Below are positions 1 to 64,000 of a stretch of DNA of 64,000 bases, in pieces. How positions within the stretch are numbered: the first letter of the stretch is position 1; the number at the start of each line of letters is the position of its first letter. The DNA comes from Adenophora triphylla var. japonica (lineage: Eukaryota; Streptophyta; Magnoliopsida; Asterales; Campanulaceae). Both the position numbers and the translations under genes were made by a program. Below the pieces are notes generated by a model that worked only from the letters and a program-made list of their open reading frames with translations, searched no databases and was not told where the DNA came from. The stretch is taken from positions 403,762 through 467,761 of the forward strand of contig JAFEMH010001480.1 of the NCBI GenBank assembly GCA_022495995.1. Reading direction: 5' to 3'.

Positions 1-1
1 C

Positions 2-364
2 TGTTGTCAGATTGAGCTAGAAAAAGTCGATGACCTATGGTACAGCCAGATCTTCCAGTACCTTAAGCATGGCGAAGCCTCGTTCCCGACAGAAGAGGAT
101 GGTAGGCCGAAAGAAGGTCTCCGCGCCAAAAGTTTACAAGCATTGAAAAGGTTATCTGCACAGTACGTTATTCTGGGAGATGACTTATGGAAGAAAAGGC
201 ACCGAGGCCCACTTCTACTCTGCATCAGAAAGTCTAAGGCCAGAAAGGTCATGGAAGAAGTCCATGGTGGCGCATGTGGACCACATATGAACGCCCGAGC
301 CTTGATGTTCAGCATACTCAGGATGGGTTATTATTGGATCTCCATGATCCATCCTGGGGACTAG
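2..364 (+). pseudogene. Ty3/gypsy pol fragment (integrase zinc-binding region)
   Basis: An open frame enters from the left edge and stops at 364. It encodes the linker and N-terminal zinc-binding region of a plant Ty3/gypsy integrase. The stretch QYVILGDDLWKK, then a His-rich EVHGGACGPHMNAR and GYYWISM, is typical of Tat/Athila-type pol. The second half of the HHCC finger (paired Cys) and the DDE core are missing. The frame ends after GYYWISM and runs into a 20-odd A tract at 380-402. It is therefore a truncated remnant on the same strand as the LTR at 5941. Assignment to Tat/Ogre is inferred from the surroundings. Confidence 0.8.
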
Positions 365-546
365 CTGAAAATTCTCCTCTCAAAAAAAAAAAAAAAAAAA
401 AAAGACAAGAAAGAGAGCCTGGTCCCCAGTGATCCTCTCAGAAGCGAAAGTCAGAAGATTTGGTCGTTACTCAAAAGGAGTCTCAGAGTGAACAAAGAGA
501 CAGCACGGATGTTTCCTCACCATTACCTCTAACCGATCCCAAGCCG

Positions 547-758
547 TCCTCTCGATTTTAGAGAACATTCCCATTACCATTACCCTTACCTTTGCCTTTA
601 GCCAAAGCCAAGATTGACCTCTCATTCTTAGAGGCATTGAAGATGCAATCACAGATATCCTCACCTTAGAAATCCCAAACACATACCCAAGAGCCAACCT
701 CTCATCTTTAGAGGTTCAGTCAGCAAAAAGCCTAGCCGACCTCTCATTTTAAGAGGTC
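547..758. repeat. Four-copy hairpin repeat (CCTCT..AGAGG)
   Basis: Four copies of an imperfect palindrome start near 548, 617, 697 and 739. Examples are ACCTCTCATTCTTAGAGG, ACCTCTCATCTTTAGAGG and GACCTCTCATTTTAAGAGG. The arms CCTCT and AGAGG are kept while the centre varies. Spacing is irregular (about 69, 80 and 42 bp), so they are dispersed hairpins, not a simple tandem array. Confidence 0.6.
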
Positions 759-1896
759 ATGATATCCCAAATCACCCGAAGACCGATCCAAATCCCGAAA
801 CCCAGCCGCAGTTACTACTGGATAGCAGTTTCAGTCTAATATCGTCGAGATCTAATACAGATTATTGCTTGAAGCAGAGCCAAGTCCATCCCGGCTCAAA
901 GGACCATCAATTGAAGATTGTGCAAATTCCGTCCGTTCATTTGACGTTGCATGTGAGCATACTTCATTTCTCCTCCGCAAACATCTGCCGTGAATGTCCC
1001 ACTGGGGCTTCGCATCTGTGTCTCCCATCGACACTCTAAGAGGACACGTTCTTTCAACTCTCAAAAATTCTCGAAGGTCCTCACATCCCCGAACTTCACC
1101 GTTCATCCTTTTCATTCGAGATGAGCCCGAACTACGACGACTTGAGCTCCTCCTACGGAGGGGAACGTAGGCAGCCATAATTTGGTTCAGTCAAAATCAC
1201 AGACAAATCTCAGAAAATCTGGTCTCCTCAAGGACCATGCCCATACACCTTCCATCCTTCCGAATTTGATCTCGATATCAGTGGGCTTTCTCCTCAGGAT
1301 TGATATAAAATATTCGCTCATATCAGCTTTGGCGGTTGACTAACCCGAACATCAATAAAGGGTTTTAAGCAGCTTTGTGATCATCACGAATAAGACAGGT
1401 TTTCAAGTGTCTCGAAAAGTCTTCTATTTCTACATCATAGGAAGATAGAGCTAAACACCGTTTCGGTCAGCAGGGGCTTCCATACACTTTCCACACCTTG
1501 TGATGCTTATACTCTCTCAAAAGAGTCAAACCTAAAAACGAGAGTGTCATAAACAGAAGTTCAGGATTCATTTCCCACCATCCGAAAGATATGTCCCTGC
1601 ATGCAAATTTCTTGAGTCTTGTCTGCTGTCTGACCGGCGGCGAAATCAAAGGATCAATCTCGGACCGGGCTGCATAAGGATGTGTATGAAGGCTGGGGCT
1701 TTGGCGGAAGACGATGAACATTTTGTGTGTGATTTCCGGGGCTGTTATCATGATAGCAATGCTTGAAAATGGATTCCCTAGCAAAGAGGCTCACTCTTCG
1801 ATGAACCTACTGGATTCCACATCCTGAATAAGAAGATTGACTATAAGAAACAATGAAGAAGTCCATGGCGAAGGTTTGTCAACCTGGCTTTGCAAT

Positions 1897-1940
1897 GTCA
1901 CGCGACAGAACATACCCGGAGTCACTTAGAGTCGTGCGAC
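1897..1940. promoter_or_regulatory. Pair of GTCRYGCGAC palindromes
   Basis: GTCACGCGAC at 1897-1906 and GTCGTGCGAC at 1931-1940 are 34 bp apart start to start. The same 10-mers, again 34 bp apart, lie in the LTR at 6877 and 6911, and others occur at 4873, 6199 and 6239. A TATA-like sequence lies about 230 bp downstream. A regulatory role is inferred from recurrence and position only. Confidence 0.4.
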
Positions 1941-2322
1941 ATGATAAATCCGGCCATCGAGACTTCAGCAAGCCGCAAATGGATATGTACCAGGCACTCC
2001 CGACTTGTCCCAAGCCGCAAACAACAAGGCTCCTGCAAACAATCACGGGGTGGAAGTTTCATTCAAAAGCAACATACACATGAACCATTATCCTCATATA
2101 CAAACCCCAAAGTCACATAAACCATTCAAAAGCCATTCATTCCATGCACCTCTTTTTTCTTTCCCAAAATATAAGAGCTCGCACAAACAAATAAACAACT
2201 AATAATGTTTTAGGTGCAAATTAAAGAAAGAAAAGAAAAAAAAGAGAGTATTTGTTTCTTTCCCCAAAAACGGGTACATAAACCAAAAGAGGATCATAAA
2301 TCGGTCCGGGGACTACTCCGAA

Positions 2323-4708
2323 TCATCGAAATGTAAGTATCACCATCGGCGAGCTACTATCGTCATCTGCAGTCTCCTCACTGTCTTCCCCATCGGCATC
2401 ACCTTCCTCTTGGTCCGGCCAGCGACGGGCTCATGATAAACAACGGGATCATCCCGGAAGAGCTCATGCATAACAGAACGGGGAAAGTCTCAAGCTCATG
2501 AGGATCTCGGGAAGACTCACTATCGAGAGATGGGAGGATTAGGAGGACGACGAACGATCTTGGTCCTAGGCCAATGAGTATCCTCGGAGACAAATCGCAT
2601 GCGAGCCCTCTTCCTACCGGGCAAGCTAAGCTGTGGAATCACTTTGTCATCGGAACTACCTGGAACCTTGAGCTGCAAGTTTCTCCCTCGGATATTGATT
2701 GCTCCTCATCAGCTGATCAACCATGTCCATGGCCCCGGTATAGCGACGAGCAAAGCCCCGGTATACGTCGGTGATACCTGATACAAGCAAATGAAAAAGA
2801 ATCGAAATCAGATCAAAACAAGGGAATGGAAGGATATTCACAGTTCAAAGTCACTTACAGATTGAGTCCCCTCCGAAGATGAAAATATGGAAAAACCTGC
2901 TGGTGTCAAGAGTGGCCCGCCTCACGGCATCTCCATCCTGAAAATCAACGAAAGGAGGTGGCGCAGGTGCATCCGTCACATGTCCAGGAGATGGCCGGCG
3001 GCTTGAGCATCGAAGTATCGGGAGCATTAGGAATATCATGTCTCGAGCAACCTGCGGCGATCTCAACCTTGTAGCCACATAAGTGTCATAATCCGCATCA
3101 TCCTCCGTATAATTGAAGGCAGGCTCTCCCTGGATCAAAGTGACCACATTCTCCAACTTCCGAGGAAACCACATCTCGGCGGGAGGATCATAGGGAACCA
3201 CTGGCCATACTACGGACCGTCTTGCCTACAAACCCTCTCACCCAAATATAATGCATCCCCAGACAAACCCACCAACAGTTTGCGGCACTCGGTAAGATGA
3301 AGGGCATGATCCGGATGGACCCCGGCATATCCTATCGGCCCAAGGTAAGAAAGTCAAACTCCCGGGGACTCCTCGCAAACAAACCATGGTATCGGCTGAG
3401 AAGCGTCATCCGTCCCTTAGAATCGAGTACGAATCTTTTGCCTAGCATCCTTCACCCAGCGTCTCATGGCGGAAATGTGGTAACCGGAAATGTCTCCCTA
3501 CTCTCCAAGCATAACACCCAATGACCTCATAAGCCCAAGCACGAAAAGAAGGACGGAGCGAGTCAAAGAGACGAAGCGATATTCAAATAAAGGAGGCAAA
3601 CCAAGAAATACCTCAAATGCAAAGTGGCGGCGGTTGAAGGACTTAGCTTTCCCCGACTAACATCATCAAAAGCCAAAAACAACTCGGCTAAACACCTCCC
3701 CCAAGACAATGATCCAACGGTGGCCCAATCTCTCAGAAGCTCCAATAAAGAAAGCAAAGCCGTGGACGTGGCATTGATAAACAACATATCCGAGAAGCCA
3801 ACCCAAACAAACGCCCTGGCCAATCTCTCAGCCCTCCACCTGTCCTCATCAGTATCTGCCATCTCAGCGGGAAAACCGGTGCTCTGATCAACCATCTGGC
3901 CATGAAGATCTCCCAACTCATACCCATTCCCCTTCTTGTCCTGGGGAACAAAGCCGATCAGCTCCATAAAGTAAGCATCAGTAGGAGGCTGTGGGTCATC
4001 AATCAGAACAGGCTCCTCCAGATATAAAGGCTCGTCAGTGAAAGGCAGACCATTAATGACGGCAAAATCATATGGCGTGACGGTCGCCTCGCCCCAAGAA
4101 AAGTGAAAAGAGTGAGTAGTCTCCCACCAGAACTCTTTGAAAGCCTTTACTAAGCCAATGCTCCTCTGTGTACTGCCAACAGCTTTGGCCATCTCAAAGA
4201 AGCGCTGACCACACGGCATATACCAGACCTTTTGGCGAGTGGACAAGCTCCTGACTACCCGGCAGCAAATCCCACAATCTGCCAACGACCTCTGGAGAGC
4301 CCCGGGTACGCAAATCCTACAGGTAAACACATCACAGGTATGAATATCTCAAATTTACTCGTCAAATCAATTTCAATTTCAAGCAAAACTAGGTTTTGTG
4401 CATACATTTCACAATTGCTAAAGTAAAATCAGAGCATGCAATAAACTTCGAGTCCGAACAAAGAAAGGAAAAGAAAGAAAAATCAATCTTTTTTCGAAAA
4501 AATTTAATTTCCTCAATGCACCAAAAGCTAGGGTTACAATTATTACCTTCTTCTCCGGGCCCGAGGAATGTTCTTTCAAATGAGGGTAGAAATCTCCCCT
4601 ATCAGTTTGAGGAACAAATGGTCTCTGATTCCTCAGAGCATTCTTCCGTCGTGCGGCTAATTGGGCCTGAGTCGGGGCATTCTTGGTGGGTCGGCGCCTA
4701 GGAGGCAT
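2323..4708 (-). pseudogene. Antisense plant mobile domain (PMD) gene, multi-exon, decayed
   Basis: A minus-strand gene model starts at ATG 4708-4706 (MPPRRRPTKNAPTQ, basic). The first exon runs to a phase-0 donor AAG|GTAATA at 4546, and the next exon follows CTGTAG| at 4316. The second exon holds the conserved PMD core, FKEFWWETTHSFHFSWGEAT then ADFAVINGLPF-like VTPYDFAVINGLPF. It continues to a donor near 3612 (GAG|GTATTT). Further exons include 3201-2855 (donor |GTAAGTGAC) and one starting near 2780. The C-terminus has a basic GRKRARMR stretch (possible nuclear signal) and an acidic tail ending at stop 2325-2323. Exon 2 changes frame near 4240 and there are stops near 3430 and 3210, so it looks inactive. 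PMD domains occur in plant genes (MAIN family) and in some Tat-type gypsy elements. Opposite orientation to pol and LTR suggests an element-borne antisense gene. A captured host gene is the alternative. Confidence 0.65.
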
Positions 4709-4841
4709 TTTTGACGAATCAAGATTGGAATCAAACCCTAGAATCAGTCGGCAATTGAAAATGAGTGAAATGGCGTGCTTTTCTCGCCAAGACCGTCCAC
4801 CTCCCTCCAAACAATGTTGTTCGAAATGAGAATTTGTTCAC

Positions 4842-4882
4842 CCTTTTAAAAGGCGATCACTGGCTTTAAATGGTCGTGCGAC
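4842..4882 (-). promoter_or_regulatory. Putative promoter of antisense PMD gene
   Basis: Upstream of the PMD start codon on the minus strand lie GTCGCACGAC (4882-4873) and, about 20 bp further on, a TATA-like CTTTTAAAAGG near 4853-4843. The 10-bp palindrome is the one found in the sense LTR (6199, 6239, 6877, 6911). TATA to ATG is about 135 bp, a normal 5' leader length. Promoter function is inferred. Confidence 0.4.
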
Positions 4883-5095
4883 ACGACGTTCCCTCAAAGC
4901 CAAAATTCCCAAAATACCCCTGCACTCTAATGATGTACAAATTTTGACCCGCGTGGAGTTGTTGTTTTACCCCGCAGTACAATAATCAATTGAGTCTCAA
5001 CTGGACCTCCGACCAAAGCTGGAGAAGAAAGAACAGAACAAAAAAAAAAAGCATGCGTATACGCTGACCCCAAGAAGAGCTCGACGAGCCAAACC

Positions 5096-5690
5096 AAGAA
5101 AAGCCTCTCTAGCGGAGCACACAAAGAAGAAAAGCCTCTCTAGTGGAGCACACAAAGAAGAAACGCCTCTCTAGCGGAGCACACAAGAAGAAAAGCCTCT
5201 CAAGCGAGCCAAACCAAGAAAAGCCTCTCAGCGGAGCCAAACTCAAGAAAAGCCTCTCTAGCGGAGCACAAACTCAAGAAAAGCCTCTCTAGCGGAGCAC
5301 ACAAGAAGAAAAGCCTCTCTAGCGGAGCACACAAAGAAGAAAAGCCTCTCAAGCAGAGCCAAACCAAGAAAAGCCTCTCAAGCAGAGCCAAAACCAAAAG
5401 AAAAGCCTCTCAAGCAGAGCCAAACCCAAGAAAAGCCTCTCAAGCAGAGCCAAAACCCAAGGAAAAAGCCTCTCTAGCGGAGCCCACCAAAGAAGAAAAG
5501 CCTCTCTAGCGGAGCACACAAAGAAGAAAAGCCTCTCTAGCGGAGCCCACCAAAGAAGAAAAGCCTCTCTAGCGGAGCCAAACCAAGAAGGAAAAAGCCT
5601 CTCTAGCAGAGCCCACCAAGAAGAAAAGCCTCTCAAGCGAGCCAAACCCAAGAAAAGCCTCTCAAGCGGAGCACAACAGAGTCACAGTAA
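5096..5690. repeat. Minisatellite, ~30-bp unit, about 19 copies
   Basis: A tandem array has the unit core AAGCCTCTCTAGCGGAGC followed by CACACAAAGAAGA or by CCAAACCAAGAA. Unit length is 28-33 bp. Two sub-types alternate in blocks (CTAGCGGAGC and CAAGCAGAGC), which indicates local amplification. It sits between the PMD gene and the PPT/LTR, the place where Ogre-type elements are known to carry tandem repeats. Open frames across it only translate the repeat. Confidence 0.85.
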
Positions 5691-5756
5691 GCACAAAGAA
5701 AGGTATGAAGACACATCTCTACCCCTTTCTTGCTTGTAGTCGGTATTGGTAATTCC

Positions 5757-5940
5757 GAACTACGATTTGGCTTGATTCCCTTCTTAAAGGGATACGTAGG
5801 AATCCTTTCTCGAAAGGTCCAGCCATAATTTTCCCCTTCTCACCCTTCTAGCCCTTCACCTTAACTTGACCGCTCATTGAGATTGGGTCTTATTTTATCG
5901 ACAACCCCACTTTTTCCAAAAGTGACGTTGCCGAGGGCTC
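5757..5940 (+). other. Pre-LTR region with polypurine tract
   Basis: The GAACTACG through ACGTAGG module (5757-5800) is followed by TTTATCGACAACCCCAC and by the purine-rich CCGAGGG at 5931-5937. The LTR start TGTAAGTACG comes right after at 5941. The same order occurs at 7508-7681, 17612-17748 and, as a diverged version, before the 3' LTR of TR-GAG-2. The comparison with TR-GAG-2, whose LTR is fixed by a TSD, identifies this as the 3' end of an element's internal region. Confidence 0.65.
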
Positions 5941-7322
5941 TGTAAGTACGCCAATCCAATTCGCAACCTTTTCGATGCATTTTAATATAATAAAAGCTGC
6001 ATTAAGGGGCGTTTGGTAAATTCCGGCCTATCCAGAGACTTAGGAAACGTTCCATGAGTTTCCCTTGAAGGAAGTACCTTTTGGTACATCATTCATGCCA
6101 AACGACCCCTTGGGAATAAAACCTGTTGGACCTTTTGGGTATTTTCCCGGAATGTTCCGTAAACGGTTTTGGCGCCAAAAGCGGTTGAGCCACCTTGTGT
6201 CACGCGACAACTTGAGGCATGGAAAGTGGACGCGTAAGGTCGTGCGACATACTAAGGCGGCCAAGCTGCATCCTATAAATAAGACCCTCCCTCATTGAAA
6301 TGGAGCCCAATTCTAGCCTACTGTTACTCTGCGAAAATAGCCGTGTAACGAGCGTCCCAAGCACAAAACCTCTCTCTCTCCTACCTTCCAACCCACTAAT
6401 CCCTCTCATCCAAACCCAATTCTCTACCTACACCAATTGGAACCCTTGGATCGGAGTGTGAGATCTACAACGAAGAATTGAAGGATTCTATATCTGACTA
6501 GATATAAAATTCGTGGAATCAACAAGGGTAACAATTCCCTAACCCTCTCTCTCTCTCTCTCTCATTTAATTCCTTGCAATTTTATAGTTCTATTTTGTTT
6601 GGATTCAGTAATCAGATCCTAGTTATCTGAATTCTTGAATCCCAATCAAATCTCTGTTTAACTTGCATAGATTGTGTAATTGAGCTCATATTGATTGATT
6701 TGGTTAAATTTGGTGTTTGAGCCCCCAGGGGTGTGGATCTACCCATATCCACACTCCCTGCAGGTCGATTTGATGTTGTTTATGTTTTTCGTTCATAATT
6801 CGGCTTGTTAATTAGATACGTATAGCTTCGTTAATTTCGAGTTCATATTGTGAGGTTTTACGCAAGGCTCATATGTGTCACGCGACACCTTCGTCCCCAA
6901 GTGATCCTGTGTCACGCGACACATGTGGTCACTGGTACGATGTGTCATGCAACATACATGACCCATCTACAGTGACTCTTTTCCTTTGTAATCTGTTCTA
7001 GTTTGTTTGTATCAGGGATGTGGCCTCCCTAAATAATGGGCTCACAATATGTAATTTCTTGTTTCATAATTAATAAGATGCATTTTATCACATTTCGTTT
7101 ATTATCGATATTTGCACACACTTTGGATTTACTTGGATGTGTTTGATTGAAAGACTCGTCTATGGACGAGGCATGTTGGGTGAACTCTCGGTTCTTCCCA
7201 ACACGTAACCTGACCCCCGAACTCATGTTTTCTCTCTAAAATAAAGGTTTTCAATGTTTCCTCTTAAAACGGCGTGGCGACTCCTTATATATATATATAT
7301 ATTTTTGGCGAGCGCGCATTCA
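5941..7322 (+). mobile_element. Tat/Ogre-type LTR (first family)
   Basis: The LTR starts TGTAAGTACG directly after a PPT. It has a TATA box CTATAAATA at 6273-6281, two GC-rich palindromes just upstream (6199 and 6239), a pyrimidine-rich stretch after the likely transcription start, and three more palindromes at 6877-6953. The right border near 7322 is set by resemblance to TR-GAG LTR ends (ACCCCCGAACTC, then GGCGACTCC, then CATTCA) and is approximate. The next base run is pre-LTR sequence of a different family, so the partner LTR is not in the window. Confidence 0.6.
6199..6281 (+). promoter_or_regulatory. LTR promoter: two palindromes plus TATA box
   Basis: GTCACGCGAC (6199-6208) and GTCGTGCGAC (6239-6248) are 40 bp apart, with CTATAAATA at 6273-6281, so the nearer palindrome is 25 bp upstream of the TATA box. 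The lower palindromes in the same LTR (6877, 6911 and a decayed copy at 6944) are 34 and 33 bp apart. The TATA match is strong; the palindromes' function is unknown. Confidence 0.55.
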
Positions 7323-7681
7323 CCAGCCTTTCGACCTCTTAGGTCACCTCCTCTCCTTCCTCATATGCAAGGGACGAGTTTCGCTTCGCCATTCCCCATC
7401 GGAATTCCTGAACTACGATCATGGCTTGATTCTCCCGGAATACGTAGGTAGCCTACTTTAGGTTAAGCCAATCCGTCACATATGATATCCTTTCCCCAGT
7501 GGATCCAGAACTACGATTTGGCTTGGTTCCTCTTCAGGATACGTAGGTAGCCTTCCAAAGGTTCAGCCACTCGACCTCCTTGGTCACCCAATCTTAATCC
7601 ATCTCGGCATCTTGCCAGATTGGATTCTCACTTTTATCAACAACCCCACTTTCTTTGCAAGTACTGTTGCTGAAGGGCTTC
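7323..7681 (+). other. Pre-LTR region of second Tat-type family
   Basis: Two copies of the GAACTACG/ACGTAGGTAGCC module lie at 7410-7453 and 7508-7552. They are followed by TTTTATCAACAACCCCAC and the purine-rich TGCTGAAGGGCTTC that abuts the LTR start at 7682. The 7545-7681 part is nearly repeated at 17612-17748. It is the 3' end of an internal region whose upstream part has been lost. Confidence 0.55.
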
Positions 7682-8068
7682 TGTAAGTACCCAAATCTGG
7701 CTCATACCTTCCAGTTAAAGTTTTCTGGCAGTTCCCCAAACTTTCATAAAGTTTAGGGGCAATTCGAAAACTTTTCCAAACTTTCCAAGGAAGGAAGGAC
7801 CTATTAGGAATTAGAATTCTAAACAGGACCTTGCTGGAAAGAAGCTTCCAAGTTGCCACCTTGCATGAATCTAGAAACATGCTGACGCGACGGTGGATAA
7901 CGCCGGGCGGCTTCATTTGCCAAGATATCTCGCCGAGCGGCTTCGTTAGAAGCACACCAGATGCCTATAAATAGAGGCCTCCTCTATTCATTTTGATATA
8001 CAATTTTAGGCACTGTTACTCTGTCAAAATAGCTCCTCAAATTTACAGTCCCAAAAATCACACAAAAC
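7682..8068 (+). mobile_element. Tat-type LTR copy 1, left part
   Basis: It starts TGTAAGTACCC after the PPT. GCCGGGCGGC (7902) and GCCGAGCGGC (7932) are 30 bp apart, and the TATA box CTATAAATAG lies at 7965-7974. The sequence matches 17749-18134 closely. It is cut at 8068 by TR-GAG-1, and the matching sequence resumes at 16463; the intact copy at 18115-18145 shows the uninterrupted site. Confidence 0.75.
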
Positions 8069-9153
8069 TGTAGCGATGCGTGAATTTTTAACATCTCGGA
8101 GTTGCCACTTATTATTTATTGATGGAAAACAATAAGAAAAACATTTTTGATATTTTCAAGAGATTCAAGAGTTCGGGGGTTAAGTTATGGAATGGGTAGG
8201 TCAAGGAGCATCCATTCCACCCAATCCGAAGATCAGTCTTGCTAATTGGGTGTTATTAATTTAATCAATCTATGAACAATAAAAAGAAATAAATAAACCC
8301 TAATTAATTTATTAATTAGGAATGTCGGATTGTATGCTTCGAGATTGCCTCCATGAATTGAAGGGACTCTAGGCTAATCCTTTTGATGGGATTACACTAC
8401 TCTAAAATCAATCGAGGGATTGAGAAGAGAAACGAAAGTTTAAAGGATGATTACCTTTTGTTTGAGAAGGGATTCAGACAGAGTTTCGACTCAATCCTAG
8501 GTTCGAATCTTGATGCGGACAGAGCTTTGCCTCAATCCTTGATTCGGATCTTGATGCGGACAGATCTTCGCCTCAATCCTTGATTTGGACTTTGATGTTT
8601 GTTGACCAACAAGGTTGATAAACAAACTTTAGGTGATTTAGGGTGATTTTGTAGGAATCTTTCAGGGAGAGAAACCCACAAAATGTGTGTGTTATGTGTT
8701 TTCGATCAGGGATTGGGGACCTCTGAAATACTGAAAGTCATCAAGTATTTATAGGGGTTTAAGAGGTGGATGCATGACTTGGTCACCAAGTTTAGGAGAC
8801 TCAAGTGGATTGGGACTCCTCCCAAGGAAGCTTCCAGAACCCTCTCATGATTGGATACCCGGATTGGATGATATTTATCACGAAAAGAGTTTGAAATGGA
8901 GAAGGAAAGTGATTCTACACATCCTGCTGAGGGGTTGTCTCACGCGAGACATGTATGTCCTGCGCGGGACAACTAGTCATTTGATCATTTTGTCCTCTTC
9001 AGTTTTTCCGTTAGTCAGTTAGGTTCCAAAACTAACGAGGTTTGTTGGAAACTTAACAAAACGTGCGAAACTGAGGTGCTTTCATCAAAACACAAAAGAG
9101 AGATGAAGAGTAGTGTAATCATGAATTTATTGGTTCAGAATGGGGTGTCTACA
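8069..9153 (-). repeat. TR-GAG-1 3' LTR
   Basis: 1085 bp. The minus-strand TATA box CTATAAATA is at 8754-8746. The palindrome pair at 8937-8950 and 8957-8970 lies about 180 bp upstream of it. The LTR is closely similar to 15377-16462, with scattered transitions. Confidence 0.9.
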
Positions 9154-9504
9154 GAGCCCCTCGTCGACAAGTCTTATGGAAGAAGTCATGTCGACGATAG
9201 AAAAGACATCACTCTGAACATCGGGATGGTCGGGCCGTACGACTTCCTACGTATCTCTATCGAAGAATCAGACCATAATGTAGTTCGACTCCAAAACACG
9301 AAAAGGCTGCTTTAGATATTTTGAAAATCAAGGAGATTTTGTTTTTGAAAAGGTAAATTCGTACTGAGGAATCAAATCATGACCCAATTCTGAATATACC
9401 TGTCTGTCTGAAGATTCGCCTGTTTGAGCTCCGAACCTGCGGGGAAAGATGTTAGAAAATAAAGGTTTACATGTCCGGTCCTTTGCATTCGAACGATTTG
9501 TCTT

Positions 9505-10475
9505 TTGAGAGTGAGGTGAGGTGACAATCCTGGCGATTTGGGACCGAGCTTTTGTTGAGGTGACGATCCTTGCGATTCGGGACCGAGTTTTTTTGTTGGT
9601 GACGATCCTGGCGATTCAAGACCGAGCTTTTTGTTGAGGTGACGATCCTGGCAATTCAAGACCGGGCTTTTTTTGTTGGTGACGATCCTGGCGATTCAAG
9701 ACCGAACTTTTCTTGAGGTAAGTATTTGACATACTGACCCTAGATGCTTGACACACCTAATTGGTGATGATCCTGGTGATTCAAGACCGAGCTTTTAGTT
9801 GGTGACGATCCTGGCGATTCAAGACAGAGCTTTTGTTGGTGAGTACTCGACATACTACCTGTAGATGCTTGACACACCTAATTGGTGACGATCCTGGCGA
9901 TTCAGGACCGGGCTTTTGTTGGTGACGATCCTGGCGATTCAAGACCGATCTTTTTTGTTGGTAAGTACTCGACATACTACTTGTAGATGCTTGGCACACC
10001 TAATTGGTGACGATCCTGGCGATTCAGGACCGGGCTTTAGTTGGTGACAATCCTGGCGATTCAAGACCGGGCTTTTTGTGTTGGTGAGTACTCGACATAC
10101 TACCTGTAGATGCTTGACACACATAATTGGCGACGATCCTGGCAATTCAAGACCGAGCTTTTTTGTGTTGGTGAGTACTCGACATACTACCTGTAGATGC
10201 TTGACACAACCTAATTGGTGGCGATCCTGGCGATTCAGGACCGTGCTTTTGTTGGTGACGATCCTGGCAATTCAAGACCGGGCTTTTTTTTGTTGTTGGT
10301 GAGTACTCGACATACTACCTGTAGATGCTTGACACACCTAATTGGTGACGATCCTGGCGATTCGGGATCGAGCTTTTTTTTGTTGGTGAGTACTCGACAT
10401 ACTACCTGTAGATGCTTGACACACCTAATTGGTGACGATCCACTTGTAACGCCGCTGAATCGGGCTTTTTGTTGG
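9505..10475. repeat. Higher-order tandem array in TR-GAG-1 3' UTR
   Basis: Unit A (about 37-40 bp) contains GGTGACGATCCTGGCGATTC and AAGACCGAGCTTTT. Unit B (about 46 bp) contains GTGAGTACTCGACATACTAC and GATGCTTGACACACCTAATT. They alternate as A-A-B. Successive unit B copies are 122, 121, 121, 88, 128 and 83 bp apart, so a 121-bp higher-order unit has been amplified and later lost single A units. TR-GAG-2 has an array in the same place with a different unit. Confidence 0.85.
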
Positions 10476-11214
10476 AATATGCTTGACACATGGCACTTGA
10501 CGTGATGGATGCTTGACGCGATGGATGCGTAACGCTCTTAAGAGATGCTCGACGCGCTTAATTGGATGCATTGGTAAGTGAAATCCAAACACTCAACATG
10601 TTTGATCTAATTCTTGAAAGTAGGCACTTGACGTGCTTTACGCACATTAATTCCTGCAAGAGGGTTAGTGAAAGCATTTGCATAACAACATATATTCACT
10701 TAAGAATTTGTTTGTTCAAGACGATTAATGTGCACTCGACTCCAAGAATCAGCAGGGAGAATGAGTTCTATTATGTGAGAATTGAGAATCGTTTGTGTGA
10801 TTTAGATTTTGGTTTTAGAAAACTAACTCGTGAGGTCCATCTAAATATCGAATGAGACAGTCGCCTAATAGAATTCCGTTGAGATAACCCAAGTTCAACA
10901 CTAAGGTTCAGGATGCTTCGAGGATTTTTTGTTGTCGTAGGACTTTTCCATCGCCAAGCCCCCTAAGTTTTTTTCATGTGATGATCATTGACTGAACAAG
11001 GTTCAAACCACTCTAATGGCTTTCACTATGTAGAACTTATGCTGCCTAATCCAAAGCATGCATTTTCCAAGGCTTTTCTTGACACTAAGCCAAGACTTCT
11101 TGTATGCTGCAGATGACTTCGCGAACATGCTTGTGAGGCTGTGTAAATTGAAGAAGGATGCCCTCCTTTTTCCCTTTGAATTTTATTTTCTTAGTGACGC
11201 ACCCTGGTTTTTAC

Positions 11215-12023
11215 CTAGACCGCCCTTTCGGGTTTTCAATCTAGCGGGCATCTCTTTTGCGTCTTTTATTTTTGTGCTCTAACTTTTGCCTAGGTCGCTC
11301 TTTACGAGTTTTCAACCTAGCAAGCCATTTTTTTTCGAAAAGTATGTTTACTCGAAGGGGACTCAGTTGGAAGAATCTCATTAAGGAGAAAGATGAGATC
11401 TCAAGTTTAGTTGAGGAGAGACGGACTCTATTTTTTGAAAGGTGATCCAAGCATTGACTCTTTTTGGGGGAGTATATTCTCTAATGATAAGAGTAAGAAG
11501 CAAAAAGGAAAGCTCCTAATGCAGATTTGATTCTCTTGGGAATTTAAGTAGAGATTGACTGGGAGAGGAAAGGTTAGGAAGCCCCAGTTTTGATGCTTGG
11601 ATTTCAAGATTGTGCATGAGAGCGGCTAACAGGAAGCCCCTAAACTCAACAAGAAACGCTATTTGGCTTATAAATCTAGAAAAGTTATTCTACCTTTAAT
11701 GGACCTTGCATCATCTAGAAATTTCTTAACGAGTTTGAAAGAGAAAGCCAATCATTAGTACGACTTAAGGCTAAACATTTTTCTTTATAGATGGATGTTG
11801 AAAGTCTTCTTCATTTGCGCTGCTTATTTAGGCTTCATTGTAAGAGGATGTTGAGGGATCCTCTTTTCTTTGTTGGTATCTCTTGACTCTTTTTCTTTGT
11901 GGGAGAGTCCTTCTTGCCTTTGTTGAAATCCCATCTTTGTTGTGGGGTGATGAAGGCTTTGAGAGTTTTTTTTTTTGATGCTCTAATTTTTTGCCTAGGA
12001 CGATTTGAGGAGTTTCGACCTAG
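11215..12023 (-). repeat. Three homologous hairpins in TR-GAG-1 3' UTR
   Basis: Hairpins at 11215-11244, 11290-11320 and 11995-12023 share a frame, on the minus strand CTAG-R, GAAAAC(T/C)C, YCTAGGCAAAAA. The outer stem is CTAGA/TCTAG in the first and CTAGGT/ACCTAG in the second, which is compensatory. TR-GAG-2 has two relatives, at 46988-47017 and 47695-47724. Conservation in otherwise fast-changing sequence suggests an RNA structure. Confidence 0.5.
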
Positions 12024-12493
12024 CGAGATTTTTGTTTTAATTTGTACTCTCAAAGCCTCGAATTGAGTAGCCCCACTCTTCTTGGGATGAATGTTGATAG
12101 CACTGCCTTTGGCTTCCTTCATTTGTTGATCTTCGACTTTCAACAGGAGTAATGTTTAGCCTTAGGCCTTCTAATGATAGTTTTCATTTCAAACTTGTTT
12201 AGAAGTTTCTATTTTCGTGATGATTTAAGGAATGAGGGTCCACTATTCAGCATGGATCAAATGATAACCATAAAGAAAAACAACTTTTGGGAAAGTGTTT
12301 AGGATAAAGAGATAACTTTTATTGATAAGAAAATTTGAAACAGACTCGATAGTTCACTTGGCACAAACTAGAGAGGATAGAGATGGACTAGAATGACAGA
12401 ACGACTCTTCGAGAACAAACTAGGAAGCTGCCCTAATCTATTTTTTTAAAAGAAAAAAGGAGAGGACAATCGGAGCCCCAAGGTGGTGATGCT

Positions 12494-13731
12494 TCAGTTG
12501 ATCTTGTCGGCTTCATACAAGTCTTGGATGGCGTCCCTCAAATTATAGCAATTGTTGGTGTCATGACCACTAAACTGATGGTAATCGCAAAATTTGTTGT
12601 GGTCCCAATCTTCTCTCATTTTCTTAGGATGATAGTCTTCCATTGGCTTCAATTTTCCTTGGCCTACTAGATCATCGAACATTTCCTTAAGAGTAGTCTC
12701 ACCAAAATCATGATAGGTACGGCCGGTGCTCCCCTTTGTTGGATAAGTCTCCTTTTCTGAATTCTTTTTAAGACGGATCAATTCATCAATTCTAATGCCC
12801 GATTTATGGAGTTCGAGAAAACTAAGGAAGTAATTACCGACAAGCTTCTCTTGGTACTCTTCGCGGAGACATTGAAGTAGGATATGAATTTGTTCGTCTA
12901 GGCTTGGCCTATCAACGATTTCAGTCAGTTTGGTCCTCCATCTTTTGACAAAATCGGCGAATGACTCCTTTTGTTGTTGCTTAGTTTGCTCAAGGTCTCT
13001 CCTAGTAGTGCGGTAGGTAGTGTTGTCCTCAAACTGTTCTTGGAAGGCATGACTGGCAAGTGGCCAATCAAGCCTTGTGGAGAGTGGAAGGGTCATGTAC
13101 CAATCTCTAGCGGCACCATCAAGGGTTTGAGGGAAGCATTAAACTAGCAAGTTGTCATCGACACCCATAGGTAGCATGGCCCAAGAGTAAATTTCCAAGT
13201 GGGATTTTGGACAAGTAGTGCCATTGAATTTTGCAATGTCGGGTGTCTTGTACTTTCTAGGAAGCTTTGACATGGATTGACGAAGGGTGTCATAGTCGAT
13301 AGAGAGCGAGGCTTCCTTGCTCACATCGATGGATGCAAGTTTCTTTTCTAGCATTTCCCTGGTGAGGGGCTCACTTGCTTTTCTGTTTCCCCCTTACTTT
13401 CCTTCTTGAAAGTTTGGCTTTCGTTATCGGAGGAGGAAGATGATGAGCTAGACTCATACACCTTTTTCTTGTGCTTGTGGTGGCTTTTAACCTTCTTGGT
13501 GTATGATACTTCATCATCGGAAGAGGTCCTACTTTCTTTCTTCTTTGAGCTTAATTCGGCCACTTTTAGTTTCATGGCTCGGAGTTCATCAACCATGGCT
13601 TTCATTTCCCTGGTTTGGATTCTCCTTTCAAGTTCTAATCGGGCCTCCATTTCATCAGTTTGGGCTTGTAGCATTTCTTCATATCGAGTCCTTTGATCCT
13701 CAAGTTCCTTCTTGAGTGCTTCAGGATTCAT
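12494..13731 (-). pseudogene. gag: TR-GAG-1 gag
   Basis: The start is ATG at 13731, after the CGACACG context shared with TR-GAG-2. The N-terminal part is a coiled-coil-like, Glu/Lys-rich segment, then a Ser/Asp-rich run (13480-13400). A frameshift near 13360 leads into LEKKLASID and the retrotransposon gag domain (YKTPDIAKFNGTTCP, GAARDWYM, DLEQTKQQQKESFADFVKRW). The C-terminal metal-binding motif is FCDYHQFSGHDTNNC, the form usual in Tat/Ogre-type gag. An in-frame TAA at 13141-13139 replaces a Gln codon before CFPQT. About 410 codons remain recognisable. One frameshift and one stop make it inactive as it stands. Confidence 0.85.
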
Positions 13732-13989
13732 CGTGTCGAAAAGAAATTGAGTTGCTACCGTTGGAGAGGTAAGGGAGCTTGACGATCTTAGAGATGAACT
13801 AGAGATATTCCAACGAAACGACTTTTAGAATATTAGCCCCAAACGATCCTAGATGGATAAAAGGATGATGGTTAAAATTACCTTACGAGCGATTTTTTTT
13901 TGAAGTTTTATTTTTATTAGAGAGGGAGTTTTGACTCAAGGAGGGAGCGCACATCGATTATCAATCACAAACACAAATTCTGCAAAAAA

Positions 13990-14023
13990 GTCTCGCGCGA
14001 GACAAGGTAGTCTCGCACATGAC
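13990..14023. promoter_or_regulatory. Palindrome pair upstream of TR-GAG-1 gag
   Basis: GTCTCGCGCGAGAC (13990-14003) and GTCTCGCACATGAC (14010-14023) are 20 bp start to start. They lie about 260 bp upstream of the gag ATG in the leader. The equivalent site in TR-GAG-2 is at 44941-44973. Confidence 0.5.
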
Positions 14024-15182
14024 AACCATTCGGAGAGATTGATTTTTTTTCTTTTTATTTCCTAAATTCATGGTCGGACAAACAAAGATCCGTTTTCTAT
14101 CTAGTATCCTAGGTAAATCTTACAGGTATACGTAATTCGAACCAAACCTAGGGACTCAGTAATTGACCATTCTTTGTAAAATAAAGCCATGTAAAATCAT
14201 TTTTCAAGAAGGATTTTTTTTCTTTAAAGGGTCTTCCGAAAGGGTCATTCCGAAGGGACATTTCCGAAGGGACTTTTTCTTTTTTCGAAGGGACTTTTCC
14301 GAATCCTTTCTCGATAGTCAATTTTATATTAGCTTTATTTTGGTCAAAGACAAGAAAGATTACCAAGTCAAAACTGACCGGTCACGGAGTGTTCTTAAAT
14401 AGACAATCTACATGATATGTGGCGATGCAGGGCTGGAAGGCTAGGCTCCCCGCGATATGACAATCTAGGTGGATTTAATACGCGGAGTGGGATGATCCAA
14501 CTTTGGAGAGACCGGCGACTAGGTGGTTACCGTCATCCGTCCTTAGTGTGGGTCCCGGGTTTATCAAGGGTATGTAGTGCAATGACAGATATAATATGAG
14601 TGCGCGTGTGTGATAGTCCATCTACGTGATAGAGAAAAATAGAGATTTTTTTTTTAAAATTAAAAGAATACAGATAGTGGCCGCACCAATAGGTTGCCTA
14701 TGTTTCTCCCAAATTCGGAAGACTCAGGCCGTCATAGTTCCAAATAAAGAAGAGAGAGAGAATTAAATTAATTACAAACCCCGAGTCAAACATTGACCGG
14801 TAAAAATTAAAATAACCCAATCTCACGCAAGTATATAGTTCAAGTAATTAATAATTACTTCTATACTGCAAAATAAAGTTAATATGAGCAAAATAGAAAT
14901 AACATTTATTTGATTTTTTTGGGATTTTTTTTTGAAGTTTTCTGAAACTGATTTTTTTTTGACACCAGTCAACTTACAGAAAAGTCAACACTTTTATTTT
15001 TAAATTTCATTTTGCACAGTCGCAAAGTTTAGTAAGAAAAGAATTTTTTTTTTAATTTATGGTCAAACGTGGAAGAGAAGTTGGCATATTACATTGTGGT
15101 CCAACTTTGACCAACTAAACCCTTTTTTTCTTTTAATGCGCCGCCAAAGGAAAGAATTATTTGTTTTGAAAACCGTATACTA

Positions 15183-15216
15183 GTTTCGCGCGGGACAACT
15201 TTGTCCCGCGCTTGAC
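15183..15216. promoter_or_regulatory. Palindrome pair downstream of TR-GAG-1 PBS
   Basis: GTTTCGCGCGGGAC (15183-15196) and GTCCCGCGCTTGAC (15203-15216) are again 20 bp apart, about 140 nt past the PBS in the leader. TR-GAG-2 has the matching pair at 43763-43796 with 20-bp spacing but altered bases. Confidence 0.5.
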
Positions 15217-15355
15217 AAGCATTTGCACAGTAATTTTTTTGACAAAAACAGTGCAGAAAAATTCCAAAAAATTCAGAAAAAATCAAATTTCAAACAGAAA
15301 ATTAAAAAGATTAATAACACCCAATTGTAACGCAAATCTAACCCTCTTATTTAAT

Positions 15356-15375
15356 TGTCCCCAGCGGAGTCGCCA
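15356..15375 (-). promoter_or_regulatory. TR-GAG-1 primer binding site
   Basis: On the minus strand, one base after the 5' LTR end, lies TGGCGACTCCGCTGGGGACA. It begins TGG as expected for a tRNA 3'-CCA end, and it is identical to the site in TR-GAG-2 at 43611-43630. Ogre-type elements are known to use a tRNA-Arg primer with a very similar site; the tRNA assignment here is by that resemblance. Confidence 0.75.
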
Positions 15376-15376
15376 C

Positions 15377-16462
15377 TGTAGCGATGCGTGAATTTTTAAC
15401 ATCTCAGAGTCGCCACTTATTATTTATTGATGGAAAACAATAAGAAAAACCTTTTTGATATTTTCAAGAGATTCAAGGGTTCGGGGGTTAAGTTATGGAA
15501 TGGGTAGGTCAAGGAGCATCCATTCCACCCAATCCGAAGATCGGTCTTGCTAATTGGGTGTTATTAATTTAATCAATCTATGAACAATAAAAAGAAATAA
15601 ATAAACCCTAATTAATTTATTAATTAAAAATGTCGGATTGTATGCTTCGAGATCGCCTTCATGAATTGAAGGGACTCTAGGCTAATCCTTTTGATGGGAT
15701 TACACTACTCTAAAATCAATAGAGAGATTGAGAAGAGAAACGAAAGTTTAAAGGATGATTACCTTTTGTTTGAGAAGGGATTCGGACGGAGTTTCGACTC
15801 AATCCTAGGTTCGAATCTTGATGCGGACAGAGCTTCGCCTCAATCCTTGATTCAGATCTTGATGCGGATAGAGCTTCGCCTCAATCCTTGATTCGGACTT
15901 TGATGTTTGTTGACCAACAAGGTTGATAAATAAACTTTAAATGATTTAGGGTGATTTTGTAGGAATCTTTATGGGAGAGAAACCCACAAAATGTGTGTGT
16001 TATGTGTTTTCGATCGGGGATAGGGGACCTCTAAAATACTGAAAGTCATCAAGTATTTATAGGGGTTTAAGAGGTGGATGCATGACTTGGTCACCAAGTT
16101 TAGGAGACTCAAGTGGATTGGGACTCCTCCCAAGGAAGCTTCCAGAACCCTCTCATGATTGGATACCCGGATTGGATGATATTTATCAAGAAAAGAGTTT
16201 GAAACAAAGAATGAAAGTGATTCTGCACATCCTGCTGAGGGATTGTCTCGCGCGAGACACGTATGTCCCGTGCGGGACAACTAGTTATTTGACCATTTTG
16301 ACCTCTTCAGTTATTCCGTTAGTCAGTTAGGTCCCAAAACTAACGAGGTTAGTTGGAAACTTAACAAAACGTGATGAAACTGATGTGCTTTCATCAAAAC
16401 ACAAAAGAGAGATGAAGAGTAGTGTAATCATGAATTTATTGGTTCAGAATGGGGTGTCTACA
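15377..16462 (-). repeat. TR-GAG-1 5' LTR
   Basis: 1086 bp, transcribed leftwards. The palindrome pair is GTCTCGCGCGAGAC (16245-16258) and GTCCCGTGCGGGAC (16265-16278), and the TATA box CTATAAATA is at 16062-16054. The adjacent PBS shows this is the 5' copy. Confidence 0.9.
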
Positions 16463-17611
16463 AAAACCCTCCTCTCTCATACACTAATCCTACCTTAATC
16501 TATTCCTAAATAGATATTGCCTAGGAAAATCTCCTTGGGAGATAGAGAAAAACCAATATTGGCAAACTCTCCTTCCTTTACCTTTGATTTACTCCTATTT
16601 TCTCTTGTTCTTTTTATTACTTGTCATTTATTTACATTTATTATTATAAAGCTTTAATCTTTGTAATGTAATCATCATATTTCCCTCTCCCCTTTCACAA
16701 ATGATTAATTGGTGATTCTCTCCCTAGGATGAACAAGGTTCCACAAGTGGCTTGTTCTAGGGAATATCTACCATATGATGATGTGATTTCCCTTTACTTT
16801 TACGTATAAAAATGCAATATTTATTCATATTATGTCATCCCCTTCCCTTGATCTAGCTTTCCAAGGATTGTCCACCTTATGAGGTCTTAAGGACATAGGA
16901 AAAGCCATAAAGATCATCCCCTTTACATTATGTCTTTAGTTTAATGATACTCATTGTATTGTTCATATTAAAAATGCAATCTTTACTTTAAAGTTATTAC
17001 CCCCATGTCCCTAAAGATGGATCTTTTTCTCCAAGAATTGTCTAAAAGCCTTCTAAGGCACAAAAGGACATATGATGAGCATAAAAATCCAATCTTTATA
17101 TCCCATTCCCCTAGTCCCATGGTTATTGGTGCATTCCATGGTGAGGGTCGGTGTAAAGACTCCATCTTTACATCGTTTCCATCATAAAAATGCCACAATC
17201 TTCCCTTTAGAAACCGATGAGTCTTGGTCCCGAAATATTCGATAATCACTTGAGACGAACATAAAAATATCCCTACGAATCATTATCATCTCAAGATGTA
17301 GGATCGATGGACAAAGATTCATTCTTTTGTAAAGAGTCTCATTCTTGAACTTAAAGACGAGTCCCTTTTGATCACATGTGACTAAATCCCTAAGGAATGT
17401 TAGTTTAAGACATACCAGGGATCCTATTAGGCCTATGATAGTTGATTAATCTAATGGGAGGATAGATAAGTCCCGTCGTGATGATCACAAGTCCAAAGTG
17501 AGCACGGGATCAAAATCCTGTAAACATCAAATCCAAGGTATCCCGAGTTAAAACCTTCTTAAATGGTTTTTATATCCAGCAGATAAACTTGGCACATCAC
17601 TTTCTCTTTTC
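16463..17611 (+). mobile_element. Tat-type LTR copy 1, right part
   Basis: It continues the LTR interrupted at 8068 and repeats 18135-19277 almost base for base. It contains degenerate internal repeats built on AAAAATGCAATCTTTA and CCCCATGTCCCTAAAGATGG. It ends at CTTTCTCTTTTCA, where a pre-LTR segment (17612) follows directly, so the LTR's 3' end and the whole element interior are missing. Confidence 0.7.
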
Positions 17612-17748
17612 AGGTAGCCTTTCAAAGGTTCAGCCACTCGACCTCCTTGGTCACCCAATCCCAATCCATCTCGGCAGCTCGCCAGATTGGATTCTCACTT
17701 TTATCGACAACCCCACTTTCTTTGCAAGTACTATTGCCGAGGGGCTTC
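17612..17748 (+). other. Pre-LTR segment and PPT between tandem LTRs
   Basis: Nearly repeats 7545-7681: GGTAGCC, TTTTATCGACAACCCCAC, then the purine tract GCCGAGGGGCTTC directly before the LTR at 17749. This is all that is left of the interior between LTR copy 1 and copy 2. Confidence 0.6.
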
Positions 17749-19560
17749 TGTAAGTACCCAAATCTAGCTCATGCCTTCCAGTTAAAGTTTCTGGCAGTTC
17801 CCCAAACTTTCATAAAGTCTAGGGGCAATTTGAAAACTTTTCCAAACTTTCCAAGGGAGGAATGACCTATTAGGAATTAGAATTCTAAACAGGACCTCGC
17901 TGGAAAGAAGCTTCCAAGCTGCCACCTTGCATGAATCTAGAAACATATTGACGCGACGGTGGATAACGCCGGGCGGCTTCATTTGCCAAGAGATCTCGTC
18001 GGGCGGCTTCATTAGAAGCACACCAGATGCCTATAAATAGAGGCCTCCTCTATTCATTTTGATATACAATTTTAGGCACTGTTACTCTATCAAAATAGCT
18101 CCTCGAATTTACAGTCCCAAAAATCACACAAAACCCTCCTCTCTCATACACTAATCCTACTTTAATCTATTCATAAATAGATATTGCCTAGGAAAATCCC
18201 CTTGGGAGATAGAGAAAAACGAATATTGGCAAACTCTCCTCCATTTACCCTTGATTTACTCCTATTTTCTCTTGTTCTATTTATTACTTGTCATTTATTT
18301 ACATTTATTATTATAAAGCTTTAATCTTTGCAATGTAATCATCATATTTCCCTCTCCCCTTTCACAAATGATTCATTGGAGATTCTATCCCTAAGATGAA
18401 CAAGGTTCCACAAGTGGCTTGTTCTAGGGAAGATCTACCATATGATGATGTGATTTCCCTTTACTTTTACGTATAAAAATGCAATCTTTATTCATATTAT
18501 GTCATCCTCTTCCCTTGATATATCTTTCCAAGGATTGTCCACCTTATGAGATCTTAAGGACATAGGAAAAGCCATAAAGATCATCCCCTTTACATTATGT
18601 CTTTAGTTTAATGATACTCATTGTATTGTTCATATTAAAAATGCAATCTTTACTTTAAAGTTATTACCCCCATGTCCCTAAAGATGGATCTTTTTCTCCA
18701 AGAATTGTCTAAAAGCCTTCTAAGGCACAAAGGACATAGGATGAGCATAAAAATCCAATCTTTATATCCCATTCCCCTAGTCCCGTGGTTCTTGGTGCAG
18801 TCCATGGTGAGGATCGGTGTAAAGACTCCATCTTTACATCATTTCCATCATAAAAATGCCACAATCCTTGTCCCTTTAGAAACCGATGAGTCTTGGTCCC
18901 GAAATCTCCGATAATCACTTGAGACGAACATAAAAATATCCCTACGAATCATTATCGTCTCAAGATGTAGGATCGATGGACAAAGATTCATTCTTTTCTA
19001 AAGAGTCTCATTCTTGGACTTAAAGACGAGCCCCTTTTGATCACATGTGACTAAATCCCTAAGGAATGTTAGTTTAAGACATACCAAGGCTCCTACGCCT
19101 ATGATAATTGATTAATCTAACGGGAGGGTAGATAAGTCCCGTCATGATGATCACAAGTCCAAAGTGAGCACGGGATCAAAATCCCGAAACCATCAAATCT
19201 AAGGTATCCCGAGCTAAAACCTTCTTAAATGGTTTTTATATCCGGCAGATAAACTTGGCACATCCCTTTCTCTTTTCAAATCATGCATGCACACAAGCAC
19301 ACAAACAAGCACAAACTTCGGATCTAGGAAGACTTGCTTTTTGCAAGGCTCCTTGCGTGAACGCCAAACGTTCTTCCCAAGAAGTAACTTAACCCCCGAA
19401 CCCTTATCCTTTTTTTTTCAATGTTTTGAGGAAATCAAAATGGCATGAAGACTCTGTTTTTTCATAAAACCGGTATCTTCAAACTGAGGTGAACGGCGAT
19501 CCTTTTTTCGAAAAAAGAAAACGTTCCGGGGCCACATTCACACACCCGAATCAATTCAAC
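17749..19560 (+). mobile_element. Tat-type LTR copy 2
   Basis: It starts TGTAAGTACCC. GCCGGGCGGC (17968) and GTCGGGCGGC (17998) are 30 bp apart, and the TATA box CTATAAATAG is at 18031-18040. It runs past the point where copy 1 is cut and includes TAACTTAACCCCCGAACCC near 19388, a sequence also seen close to the end of TR-GAG LTRs. The right border is approximate; sequence beyond about 19560 belongs to the E2 gene intron. Confidence 0.65.
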
Positions 19561-19822
19561 CAACATACTGACAGTGGGGGGAAGTCACTACATATACTTC
19601 AAAGCAAGGCTCTACTTTGAAACAAAAATGCTTATTGTTAGCATAATAACTATTATCACTCCAGGGAAAGAGAAATAGACAATAGAGCTTCCTAACTACC
19701 ACAAAAAAAAGTCCTACAAAATTGAAACTTCAATCAACTATGACGCACTATGAAGCAATTAAAGAGTAGTAACTAAAAGAAAGTAAATGGCAATTAGCGA
19801 AAAATGAAGGAAGAAAAATAAC

Positions 19823-19892
19823 CAGCACTGCAAGAAGCAGGAGGATCCTTCTGCAAGTCCTTTAGCTCCTTCTGAATCCTTTTTGAAGCCAT
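19823..19892 (-). CDS. First coding exon of ubiquitin-conjugating enzyme E2 (UBC8/UBC28 type)
   Basis: The minus-strand ATG at 19892-19890 opens [18 protein letters not shown] followed by ASCSA. This is the N-terminal helix of plant class I E2 enzymes of the UBC8-UBC11/UBC28 group. The exon ends ..AGTGCT G| with a GTTATT donor at 19822, giving a phase-1 intron before the GPVAED segment, the position usual for this family. The catalytic Cys exon and the rest (about 125 residues) are not in the window. Tat-type LTR sequence begins about 260 bp further down. Either the gene is truncated, or intron 1 has been enlarged by the retrotransposon cluster and the remaining exons lie beyond the left edge. 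Confidence 0.85.
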
Positions 19893-21195
19893 CGCAGGTT
19901 TCAGGTGTTTGTAGAGCTTCTACCTGCATGATTGTATAATCCAACAACAATCTATTTTTTTCATCAAACAGACACTGGTTCTTCTACTCAAGAAATGAGT
20001 AGAAGTAACAATAAAGGAAAAAAATGCGTGGGCAGATAACAATAAAGGTAGCAGGAAATAAACAGACATTCTAATGTTATTTGTATCAATCAAACATACA
20101 TGAGTTCCTAGTTACACTCCACTATCCCCTGGTATTTTTAAAAAATATTCCAACACCAATTTTAAAAGTCACTATAAAATCGAAAAAATTCCCTTTCAAG
20201 ACATTCAAAAACATTTTAATTTAACAAAATTCCTCTTCTGAAACACAACCCAGACATTGAATAAATTATAATAGAAAAACAAAAGACTTCAACATATAAA
20301 CATAAAATCCAGTCTGAAACAACAGTCAGATTTAAGGAAAAACTAAACTAAACCCTTATAAGAGATATTCAATCGACATAAAGCTAAAGCTAAACTCTCA
20401 CAAATTTGAAACTAAATAATTTTTGAAATGCCAATGTGGGTTGCAAACGTTATTGTGGACTGTGATTACAAGAAACAACTAAAGCCCTAAACCCCACATT
20501 TGAAACAAAATCAAACCATGCCAGGATCAAGAAAATCAATTAGACAAAGAGAGAAAAAAATACCTGGAAATCATTAAAAGCCAAGCAACACAAAAGGGTT
20601 CTTGAGATTCTCGCTTGCTACCTCCACTGCCGCTACACCTCCAGCACCTCCTTCGGAAGAAGGAATCCAATGCCGATTTCAAACAAACAAACAAAATTTA
20701 AACAACCACCAGACTTAAAAATGTTGGATGGAAGCTGAAGAACAAATGTTGGATTGAAGCCCTAGACCTCTTACCTGATTGCACTTACAGTTTGCGCAAT
20801 TGAAATTAAAGGGGGAGCGAGATATCCACAACAGAGAATTGGAGTCGGGTATAAGGTGGGTTTAATGTGTAACTATTGTGGGAGGAGTGAGTTTAACATG
20901 AAGAGGGGGAAAAGAGGTAGGACGTGGAAGAATTGTGGTTGACAGAGGAGGGAGAGAAGAGATCGTGGGAGGGAAAAACAGAGAGTTAGCAACTTGTTTT
21001 TTTGTGTGTGTGTGCGTGTGTTCGTACGTGTGTGTGTGTGTGTTTGAGGGAAGAGGGCAGAAGAAGAGGAATTACTTGATATGGAGCAGTGGGGGAGTTA
21101 AGGAGTAGTGAGAGGGAAAAGGAATATCAGCCGTAGGATCAAATGTCTAACTTTCAATCTCAGTCACCACTTATACCCTAGATAAGAGGCGGTTA
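19893..21195 (-). promoter_or_regulatory. 5' leader introns and promoter region of the E2 gene
   Basis: Upstream of the E2 start codon is a likely acceptor, ATCATGCAG|GTAGAAGC near 19917. A strong donor CAG|GTAAGAGG lies at 20774, and another, CCAG|GTATTT, at 20563, so the leader seems to contain at least one intron. Around 20930-21000 the minus strand is rich in C and T (CTCTCTG, TCTCTTCTCTCCCTCCTC), as in many plant transcription start regions, and a (GT)n run lies at 21004-21042. No transposon-like sequence is evident. Exon borders are predictions. Confidence 0.5.
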
Positions 21196-21202
21196 AAATC
21201 CC

Positions 21203-21409
21203 CCTGTATTGTATTATAGATATATCTTTGATTGTAATCTCTTTACTTAGATAGGCTTATCTTTTTCCATGTATAGTGGTTCAAGTAGGACTCTTGTGTC
21301 TAATGACTCCTATATAATGTACAGAATACAACAGCACAATACTCACGTTCAGAGTCCCATTTCTTCTTCTCTCTTTTACATTTCTAAGCCTAGGGTATAC
21401 TGTCTTATA
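21203..21409 (+). repeat. Element D 5' LTR, shortened
   Basis: Matches 33200-33405 (GATATATCTTT, AGGCTTATCTT, TATATAATGTACAG), but about 65 bp of the LTR start are missing or rearranged compared with the 3' copy. The PBS follows directly. Confidence 0.7.
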
Positions 21410-21463
21410 TGGTATCATTCACCGGTTAAAAGATCCAAGTTCGTCTCTTCATCGACCTCCAGA

Positions 21464-22317
21464 ATGTCTTCACAGTCAGTCATTCCTTCCACTACAACTC
21501 CTACTTCTTTACTCTTAACCTTGAATATCCAGTCTTACCTTGGGCACTGTCATTTAGATAATGACAACTATCTGAACTGGCGGTCATTGTTTTACACCAT
21601 CCTTAACACCTTTAAGCTCACAAATGTCGTCATCCAGACCGAGCCCCCTCCCGCTAAGCTTTATTATGGCAGTGAGAATCCATTACTTGATTACTTTAAT
21701 TAAGCATCCATTTTGGTTCTCAGCTGGATTAAAGCCACAGTTTCGTCCAAGATTCAGTCCCGAGTTAATCCGTGTGTGACCGCTCCTACTGCCTGGACAC
21801 TTTTGGAGAAGCGCTTTGGTGGTAAATCTCGAGTTCACATTTAGAAACTCCGAGTGAATCTGAACTCCCTTTCCAAAACCTGAGCATCGATGATTACTTC
21901 TTGTATGCAACATCTCTCTATGATGCACTTGCTAAAGCAGGGGAAATAGTACCTGATGAGGATCTTCAACAGCGTATTGTGGCTGGACTCAGTTCTCCCT
22001 TCAAAGAGTTTATCACCTCGCAGAATAACAAGCCCACAGAAAATCTAGATGATCTTCTTGACTTGTTATTACAGGAAGAAGACCTTCAGAACCGTTTCTT
22101 GCCATCCAACCTGAATCCTATTAGTGCCCTTGTTGCTAGTGTCAATCCTCCATCTCATTTGCCCTCCTACAATCCACTGGTGGTGCACCTAATCCAAGTA
22201 AAGGCCACAACAAAAATAAAAACAACGGGGGCAAAGGCAATTTTGGTGGCCAAAGTAAGGGTGGGAATGGCCGTGGTGGACGTGGCTTACTGCCTACGCC
22301 GCCAAACTTTGGTCTAA
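21464..22317 (+). pseudogene. gag: Element D gag
   Basis: ATG at 21464 (MSSQSVIPST). The N-terminal copia gag pattern is LDNDNYLNWRSLFYTILNTF, and the frame stops at 21703. The gag domain resumes in another frame at 21901 (YDALAKAGEIVPDEDLQQRI, VAGLSSPFKEF). A Gly/Asn-rich stretch follows in a third frame after 22200. At least two frameshifts and several stops separate the parts. Without repair no gag protein is made. Confidence 0.75.
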
Positions 22318-22529
22318 ACCCTTCCCACTATCCAGTTTCGGCAGTTTCATACAAGCCTTATCATCCAACTGGTAGGCAGAGCATCCCATATCAGCCACCA
22401 AATCCGTTCAATTTTATTTCTCACTCGGCACGCCAATTGTGTTCTAAGTCGGACCATACAGCTCCACTCTGCCCTAATTGAAGTAATTTTGCACTCTACA
22501 ACCACCATGAGCAGCCTATGTCTGAGCCA

Positions 22530-22613
22530 CATCACGGATCAGGATCCACTTTTGTTCTCGACTCTGGTGCGACAAATCACATGACTGCCTCAACCAAAGG
22601 GTTCTCTCATGTC
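22530..22613 (+). pseudogene. Element D protease, left part
   Basis: Encodes STFVLDSGATNHMTAS and ends GFSHV at the insertion point of element C. The aspartic protease motif DSGA is intact. Across the insertion, after removing one TSD copy, the frame continues as IPYSGTNSVTIANGTR at 27482. Confidence 0.75.
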
Positions 22614-22793
22614 TGATAGAATATATGTTGTAGATATTTATTATTCTGTATATCTTTGTAAACAAATATATTGATAGGCATATCAGATAATTACGGTAGG
22701 TAGATATTCTTGGAATGCTAGAATAGTGGACTAGGAAATTGTATATATGTACAACACATTGCATAATGAAAGACACGGAATTGATTTCCTTTA
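22614..22793 (+). repeat. Element C 5' LTR and PBS
   Basis: 180 bp, ending CCTTTA where the 3' copy keeps CCTTCA, so the terminal CA is mutated. TGGTATCAAAGC follows at 22794-22805. Confidence 0.9.
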
Positions 22794-22869
22794 TGGTATC
22801 AAAGCTTGGTTGAGGCCGCCTCCTTCCATCTCTCCTAGTCTCGCCTGCCTCTTTTCTCCTTCTCTTTAC

Positions 22870-23660
22870 ATGGCCGCCCAACAAGCTTTACACCCGGCGT
22901 TTACCGTTGGCAATATTAAGTATTACATTCCCGTCATTCTTGAACCCGAGAGTAGCAAATATGTTACATGGGTAGAATTGTTTCAAAATCACTGCCATAT
23001 TTTCCAGGTCATTGACAACATCATCCCTCCTATGACGGATGATAGGAACAAGGCGGCAGAGAGGACTGCGGCCGAGGAAGCCTTGTGGGCGAGGCTAGAT
23101 AATCTTAATCTTCAATGGCTGTATGGGACATTCTCCAGATCTGTTGCAAAAGATACTGGAACCAGGTTCAACGGCTCAAATGGGAATGCTTGGAAGGGAT
23201 CTTCATCGACAACAAACATTTTTGGGCAGTCTAACTTGAGAATCAATTTTCTCAAGTATTATTGGATAATTTCCCATCCATTTCAGACTATTGCAAGGAG
23301 ATCAAGACCCTTGGTGATCAAATGGCTAACGTAGGTGCACCGGTGTCAAACCACCAGATGGTCCTTCAGACGATCGCCGGTATGAACGAGAGCTATGATG
23401 GTGTTGCTACCATAATCCAACAAAGCAATCCACTTCCAACATTCTATGAAGTTAGGTCCAAATTGGTTATGGAGGAATCTAGGAAGGCCAAGCAAGCAAG
23501 TATGGCGGCTATGGCTTCGGGTTTGACTCTTATTGCTTCAACTGGGATTGTTGATGAGGGTCGGCAATCGGGTAATGGTAATAATGGTGGAAATCGATCG
23601 GGACAAGGAGGAGGTCGCAGTTATAGTAACAATGGCCGTCGACAGGGAGGAAATAATTAG
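22870..23660 (+). pseudogene. gag: Element C gag
   Basis: ATG at 22870 (MAAQQALHPAF). The copia gag N-terminus (KYVTWVELFQNHCHIFQVID) is open until a frameshift near 23110. The domain continues in another frame from 23262 (NFPSISDYCKEIKTLGDQMA, LPTFYEVRSKLVMEE) to a TAG at 23658. A Gly/Asn/Arg-rich tail follows. I see no intact CCHC knuckle, as in many Ale-type gag proteins. Confidence 0.75.
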
Positions 23661-23991
23661 GGACAGAAGAACAATGGTAATAATCGAGGCGGCGGTGGCA
23701 GATCTAAAGGTGGAGGCAATCGGCAAGTTCAGGGCGCCGGCAATGGCAACTCACAGCCACGTCCCAATTTTTCTCAGCAAGGACAGGTGCAATGTTGGCC
23801 TGCTCCTTCTAATGTGCCGTATGGTTGGACTCCACCCCTGGGCCGCTCCACCATGTCCCTACCCCACTACTTCTTGGGCCCGTCCACCGTTCAGCCCAAC
23901 TGGTATATTGGGCCACATACCAGTTTAGGCCTATAATACTTATGGTCCTCCAGTTGATTGTAGTAATCCAGGCAATCAGACTCCTTCGTAT

Positions 23992-25258
23992 ATGCCTACG
24001 GACATTGAGTTGGCGATGCACACTATGTCCCTGAATGTTCCCGACAACAATCTCTACATGGATACCAGTGCCACTTCACATATGACGGGGTCTGCTGGTA
24101 ATCTTAAGTCTTATTTTAATTTGAGCAAATATAATAAGTCAATTACTGTTGGTGATGGTTCTGCAATTCCTATCCTTGGGTATGGACAGCATAGTTTACC
24201 CCGTCCCCACCCCCCCTCTTATATTATCTAATGTCCTTCATGCTCCTACAATAATCAAGAACCTTGTTTTTGTTCGTCGTTTCACTAATGATAATAATGT
24301 TAATATTGAATTTGATCCTCTTGGTTTTTCTGTGAAGGATATTCAGACGGGGGTACATCTAATGAGATGTGATAGCACCAGAGATTTATATCCCATCACC
24401 AATAAATCTAGATTTCACAATTTCTCTCCATCAGTTTTTTCTGCTTCTGGACCTCGTTTATGGCATAATCGTTTAGGACATCCGGGAGCACCTATTTTTC
24501 GCTCCCTTTGCATTAATAATTTGATTCCTTGTAAGACATCTAAGTTTGATAATTTTTGTGACTCTTGTGTTCTTGGGAAACACGTTAAATTAGAATTTTT
24601 TCCATCTACTTCTAATACTCTTCTTCCTTTTGATATTGTGTATAGTGACTTATGGACCTCTCCCATTCCTAGCACTTCGGGTCATAAATATTATCTATTA
24701 TTGCTTGATGATTTTACAAAATTTTTGTGGACTTTTCCTGTTCGACGTAAGTCGGAGGTTCCTCGGTTATTTCTCTCTTTTAGCAAGTTTATTTCTACTC
24801 AATTTGAAAGGATAATCAAGCGCTTCCAATGTGATAATGGAAGGGAATTTGACAATGAGCAATTTAAATCCTTTTTTCGTGCTAATGGTCTTTCTTTTTG
24901 GTTTTCTTGTCCCCACACTTCTCCCCAAAATGGCAAAGCCGAATGAAAAATCCGCACCATAAATAATTTGATTCGAACCCTTCTTGCTCATGCCTCCTTA
25001 CCGTTTTCATTTTGGCATCATGCCTTAGCCATGGAAACCTACTTACTGAACATCATCCCTAATAAAGGTCTCCAAAATTATTCCCCCATTCACTATTTAT
25101 ATCGTCGTACTCCGTCATATAAACACTTGCGGGTTTTTGGTTGCCTATGTTTTCCTCTTATTCCTTCCACCAAAAGAAATAAACTTCAACCTCGGTCCGC
25201 TCCATGCATTTTTTGGGATACCCGCAAAATCATCGATGATACAAGTGTTATGATCTAG
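23992..25258 (+). pseudogene. Element C protease and integrase
   Basis: The protease starts near 24050 with LYMDTSATSHMTGS, where the catalytic DTGA has become DTSA. After a frameshift near 24200 come the pre-integrase domain (RLWHNRLGHPGAP, then CDSCVLGKH with both Cys) and the integrase core (YSDLWTSP, DDFTKFLWTFP, CDNGREFDN). A stop at 24946 interrupts after SPQNGKAE. The frame resumes at 24968 with the C-terminal GCLCFPLIPST region. The DDE residues I can place are present. Confidence 0.75.
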
Positions 25259-25811
25259 CCACTCATAAAATATTAATTGCTCGCCATGTTGTTTTTGATA
25301 AGATAACTTTCCCGTTTGCAAACCAGAAGCCTTCGACTATTACTCCATAGTCCACACAAAATTCTGTATTGGACCAGTCTTTTAATTATAATTTGTACCC
25401 TTTTTTCAATACACCGGCCCAGGTTCATACTCCTCTCTGTCGGCCCAATTTTTCTCCTCCTGGGACCCATTGGCCCAGGCACCTTCTCCAAAATCTGGTC
25501 AGGCCGCTAACCCCACCAACCAGGTTGTCACTCTTGGGCCAATGCCTATTTCTTCTGGGCCACAGCCTGTTCCTGGCCCAGCTCCTTTGGCGTCTTCATC
25601 ATGACCTTCTAGTCCCCCTCGTACTGGACCATTACCGCTTGGGGTACCTCCTTTTGTTCCCACTTTGACTCCCCCCATTCGAACAATGACCACTAGAAGC
25701 TTGAGTGGGATAGTTAAGCCCAAGCATCACTTTTATCTACTTTCCTCTTCATCTCCGTCTCCACTTCCTTCTATTCCTAAATTAGCGTTGTTTGACCCTA
25801 ATTAAGTAGCC

Positions 25812-27304
25812 ATGGATGATGAATTTGATGCTCTAATTAAAAATAAGACTTGGGAACTTGTACCCCGTCCCCGTAATGTGAATATAATTCGTTGCATGTG
25901 GATCTTTTCTCACAAGAAAAATTCTGATGGTTCTTTTGAGAGGCATAAGGCCCGTCTTGTAGGTGATGGCAGGTCACAACAGGTTGGTGTTGATTGCACG
26001 AAAACGTTTAGCCCCGTTGTCAAACTGGCAACTATCCGTACTGTTCTAAGCAATGCTCTTGCCAACTCTTGGTGTATCCATCAGTTGGACGTCAAGAATG
26101 CTTTCCTTCATGGCGAGTTACAGGAGACAGTTTTTATGCCCCAACTAATGGGTTTCCGTGATCGTGATCATCCGGACCATGTTTGTCTTCTCAAGAAATC
26201 TCTATATGGCCTGAAACAGGCTCCTCGAGCATGGTACAAGGGATTTGTGGATTTTGTGTTCACTATGGGATTCCATCACAGCCGCTCAGATCATTCATTG
26301 TTCGTTTATATCATTGCCGTGACACTGGCTACCTTCTCTTGTATGTCGATGACATTATTTTGGTCACTTCTTCGGATCATCTTCTGAAGCATATTATGTC
26401 CACTCTTGCTTCAGAATTTGCCATGAAGGACCTTGGGGCATTGCATTATTTTCTGGGCATTGCAATAACACATAGTTAGGATGGCCTATTTTTATGTCAA
26501 CGGAAGTATGCAGAGGATATTTTGGAACGGGCTGGGATGACTTCCTATAAGCCTTCTCACACTCCTATTGACACAAAGGCAAAATTGGGCAGTTCAGGTG
26601 TTGCATATGATAATCCAACGTTTTATCGCAGTTTGGTAGGGGCACTGCAATATTTGACATTTACACGCCCGAATATAAGCTATGCAGTTCAACAGATCTG
26701 TCTCCACATGCATGATCCGCGTGTTGAGCATATGGCTACTCTTAAGCGTATTTTACGCTATCTACATGGGACTATTTGATATGGGTTTTCACCTTTCGAG
26801 ATCTTCTTGTTCTTCTCTCACAGCTTACACGGATGCCGATTGGGGAGGGTGTCCGATTACTCGTCGTTCCACCTTCGGTTATTGTATTTTTCTTGGGGAC
26901 AACTTAATTTCATGGTCATCTAAACGCCAACCTAGTTGTCTCGATCTAGTGCTGAGGCTGAATACCGATGGGTGGCGAATGTTGTTGCTGAGGCTTGTTA
27001 GGTTCACAACTTGCTTCTTGAGCTTCGGCTTCCTATGTCGAAAGCTACCATAGTCTACTGTGATAATATTAGTGCCATTTACTTGTCTGGCAATCCGGTC
27101 CAACACCAACGAATAAAACACATTGAGTTGGATATCTTGTTTGTTCGAGAAAAAGTTGAAAAAGGACAAGTTCGTGTGCTACATGTTCCATCCCGGTACC
27201 AAATTGCTAACATCTTTACGAAGGGGCTTTTGCGCGTACTTTTTGATGATTTTCGAGACAGTCTAAGCATACAGTCTCCTCCCGCTTTGACTGCGGGGGT
27301 ATGA
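25812..27304 (+). pseudogene. Element C reverse transcriptase and RNase H
   Basis: RT begins near 25812 (ALIKNKTWELVPRP) and includes HKARLV and QLDVKNAFLHGEL. A frameshift follows, then the catalytic LLLYVDDIIL near 26334-26363 in another frame. Stops occur at 26479 and 26779. RNase H follows in pieces to 27304 (CDNISAIYLSGNP, RIKHIELDI, IANIFTKGL). The YVDD motif is intact but split from the upstream fingers by the frameshift. Confidence 0.8.
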
Positions 27305-27481
27305 TAGAATATATGTTGTAGATAATTATTATTGTGTATATCTTTGTAAACAAATATATTGATAGGCATATCAGATAATTATGGTAGGTAGATATTCTTG
27401 GAATGCTAGAATAGTGGACTAGGGAATTGTATATATGTACAACACATTGCATAATGAAAGACACGGAATTGATTTCCTTCA
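27302..27481 (+). repeat. Element C 3' LTR
   Basis: 180 bp, TGATAGAAT through CCTTCA, preceded by the PPT. A handful of differences from the 5' copy, mostly transitions. Confidence 0.9.
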
Positions 27482-29505
27482 ATGTCATTCCGTACTCGGG
27501 TACCAACTCGGTAACCATAGCTAATGGTACTCGTATTCCCATACCATCTATAGCTCACACTTCTGTTTCATCTCATGATAGAAATTTTATTCTTCGTAAT
27601 GTTTTGTGTGTTCCTAATATGCATAAATCCTTAAATTCTATCTGTCGTTTTTCTATTGATAATAACTGTTTTGAACTTGATGGTTTTGGTTTTCGCGTGA
27701 AGGAAAACACTACGCGCAGACCATTCTTTCTGGCAGTAGCTCGGATGGACTTTACTCACATCGGTTTGATCCATCTTCTCGAGTCAATTCTTTAGCCCTT
27801 ATTGGGGAATGAGCTTTTTCATCTACGTGGATTGCCCGTCTTAGACATCCGTCCTTTTAGGTTTTTAAGTCTTTAGTTAATAAAGTTAAGAGTCCTATTT
27901 GTGGCTCTGTGTCAAATATTACTAGTTGTCACATTTGCCCTCTCGGGAAATCGAGTAGTTTACCTTTCCATTACCGTAATTTTCGTTCAGTTGAACCATT
28001 AGCATTGTTACATTTGGATGTATGGGGACCTTCCCCTATTGTTTCAAAGTATGGTTTTAGATATTATTTCTGTATTGTTGACGATTTTTCCCGCTTTATT
28101 TGGATCTTTCCTTCGATTCGCAAATCTGATGTAGTGGATGTTTTCTCGACGTTCAAAACTCAAATTGAAAACCAACTAAGTCGTAAAATTGAAGCCACAC
28201 ATACCATTAAAACCATTCAAACTGATTGGGGGGGGCAAATTTCTTAATAGACAATTCTTTGTTTTTCTAAAACAAAATGGAATTAAACACCAATCTACAT
28301 GTCCTCACTCACCTCAACATAGCGGAACTGTCGAACTAAAACAGAGACGTATAATGGAAATGGGTTTAAGTTTATTAGCTCAATTTGGTGTCCCGCAAGT
28401 CTATTGGCTCGAAGCATTTACTATAACAATTTTTTTGATTAATAAGCTCCCTATGCGCCATTTAGGCTATATTTCTCCCCACCAAAAATTGCTCAAAAGA
28501 ACTCCAGACAACCTATTTTTGAAGACTTTTGGGTGTTTATGCTTTAAACATCTTGTACCCTACAATAAACATAAACTTATGCCAAAATCTGCTCCGTGTG
28601 TTTTTTTGGGATATGATATGATTCGAAAAGGGTATAGGTGCCTCGATCAATCAACGGGCCGAGTTTATGTTACTAGACATATGTTGTTTGATGAAAACAT
28701 TTTTCCCATGGCCAAGAATGTTTCTACAGGTACTACTCAAGGCGTAGCTCGATCCGGATTATCTTCTGGAAATTCCGTCAATGAGCATGGCCCCTGCCAC
28801 ATTGATCTTCCTAGCCCTATCCAACCCGATTCTCCTGGCTCCAGCTCTCTTCTACCGGCATGTCCATCTGGACCATCTCCATTGAATCAGGCCCCTTTGT
28901 CCCCTTCTCTGACAGTGGACAGTCTAGGTTCTTCACCTCTAGCCCAGCTTGATGCCTCATCTTCACTAGATCTAGCTGTGCAGTCCACTATGCCTGAACC
29001 TATTGCTAATACAAGCTCTCCGGCTCGGCAACCCGATTCAGCTAGCTCACTTGTCACCTCAGCTCTACGGACCAGATCACCTGTGAGACACCCCATGGTT
29101 ACTCGAGATCGTGCAGGGATATTTCGACCCAAGTTTGTTGCTGACACTGCACACCTGACTTCTTCAGCAGTTGCACCATTTTCACTTGGTCAGACTCGTC
29201 ATCCCATGCCCGTGGCTTTAGCTGCTGCTCTTCCGGATTCCCTAGAGTTTGAACCAAAAACACTTAAACAGGCAACTCCCCATGCTCATTGGCAGTTGGC
29301 CATGAAAGAGGAACTAGCTTCCATGCATAAAAACAACACTTGGTCTTTAGTCCCGCGGCAAAGGTTCATGAATGTGGTGGGTAGTAAATGGATATTTAAA
29401 GTCAAGCATCAGTCTGATGGTACAGTTGAACGACATAAAGCCCGCCTTGTTGCTCAAGGGTTACTCAACAAGAGGGGGTGGACTATGATGAGACATTTAG
29501 CTTAG
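27482..29505 (+). pseudogene. Element D protease (right part), integrase and start of RT
   Basis: After element C the protease frame resumes and stops at 27795. The pre-integrase Cys pair is weak (SCHICPLGKSS at 27918). The integrase core follows (HLDVWGPSP, VDDFSRFIWIFP, TDWGG). A G-run at 28223-28230 causes a frameshift. The frame from there to 29505 gives LKQNGIKHQSTCPHSPQHSG and the integrase C-terminus. A long Ser/Pro-rich linker comes next, then the RT N-terminus (WSLVPRQRFMNVVGSKWIFK, ERHKARLVAQG). A further shift near 29460 ends it. Confidence 0.75.
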
Positions 29506-29873
29506 TGATAAAACCCCCTACTATCTATACCCTTCTTGCCCTCGCCCACTCCCACTCCCGTTCTTGGCCACTTCAACAATTAGATGTTCTTAATTCCTTC
29601 TTAAATGGCATTCTTCACAAAGAAGTTTACATGGCTCAACCACCTGGGTTCTCTAATCCTGACTATCATGATCATATATGTTGGCTTCCCCTAGTGAGGT
29701 TTCTCTAGTGATTGATCGCATCTGTGCTAAGTTTGAAAGTCATCGACTTGGTTCACTCGGATACTTTCTTGGCATTGAGACACACTGCTGCTCTGAGTCT
29801 CTTATCTTGAGCCAAGCAAAGTATGCTTCAGACCTTCTGGGAAAGTTTCATATGGAGATTGCAAGTCGGCTTC
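29478..29873 (+). pseudogene. Element D RT, lacking the YVDD region
   Basis: DYDETFSLVIKPPTI and QQLDVLNSFLNGILHKEVYM are followed by HDHICWLP. The sequence then jumps to SLVIDRICAKFESHRLGSLG. The intervening palm segment with YGLKQAPRAW and the catalytic YVDD is deleted (roughly 70-80 codons by family comparison). The RT was therefore dead before or regardless of element E, which sits at 29874. Confidence 0.75.
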
Positions 29874-30311
29874 TGTTAGGATCGCTCACCCATACAAGAA
29901 ATCTGCAACAAGAGAAATACAAACAACACACAATACGAAATAAAAACAAAACACACAATATTTCGTGGTTCGGCTAAAAGCCTATTTCACCCAAAATATA
30001 ACTTCTATATATTTCTTGATATTACAAGAATGGAGACACCCTCTCTCTCAACACTCTTGAATATCCTCACCAATCGCATACAAGCGTACAATTTCTCTCA
30101 CTAAATTGTAAACCTATGCTAACTCTCTCAAGTTCTCTCCAATTCTATCAAAAATCTAACTAGTAAAGCCTATTTATATATGGGAGGCACACCCACTTTT
30201 GCCCTTTCCTAACCAATATGGGATTACTAATCCTTCTCCTAACCAATATGAGATAAGTAATCTTTTCCTACTCATAATAGGATTTAGGCAATATTGGTCA
30301 AATTCCTAACA
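29874..30311 (-). repeat. Element E 3' LTR
   Basis: 438 bp. The minus-strand TATA-like ATATATAAATAGG lies near 30180-30168. It is nearly identical to 31950-32387, with only scattered single-base differences. Confidence 0.85.
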
Positions 30312-31673
30312 AATCTCCCCATGACCAAAATTCCCTAAAATCTCATCAACTCCAGAGAAGCGAACTCTTTTCCCAATCTTCTTCTCCTTTTTGTCATCAC
30401 AAAAGGATCTTCCACGCAAGGATTGCCCCTCCAAATAGCAAATATTTCTCGTACCTTTTCTCCCTTGAAGAATCAAGCGCTTTCCTTTGTACACTTTGCA
30501 CGTCTGTCTTCTTCCAACATATCGATACCCACGAGATGTCAAAACTCCTAGTGAAAGCGAATTCGCAGTCGCACCAGGAACATACTTCACATTCAAAGCG
30601 GTTTTCACAGTCCCATCATGAAGCTTGAAACGTACACTCCCAACACCTTCAATCTTCAATTTCTGCTCATTACCAACTTTGATATCTCCAAAATTTCCCT
30701 CTATTCGCAAAGTGTCAAACATAGCTTGATCCTTACAAATATGCACTGAAGCAGCTGAATCTAACACCCATTCAAACTTCTTCTCTTCAATCACATCAGC
30801 AGCAGCTACAGTCTCTGTCAAAAGAAAATCTCCATCATCACTATCAATTGTGTTGACCTTCTCCTCGTCAACCTTTTTCTTTTCTTTCACACCATGCAAA
30901 CTTTTCAAATCTTCACGAAATTGTGGGCAACGCATCTGCATATAACCAGTCTCTCCACAATAGAAGCACTCAATATTACTCATGTCTCTATCTTCCCTAG
31001 ATTAAGACCTTCCTCTTCCTTTTGAGCCACCGCGATTATAATTTCTCCCTCTTTCAGAACCCTCCGCAACTAGTACTCTGTCACCATCGGAGAAGCTATC
31101 ACTCCTCGTCATCCTTTCATTATCCCTCAACGCCTTAACCACATCATCAAGTGTTAAAGTGGTCCTACCTGTCAACATCGTTTGCACAAAAGGCTTGTAG
31201 GACTTGGGTAATGAAGCCAACAATAACAAAGCTTGCTCCTCATCTTTTATTGTCTCATCAACATTAGACAATCGATATACTAGTTGACTGAAAAAATTAA
31301 TATGGTCATGCAAATTACCCCCTTCATCAAACTTCAAACAATATAAATTCATCTTTAAGAACAAGCGATTAGTCAAAGATTTAGACGCATAAATACTAGC
31401 AAGTTTCCCCCAAATATCCCTCGGTGTTTTCTCCTTCAAAACACTATATTTAATTTCAGGAGCAAGTGCTAACCTTATCGTACTCGAAGCCCTCTTCTGA
31501 ATTTTGGCCCAATCTATGTCTTTCATCCCATCCGGTTTGTTCTCTTCCAAAGCTTCATCAAGTCCTTGTTGAACCAACACATCTTGGATTGTCATCTGCC
31601 ACACCGTGAAATCCATTTTCCCATCGAATGTCGGGACTTGATACTTAGATATCCCAATATCCATATTCCTCAA
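30306..31673 (-). pseudogene. gag: Element E gag-protease, one in-frame stop
   Basis: The frame runs from ATG 31673 (MRNMDIGISKYQVPTFDGKM) to 30306. The gag domain includes AKIQKRASSTIRLALAPE, LYCLKFDEGGNLHDHI and LLLLASLPKSYKPF, then an Arg/Gly-rich GSKGRGRS. A TAA lies at 31004-31002. Fifteen bases later, in the same frame, MSNIECFYCGETGYMQMRCPQ gives the zinc knuckle; its central His is replaced by Tyr. Next come a Lys/Asp/Glu-rich linker and the protease motif WVLDSAASVHIC. The C-terminus RVRFSGVDEI abuts the PPT. The stop falls exactly between gag core and knuckle, so it is either a mutation or a suppressible terminator. Confidence 0.8.
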
Positions 31674-31935
31674 AATATGAAATTCTTCAAACTGCTGCTG
31701 CTGTCCGGATACTATTCCCGATGCCTGGGACCTTAAAATCCAATCTCCACCGTTCAGATTTAAGATCTATTAGTCCCTAAGCTACTAACCAAAAATCAGC
31801 CCGATCCAACGGTAAACGAACACTCTACGTCAATTTTCCCACCGCTGCGCTGAAAAAAACGAACCAGAAACTGCAATTTTTTTCTTCAATTTTTTTGCTC
31901 TCTTTTCTTGATGCGAATTCTTCTCTTCAACCAAA

Positions 31936-32387
31936 GCTCTGATACCACTTGTTAGGATCGCTCACCCATACAAGAAATCCGCAACAAGATAAAAACAATC
32001 AACACACAATACGAAATAAAGACAAAACACACAATATTCTGTGGTTCGGCTAAAAGCCTATTCCACCCAAAATATAAATTCTATATATTTCTTGATATTA
32101 CAAGAATGGAGACACCCTCTCTCTCAACACTCTTGAATATCCTCATCAATCGCATACAAGTGTACAATTTCTCTCTCTAAATTATAAACATATGCTAACT
32201 CTCTCAAGTTCTCTCCAATTCTATCAAAAATCTAACTAGTAAAGCCTATTTATATATGGGAGGCACACCCACTTTTCCCCTTTCCTAACCGATATGGGAT
32301 TACTAATCCTTCTCCTAACCAATATGGGATAAGTAATCTTTTCCTACTCATAATAGGATTTAGGCAATATTGGTCAAATTCCTAACA
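31936..32387 (-). repeat. Element E 5' LTR and PBS
   Basis: 438-bp LTR (31950-32387), then AG and the PBS TGGTATCAGAGC read leftwards at 31947-31936. Confidence 0.9.
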
Positions 32388-32393
32388 GGCTTC

Positions 32394-33010
32394 TACCCAG
32401 TGATTCTGGGCTCTCATCTCTCAGCTCTAGATGGTGATCCCATCTATGATGTTACGACGTATAGAAGCATAGTTGGCGGTCTTCAGTATCTCACATTGAC
32501 TAGACTTGACATTGCCTTTTTGCGGTTAATCAGGTGTGTCAATTTATGCACAGCCTAGGTCATCTCACCTTACTGCCGTTAAACGAATTCTCAGATTTGT
32601 TAAGGGCACACTTTCTCTTGTCTTACAGTTTTCTAAGTCCCCTGAAACCACTATTCGTGCTTTTTCTGGCTCCGAATGGCAAGGTCACCGGATGATCGCT
32701 GTTCTACTATTGAAGCATGCGTATTTATTGGTCCTAATCTTGTGTCTTAGACAGCCAAGAAACAAACTATCGTAGCATGCTCGAGCAGCGAAGCAGAATA
32801 TCGAGCCTTGGCTACTACGACATTTGAACTTTGTTGGTTCTCGTTCCAGTATCGAGAACTTGGTGAATTTCTATCTCCACCTCAGTTGTTTTGTGACAAT
32901 ATCTCAACTCTTCATATGTCGCGAAACCCGGTATTTCATGCTCGCACTCGTCGTATAGAAATTGACCATCATTTTGTCCCGAACTGCGTCAACGTGGCTT
33001 TCTCCGCTTA
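32394..33010 (+). pseudogene. Element D RNase H
   Basis: Downstream of element E, the C-terminal RT/RNase H region of D is readable in three frames: DVTTYRSIVGGLQYLTLTR, then SSHLTAVKRILRFVKGTLSL, then FCDNISTLHMSRNPVFHART and EIDHHFV. Frameshifts and stops separate them. The final lines before the PPT (LFTKGLA-like at 33046) match the usual end of copia pol. Confidence 0.75.
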
Positions 33011-33125
33011 GCTTTTGTTACCACTAATGATCAACTCGCAGACTTGTTCACAAAAGGCTTGGCTCGCCCTCGTCTACACCTTCTATCGTCCAATCTGCAG
33101 CTCGCCTCCATACCGCTTTGCTTGA

Positions 33126-33405
33126 GGGGGGGGGGTGTGTATGCGGACCACAGAATACTATCACCACGTGATTCTTCTATTATTCTGTACATATTTGTTA
33201 TATATTGTTGGTAGGATATATCTTTAATTGTAATCTCTTTACTTAGATAGGCTTATCTTCTTCCATGTATAGTGCTTCAAGTAGGACTCTTGTAACTAAT
33301 GACCCCTATATAATGTACAGAATACAACAACACAAGACTCACGTTCAGAGTCCCATTTCTTCTTCTCTCTTTTACATTTCTAAGCCTAGGGTATACTATC
33401 TTATA
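33126..33405 (+). repeat. Element D PPT and 3' LTR
   Basis: A run of ten G (33126-33135) precedes TGTGTATGCGGACC. The LTR has TATATAATG near 33308 and ends CTATCTTATA about 33405. Sequence downstream (GAGAG) does not match the 5' flank. Confidence 0.75.
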
Positions 33406-33670
33406 GAGAGTACCCTACTCAGAAAAGTGATTTTCAAGGTGAGAAATGCAGTCATAATGTCATTTGCTGAAACATATACTTCCCTTGTAAATCACTACTC
33501 CCTCCAATACGTTGTTTTAGAACTGAAATTTTGGTCCAAAAAATGTCATTTTAGGGCAAAAATCCAAATTTACCTCTCATTGAAACTTGTTTCGTATCAT
33601 AATTAAATATTTTTTTATGTAAATGAGAGACACAATCAATTAGGACATATTTGGTACTTCATTCATAAAG

Positions 33671-33821
33671 GAGTAGGTTTTGGGGGAAACTTGTTTCTTC
33701 CTAACATTATAAAAAGTCTTGTTTTAAAAATCGAAACAAAGGCACGTACAATTGTTTGTTAAAATAAAAAACAAAACATTTTATAATATTTGGGGAAACT
33801 AGTTTCTCCCAAAATTTTCAG
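33671..33821. mobile_element. Mutator-like MITE, 151 bp
   Basis: Flanked by a 9-bp direct repeat TTCATAAAG (33662-33670 and 33822-33830), the TSD length of Mutator-like elements. Its ends are imperfect inverted repeats: GAGTAGGTTTTGGGGGAAAC on the left, and the complement of TTTCTCCCAAAATTTTCAG on the right. A larger relative with the same ends and its own 9-bp TSD is at 60335-60661. No coding capacity. Confidence 0.75.
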
Positions 33822-33865
33822 TTCATAAAGTTATAATGATAAGTGTATTTCATAATTAATATTTG

Positions 33866-34443
33866 GCTTGAGGTGGACATTTGGCTTGAGGTGGACTCTG
33901 AAGTATTGTCTCTTGGGTTTCAATTCTATTTGGCTTGAGGTGGACTCTGAAGTATTGTCTCTCATTTTACTTCACAAATGCAATATTCCTTGAGAGATTT
34001 GGTATTTCATTCAAGACATTTTCAGAGTTATGGAGGAAGCGTCTATTCAGGTAACTCATGTCTACAGGGAAGGTAATAAAGTGGCAGATTTTCTTGCAAA
34101 TATCTCGGCAGCTGAGCAAGCGAATTTTCAGTTTTCATCGTTGGAGACTTGCCCCAAACCGTATCAGAGCCTTCTCTACTTTGATCGGATTTCGTATCCT
34201 AATATTAGGCAGTAGTTTCTTTCTATTTATTGACGTATTTTCTTTTGTTTTTAGATTTCCCCCCCCCTCCCTTTTTTTGTTGAGGATTTTACATGTTCTG
34301 TAAGAACTCCCCCTAGATTTCTTTTTCTGGTGGTTAAGGTTGTCATGTCCCCCACCATGTTTGTAATTTTATTTTTCGTTATTAATAAAATCTAGGGAGT
34401 ATCGTCTCCTTTTCCTTTTGCAAAAAAAAAAAATTAAAAAAAA
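33866..34443 (+). mobile_element. 5'-truncated LINE with poly(A) tail
   Basis: A 12-bp TSD AATTAATATTTG is present at 33854-33865 and 34444-34455. The insert ends in an A-rich tail after a polyadenylation signal AATAAA (34384). Its 5' part carries a duplicated segment, GCTTGAGGTGGACTCTGAAG at 33929 and a near copy at 33866. Only the last part of the LINE is left. The coding end (34000-34215) is described separately. Confidence 0.8.
34000..34215 (+). pseudogene. LINE RNase H domain, C-terminal part
   Basis: The frame ending at 34215 reads FRVMEEASIQVTHVYREGNK and VADFLANISA. This is the end of the RNase H-like domain of plant L1-type LINEs, including the usual HV-REGNKVADFLA signature. A short tail and the 3' UTR follow. 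Upstream the frame is lost. Confidence 0.8.
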
Positions 34444-34455
34444 AATTAATATTTG

Positions 34456-34927
34456 TGAAAAGCTCTAAAATGGATCGAAGGGAGAATATTCTAAATTTTA
34501 TTTACAAATGCAATCATGATGATGTTACGTTATGAGATTATTAAGGGTAATTATTTAAAGTTTGTACCCATAATGGATAGTGAAAGACCATATTTGTGCT
34601 CTTGTACTTAGGGCTCACGCGTGTGTATCTATCCTTCCACCCAGATTTGGGGTACGCAAATTTGCACATTTAGATAAGATACATTGATTGCACGGTTTTA
34701 TTAAATAAGATCTTCCAAGCAAGCGTGTGTATCTATCCTGTGCAAGCAAGGTCATTTATCGTTAAAGGGAATGTCCAAGGAAAAATCATGGAGTATACCG
34801 TATGTGCAGCTATACGTAAGGATTATATGCCGACATGCAATTCCAATCATGTTTGTTGCTACCCTATCATCAACTCAGGTTTTGGGTACATAATGTAAAG
34901 TAACGTAGTGAAATAGTAATTAAGGCC
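34456..34927. other. Unassigned AT-rich spacer
   Basis: No gene, repeat ends or LTR features seen. Element F's LTR end follows at 34928. Confidence 0.5.
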
Positions 34928-35306
34928 TGATTGAAATCTAAACCTTCTGCAAGGAATAGCAATTCCTTATAAACAAGATCTTCCAAAGAAGAACTTCTTC
35001 AAGCCAATAAAATTGACCAAGGGTTTCGCAAGACGCAACTGAAATTCAATTGATAAAAGTCTACCTCCAAAATAAACCCTTAGAGTATTTATACTTAGCA
35101 CATAAACTGTAACCTAATAAAAAACGAAATATAAAACAATTTTCAAAATACCCCTACTTAAGTGTTCAAAACAGAAACGAATTTTAAAACTGCTGTAAAT
35201 TTCCCGTTACGTGCGCGGTCGCCCACCGTCCATCTGTACAGATACTTTGCCATTGCGTAATACTTCACATGCGCGGTCGCCCATCCCTGATGCGCGGTCT
35301 CCCATC
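34928..35306 (-). repeat. Element F 3' LTR, distal part
   Basis: Matches 50927-51310 of the 5' LTR (GAACTTCTTCAAGCC against GAACTTATGCAAGCC and so on). The minus-strand TATA TATAAATA is at 35093-35086, and GCGCGGTCGCCCA repeats lie at 35213-35300. Interrupted at 35306 by copia A; the remainder is 41909-42045. Confidence 0.8.
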
Positions 35307-36570
35307 TGTTAGGAAAATTATGACGAAAATTCGAAAAGACTTTCTTTTGAAAATAACTGAAAATAACAAAAACGGGAAAATAAATAAAAATCGGAAAAAA
35401 TGAAATAAACCGAAATACAGAAAGTCGAGGCTTGTGTTAGACACAATCTCCGTAAGAAGCAATTGCCTCGCACTGGTGCTAATGGTAATTGACAATCTTC
35501 TCGTAAGATGCAACGACTTTAACTGTCATTAATAGGAGCACTCCAAATTAACGGCTTCGGCGAACAAATCTAAGTATTTGGAACTTCTGGACTTGAAAAG
35601 AATTTTATGCTTCAATATGCTCTACTAGGCTATTGGATATTTGATGGCTGAATGAATGAATGAAATTGTCAAACCAGGGGGGCTATTTATAGTTAATGAA
35701 GAGTTAGGGTGCCTCTTTGGAATAACCACTATTGGCACCCGGTGGAATTCCAGCCGTCGGATTAAATCAGATTGTAGGGAGGAGATCTGCTGGAGCAACC
35801 CAGCCATCCGACCCGCCCATTCGAAGAGGCGCGGGTCGTGCCTTATCCGATCCATGGCTGCTCGAATGGGCACGGACCAAGTTCAGTGAACCTGACCTTC
35901 CCATACAGCGCCCTAATCTTAATCGGGCCTAGGCCCATGCCACCGGCCCACTACCAACTAGATTGGCCAAGTCGAACCACCATGCACACCTGGACTGAAC
36001 CAAGCCCAAGCCGCCCGAACCGAACCACTTAGCCTCGGCCTGGACCGCCATCGAACCTAACTTCGTCAAAAGTTTAAGGCTCCACAGCTCCCAGCGACCG
36101 ATGCGTACGTGCGCAGTGCAAAGTGTGTGCCTCAAAGCGCCCATTGCGACCTTCGCGGGCTTCGCGCACTTCGCGGGTGTGGTCCAAATTGAGCTAGTGT
36201 AAAACTGGCACAATTGGGCTACTCCTTGCATGGTTTGCCCAATGATCCACCTAGGTTGACCCAAGGAGGAACAACTTGATGCCTCCTCCTTATTTGCATC
36301 CACTTATAAACTTGCTTTACTTTTCATCTCTAAGCAATGTGGGATAACTTTTTCATATCCCATAAACTCTTCATTTTCCCATTTCAAGTTACAATCTTTA
36401 GCCATTAATTTCTCATTCACCCGGAAATGGTTTTGAGTTAATAAATGCATTTTCTTAATCTACAACAAATTTAGATATAATTTTGTAACTTATTTCATTT
36501 AACAATAAATGAAACCCATTTGAAAATTAGGTCAAAAATTGGTCATAGTTTCTAAAACCCATTTCCAACA
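35307..36570 (-). repeat. Copia A 3' LTR
   Basis: 1264 bp. The minus-strand TATA box CTATAAATAG is at about 35693-35684. The GC-rich segment around 36090-36180 holds GCGAAG/CGCGGG runs with an extra repeat compared with the other LTR. Confidence 0.85.
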
Positions 36571-37086
36571 ATTCCCCACATGAATGACAATTAATGTATG
36601 TATGTAAATATGTCCAAAAGTTCCGGCGAACTACTATTGCATCAGGATAGGTAGCTTATGGCTTTGAACCTTTCCTAGTGAAATACTATCGGATATACTA
36701 GCCATTCAGTAGCGCGATGCTTTGAACTGGTGACTGTATAGTGTATACCAAGATAACAGTACTCCCACAATAATAGCTCTAACACTATTTGTTCTCACGT
36801 TGTGTCCATTTCGGCCCTGGACCGTATCTCATTCATAAGTGTTCCAATGTAGAAGCGGCCTTATTACTTCTCACTTATATAGGTGATTCATACTATAAAG
36901 AGTATCCTGCTATACTCCACCCGTAGGTATAGGAATCATTAAAATTTTTCTCAACTTATCCTCACCACTGCTGCAGGTGCACATACTTGGATGTTCTGGG
37001 AATGAGTATAAAAGAGGTTCCAAGTGTTTCTACTGAACTCATAACTTAGTTTTCTCATTGAACCAAGGACCTGGGATCTCCATTTC

Positions 37087-37271
37087 TCAAGGTTGAGTGT
37101 CCACTGTAAGTTCTTTTGTTGTGGGTTTTAAACCCATTCTCCTTAACAGTTTATACAGTTGATCTCTATTTATACCTTTCGTAAACGGATCCGCTATGTT
37201 ATCATTTGACTTTACATAGTCAATTGTGATAACACCATTTTTGATCAACTGTCTAATGGTATTATGTCTAT

Positions 37272-37303
<32 letters not shown>

Positions 37304-38699
37304 CTGCTCTGTGCCCTTCCTATTGCTGATTGACTATTACAATGTATCATAACAGCAGGCACATGCTTACTCCAACAATATCCTCCAAGAAGTTCTTTAG
37401 TCATTCTTCTTCTTCTCCAGCTTTATCTAAAGCTATAAACTCTAATTCCATCGTGGATCTAGTTATACACGTTTGTGTGGAGGATTTCCATGATACCGCT
37501 CCTCCACCAATGGTGAATACATACCCACTTGTGGATTTAGAGTATTTTGTATCTGATATCCAATTAGAATCACAGTATCCTTCTAATACTGCTGGATATC
37601 TCTTATAAAGTATCCCATGATTCATTGTATACTTTAAATATCTCAATACCCTTAATAGGGCCTTCCAGTAATCCGCACTCGGATTACTAGTGAACCTACT
37701 TAGTTTGCTCACTGAATATGCGATGTCTGGACGTGTACAATTCGTTAAGTACATCAGACTACCAATTATTCTGGCATATTCCAACTGAGAAATTGGTTCC
37801 CTTCTGTTCTTTGCTAAGTGTAGAGTCAAATCTACCGGTGTCTTAGCCGGAGGATCATTAATGACATCGAACTTTCGAAGTACATTTTCTAGATAATGGG
37901 ACTGTGACAGAACTATTCCTTCTGATGTTCTAGAAATCTTTATTCCTAATATAACATCAGCTAGTCCCATGTCTTTCATGTCAAAGTGCTTCTTTAACAT
38001 GCCTTTAGTATTCATGATCAGTTCATGAGTACTTCCCATTATCAACATGTCGTCTACGTAAAGACAAACAATTACAAATGATTCAGATGTTCCTTTGACG
38101 TAGACACACTTGTCACATTCATTTATCTTGAATCCAATTGACAACATAGTTCGGTCAAACTTTTCATGTCATTGCTTAGGTGCTTGTTTTAGTCCATACA
38201 ACGACTTAACAAGTTTACACACCTTTTGTTCTTTACCTGGAACAATGAACCCTTCGGGTTGTTCCATATAAATCTCTTCATCTAGCTCTCCATTCAAGAA
38301 AGCTGTTTTCACATCCATTTGGTGTATCTCAAGATTATGCACGGCTGCAATTGCTATAAGAACACGTATGGATGTGATCCTTGTGACAGGAGAATATGTA
38401 TCGAAGAAGTCATATCCTTCCTTTTGTCTGAACCCTTTAGCAACTAGCCGGGCTTTGTACTTATCGATAGATCCATCTGCCTTATACTTCCTTTTAAGGA
38501 TCCATTTGCAACCCAACAGTTTGCATCCTGGAGGGAGATCAACCAACTCCCAAGTATTATTATGCATTATGGACTCTATTTCACTGTTAATAGCTTCTTT
38601 TCCATTCGGACTATCCGGACTGGATAAAGCTTCTTTAATAGTAGCTGGTTCATTTTCTAACATATATGATTGAAAATCAGGACCAAAAGACTTTTCCAC
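37087..38699 (-). pseudogene. Copia A reverse transcriptase and RNase H
   Basis: Read leftwards: VEKSFGPDFQSYM, NTWELVDLPPGCKLLGCKWI, KARLVAKGFRQKEG and MDVKTAFLNGELDEEIYMEQ, to a TGA replacing the Trp of APKQW near 38168. The catalytic [12 protein letters not shown] is intact, and the RT end and RNase H follow ([31 protein letters not shown]). A frameshift at about 37403 separates the last part ([33 protein letters not shown]). One stop and one frameshift are the visible lesions. Confidence 0.85.
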
Positions 38700-38738
38700 T
38701 CTTGCCCTCTTACTACGTCTAGATCCTTCATCTTCTTC

Positions 38739-39654
38739 TCAAGATGGACTATTTGTAGCTTCATAAGTTCTCTTATTAGAACTTGTATCTTTCCTATTCT
38801 TAGCAGGAAAGATATTTTCAAAGAATGACGCATTTCTAGATTCTATCGTCATTCCTTCATTCATATCAGGAATGTCCGACTTGTGCACTATAAATCGATA
38901 GGCGCAACTATTGCTGGCGTATCTAATAAAGATGCAGTCAACCATCTTGGGACCTATCTTTACTTGCTTTGGCTTAGGTACCTCAACCTTAGCTAGACAC
39001 CCCCACACTTTAAGGTATTTATAACACGACTTAAGATTATTCCATAATTTGTAAGGAGTCTTATCAATTCCTTTCTTGGATATCTTATTAAGAATGTAGT
39101 TGGATGTGAGTATGGCTTCCCCCTCACAAGTTATCGGGTAAGCCTGAACTGATTAACAGTGCATTCATCATCTCCTTAAGAGTACGATTTTTGCGTTCAG
39201 CTACTCTGTTAGACTGAGGTGTATATGGTTCTGTCGTTTGATGAATAATGCCAGATTTCCAGAATAATCCTTCAAACGTAGCGACATATTCTCCTCCTCT
39301 ATCGCTTCGAATCTTCTTAATCTTTACATTAAGTTGATTCTCAACTTCATTCTTATAAGTTTGGAAAGCCATTATTGCTTCATCCTTACTTCTCAAGAGA
39401 TATACATAGCAATATTTAGTGCAATCATCTATAAAAGTAATGAATTACCTTTTCCCACCTCGAGTTATCACTAACTTTAGATCACAAATATCTGTGTGAA
39501 CTAACTCAAGAGGTGTTGTGTTTCTTGTCACCGAAGAAAATGATGACTTAGTCATTTTCGCTTCAACGCAAATTTCACACTTGTCAGTTGAATCGAATTT
39601 ATTCTTAGAAATTAATTCTTGACTCACAAACTTCTTAATTGTGTTGTAATTCAC
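38739..39654 (-). pseudogene. Copia A integrase
   Basis: The zinc-binding Cys pair CEICVEAKM is intact (compare the mutated copia B). There follow [15 protein letters not shown], a stop after a short gap, the core KIRSDRGGEYVA and YTPQSNRVAERKNRTLKEM. A one-base deletion lies near 39125, and the C-terminal WGCLAKVEVPKPKQVKIGPK region is in the next frame. The end of the frame at 38739 is a TGA before EEDEG. Confidence 0.8.
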
Positions 39655-39672
39655 GTGACCTAATCTATCATG

Positions 39673-40614
39673 TCATAGATTAGGACTATCCAACAGGTAG
39701 ACATAAGAAACAAACTTTTCATTATTCGCTTCAAAGCGGAAAATATTTCTTACATTCATTTTGAACAGGCCCTTTTCAAGGTACCCATTTCCAAGAAACA
39801 TATCATTCTTGGTCAATACAAAGTTTTCTAACTCAAACACTAGTCTAAATCCAGCCATGCTCAATAGCGATCTGGAAACCAGGTTCTTGCGAATGTCTGG
39901 GACTTGCAGCACATCCTTAAGAGTTAGCTCTTTGCCTGAAGACATCTTCAGTATAACCTTTCCAAGTCCCATGACGTTAGAAGTGACACCGTTTTCCATA
40001 CACACCTTCTCTCCACTGATAGGAGTGAATGACAAAAAGTAAAATCTATCAGCACATATGTGGTGGGTAGCTCCAGTGTCTATCCACCATTTATTACTGG
40101 TGTCTTCGAAATTTGATAAGGTGGCTTCAAAGGTTTCACACACCATTGCTTCTAAATCAAGCCCATTCAGCCTTTCAATAATGGTGGCTTGATTTCTGGA
40201 GTCGGTCTCTTGAATCTTGTAAACCCGTTCCAATGAGTTCCACAACTCCTTGGCTGTCTCCACGAAATAGTACTCCTTGTATAGGGCTTTACTTAGCCCA
40301 CTCAATATGTACATTTTACATATAAGATTTCCATGATTCCATGCCTCTGTGGCTATCCATCCTTGCGGATCTGAATCATCATCCCGACTAGCGGGGATAC
40401 CTTTTTCAACGAACATCTTCAAATCGAGGTTGATTATGAGGTACAACATCTCTTGTTGCCAGCTTTTGAAGTCCGCACCTCCGAACTTCGTTGTTTTCTT
40501 GCCAAGTGATGGATAATTCTGAACCGGAGCGGTCACAACAATCTGGCTCGTTGCATTTGTCTGATGAGGGTGGATAACCCCGAACAACTAAGAGGTTTTT
40601 TTTCCAGTCGACAT
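39673..40614 (-). pseudogene. Copia A gag-protease, internally deleted
   Basis: ATG at 40614-40612 (MSTGKKTS) is followed by a stop, then the same frame continues. The gag N-terminus (KTTKFGGADFKSWQQEMLYL, WNSLERVYKIQE) runs straight into SNKWWIDTGATHHICAD of the protease. About 150 codons present in copia B are missing, including the rest of gag and the zinc knuckle. The protease active site DTGA is intact. The start is only 33 nt after the LTR. Confidence 0.8.
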
Positions 40615-40631
40615 TTTCTTAAGAAAACGTA

Positions 40632-40645
40632 AATTACTTCTTACG
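40632..40645 (-). promoter_or_regulatory. Copia A PBS-position sequence complementary to its own U5
   Basis: On the minus strand, AT and then CGTAAGAAGTAATT follow the 5' LTR end directly. This 14-mer is the exact reverse complement of AATTACTTCTTACG in the same LTR (minus strand, 40805-40792). There is no TGG-initial tRNA site in the 33-nt leader. The homologous pairing in copia B differs at three positions, with compensation. A primer or structural role is inferred. Confidence 0.55.
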
Positions 40646-40647
40646 AT

Positions 40648-41908
40648 TGTTAGGAAAATTATGACGGAAATTCGAAAAGACTTTCTTTTGGAAATAACTG
40701 AAAATAACAAAATCGGGGAAATAAATAAAAATCGAAAAAAATGAATTAAACTGGAATGCAGAGAGTCGAGGCTTGTGTTAGACACAATCTCCGTAAGAAG
40801 TAATTGACCCGCACTGGTTCTAATTGTAATTGACAATCTTCTCGTAAGATGCAACGACTTTAACTGTCGTTAATAGGAGCACTCCAAATTAACGACTTCG
40901 GCGAACAAATCTATGTATTTGGAACTTCTGGACTTGAAAGGAATTTTATGCTTCAATATGCTCTACTAGGCTATTGGATATTTAATGGCTGAATGAATGA
41001 ATGAAATTGTATAACCAGGGGGGCTATTTATAGTTAATGAAGAGTTAGGGTGCCTCTTTGGAATAACCACTATTGGCATCCGGTGGAATCCCAGCCGTCG
41101 GATTAGATCAGATTGTAGGGAGGAGGTCTGCTAGAGCAACCCAGCCATCCGACCCACCCATTCGAAGAGGCGCGGGTCGTGCCTTATCTGATCCATGACT
41201 GCTTGAATGGGCACGGACCAAGTTCAGTGAACATGACCTTCCCATACAGCACCCTAATCCTAATCGGGCCTAGGCCCATTCCACCGGCCTACTACCAACT
41301 GGATTGGCCAAGTCGAACCATCATGCACACCTGGACTGAACCAAGCCCAAGCCGCCCGAACCGAACCACTTAGCCTCGGCCTGGACCGCCATCGAACCTA
41401 ACATCGTCAAAAGTTTAAGGCTCCACAGCTCCCAGCGACCGATGCGTACGTGCGAAGTGCAAAGTGTGCGCCTCAAAGCGCCCATTGCGACCTTCGCGGG
41501 CTTCACGGGTGTGGTCCAAATTGATCTAGTGTAAAACCGACACAATTGGGCTACTCCTTGCATGGTTGGCCCAATGATCCACCTAGGTTGGCCCAAGGAG
41601 GAACAACTTGATGCCTCCTCCTTATTTGCATCCACTTATAAACTTGCTTTATTTTTCTTCTCTAAGCAATGTGGGATAACTATTTCATATCCCATAAACT
41701 CTTTATTTTCCCATTTCAAGTTACAATCTTTAGCCATTAATTTCTCATTCACCCCAGAAATGGTATTAAGTAAATAAATGCATTTTCTTAATCTACAACA
41801 AATGTATATTATAATTTTGTAACTTATTTCATTTAACAATAAATGAAACCCATTTGAAAGCTGGGTCAAAACTTGGTCAAACCTAGTTTCTAAAACCCAT
41901 TTCCAACA
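40648..41908 (-). repeat. Copia A 5' LTR
   Basis: 1261 bp, closely similar to 35307-36570. The minus-strand TATA box CTATAAATAG lies near 41033-41024. The U5 segment complementary to the leader is at 40805-40792. Confidence 0.85.
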
Positions 41909-42045
41909 CCATCTGTACATAAAGTTTTCCTTCGCTTGCAACATCACCTGCGTGGCCGCCCTTAATCCTTGCGCGGTCGCCCATCTGTCCAGAGCCCTCA
42001 CCGTCTTGCCCAGGCCTGTCTTCAAGTATCCCCACGTGTACGACA
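41909..42045 (-). repeat. Element F 3' LTR, proximal part
   Basis: Starts TGTCGTACAC at 42045 read leftwards and matches 51473-51340. It holds GGCGACCGCGC-type GC repeats. The PPT GTGGGGGCGAATGA lies just upstream (to the right). The pol open frame of F reads through into it. Confidence 0.8.
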
Positions 42046-42588
42046 TCATTCGCCCCCACTTCAAAAGGATTCATCCCCGAATCCATATCTAAATAAAGGG
42101 GAACATCAGGGTGGAATTCAACTAAGTCCGAGACATTAAAAGTGTTAGAAATATTCCACCCCTCAGGCAAATCTACAACATAGGCATTGTCATTGATCTT
42201 CTTCAATATCTGGCAAGGCCCAATCTTCTTGGGATGAAGCTTGTGATACGTTCCTTGAGGAATCCGTTCCTTACGCAAATGAACCATCACCAAGTCATCC
42301 ACATCAAATACCTTCAAATGATGCCGCTTATCCGCAATCTCCTTATACTTGGCATTCGACGCTTCAATGTTCTTCTTGACTTCCGTCTGAACTGCATCAA
42401 TCATCTCTGCCATGTTTTCAGCCGCAATACAATAACCCGGAACTCTAGGAAATGTAATCAAGTCAAGAGTATACTTAGGAGGCCGTTGATACACAATCTC
42501 AAAAGGAGTCTTCTTCGTCGTCCGGTTTGTCATGTTGTTAAATGCAAATTCAGCCGCTGATAAGGTGAAATCCCACTTATTCGGATAC
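42046..42588 (-). pseudogene. Element F integrase C-terminus
   Basis: Read leftwards from the TR-GAG-2 insertion: EYPNKWDFTLSAAEFAFNNM, TNRTTKKTPFEIVYQRPP, a long helical segment, then KIGPCQILKKINDNAYVVDL and ISNTFNVSDL. This is the C-terminal half of a Ty3 chromovirus-type integrase, with the GPY/F module and no chromodomain. The frame is open and joins that at 50065-50148 if TR-GAG-2 and one TSD are removed. Confidence 0.85.
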
Positions 42589-42593
42589 TCACC

Positions 42594-43607
42594 TGTAGAC
42601 ACCCCATTCTGAACCAATAAATCATGATTACACTACTCTTCGTCTCTCTTTTATGTTTTGATGAAAGCATATCAGTTTCGTCATGTTTCGTTAAGTTTCT
42701 AACTAACCTCGTTAGTTTTGGACCTAACTGACTAACGGAATAACTGAAGAGGACAAAATGGTCATTCGACTAGTTGTCTCGCACGAGACATACTTGTCTC
42801 GCGCGAGATATCCCCTCGACAGGATGTGCAGAATCACAATTCTTCTCCGTCCCAATCACAACTGGGTTCTCCAATCACAACTGGGTTCTGGAAGCTTCCT
42901 AGGAGTGTTTTACCTCTCCACCTCTACCTCTTAAACCCCTATAAATACTTGGTGACTTTCACTGTTTCAGAGGTCCGGAATTTCACACAACACACACAAT
43001 TTGTTGGTTTCTTTTCACGAAAGACTCCTTCAAATCACTCACAAACAACTCCTAAATTCGTCCTTCAACCACGTTGATTGACGAACATCAAGGCTCAAGC
43101 CTAGCATCAAGTCGAAGCTCTGTCCGCATCAAGATTTGACTCTCATATTGAGTCGAAACTCTGCCCAAATCACTTCTCGATCGAGAAAACATCTTAGAAC
43201 CACGTTCTAAATCAAATCCTCCCTAAACTAGGTAAACTCCTATACTTTTACTCTTTTCTTCTTCATCTCTCTCTATTGGTTTTTAGAGTGGTGTAATCCA
43301 ATCAAAAGGATTAGCCTAGAGTCCCTTCAATCGATGAAGGCGATCTCAAAGCGTACAATCCGATATTCCTAATCAAGAAATTGATTAGGGTTTTCTTGTT
43401 CTTTATTTAATTAGTAATTAAAAAGATTGATAATACTCAATTGGCAAGATCGATCTCCGGATTGGGTGGAATGGATGCTCCTCGACCTACCCATTCGATA
43501 ACTTAACCCCCGAACCCTCAATCTCTTTTCAAAATGGTTTTCCTATGTTTCCAAACAAATAATATAGGTGGCGACTCTGTTATTCGAAAAATTCACGCAT
43601 CGCTACA
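42594..43607 (+). repeat. TR-GAG-2 5' LTR
   Basis: 1014 bp, TGTAGACACC through CGCTACA. The palindrome pair GTCTCGCACGAGAC (42776-42789) and GTCTCGCGCGAGAT (42796-42809) lies 130 bp upstream of the TATA box CTATAAATA (42939-42947). The 3' LTR starts CATAGAC where this one has TGTAGAC, two transitions in the terminal bases. Confidence 0.9.
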
Positions 43608-43610
43608 GTT

Positions 43611-43630
43611 TGGCGACTCCGCTGGGGACA
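43611..43630 (+). promoter_or_regulatory. TR-GAG-2 primer binding site
   Basis: TGGCGACTCCGCTGGGGACA, three bases after the LTR, identical to the TR-GAG-1 site. Likely tRNA-Arg by resemblance to Ogre elements. Confidence 0.75.
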
Positions 43631-45114
43631 ATTAATTAAGAGGGTTAGACTTGCGTTACAATTGAGTAGTATCAATCTTTTTATTTTTCTGTAAAAATTC
43701 TGATTTTTCTGGATTTTTTGGAATTTTTCGACACTGTTTTCAAAAAAAATGTTCGAATACTTATCCCGCGCGAGATATACTAATCTCGCGCGAGATTTGT
43801 ATACGGTTCTGTAAAAGACAAAATTCCTCCCTGTTTTGGCGGCGGTATCAAATCAAAACAAACAGACTACCTTAGTTGACTCTTTAAAATCTAAAGAAGT
43901 AAAATGCATTGGTTGGTTGACATTTACTTTAAAGTTTGACCACTATGCTGACTTCTCCTCTTTGTTAACCTTTCAAAAAAAAAGGGGTTGACCATAAAAA
44001 AAAAAAAAAAAAAAAAAAAAGAAATAAAAAAAAAATGACAAAAACAGTTTTCGAAAATTTTCAAAATAAATTCCAGAAAAATCAAAAATAAATTATCATT
44101 ATTATTTTGCTTGTGCTAACTCTATTTTGCAGGGTAGAATAATTTTAATTACTTAAACTATATACCTGCGTGCGATTGGTTTTTTAATTTAAAGTCCGGT
44201 CCATGGAGGATTCGGGAGTTGTAATTTAAATTAATTTAATTCCTTCTCCTCTTTTTAAGTGGAACTACGATGGCCTGAGTCTTCCTAATTTGGGAGAAAC
44301 GTAGGCAACCACTTGGTGCGGCCACTATCTGTTTTCTTTTGTTTTCAAAAAAAAAAAAACTTTCTATTTTACTCTATCACCTAGATTGACTCTCACACAC
44401 GCGCACTCATATATAACTGTCATTGCACTACATACCCTCTATAAATCCGGGACCCACACTAAGGACGGATGACGGTAACCACCTAGTCGCCGGTCTCTCC
44501 GAAGTTGGATCATCCCACTCCGCGTATTCAATCCACCTAGATTGTCATATCGCGGGGAGCCTAGCCTTCCAGCCCTGCATCGCCACATATCATGTAGATT
44601 GACTTTTTAAGACACTCCTTGACCGGTCGGTTTGATCTTGGAGTCCTTGTAATCCCTTGTCAAGAACGTTTTGTGCAATAATTCACGGAAAAGAAATCAA
44701 TAAATTGTCGCTTCGGAATTGTCCCTTCGAAAACGTCCCTACGGTTGTCCCTTCGGATTTGCCCCTAAAAAGAGAAAATTTTCTCATCAAAATTATTGCA
44801 CAAAACTTGATGTTACTTTGGATTACTCCGACCCCTAGGTCCCTAGGTTTGGTTCTTGAACTTTAGAAACCCCCAAAACGGATTTTCCGTCCGACCAAAA
44901 TTAGGATTAAAATCAGAAAATTGTGACTTTCCGTGGTGAAGTCTCGCGCGAGACTACTTGTCTCGTACGAGATAAGTGTTCGGTCTTTTCGTGTTTTGGC
45001 CAAAACCTTCAAACCTTCAAGCCTTCATTCACCCTATTCAGCCGACTTGTTGGGACTCGATCATGGTTTAACACGGTTGCTACACGTCTAGGTTCTTCGC
45101 CAAAGCTCGACACG
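43631..45114 (+). other. TR-GAG-2 leader
   Basis: A 1.5-kb untranslated leader, colinear with TR-GAG-1. It holds the palindrome pair 43763-43796 (20-bp spacing), an A-rich stretch near 44000, the GAACTACG/ACGTAGGCAACC module (44262-44310) and a GC-rich block at 44450-44600 conserved in both copies. Tandem TCCCTTCGGA-like repeats lie at 44690-44765, and a second palindrome pair at 44941-44973 (19-bp spacing). No ORF of note. Confidence 0.65.
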
Positions 45115-46478
45115 ATGTCTGCTTCTCCTTCTACCACCGAGGCCGATTTCAATGATGCTAAGGTCCAACTCATCGAAGCCATGACTAGGTTGGATGAACA
45201 AAGTAAGCAAATTGATGAGCAAAACGCCCAAATGGCCGCCCTCATGAAAGAACTCAACGATTTGAAAGTCAAGAAAGGAAGAAAGCAAAGCGTAAAGTGG
45301 AATACTCCTCCGATGAAGAGGAATCCTACACCAAAGTGAATAAGAAAACCAAGAAGTCAAGCAAGAAAAAGGAAGAATCCGATTCCTCCTCTTCCTCATC
45401 CTCCTCCGATGATGAAGAACATACCTCCAAGGGTGCTAAAACCAAGAAAGAAGGCAGTGGTGAAACTACTAAACTTGGTGACCATGTTACTAAGAACTAC
45501 CTCGAGAAGAAGCTTGCGACTCTTGACACTTCCAAGGGGTCATTCGTTCCATTTGATCCCGATGCTCTTCACCAATCCATCGCCAAGTTTCCTCGCAAGT
45601 ACAAGACACCCGACATTGCCAAGTTCAACGGTACTACTTGTCCTCGAGCTCATGTTGAGACCTATACTTGGGCCATGCTTCCAATGGGCGTTGACAACAC
45701 AATCTTGGCCCAATGCTTTCCTTAAACTTTAGAAGGTGCTGCAAGGGATTGGTACATGTCTCTTCCTACGACTACAAGGCTTGATTGGTCATCCGCATGT
45801 TTGGTCTTCCAAAGGCAGTTTGAAGACAACTCCACTTACCGCCCTACTCGGAGGGATCTTGAACAAACCAAGCAACATGCAAATGAGTCCTTTGCTGAAT
45901 TTGCTAGAAGATGGAGACTCAAACTTACTGAAATTGTCGAAAGGCCTACTCTCAAAGAGCAAATCCACATCTTCCTTCAATGCCTTCGTGATGAATTTCA
46001 AGAGAAGCTCGCCGATAACTACTTTCCTAGTTTCAATGAACTCCTCGAGTCCGGAATTAGGGTTGACGACTTCCTAAAAAGCAAAAAGAAGGAAAGTACT
46101 TTCCACTACAACAAGCCCACCACAAGTAAGGATGCTTCAGTCAACGCTATTGCACTCAGCCGCCCCAACACCGGAAAGTATTCTGCTGTCCCTCCTCCCG
46201 AAAAGAAAAAGAGGCACTATGACAAAATTGAAGGAATCACTCAAGAAGAACTCTTTGATGTGCTTGTCCAGAATGAAAAGATCAAACCAAGGGAAGGTGG
46301 TCCTCCTAAGGATATGGGTCCGAACCATGCTAATCACTTATTCTGCAAGTACCACAACTTCACCGGCCACGACACCAACTCCTGCCACCACTTGAAGGAC
46401 ATCATCCAAGACCTCTTTGATAATGGAGATCTAGAACGTCCCAACGTCATCACCAATCCTCTCCCTCGCAATCCATGA
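45115..46478 (+). pseudogene. gag: TR-GAG-2 gag
   Basis: ATG at 45115 (MSASPSTTEADFNDAKVQ), then a coiled-coil-like EAMTRLDEQSKQIDEQNAQM. A frameshift near 45285 leads to a Ser/Glu/Lys-rich linker (45350-45430), YLEKKLATLD, and the gag domain (KYKTPDIAKFNGTTCP, GAARDWYMSLP, PTRRDLEQTKQHANES, FLQCLRDEFQEKLADNYFP). The C-terminal metal-binding motif is FCKYHNFTGHDTNSCHHLK. The TAA at 45723-45725 replaces a Gln codon two residues after the corresponding stop region in TR-GAG-1. About 450 codons. One frameshift and one stop, different from those of TR-GAG-1. Confidence 0.85.
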
Positions 46479-49024
46479 AGAAGATTAAGCTCCAAGAAGA
46501 AACCCACACTTACAACTTTGGGGCTACCACTATCCTCTCCCTTTCTCCTTTGATAGAAGTAGATTAGGTTTTAAAGTTCCAAGTATGAACTCGAAGAGTC
46601 GTTCTGTCTTTCTAGTACTCCTCACCTCCTCTAGTTTGTGTCTTCTAAACTATCGAGTCTGTTCTTAAATTTCTCAATAAATTAAAGTAATTTCTTTTCC
46701 TAAACACTTTCCCTAAAGTTGTTCTACCTCATGAATATCATTCAACTCATGCAAAATAATGGACCTTCCATTCCCTAAATCATCGCAAAAATAGAAACTT
46801 CTATGTGACTTTAAAAAAGCAAGTTATCATTAGGAGGCTTAAGGGTTAAACATTACCCCTACTGAAAGTTAGAGACCAACAAGCGAAGAAAGCCAAAGGT
46901 GCTGTTGTCAACATTCATCCAAAGAAAAGTGGGGCTACTCAACTCAAGGCTTTGAGAGTACAAAAAAAAAAAAAAAAAAAAAGCTCGCTAGGACGAAACT
47001 CCTCAATTCGTCCTTGGCAAAAATAGAGCATAAAAAAAAAAAAAAAAAAAACTCTCAAGCCTTCATCGCCCCACAACTAGGATGGAATTTCAACAAATGC
47101 ATGAAGGACTCTCCCACAAAGAAGAGGAGTCAAGTGATACCAACAAAAGAAATGAAGACTACTCAATATCCTCCTACATCAAGCGAAGAAGGCTTTCAGT
47201 ATTAAGAAAATTTTTTACCCTTAAGTCATATTAATGATTGGCTTTCTCCTCAAACTTATTTAGAAATTTCTAGATGATGCACGGTTCATTACAAAGGTAG
47301 AACAAATTTTCTAGATCCTTGAGCCAAGTAGCGTTTCTTGTCGAGTCTAGGGGCTTCCTGTTAGCCACTCTCATACACACTCTTGAAATCCAAGCATCAA
47401 AACTGGGGCTTCCTTACCTTTCCTCCCCCAGTCAATCTCTACTTCAACTCTTCAAAATAATCAAATCTGCATTAGGGGCTTTCCTCTTTGCTTCTCACTC
47501 TCATCATTAGAGAATACACTTCTCCAAAAAGTCAATGCTTGGATCACCTTCCAATGAATAGAGTCCGTCTCTCCTAAACTAACTTGAGATCTCATTTCTC
47601 TTCTCAATAAGATTTTCTCTCTCTGAGTTCTCTTCGAGTTACATACTATCAAAGAAAAATGAAAAAAAAAAAAAAAACGCAAAAGAGATGCCCGCTAGAT
47701 TGAAAACCCGAAAGGGCGGTCTAGGCAAAAACCAGGGTGCGCACTAAGAAAAAAAAATCAAAGGACAAAGGGAGAGTATTCTTCAACCTTCTTCATCGAG
47801 CATCATTCGATCTTCTTCAAATCAAATCAACAAGGAGAGTCTTCTTCGATCACCTTCAAGTCAAGAGAGCAGCTTCACAAGCCTGTTCACAAAACCATCT
47901 ACCACTTGCAAACAACTTGGGGCTTGAGACACCAAAGGGCCTTGGACATAAAGCCATTACGACAGTCGACAGATTTGTAGTCGTTTACCTCCTAGAGACA
48001 CGACTCAAGGAGAAGTAAGAATGAAGATTCTCAACAAGCCTAGATGTGTTCACACAAGGATACTCATCGAATGAAATTCTACAACAATTCAGCCTCGCTG
48101 ACTAGCAACAGATTCTGCAAAACCTGATTGGGTCCCAATTTGTCAAACACAAGTTCACTCATATAGTTCACCCATCTCAAATACAAATCCATACAAATTT
48201 CCATACATTTCCATATACCATATACTCATACATAAACTCACCACCAAAATGTCCGACCAGCCATTTACACGAACAGACGTGAGCACCACCACGTAAGTCC
48301 AGTCAAACAAACTAAAATCTGCAAAATCTACTTGGAATCTTTATGTGCTGACAGGTACAGAAAGGTAAGAATCATTCGGGTCCATCCGAGATCCGCATGC
48401 ATATATCCTTGCATTACAGGGGCCGACAGAACCTCCATCTCAACCAAAAGCATCAAGTCCATGACCTTGGCAACAACAGTGACACTTGTGACCTCGAGTG
48501 GAGCATCAACAAAGTCTGTGATGGCAGCAAACTTCAAGTCCGTGACCTCGGCAACATCAACAAAGTCTGTGATGACTGCAACCTCAAGTCCGTGACCTCG
48601 GCGACATCAACAAAGTCTGTGACGGCAGCAACTTCAAGACCGTGACCTCGGCGACAACTTCAAAGTCTGTGACGGCAGCAAACTTCAAGTCCGTGACCTC
48701 GGCAACAACAACGGGAACGTCAGTAACCTCGGGCGGCACACCTCAACAACTTCATCAACAAACTGGTATCTTCAGAATTGGGTCAAGTCCTTGATTCCTC
48801 AGTATGATTTTACCTTTTCAAAAAAAAATCCCTCTTCGATTTTCAAAAATGCTTTTCAAAATACCTAAAATAGCCTTTTTAGTGTTTTGGAGTCGAACTA
48901 CGTTTGGTCTGATTCTCTCTTAGAGATACGTAGGCAGCCGTGCGGCACGACCATCCCAATGTTCAGAATGATGTCTTTTCTATCGACGACACTTCTTCTT
49001 TCATAAGACTGTCGCCGAGGGGCT
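46479..49024 (+). other. TR-GAG-2 3' untranslated region
   Basis: No pol genes. It contains two hairpins homologous to those of TR-GAG-1 (46988-47017 and 47695-47724), several A runs, and a tandem array at 48430-48740. The pre-LTR module (48895-48939) and CTATCGACGACAC precede the PPT. Short ORFs have no recognisable product. Confidence 0.65.
48430..48740. repeat. Tandem array in TR-GAG-2 3' UTR, ~50-bp unit
   Basis: The unit contains AACTTCAAGTCCGTGACCTC followed by GGCAACATCAACAAAGTCTG and TGATGGCAGC. About five to six copies vary in length. It occupies the same position as the array of TR-GAG-1 (9505-10475) but the unit sequence is different. Confidence 0.75.
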
Positions 49025-50059
49025 CATAGACACCCCATTCTGAACCAATAAATCATGATTACACTACTCTTCGTCTCTCTTTTATGTTTTGATGAAAGCA
49101 TATCAGTTTCGTCATGTTTCGTTAAGTTTCTAACTAACCTCGTTAGTTTTGGACCTAACTGACTAACGGAATAACTGAAGAGGACAAAATGGTCATTCGA
49201 CTAGTTGTCTCGCACGAGACATACTTGTCTCGCGCGAGATATCCCCTCGACAGGATGTGCAGAATCACAATTCTTCTCCGTCCCAAACTCTTTTCTTGAT
49301 AAAACTTTATCAATCCGGTTCTCCAATCACAACTGGGTTCTGGAAGCTTCCTAGGAGTGTTTTACCTCTCCACCTCTACCTCTTAAACCCCTATAAATAC
49401 TTGGTGACTTCCACTGTTTCAGAGGTCCGTAATTTCACACAACACACACAATTTGTTGGTTTCTTTTCACGAAAGACTCCTTCAAATCACTCACAAACAA
49501 CTCCTAAATTCGTCCTTCAACCACGTTGATTGACGAACATCAAGGCTCAAGCCTAGCATCAAGTCGAAGCTCTGTCCGCATCAAGATTTGACTCTCATAT
49601 TGAGTCGAAACTCTGCCCAAATCACTTCTCGATCGAGAAAACATCTTAGAACCACGTTCTAAATCAAATCCTCCCTAAATTAGGTAAACTCCTATACTTT
49701 TACTCTTTTCTTCTTCATCTCTCTCTATTGGTTTTTAGAGTGGTGTAATCCAATCAAAAGGATTAGCCTAGAGTCCCTTCAATCGATGAAGGCGATCTCA
49801 AAGCGTACAATCCGACATTCCTAATCAAGAAATTGATTAGGGTTTTCTTGTTCTTTATTTAATTAGTAATTAAAAAGATTGATAATACTCAATTGGCAAG
49901 ACCGATCTCCGGATTGGGTGGAATGGATGCTCCTCAACCTACCCATTCGATAACTTAACCCCCGAACCCTCAAATCTCTTTTCAAAATGGTTTTCCTATG
50001 TTTCCAAACAAATAATATAGGTGGCGACTCTGTTATTTCAAAATTCACGCATCGCTACA
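49025..50059 (+). repeat. TR-GAG-2 3' LTR
   Basis: 1035 bp. Carries the palindrome pair at 49207-49220 and 49227-49240 (20-bp spacing) and TATA near 49390. About 21 bp longer than the 5' LTR, mainly from a segment after CGTCCCAAAC at 49280. Confidence 0.9.
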
Positions 50060-50064
50060 TCACC

Positions 50065-50926
50065 ACATAAACAACGAATCATAGAACCCATGGTCCTATT
50101 TACCACCTCCGTCTGGCCATGTGTCTGCGGATGAAAGGAACTGCTAAACTACAAATCTATCTGAAAAATACGCCACAAAGTATGCCAAAAATGACTAAGA
50201 AACTTAGTATCTCTGTCGGACGTAATAGACTTCGGGATCTCATGTAGGCGAACAACCTCCTTAAAGAACAAGCCCGCAATGTGAGAAGCATCATGAGTCT
50301 TTCTACAAGGGATGAAGTGAGCCATCTTAGAGAAATGATCCACCACCACAAAAACTGAGTCATTAGCACGTTGCGTCCTCGGAAGCCCAAGCATAATATA
50401 CATGGAAATATCCTCCCAAGGCCCCTCCGGAATTGGCAGAGGAGTATAAAAACCCGTGTTATGAGACTGCCCCTTGTTGATCTGACATACCATACACTTC
50501 TGAACAAATCTGTGCGTATCCCGATGAATATGTGGCCAATAATACTTCTTCACAACGAGCTCCACCGTCTTGTCTCTCCCATAATGCCCCGTCTTGTGAA
50601 TTTCTGCAATAAGACTTTCACGAACAGAATCCTGCGGAATACACAATTTATCCATATGGAACAAGAAACCATCCTCCAAGAAAAACAACCCAACAGGATT
50701 TCCATCTCTACACTTTGCCCACTCATCTGCAAAATCATCATCAGTCGCATACAAATCTTTCAAACAATCAAAACCCACAACTACATTCTCCATTGTCACC
50801 AATAAATTGACCCTTCGACTCAAGGCATCCGCTACCTTATTATGTTGTCCACTCTTGTGTTTAATAACAAAAGTGAACTGCTGCAAATAGGCAACCCAAC
50901 GAGCATGCATACGATTAACCAAGGCC
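50065..50926 (-). pseudogene. Element F RNase H end and integrase
   Basis: Read leftwards: [20 protein letters not shown] and [10 protein letters not shown] end RNase H. The integrase zinc finger follows ([11 protein letters not shown]), then the core ([39 protein letters not shown]), a stop, and [17 protein letters not shown] up to the TR-GAG-2 insertion. In the core, the first catalytic Asp motif has lost its usual form (SMYIMLGLP in place of SMDFVLGLP). The open frame starts inside the 5' LTR at 51069, so LTR and pol are fused in frame. Confidence 0.85.
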
Positions 50927-51473
50927 TGATCGAAATCTAAACATTCTGTAAGGAATAGCAATTCCTTAGAAACAAGAACTTCCAAAGAAGAACTTATGCA
51001 AGCCAATAAAATTGACCAAGGGTTTTGCAAGATGCAACTAGAATTCAATTGATAAAAGTCTACCTCCAAAATAAACCCTAAGAGTATTTATACTTAGCAC
51101 ATAAGCTTGTAACCTAATAAAAAACAAAATATAAAACAATTCCCAAAATACCCCTACTTGAGTTTTCAAAACAGAAACGAATTTTAAAACTGCTGTAAAT
51201 TTCCCGTCATGTGCGCGGTCGCCCACTCAAGCTGCGCGGTCGCCCACTCAAGCTGCGCGGCCGCCCATCTGTACAGAAACTTTGCCTTTGCGTAATACTT
51301 CACCTGCGTGGTCGCCCATGCCTGATGCGCGGTCGCCCATCTGTACAGAAAGTTTTCCTTCGCTTGCAACTTCACCTGCACGGCCGCCCTTAATCCTTGC
51401 GTGATCGCCCATCTGTCCAGAGCCCTCATCGTCTTGCCCAGGCTTGTCTTCAAGTATCCCCATGTGTACGACA
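50927..51473 (-). repeat. Element F 5' LTR with phased GC-rich repeats
   Basis: 547 bp, starting TGTCGTACAC at 51473 read leftwards. Copies of GCGCGGTCGCCC (plus strand) start at 51213, 51234, 51255, 51306, 51327, 51378 and 51399. The short spacing is exactly 21 bp and the long one exactly 51 bp, so a 72-bp higher-order unit is repeated. The minus-strand TATA box TATAAATA is at 51092-51085. Confidence 0.8.
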
Positions 51474-53518
51474 TTAGTACACAAATGGTGAGTGAACGAC
51501 TTATTTAGCAATTACAACAACAACAAAGTCTTAGTTGTTACCTGATTCGTGCTCGGCTAATAAGCGTGTGAGATTGTCAATTGAAAAGAAAAACAATAGG
51601 AATCTAAAAGAAGAAATAAGTGCGAAGATTTTGTAGGAAAAGAAAAAAATAAAAAAAAGATGTTGAAAATGTGATGATCATGAATTCTTGAAATTCATAA
51701 TCATCTTATTTTCAAGGATTCATGTTTAATCATAATGTCAAATTTGATAAAATTGGAATTTATGTGAGGTAATACATGTTCATTGACTTGTGTAATGTAT
51801 AATTGATGTGTTAAGTGAGAATCTAGAAGGTAACTGTGATGTTGAGATATGTAATTCATGAGAAGGTCTAATGCTTCTCTTGAGTTATGTGCTAAATGAA
51901 ATAGAGAATTTGGAAACAGATGATACTCTTATATGAATGAAGTTATTTGTGGGTATGAGATTTGAATAAGAAAATTTGTATATTTTTGAATGAGTATGAG
52001 GACTTGTATATGTATAAGTACATAATTAATAATTGTTTGTGGAAAGAGTAAATCTTTGAAGTTAAATGTATTTCAATAATGTGTTTGTGGAAAGAGTAAA
52101 TCTTTGAAGTTAAATCTTTGAAGTTAAATGTATTTCAATATGTTGATATGAAAAGGATGAGTTTGAGAACATTGAATAAGTGTGAATTGGTTATGAACCC
52201 TAGTTCGTGTTGCAATACAAGTGAATTATGATATTTGGAAAAAAATATATATAGTATTTAGTTGAATTATATGAGAATTTATGTGAGTTATGGGATGATT
52301 ATTAAATTAGTTAACTTTTGGGTTAACTTGGGTTGACCCGGGTTGAACCGTATTGACTTGGGGGTACAATGGTTATTTTGTAAAATTTAGAAATGTTAAT
52401 AAATTTTAGAAGATAATTTTGAGTTAGACGTGATCACGCATTAGTTCAATTGTGTACTCAGTTCAATGCTATCTCAATGCTATCTGTGTTTTGGTAAGCA
52501 TAGTATTAATGTTAAATTATGTTAAACGTGATCACGCTTAAATGAAAATTGTCCCTCTATTCTGTTTGACCCTGTTTTCAGCCCATAAATTCTAGAAATT
52601 CCCCATTAGTCCCTAAATAGTTATAAGTTGATGAATTTAGTGAATTTCAAATGTGAAAGTGTATTAAATGGGCATTTAACTATTTTAAAGGATTTACTCA
52701 ATAAATGAATGGATTGAAAAAATGGTTAAATATTTTCATAATTTTCATATTTCACAATTTAATCACTGTAATTGAATTCAGTTAATCATTTTAGTCTAAT
52801 TAGCTCAAAAATTAACGGAATATTAATAATTATTGATGGGTAATTTCTTATTAGGACTAATCAAGGATTATTAATGAATGTAATAATATTTATTTAGGTT
52901 AATCAGTGTTAATTAGCCTAATGAAGTTGAAAAACTTAACGGGATTGCATCTATATTCACCAACTTAGTTAGAATAGTTAAGTGTCACCTCATAAAACCC
53001 ATTTTCTCTCAGATAACTCATGATCATATTCACTCTACACACACTAGAAACATACACTAAAGCCCTAAGTGAGAGGAATTCCCCAAATTGAAGGTCCTAA
53101 CTTAGGAATCTCATCAAATGACCTTTATCAAAGTTTCTCTACTCATCAATAAAGAGGAATATAGGGAGCTAAAAATATTGAAGCTTCCATGGTGGAAATT
53201 CTCCAATATGTAAGAAACCCTATCTTACATTTGTTTTTCATGGTTTACATGAAATCGTTAATATCTTGAGTTTATAATTGATATGATTATGATTATAGTA
53301 AGTAGAATTTATGAGATTAATAGTGTTTTATTAGTGTTTTGAGTTATTAGATATTCTGATTATGATATTCAATTAAGGAATTGTGATAGAAATTGGACAT
53401 GTGGGAGTATGAAATAAAAAGAATTAATGGGTTGTACATAGAGTACAAATAATTATATAATTATTAGAAGGTGTTATATATGAATATGCAATTTGGGTGT
53501 TGAAATACTTGTGAAATT
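51474..53518. other. AT-rich non-coding region, LTR-like in part
   Basis: No gene. CGTGATCACG occurs at 52429 and 52527 (98 bp apart), followed by CCCATAAATTCTAG near 52580. CCTCATAAAACCCA lies near 52988 and a leader-like stretch with AAACCCTATCTTAC near 53215. This resembles a long gypsy LTR, but no terminal repeats can be paired, so I leave it unassigned. A 40-bp direct duplication built on GAAAGAGTAAATCTTTGAAG is at 52040-52130. Confidence 0.4.
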
Positions 53519-53523
53519 GTGGG

Positions 53524-54367
53524 TGTTGGAAATGGGTAACAAAAGTTAAAATTTGACTTAACGTTGACCTAACTTCCTAACGGAATTCGTTAAATAGTTA
53601 ACGAAGCAAGTTACAAAATGTATTCTACATTTAGTGTGGATTATGAAGCTCATTTATTGTCTCAAAGCCATTTCCGGGTGAATGAGAAATTAATGACAAA
53701 GGTTTGTAACTTAACGAGAGTTATTTAAAGGGTTTTTGAAGTGGTTTGATGTGCACGGCCGAGCAGAGCATAGGAAATTGACCAAGTCTCTGGACAATCT
53801 TGCACGGCCGAGCAGAGTCCTTGACTCGGCCGAGCAGTGTGATTGACACGGCCGTGCGAGTTACTTGACTCGGCCGTCCAGCTTGGTGCTCGGCCGAGCG
53901 AGTCCCTTGACTCGGCCGAGTAGATCCTGAACAGTCACCAATTCAAACAGAAAAGTTGTGTCTTTTCGTGGGAAAAGGCACAAACCCCTTAACTCTCTTT
54001 ATATACTTCCCCTCCGAATTTCAATTACACATATACTGATTTTGAGTCTTCCTAAACCCTCTTGAGTTAGTTTAATCAAATCATTTCATTTGCATCTTGT
54101 TGCATACCTCCTTCAAGTCCAAAGTTTCAAACCTTGTGTTGTTCGTTAGAACAATCAATTTGGAGTGCTCCTATTGATTGTTTATAAAGTCGTTTTATCT
54201 TACGAGAGTTTTGTCATTCAACCGTAAGCACCTGTGCGGGACAAATAACTCTTACGGAGATTGTATTCAATACAAGACTCGACTTGTCTCCTAGTTTTCC
54301 AATCTCCGTTAAATTTTCTGTCAGTTTTTCAGTTAAGTTCTTGAGAAGCCATACCAAAAGTCCAACA
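53524..54367 (+). repeat. Copia B 5' LTR
   Basis: TGTTGGAAATGG through AAAAGTCCAACA. Contains the CTCGGCCGAG array (53754-53923), TATA TTTATATA at 53998-54005, and U5 segment CAAATAACTCTTACG at 54242-54256, complementary to the leader. Confidence 0.9.
53754..53923. promoter_or_regulatory. Phased CTCGGCCGAG palindrome array
   Basis: Seven copies of (C)(T/A)CGGCC(G)(A/T)GC-type sites start at 53754, 53803, 53825, 53847, 53869, 53889 and 53911. Spacings in the main block are 22, 22, 22, 20 and 22 bp. The TATA box lies 75 bp downstream. In the 3' LTR one further 22-bp unit is present (near 59175), so the array changes by whole units. Confidence 0.6.
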
Positions 54368-54369
54368 AT

Positions 54370-54384
54370 CGTAAGAGTTATTTG
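54370..54384 (+). promoter_or_regulatory. Copia B PBS-position sequence complementary to its own U5
   Basis: CGTAAGAGTTATTTG begins 2 nt after the 5' LTR. It is the exact reverse complement of CAAATAACTCTTACG at 54242-54256 in U5 (repeated at 59675-59689). The leader is only 40 nt long and has no TGG-initial site. An 8-nt site TCTTACGA earlier in U5 (about 54198) also pairs with the same leader bases. Confidence 0.6.
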
Positions 54385-54407
54385 ACGCTTCTTCAGACCT
54401 TCAAGAG

Positions 54408-57400
54408 ATGGCAACTGAGAAAGACACCACCGCATCAAGTCAAGGCAATGTAACGCCTCCTACTCAAGGTGACGCAACGTTCAACAATGTTGCACCCGCT
54501 CATACACCGCATCACCCTGGTCATGGTGAGAAACCCCCGAAGTTCACTGGTGTGGATTTCAAGAGATGGCAACAAAAGATGCTATTCTACTTGACCACCC
54601 TAAGCTTGCACCGCTTCTTAAAGGAAGATCCTCCGGCGGTGGCAAATGGTGATCCCGACCCTCAAAGGCAAATGGCCAAGGAGGCTTGGGCTCATGGTAA
54701 TTTTTTGTGTAAGAATTGCATCCTAAACGGACTCGACGATGCACTCTACAATGTGTATAGTAACGTCGAGATAGCCAAGGCGTTGTGGGACACCTTGGAA
54801 AGGAAGTACAAGATCGAAGACCCCAGGTCAAAGAAATTTGTCGTCGGTAAGTATCTTGACTTCATGATGGTCGATTCCAAATCGGTAACAACTCAAGTGG
54901 ATGAGTTCCAACTCATTCTACATGGGCTTGATGCCGAGGGGATGATCATGAATGATCCATTCAAGGTGGCCTCAATCATTGAAAAGTTACCACCTTCATG
55001 GAAGGACTTCAAGAACTATCTCAAGCATAAACGCAAGGAGATGTCCATGGAATACATAGTTGTTCGTCTACAAATTGAAGAGAACAATAGAAACAACGAG
55101 GCCAAGGAGGCTAAGGGCAAGATGGAGGCTAAGGTCAATCTCGCCGTGGCTAGCACAAGTGGCACAAAGAGAAAGCATTCCGGAAATGACGGGAATGCTA
55201 AGAAAGGAAAGAATAAGGGCTCTAAGAAGTTCAAGGGGTCTTGCTATAATTGTGGCAAACCGGGCCACTTAGCAAAGGACTGTCGTCTCCCAAAGAAAGA
55301 GGCGAATAATGTTGACCACATGGACCTAGACTTTGCAGCGGTAGTGTTCGAGGCTAACGTTGCAAACTTGGATGGTAATCCAAAAGCTTGGTGGATAGAT
55401 ACCGGTGCTACCCGCCACATTTGTGCTAATAAGGAGAGTTTCTCCTCCTATACTCCCATCTCCGGAAGGAAGCTCTACATGGGAAATTCCGAGACCTCCG
55501 ATGTTCAAGGCATTGGAAACGTGATATTGAAGATGACTTTCGGAAAAGAAGTAACCTTGTTGGATGTGCTGCATGTTCCAGACATCCGTAAAAAATTAGT
55601 TTCTGGCGCTTTGCTTAGTAAGGCCAGATTTAGACTTATATTTGAATGTGACAAATTTGTAATAACCAAGAATGGTTTGCTCCTTGGAAAGGGATACCTC
55701 GAGGAGGGCCTTTTCAAGATGAATGTAATGAATATTGTCCTCCATAGTGCGAAAAATAAAAGCATTGTTTCTTATGTTTACTTGTCAGAAAGTTCTAATT
55801 TATGGCATGATAGATTAGGACATCTAAACCTCGACACCATTAAGAAATTAGTGAGACAAGATTTAATCCATATGACTAAATCCGACTCGACTAATAGGTA
55901 CGAAGTTTGCATTGAGGCAAAAATGACGAAATCGCCATTTAATGCAATAGAAAGAAACACAACTCCTCTCGAGTTAATTCACACCGACATATATGATTTA
56001 AAACTTGTGTAAACTCGAGGAGGTAATAAGTACTTCATTACATTTATAGATGATTGCACAAAGTACTGCTATGTTTATCTCTTAAGAAGTAAAGATGAAG
56101 CCTTAGGGGCTTTTGAGACTTATAAGAAAGAAGTTGAAAATCAACTTAACTTGAAGATTAAGAAAATTAGAAGCGATAGAGGTGGAGAATATGAAGCACC
56201 GTTTGAAGGATTATGTTGGGAATCCGGCATAATTCATCAAACAATGGCTCCATATACCCCTCAATCTAACGGAGTTGCTGAACGCAAAAACCGTACTCTC
56301 AAGGAGATGATGAACGCGCTTTTGATAAGTTCAGGCTTACCCGACAACTTGTGGGGGGAAGCAATACTCACTTCTAATTATGTTCTTAATAAAATACCAA
56401 AGAAAGGTATTGATAAAACACCCTATGAATTGTGGCATAATCGTAGGCCATGTTATAAATACCTTAAAGTGTGGGGGTGTTTGGCCAAGGTTGAAGTACC
56501 TAAGCCGAAACAAGTCAAGATTGGTCCAAAGACCATTGACTGTGTTTTCATTGGATATGCCAATAATAGTAGTGCCTATCGGTTTATAGTACACAAATCG
56601 GACATTCCTGATATGCATATAGGAACTACTATAGAATCAAGGAATACGGTATTATTTGAAAACATCTTTCCGGCTAAGGACATGAAAGATATAGGTTCTA
56701 ATAAGAGAACATATGAGTCTACAACCGGTCCTTCTCAAATAGAAGATGAATAATAGAGACGTAGCAAAAGGGCAAGAGTGGAAAAGTCTTTTGGTCCTGA
56801 TTTTATATCTTACATGTTAGAAAATGAACCAGCCACTGTTAAAGAAGCTTTATCCGGTCCGGATAGTTCGTTCTGGAAAGCGGCTATTAACAGTGAAATA
56901 GAATCCATAATACTCAACAATACTTGGGAATTAGTTGATCTCCCTCCAGGTGGCAAACCACTAGGTTGCAAATGGATCCTTAAAAGGAAGTATAAGGCGG
57001 ATGGATCAATCGATAAATACAAAGCTAGGCTAGTTGCCAAAGGCTTTAGACAGAAAGAGGGATATGATTTCTTCGATACATACTCCCCTATCACAAGGAT
57101 CACATCTATTCATGTTCTCATAGCTATTGCAGCAGTGCATAATCTTGAGATACACCAAATGGATGTGAAGACTGCTTTCCTAAATGGAGAACTTGATGAA
57201 GAAATTTACATGGAACAACCCGAAGGGTTCGTAGTTCCTAGTAAAGAAAGAAAGGTGTGTAAACTCGTAAAGTCCTTATATGGACTAAAATAAGCACCTA
57301 AACAATGGCATGAGAAGTTCGATAGAACCATGTTATCGAATGGATTCAAGATTAACGAATGTGACAAATGTGTCTACATTAAAGGAACATCTGAATCATT

Positions 57401-58394
57401 TGTTATCGTTTTCCTTTATCTAGACGATATGCTCATAATGGGAAGTAGTCATGATTTGATCATGAACACCAAAGGCATGTTAAAGAAGAATTTTGACATG
57501 AAAGACATGGGATTAGCTGATGTAATATTAGGGATAAAGATCTCTAGAACATCTGAAGGATTAGTTCTTTCACAATCCCATTACCTAGAGAATGTTCTTC
57601 GGAAATTCAATGTCTTTGATGACCCTCCGGCTAAGACACCGGTAGACTTGGGTCTACATTTAGCCAAGAACAAAGGGGAACCAGTTTCTCAACTGGAAAA
57701 TGCAAGAATAATTGGTAGTCTGATGTACTTAACGAATTGTACACGTCCGGACATTGCATATTCAGTGAGCAAACTAAGTAGGTTCACAAGTAATCCGAGT
57801 ACTGATCATTGGAAAGCACTAATGAGAGTACTAAGATATTTAAGGTATACATTAAACCATGGGATACTTTACAAGAAATATCCAGCAGTATTAGAAGGAT
57901 ACTGTGATGCCAATTGGATATCGGACACGAAAGACTCTAAGTCCACGAGTGGATATGTATTCACAATAGGTGGAGGAGCAGTGTCATGGAAATCTTCCAA
58001 ACAGACATGTATAGCCAGATCCACGATGGAGTCTGAGTTTATAGCTTTAGATAAAGCTGGGGAAGAAGCAGAATGGCTTAAGAACTTCCTGGAGGATATT
58101 CCTTGTTGGAGCAAACCTGTGCCTGCTGTACTAATACATTGTGATAGTCAATCAGCAATTGGAAGGGCACAAAATAGTATGTACAATGGTAAGTCTAGAC
58201 ATATTCGTTGTAAACACAATACCATTAGACAGTTGATCAAGAATGGCGTTATCACTATTGATTATGTAAATTCATGTGATAACTTAGCGAATCCGTTTAC
58301 CAAAGGTATAAATCGAGATCAACTGTATAAACTGTTAAGGGGAATGGGTTTAAAACCCACAACAAAAGGACTTATAGCGGACACTCAACCTTGA
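54408..58394 (+). pseudogene. Copia B gag-pol, single frame with in-frame stops
   Basis: 1329 codons in one frame from ATG 54408 (MATEKDTTASSQ). Gag: PKFTGVDFKRWQQKMLFYL. CCHC knuckle at residues 279-292 (CYNCGKPGHLAKDC). Protease WWIDTGAT with Asp at residue 331. Pre-integrase WHDRLGH, where the first zinc Cys is Tyr (YEVC; copia A has CEIC). Integrase core KIRSDRGGEYEA. RT MDVKTAFLNGEL, with catalytic YVDD changed to YLDD near 57418. RNase H to 58394 (NPFTKGIN). Stops are TAA at 56010-56012, TAA-TAG at 56751-56756 and TAA at 57291-57293. No frameshift despite this length. The element cannot make a full polyprotein without suppression. Confidence 0.9.
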
Positions 58395-58934
58395 GAAATG
58401 GAGATCCTAGGCCCTTGGTTTAATGAGACAACCAAGTTATAAGTTCTAGTAGAGTTACTTGGAAACAACAACTCGGTTTATTAACCTGGAGATGTTGAAT
58501 ACTCATTCCCAGAACATCCAAGTACAAGCACATGTAGCAGTGGTAAGGATAAGTTGAGAAAACTTTTAATGATTTCTATACCTACGGGTAGAGTAGTGCA
58601 TGATACTCCTTATAGTGAGAATCACCTATATAAGCGAGAGGTAATTTGGCAGCCTCTAAATGAATGCTTATGAATGAGATACGTTCCAGGGCCGAAAAGG
58701 ACAAAACGTGAGAACAACAATTGTTAGAGCTGTTATTATGTGAGTATTATTGTCTTGGTATACATCCGACAGTCACTGGTTCAAAGCGACTCACTACCAA
58801 ATGGCTAGTATATCCGATAATATTTCACTAGGGAGGATTCAAGGCCACAAGCTATCTATCCCGATGTAATAATAGTTTGCCGGAACTTTGGACGAAATTG
58901 CATTCATGCATTAATTGTCATTCATGTGGGGGAT

Positions 58935-59800
58935 TGTTGGAAATGGGTAACGAAAGTTAAAATTTGACTTAACGTTGACCTAACTTCCTAACGGAATTCG
59001 TTAAATAGTTAACGAAGCAAGTTACAAAATGTATTCTACATTTAGTGTGGATTATGAAGCTCATTTATTGTCTCAAAGCCATTTCCGGGTGAATGAGAAA
59101 TTAATGACAAAGGTTTGTAACTTAACGAGAGTTATTTAAAGGGTTTTTGAAGTGGTTTGATGTGCACGGCCGAGCAGAGTCCTTGACTCGGCCGAGCAGA
59201 GCATAGGAAATTGACCAAGTATCTGGACAATCTTGCACGGCCGAGCAGAGTCCTTGACTCGGCCGAGCAGTGTGATTGACACGGCCGTGCGAGTTACTTG
59301 ACTCGGTCGTGCAGCTTGGTGCTCGGCCGAGCGAGTCCCTTGACTCGGCCAAGCAGATCCTGAATAATCACCAATTCAAACAGAAAAGTTGTGTCTTTTC
59401 ATGGGAAAAGGCACAAACCCCTTAACTCTCTTTATATACTTCCCCTCCGAATTTCAATTACACATATACTGATTTTGAGTCTTCCTAAACCCTCTTGAGT
59501 TAGTTTAATCAAATCATTTCATTTGCATCTTGTTTCATACCTCCTTCAAGTCCAAAGTTTCAAACCTTGTGTTGTTCGTTAGAACAATCAATTTGGAGTG
59601 CTCCTATTGATTGTTTATAAAGTCGTTTTATCTTACGAAAGTTTTGTCATTCAACCGTAAGCACCTGTGCGGGACAAATAACTCTTACGGAGATTGTATT
59701 CAATACAAGACTCGACTTGTCTCCTAGTTTTCCAATCTCCGTTAAATTTTCTGTCAGTTTTTCACTTAAGTTCTTGAGAAGCCATACCAAAAGTCCAACA
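58935..59800 (+). repeat. Copia B 3' LTR
   Basis: 866 bp, preceded by PPT GTGGGGGAT. Same features as the 5' copy plus one extra 22-bp palindrome unit. Confidence 0.9.
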
Positions 59801-60334
59801 GTGGGTTATGATGTGGATTAATAGATGAATTGGAGTTGATTAAGAGGTGAATGGAATTTAAATAAGTGTTGATGATAGTATAAGCATAACCTGTATCATT
59901 GTTTTGAGATTTATTTGAAATGATAGTGATTCAATTAAATGATGAAACAAAATAAGTTGAGTTCGAAAGACTAGGTAAATTTGTGTTCAATTGTATATGA
60001 ATTTGATTATGGGTTATATGGTAAATGATAAATGAAGAACACATTTGAATGTCAACTTAGAAAGGTCATAAATTTATTCAATTCGAGTCCAAATTAATTG
60101 ATTTTTAGTCTATCTAGACTAAAATTAAATATGAATTTGTAGCTAAGTTGTGAAACTAGTTGAAAATTTTTGGTGGTGAGATTACATGAAATAAATGAAA
60201 TGAGTTTATGGTTATGAATTGATAAACCAAACATAAGTATGTTTAGCGTAAGAATCTTTTAACTTGTGAGGTTAAATGAATCTATGAATGTTTATGATTG
60301 TTTGAGGTTTATGCTTAAAATATCTAAGTAGTAA

Positions 60335-60661
60335 GAGTCCATTTTGGGGGAAACTTGTTTCTCCATAAGTTATAAAAAGTCCACTTTGTAATTTTGAGTT
60401 TCGAGCGTAAAACATTGAGTTTTGAGCTTAAAACACTGAGTTTAGGCGTTAAAATACCTAGAAGTTAAAACATCGAGTTTAGGCGTTAAAACACCGAGTT
60501 AAGGTTAGCAACTAAAACATCGAGTTTATGTCTTAAAACATCGAGTTTTTGTCTTAAAACATCGAGTTTATGTCTTAAAACACTGAGTTTTTGCCTTGGA
60601 TTTTTTTAAAACAAGACTTTTTATATGTTTGGGGGAAACAGAGTTCCCCCAAAATTTTCTG
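60335..60661. mobile_element. Mutator-like MITE with internal minisatellite, 327 bp
   Basis: 9-bp TSD AAGTAGTAA (60326-60334 and 60662-60670). Ends are GAGTCCATTTTGGGGGAAAC and the complement of GTTCCCCCAAAATTTTCTG. The same family as 33671-33821, which lacks the central array. No transposase frame. Confidence 0.8.
60417..60600. repeat. 21-bp minisatellite inside the MITE
   Basis: Tandem units AAAACATCGAGTTTATGTCT plus T, 21 bp each, about eight copies of varying quality. The last four are the most regular (TTTATGTC, TTTTTGTC, TTTATGTC, TTTTTGCC variants). Confidence 0.75.
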
Positions 60662-61576
60662 AAGTAGTAATGGTATTTGTAAATATCTAAGAAGCTTGCA
60701 AGTGTTCTTGGGTGTAATCAAACCTCAATTATGTGGGTTAATGAGCTAGAAATGTTATATAGTTGTGTAATATGAGTGTTTATAAAATTCTAAGAAATCA
60801 CTTGTACCTTGAGTAGAGAAGAAAAGATATATGAACTTAATAAGTTCTCATTTTTGAGTTAAAATGTATTATACTTGCATAGTACAAGTGCGGGGTCAAA
60901 CTATTAAGCACAACTAGTATTTGAAGTAAATAAACATGAATATTTCTTGGGGTATAAAACCCAATACTGGATAGGTTGTTGTAAGAGACCCCAACTTACT
61001 TTTGTATTTCATATCTTTCGTGAAATTCTTGGTATTATAGCTTCAAGTTTACATGATTATGACTTAAATGAGTTTGATTTCATGAATTTCAAGTTGTTAA
61101 TAATCCTTTTAGTTATAATTGTCACCATTTATTATGGGTATTCCTATGGAAGAACCTTAATTTAGCCTTGGGTGAATGATATATTGTGAATAATATTGAT
61201 AGATAAAATTGATAAATGTTATAAAAATGAACTTAAAGTAGCATGAGATAAATTGAATAAATTGAATAAATGATTTAAATGATTATAAAATCAAAATGGA
61301 GATAAGATTGTGAATTGGGTTAAAGGAAAGTTGTTATTGTTGAGTTGAGCCTATGATATAGAAATGGTACATATGAGAGTTTAGAAGCGATAATTATGAA
61401 TATATGGGTTTGAGTCTATGATCTCAAGTTGTTTATAATGTTTTAGGGGTATAAATACCATGGTTATGGCATTAAGTGATAAAATTATGATAGAAAATGG
61501 TACATGTGGAGTATAAAAGTGATGAATGAGTTAAAGATAATAGAATGGGGAAATATCATGATGTATGTCATGATGC

Positions 61577-62305
61577 TGTAAGTACCTCAATCCAAACCAC
61601 TCACCATCCGAGCATACGGGAAACAGCGAGGACTCACGCATTCGTGATTCCAAAGACCCGAAACGTCCAAAAGGTCCAAAACCACCATCCAAACCAAGGG
61701 AAGACCTTTCAGGGATAAAAGGAAACTCAAGGACTTTGCAGGAATAACAAAAAATGGTCAGTTGACATAGTGGTCCGTATGGACCACTTTGCAAAGTAAG
61801 AATGGTCCGTACAGACACATACTTCAACACGCCAAAATGATGAAAAAAAATCCCACAAAGTCCACAATATTCCCTGAAATCCAGAAAACCCCAAAAACTG
61901 GTAATGACACAAAGGTCCGTACGGACCATATTGCAGTTTTTTGAGGCCTATAAATAGAAGGCTCCCCCTCCCATTTCATTCACACCTCAACTCTCTCCTC
62001 TCTTCCCCCAGCCTTCAGGAAACTCCCCAAGGCGTCCCGACCTCTTTCGGTCCTTCCCGAGGCCTCCCGAGCCTTCCCAAGGTGCTCCAAAGCCCTCCTG
62101 AGGTGCTCCAAAGTCCTTCCGAAGTGATTTCGGTTGAACCCGGTCCTTCCCTAGGCAATCCCGATCCATCTTGAGGCATACCGAGGCATCCCGAGCCGTC
62201 CTTAGGCATCCATAGCCATCCCGAGGTAATCCCCGCCTCTTCCGTTCCTTCCCGAGGTGCTCCAAAGCCCTCCCGAGGCACTTCAAAGTCCTCTCGAAGC
62301 GATTC
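61577..62305 (+). mobile_element. Tat-type LTR, left part
   Basis: Starts TGTAAGTACC with no PPT before it, so this is a 5' LTR or solo LTR inserted in AT-rich DNA. GGTCCGTATGGACC (61772), GGTCCGTACAGACA (61804) and GGTCCGTACGGACC (61914) precede the TATA box CTATAAATAG at 61948-61957. The end is not identified because another LTR start follows at 62306. Confidence 0.5.
62025..62305. repeat. Short tandem repeats, 21-bp unit, in LTR leader
   Basis: Two blocks of AGGTGCTCCAAAGCCCTCCT-type units of 21 bp occur at 62100-62142 and 62254-62305. They are separated by CCCGAGGCATCCCGAGCC-like degenerate units. Purely GC-rich tandem sequence; no gene. Confidence 0.6.
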
Positions 62306-64000
62306 TGTAAGTACCCAAATTCGGATCGTCAAAATCCGTCAGAAAGTTAATCGAAATCCGTTAACTGGCCCGCTCCAGGTTAACCGGAACTCGTTAAACT
62401 CCCCATTGTCATGCCAACGAGACGTCCCGGGACTGCCCCGTGCATCCCGACGTTGAAGCGTACTTAACACGTGTCATCTCATGTAAAAGTATGGCTTTCC
62501 CTGAAAAACGCACTTTCCGACACTTTTCGGGGGCGTTTAAGACATTTTCCGGATTGTTATTTTAAAAAACGGACAAAACCGGGACCGGGGAACGAACTCC
62601 CACGCATTTGGTGAGTCATGGGACACGTGGCAGCCATGCCACAGCCCACACATCACCTTTCAATCAGAAATCAAAGGGAAAAGACTAAAATACCCACCAG
62701 GTATACGAGTCAAAGTCCGGCCGACTCCTCAAGGCACATTTTTCTCGAAATTGCCGCGAAGCCCTCCAAAATTCCAGAATACCAAAAAAACCCCCGAAAA
62801 ACGGGGCCTAAGTCCGGCACTGACTCTACCGTAATTTTCACCCTATAAATAGAAGTGGCTGTCAAAGCCAAAGGAACAACAAAATTACCCTAAAAAATCA
62901 CTCTAGCCTATGGCCCTCACCAGTTTCACCCCTCCCGAGCTCCCGTTTTGCCTCGATTCGCGTGAAACCTCCGTATTTCGATCAAATACGTCCCTCACTG
63001 CTACGAAACACCGTTTCAAACCTCTTTCCGTGTCCCGTACACACCTTTCGAGCCAAAGGAGTCGACCCTAGCCATAGGTATAACTCCCTCTCTCTAATCT
63101 CTCGTCTCATCTCGGTTTACGCGCCAGTCGCTATAACCGTTTCGAACACCATTAATGAAATGTAGACGCCTCCGTCTAACGGGGTCCGATACGTTTTAGC
63201 CCCTCGATCCTCTTCTCTTTCCTTAAGAGAAGTAATCACGGGTTAAAACGGCGTTCCGACCCCGTTCCGTTTACTTTTTCTGTCATTTACCATTCCGGAT
63301 CGATCGATCCGTTGATCGTCATTTACTTTCATCATTTACAATTCCGAGCCGTTTTGGCTCGTTGATCGTCATTTACAACTCCGAGCCGTTTGGCTCAAGT
63401 CGATCGTCATTTACGATTAAAGGATCGTTTGATTCCATTGATCTTGCTTTAAATCTTTGTCATTTACCAAGTCCGACCCGTTTGGATCGTGATAGTATTT
63501 ACTTTTCAAAGTCCGAGTCGCAACCCAATTCGTTGATTGCATGTCATTTAATACGTATTTTTCCCGTAAAAATCGTTAACAATGTAATGCCCGGTTCAAA
63601 ACCGGAGTTCGTCCTTCGAACTCTCTTTCAAAACGCGCGAAATGACGTTTGGCCTCCGAACGCTCATCTTTCAAACTAAAAGCCGCTATTTGACATTCAA
63701 AATCATTTAATACGTATTTTTCCCGTAAAAATCGTTAACAATGAATCGCCCGGTTCAAACCAGAGTTCGTCATTCGAACTCCTTTTCAAAAAGCTCAAAA
63801 TCGACGTTTGCCACGCAAACGCTCATTTCAAACTCAAATCGACGTTTGCCACGCAAACGCTCATTTTCGTCTCAAAACCGACGTTTGTCATTCAAACGAT
63901 CGCTTTTTCAAAAAGTCACCTAATCAACGTTTGACATTCAAACCAAGATTAAGCTTGTCATTCAAGCCCCCTTTTCAAAAACACACACACACACACGATT
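62306..64000 (+). mobile_element. Second Tat-type LTR, runs off the window
   Basis: TGTAAGTACCC start at 62306 inside the previous LTR (flank GATTC). The inverted repeat GTGGCAGCCATGCCAC (62637-62652) overlaps a CACGTG G-box (62634-62639). TATA CTATAAATAG is at 62843-62852, and a pyrimidine-rich leader starts near 63080. From 63290 on it is made of GATCGTCATTTAC and related repeats. The end lies beyond 64000, so nesting is inferred from the LTR start only. Confidence 0.45.
63290..63960. repeat. Complex tandem repeats in LTR
   Basis: GATCGTCATTTAC repeats occur at 63315-63420. A 159-bp tandem duplication begins CATTTAATACGTATTTTTCC at 63545 and 63704. A 38-39-bp repeat at 63803, 63841 and 63880 contains the palindrome CGTTTGCCACGCAAACG. 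Confidence 0.7.

Follow-up and report, generated by a model that had tools for sequence, protein, structure and literature searches.

The window analysed here, a stretch of 64,000 nucleotides from Adenophora triphylla var. japonica, contains the retrotransposon Copia B at positions 53524-59800 (+). The element is flanked on both sides by the TSD GTGGG, and the TSD together with the 3' LTR at 58935-59800 places the end of the 5' LTR at 54367, as the first-pass annotation of this DNA had it. The two LTRs are 96% identical (blastn) and differ by 12 substitutions and 22 gapped columns, all gaps being in one place. This 22-nt difference lies at the start of a CGGCCG region (53755); by eye, seven CGGCCG motifs, mostly in the form CGGCCGAG, lie in the U3 at 53754-53921. 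The coding region of the window copy is split over four ORFs of at least 100 aa, with matches to Retrotran_gag_2, gag_pre-integrs and RVT_2 on separate pieces. Having copia gag and RT domains, TG..CA LTRs and a 5-bp TSD, Copia B is a Ty1/copia LTR retrotransposon. It does not belong to Ty3/gypsy, the superfamily of the Tf1/sushi self-primers, since its domains are of the copia type. The coordinates of the features are collected in Table 1.

Table 1. Features of Copia B, its predicted R/U5 RNA domain and element A (window coordinates).
Feature	Position	Strand	Remarks
5' LTR, Copia B	53524..54367	+	844 bp, TGTTGG...CCAACA ends, TSD GTGGG
Hairpin 1	54151..54181	+	covarying stem around invariant TTGGAGTGCTCC
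Closing stem, 5' strand AGUCG	54188..54192	+	partner 54280-54284
Upstream arm of primer hairpin	54204..54215	+	partner 54240-54253
Putative self-primer, 14 nt, Copia B U5	54243..54256	+	pairing reaches 54242 in window copy
Last three primer nt	54254..54256	+	in internal loop (AC/ACG) of primer hairpin
Hairpin 3, directly past primer	54262..54274	+	one pair with changes on both sides
Closing stem, 3' strand CGACU	54280..54284	+	alignment folding
Putative self-primer binding site (PBS), Copia B	54370..54383	+	2 nt past LTR; pairing reaches 54384 in window copy
First gag-pol reading frame, Copia B	54408..56012	+	copia gag, zinc knuckle, Pol beta-barrel, pre-integrase matches
3' LTR, Copia B	58935..59800	+	866 bp; primer site copy at 59675-59689
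5' LTR, element A	40648..41908	-	TSD GATGG
3' LTR, element A	35307..36570	-	
Putative self-primer, element A, AATTACTTCTTACG	40792..40805	-	
Putative self-primer binding site, element A, CGTAAGAAGTAATT	40632..40645	-	

The RT piece of Copia B gave 3953 protein matches at E <= 1e-20; none of the 120 listed carries a lineage label, and among the named matches listed, proteins of Sesamum and Rehmannia had the top identities (at most 80%). A scan of IMG/VR with the RT piece yielded no relative, and a 16-nt motif gave seven exact matches in this collection (L001-L007), which we take for chance. Within the element, TCAAGAGATGGCAAC is repeated exactly at 54401-54415, across the gag start codon, and at 54559-54573 within gag, where it codes for FKRWQQ; the repeat may have come from chance, duplication or template switching. 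Elsewhere in the window, at 7545-19278, three abutting pairs of long direct repeats, about 95% alike, resemble nested or rearranged elements.

The leader of Copia B, which comprises the 40 nt from the LTR end to the ATG at 54408, contains no TGG, in agreement with the first-pass statement that a TGG-initial tRNA site is missing before gag. At the position of the primer site we find CGTAAGAGTTATTTG, which occurs only once in the window (54370-54384) and starts 2 nt past the 5' LTR. Its complement, CAAATAACTCTTACG, is found at 54242 in U5 (54242-54256) and at 59675 in the 3' LTR. The perfect complementarity of CGTAAGAGTTATTTG to U5 over 15 nt, as originally read, was thus confirmed. Likewise, the ordinary TGGTATC site which had been noted at other elements of the window is present past three LTRs (21410+, 22794+, 31947-). 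However, the lack of a tRNA site, described as specific to Copia B, turned out to be shared by a second element of the same type. This element A (35307-41908, -), found by blastn of the Copia B LTR against the window, has aligned LTR parts of 73-79% identity to those of Copia B. TGG is absent from the first 40 nt of its leader as well; the leader starts with ATCGTAAGAAGTAATTT, and 14 nt of it pair with the element's own U5. The polypurine-tract region CATTAATTGTCATTCATGTGGGG (58909-58931, +, in Copia B and 36574-36596, -, in element A) is identical over 23 nt in the two elements, although their aligned LTR parts are merely 73-79% alike.

The match between U5 and leader was assessed against 2000 dinucleotide shuffles of each LTR, and for each shuffle we recorded the length of the best match that begins 0-5 nt into the leader. 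The maximum reached was 11 nt for Copia B, against 15 nt observed, and 12 nt for element A, against 14 nt observed. Matches of at least 10 nt, the published cut-off, appeared in 11/2000 shuffles of Copia B and 5/2000 of element A. Comparison of the two elements showed that three U5 primer positions differ between them and that the PBS has the matching change at all three (3/3), while a fourth PBS difference, at position 15, is accompanied by no matching change in U5. The probability that three random changes give at least 14/15 matches was 3.35e-4, as determined by simulation (200,000 trials).

Copies of these elements were then sought in the 2.48-Gb assembly which holds the window. For family B (341-base query) we scored the best 40 of 4015 candidates and for family A (301-base query) the best 40 of 2225. 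Family C was reached via a pattern search and is represented by the best 40 of 3266 candidates and by L088 from the pattern search itself (n=41). L008 and L048, which repeat the elements of the window itself, were excluded before the counts. A perfect 14/14 match between U5 and PBS was found in 84 of the 121 copies of the three families, a share that is biased upwards, as the scored copies are the most query-like ones and the queries span both the primer and the PBS. Perfect copies made up 35/40 in family B, where the other five had 13 matches, and 31/41 in family C, with nine copies at 13 and one at 11. In family A, 18/40 copies were perfect; 14 had 13 matches, three had 12, two had 11, two had 10, and L080, which has no PBS, had 5. 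Five of the scored family A copies fall in a stretch of about 162 kb on a single contig (C524), with more hairpin-motif hits between them.

The first-pass annotation had proposed a covariation check on genomic copies, and here U5 and PBS indeed change together between families A, B and C. The PBSs of the three families differ pairwise at one to three positions, each tracking its own U5. Family C (primer AAATACTTCTTACG, PBS CGTAAGAAGTATTT) adds a new combination at the same three variable positions, paired again, and no new position. Out of 14, the mean number of matches with the own-family primer was 12.89 in A, 13.88 in B and 13.71 in C, in comparison to 10.46-12.49 with the primer of another family. 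Variation between the families is confined to three primer positions, and the number of independent double changes is thus small. In nearly all copies of families A, B and C the conserved stretch starts 2 nt past the LTR, and no TGG was found in the first 15 leader nt among the 80 A and B copies. When PBS positions 1-14 were compared with the next 20 leader positions (L080 being excluded solely from this count), the cells departing from the majority amounted to 0.5% vs 7.1% in family B and 0.9% vs 5.4% in family C. In family A, however, the PBS showed no stronger conservation than the leader positions that follow it (3.9% vs 3.0%). Pair 15 is formed in 32/40 B, 0/40 A and 23/41 C copies, and its U5 side is nearly always C. 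The match appears effectively to stop at nucleotide 14, and we infer a primer length of 14 nt.

A search with the hairpin motif gave 329 hits and none in the control, and two further types, D and E, were noted among the matches listed. Type D has one informative 5' LTR copy, L143, which matches at 13/14 positions (by eye); the base change in its PBS instead gives rise to a match of 10 nt in the region of the upstream arm (by eye). The other type D copies, L141 and L142, have no PBS after them and are therefore uninformative on pairing. Type E is represented by the single copy L144 (12/14), whose PBS, by eye, fits a C-type primer, while its own U5 differs; decay of the copy, recombination or a genuine exception could account for this. 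L143, L144 and the 22/40 imperfect copies of family A are among the points that speak against self-priming. The pattern search for other PBS types, which by design is blind to a PBS with A as its seventh base, gave 14 hits vs 12 in the control, and 3/14 were of the self-complementary kind.

Alignment folding of the four LTRs in the window predicted an RNA domain at 54151-54284, composed of hairpin 1, a closing stem, the primer hairpin and hairpin 3. In a second fold of 15 rows, which cover all five types and were hand-picked from about 125 copies, the alignment energy was -33.8 kcal/mol vs -6.5 (sd 2.5, lowest -14.1) in 100 column shuffles, and this figure, like the following ones on covariation, holds for those rows only. 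Changes on both sides were seen at 8/9 outer stem pairs of hairpin 1, with one non-pairing row at three of these, and at 5/12 pairs of the primer hairpin, where 4/12 pairs have one non-pairing row each. In the junction, both sides are changed at a single pair. The closing stem is nearly invariant and thus gains little support from covariation. A search of 53900-54450 against Rfam gave a single weak match, far below the family cut-off.

According to these models, the primer is predicted to have two mutually exclusive partners, the upstream arm and the PBS, which would compete for it. In the single-sequence fold of Copia B with its leader, the lowest-energy form has the primer on the PBS (z -3.26, 0/100 shuffles as good). 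For a 254-nt piece of Copia B, the calculated probability of primer-PBS pairing was about 0.4, and barring all PBS pairing cost about 8 kcal/mol, which means that the PBS has further possible partners. The fold of element A likewise pairs the primer with the PBS, with a z of just -1.41 and 8/100 shuffles as good.

Copia B is very probably one of a set of plant Ty1/copia elements which start reverse transcription from a piece of their own RNA. Self-priming is well supported because of the matched changes among three families in one genome. The distance from the start of the TATA-like box to the 3' end of the primer is 240 nt in element A and 256 nt in Copia B, which would place the primer inside the predicted transcript and not at its 5' end. 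The first-pass annotation had raised this position as a caveat, rightly so, as it is unlike that of Tf1. TATAAA at 54183 was considered as a nearer promoter and rejected, since A and C do not have it.

The following course of events can be proposed. The primer strand would quit its hairpin partner and then pair with the PBS, and the RNA would be cut after 54256, by analogy with the action of RNase H in Tf1. The new 3' end would then copy 54369 back to 54257, giving a strong-stop DNA of 113 nt. Strand transfer to the 3' LTR would require R to reach, and the poly(A) site to lie, beyond the copy of the primer in that LTR, unless another RNA of the particle served instead. In other elements, plus-strand synthesis copies the end of the tRNA. 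Here, it would copy the primer, and the PBS would be rewritten from U5 in each round. Such rewriting would account for the covariation as well as for the limit at 14 nt. If plus-strand synthesis does copy the primer, the covariation is a trace of primer use; selection on pairing alone is another possible source of it. A more elaborate model, which we offer tentatively and regard as slightly more apt to fail than to hold, is that the R/U5 RNA acts as a built-in primer device. The three-hairpin domain would hold the 14-nt primer on the upstream arm with its 3' end in a loop, the PBS would displace the arm and thus allow priming, and arm, primer and PBS would co-evolve, the PBS being rewritten in each round.

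The pairing between U5 and PBS by itself would equally fit a structural stem without priming. The match could be such a stem only, like the U5-leader stems of retroviruses, while another RNA, e.g., an internal tRNA fragment, serves as the primer. Stems of the U5-IR type near the primer site are indeed known in retroviruses and Tf1 (titles cited in PMC7175516 and PMC4600332), and half-tRNA primers are listed for Bianca, Osser, Bryco and Gymco-II in PMC6317226. However, TGG is lacking in the B and A leaders and in the beginnings of those of the 80 copies, the match sits exactly where a primer must be, and a fixed host tRNA would not explain why the PBSs of three families each track their own U5. 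ARAGORN found no tRNA gene within the window. The first-pass annotation had treated a U5-leader stem with a tRNA-fragment primer as equally possible; given the matched changes among the three families, we consider it less likely than self-priming, and the structural-stem explanation as a whole unlikely.

The pairing might also regulate some other process, such as dimerisation, packaging or gag translation, with neither partner priming directly. The R/U5 domain covaries well past the primer and so has further functions, and just 24 nt separate the end of the Copia B PBS from the gag ATG. This explanation, however, would mean that the element has no recognised primer site at all, and it has to contend with a conserved stretch that, in nearly every copy of families A, B and C, starts 2 nt past the LTR; we judge it to be even less likely than the structural stem. 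As for chance or mere shared descent, short matches do occur, as the shuffles showed, but the length of the match, its position and the matched double changes in separate families contradict such an origin, which we regard as highly improbable.

Self-priming is thus the preferred reading, and its relation to known systems has to be considered. Neumann et al. 2019 (PMC6317226) predicted self-priming for 12% of the surveyed elements; within Ty1/copia, the prediction concerns the TAR lineage. Self-priming had been proposed before for Houba and Osr-1, as these authors note. In this paper, self-priming in plants is recognised by a complement of the 5' LTR that is no shorter than 10 bp and starts 0-5 bp past it. 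Measured by this self-priming criterion of the TAR lineage (REXdb), Copia B has 15 bp at offset 2 and element A has 14 bp, and the priming type suggests that Copia B is a member of TAR. Like Copia B, the elements of this lineage (Houba, Osr-1, Fourf) are of the copia superfamily and have no tRNA site and a PBS complementary to the interior of the 5' LTR; PMC6317226 describes their self-primer as freed when the 5' LTR of the transcript is cleaved. In contrast to the present analysis, no RNA structure, primer length or covariation is given in the available text of that paper. Self-priming in plant copia elements is thus already predicted in the literature and not new. The first-pass annotation had considered it as something it was not aware of in plant copia elements; the self-priming part gains support from the matched changes, while the novelty is lost to the TAR prediction.

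RNase H cleavage in Tf1 takes place between bases 11 and 12, and the 11 bases before the cut are those that pair with the PBS (PMC7175516). According to the available text of PMC7175516 and PMC4600332, the Tf1/sushi elements (Tf1, Tj1) resemble Copia B in that their own RNA primes, the PBS complementarity is short and RNA structures permit the pairing. They differ in being of the gypsy superfamily and in using the 5' end of the mRNA as the primer, whereas the putative primer of Copia B would lie about 200 nt inside the predicted transcript, is 14 nt long and leaves a 2-nt gap to the LTR. Bianca, Osser, Bryco and Gymco-II are, as described in PMC6317226, also copia elements without a site for a complete tRNA, but with a PBS that fits a half-molecule tRNA, for which no tracking of U5 is expected. 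The fungal GalEa copia elements likewise have no recognisable tRNA site and show a conserved hairpin instead; their palindrome, however, extends over the final base of the 5' LTR, and the authors report in the available text that no U5 complement was found (PMC5445492). In the available text of PMC5445492, PMC3601003, PMC7175516, PMC4600332 and PMC2864245, no R/U5 domain such as the present one is described. Among the titles and abstract openings listed in searches of an open-access library, none describes a covarying R/U5 domain or a primer length for such elements.

As far as the available text goes, self-priming of plant copia elements has so far been a prediction from a sequence match. The three families with matched double changes and the 14-nt limit firm up this prediction and give a testable model of the cut site and primer length. 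The covarying R/U5 domain offers a means to annotate such elements and to address the question of how the middle of an RNA can give rise to a primer. If the primer-device model is true, plant copia elements would possess an RNA switch which controls an internal self-primer.
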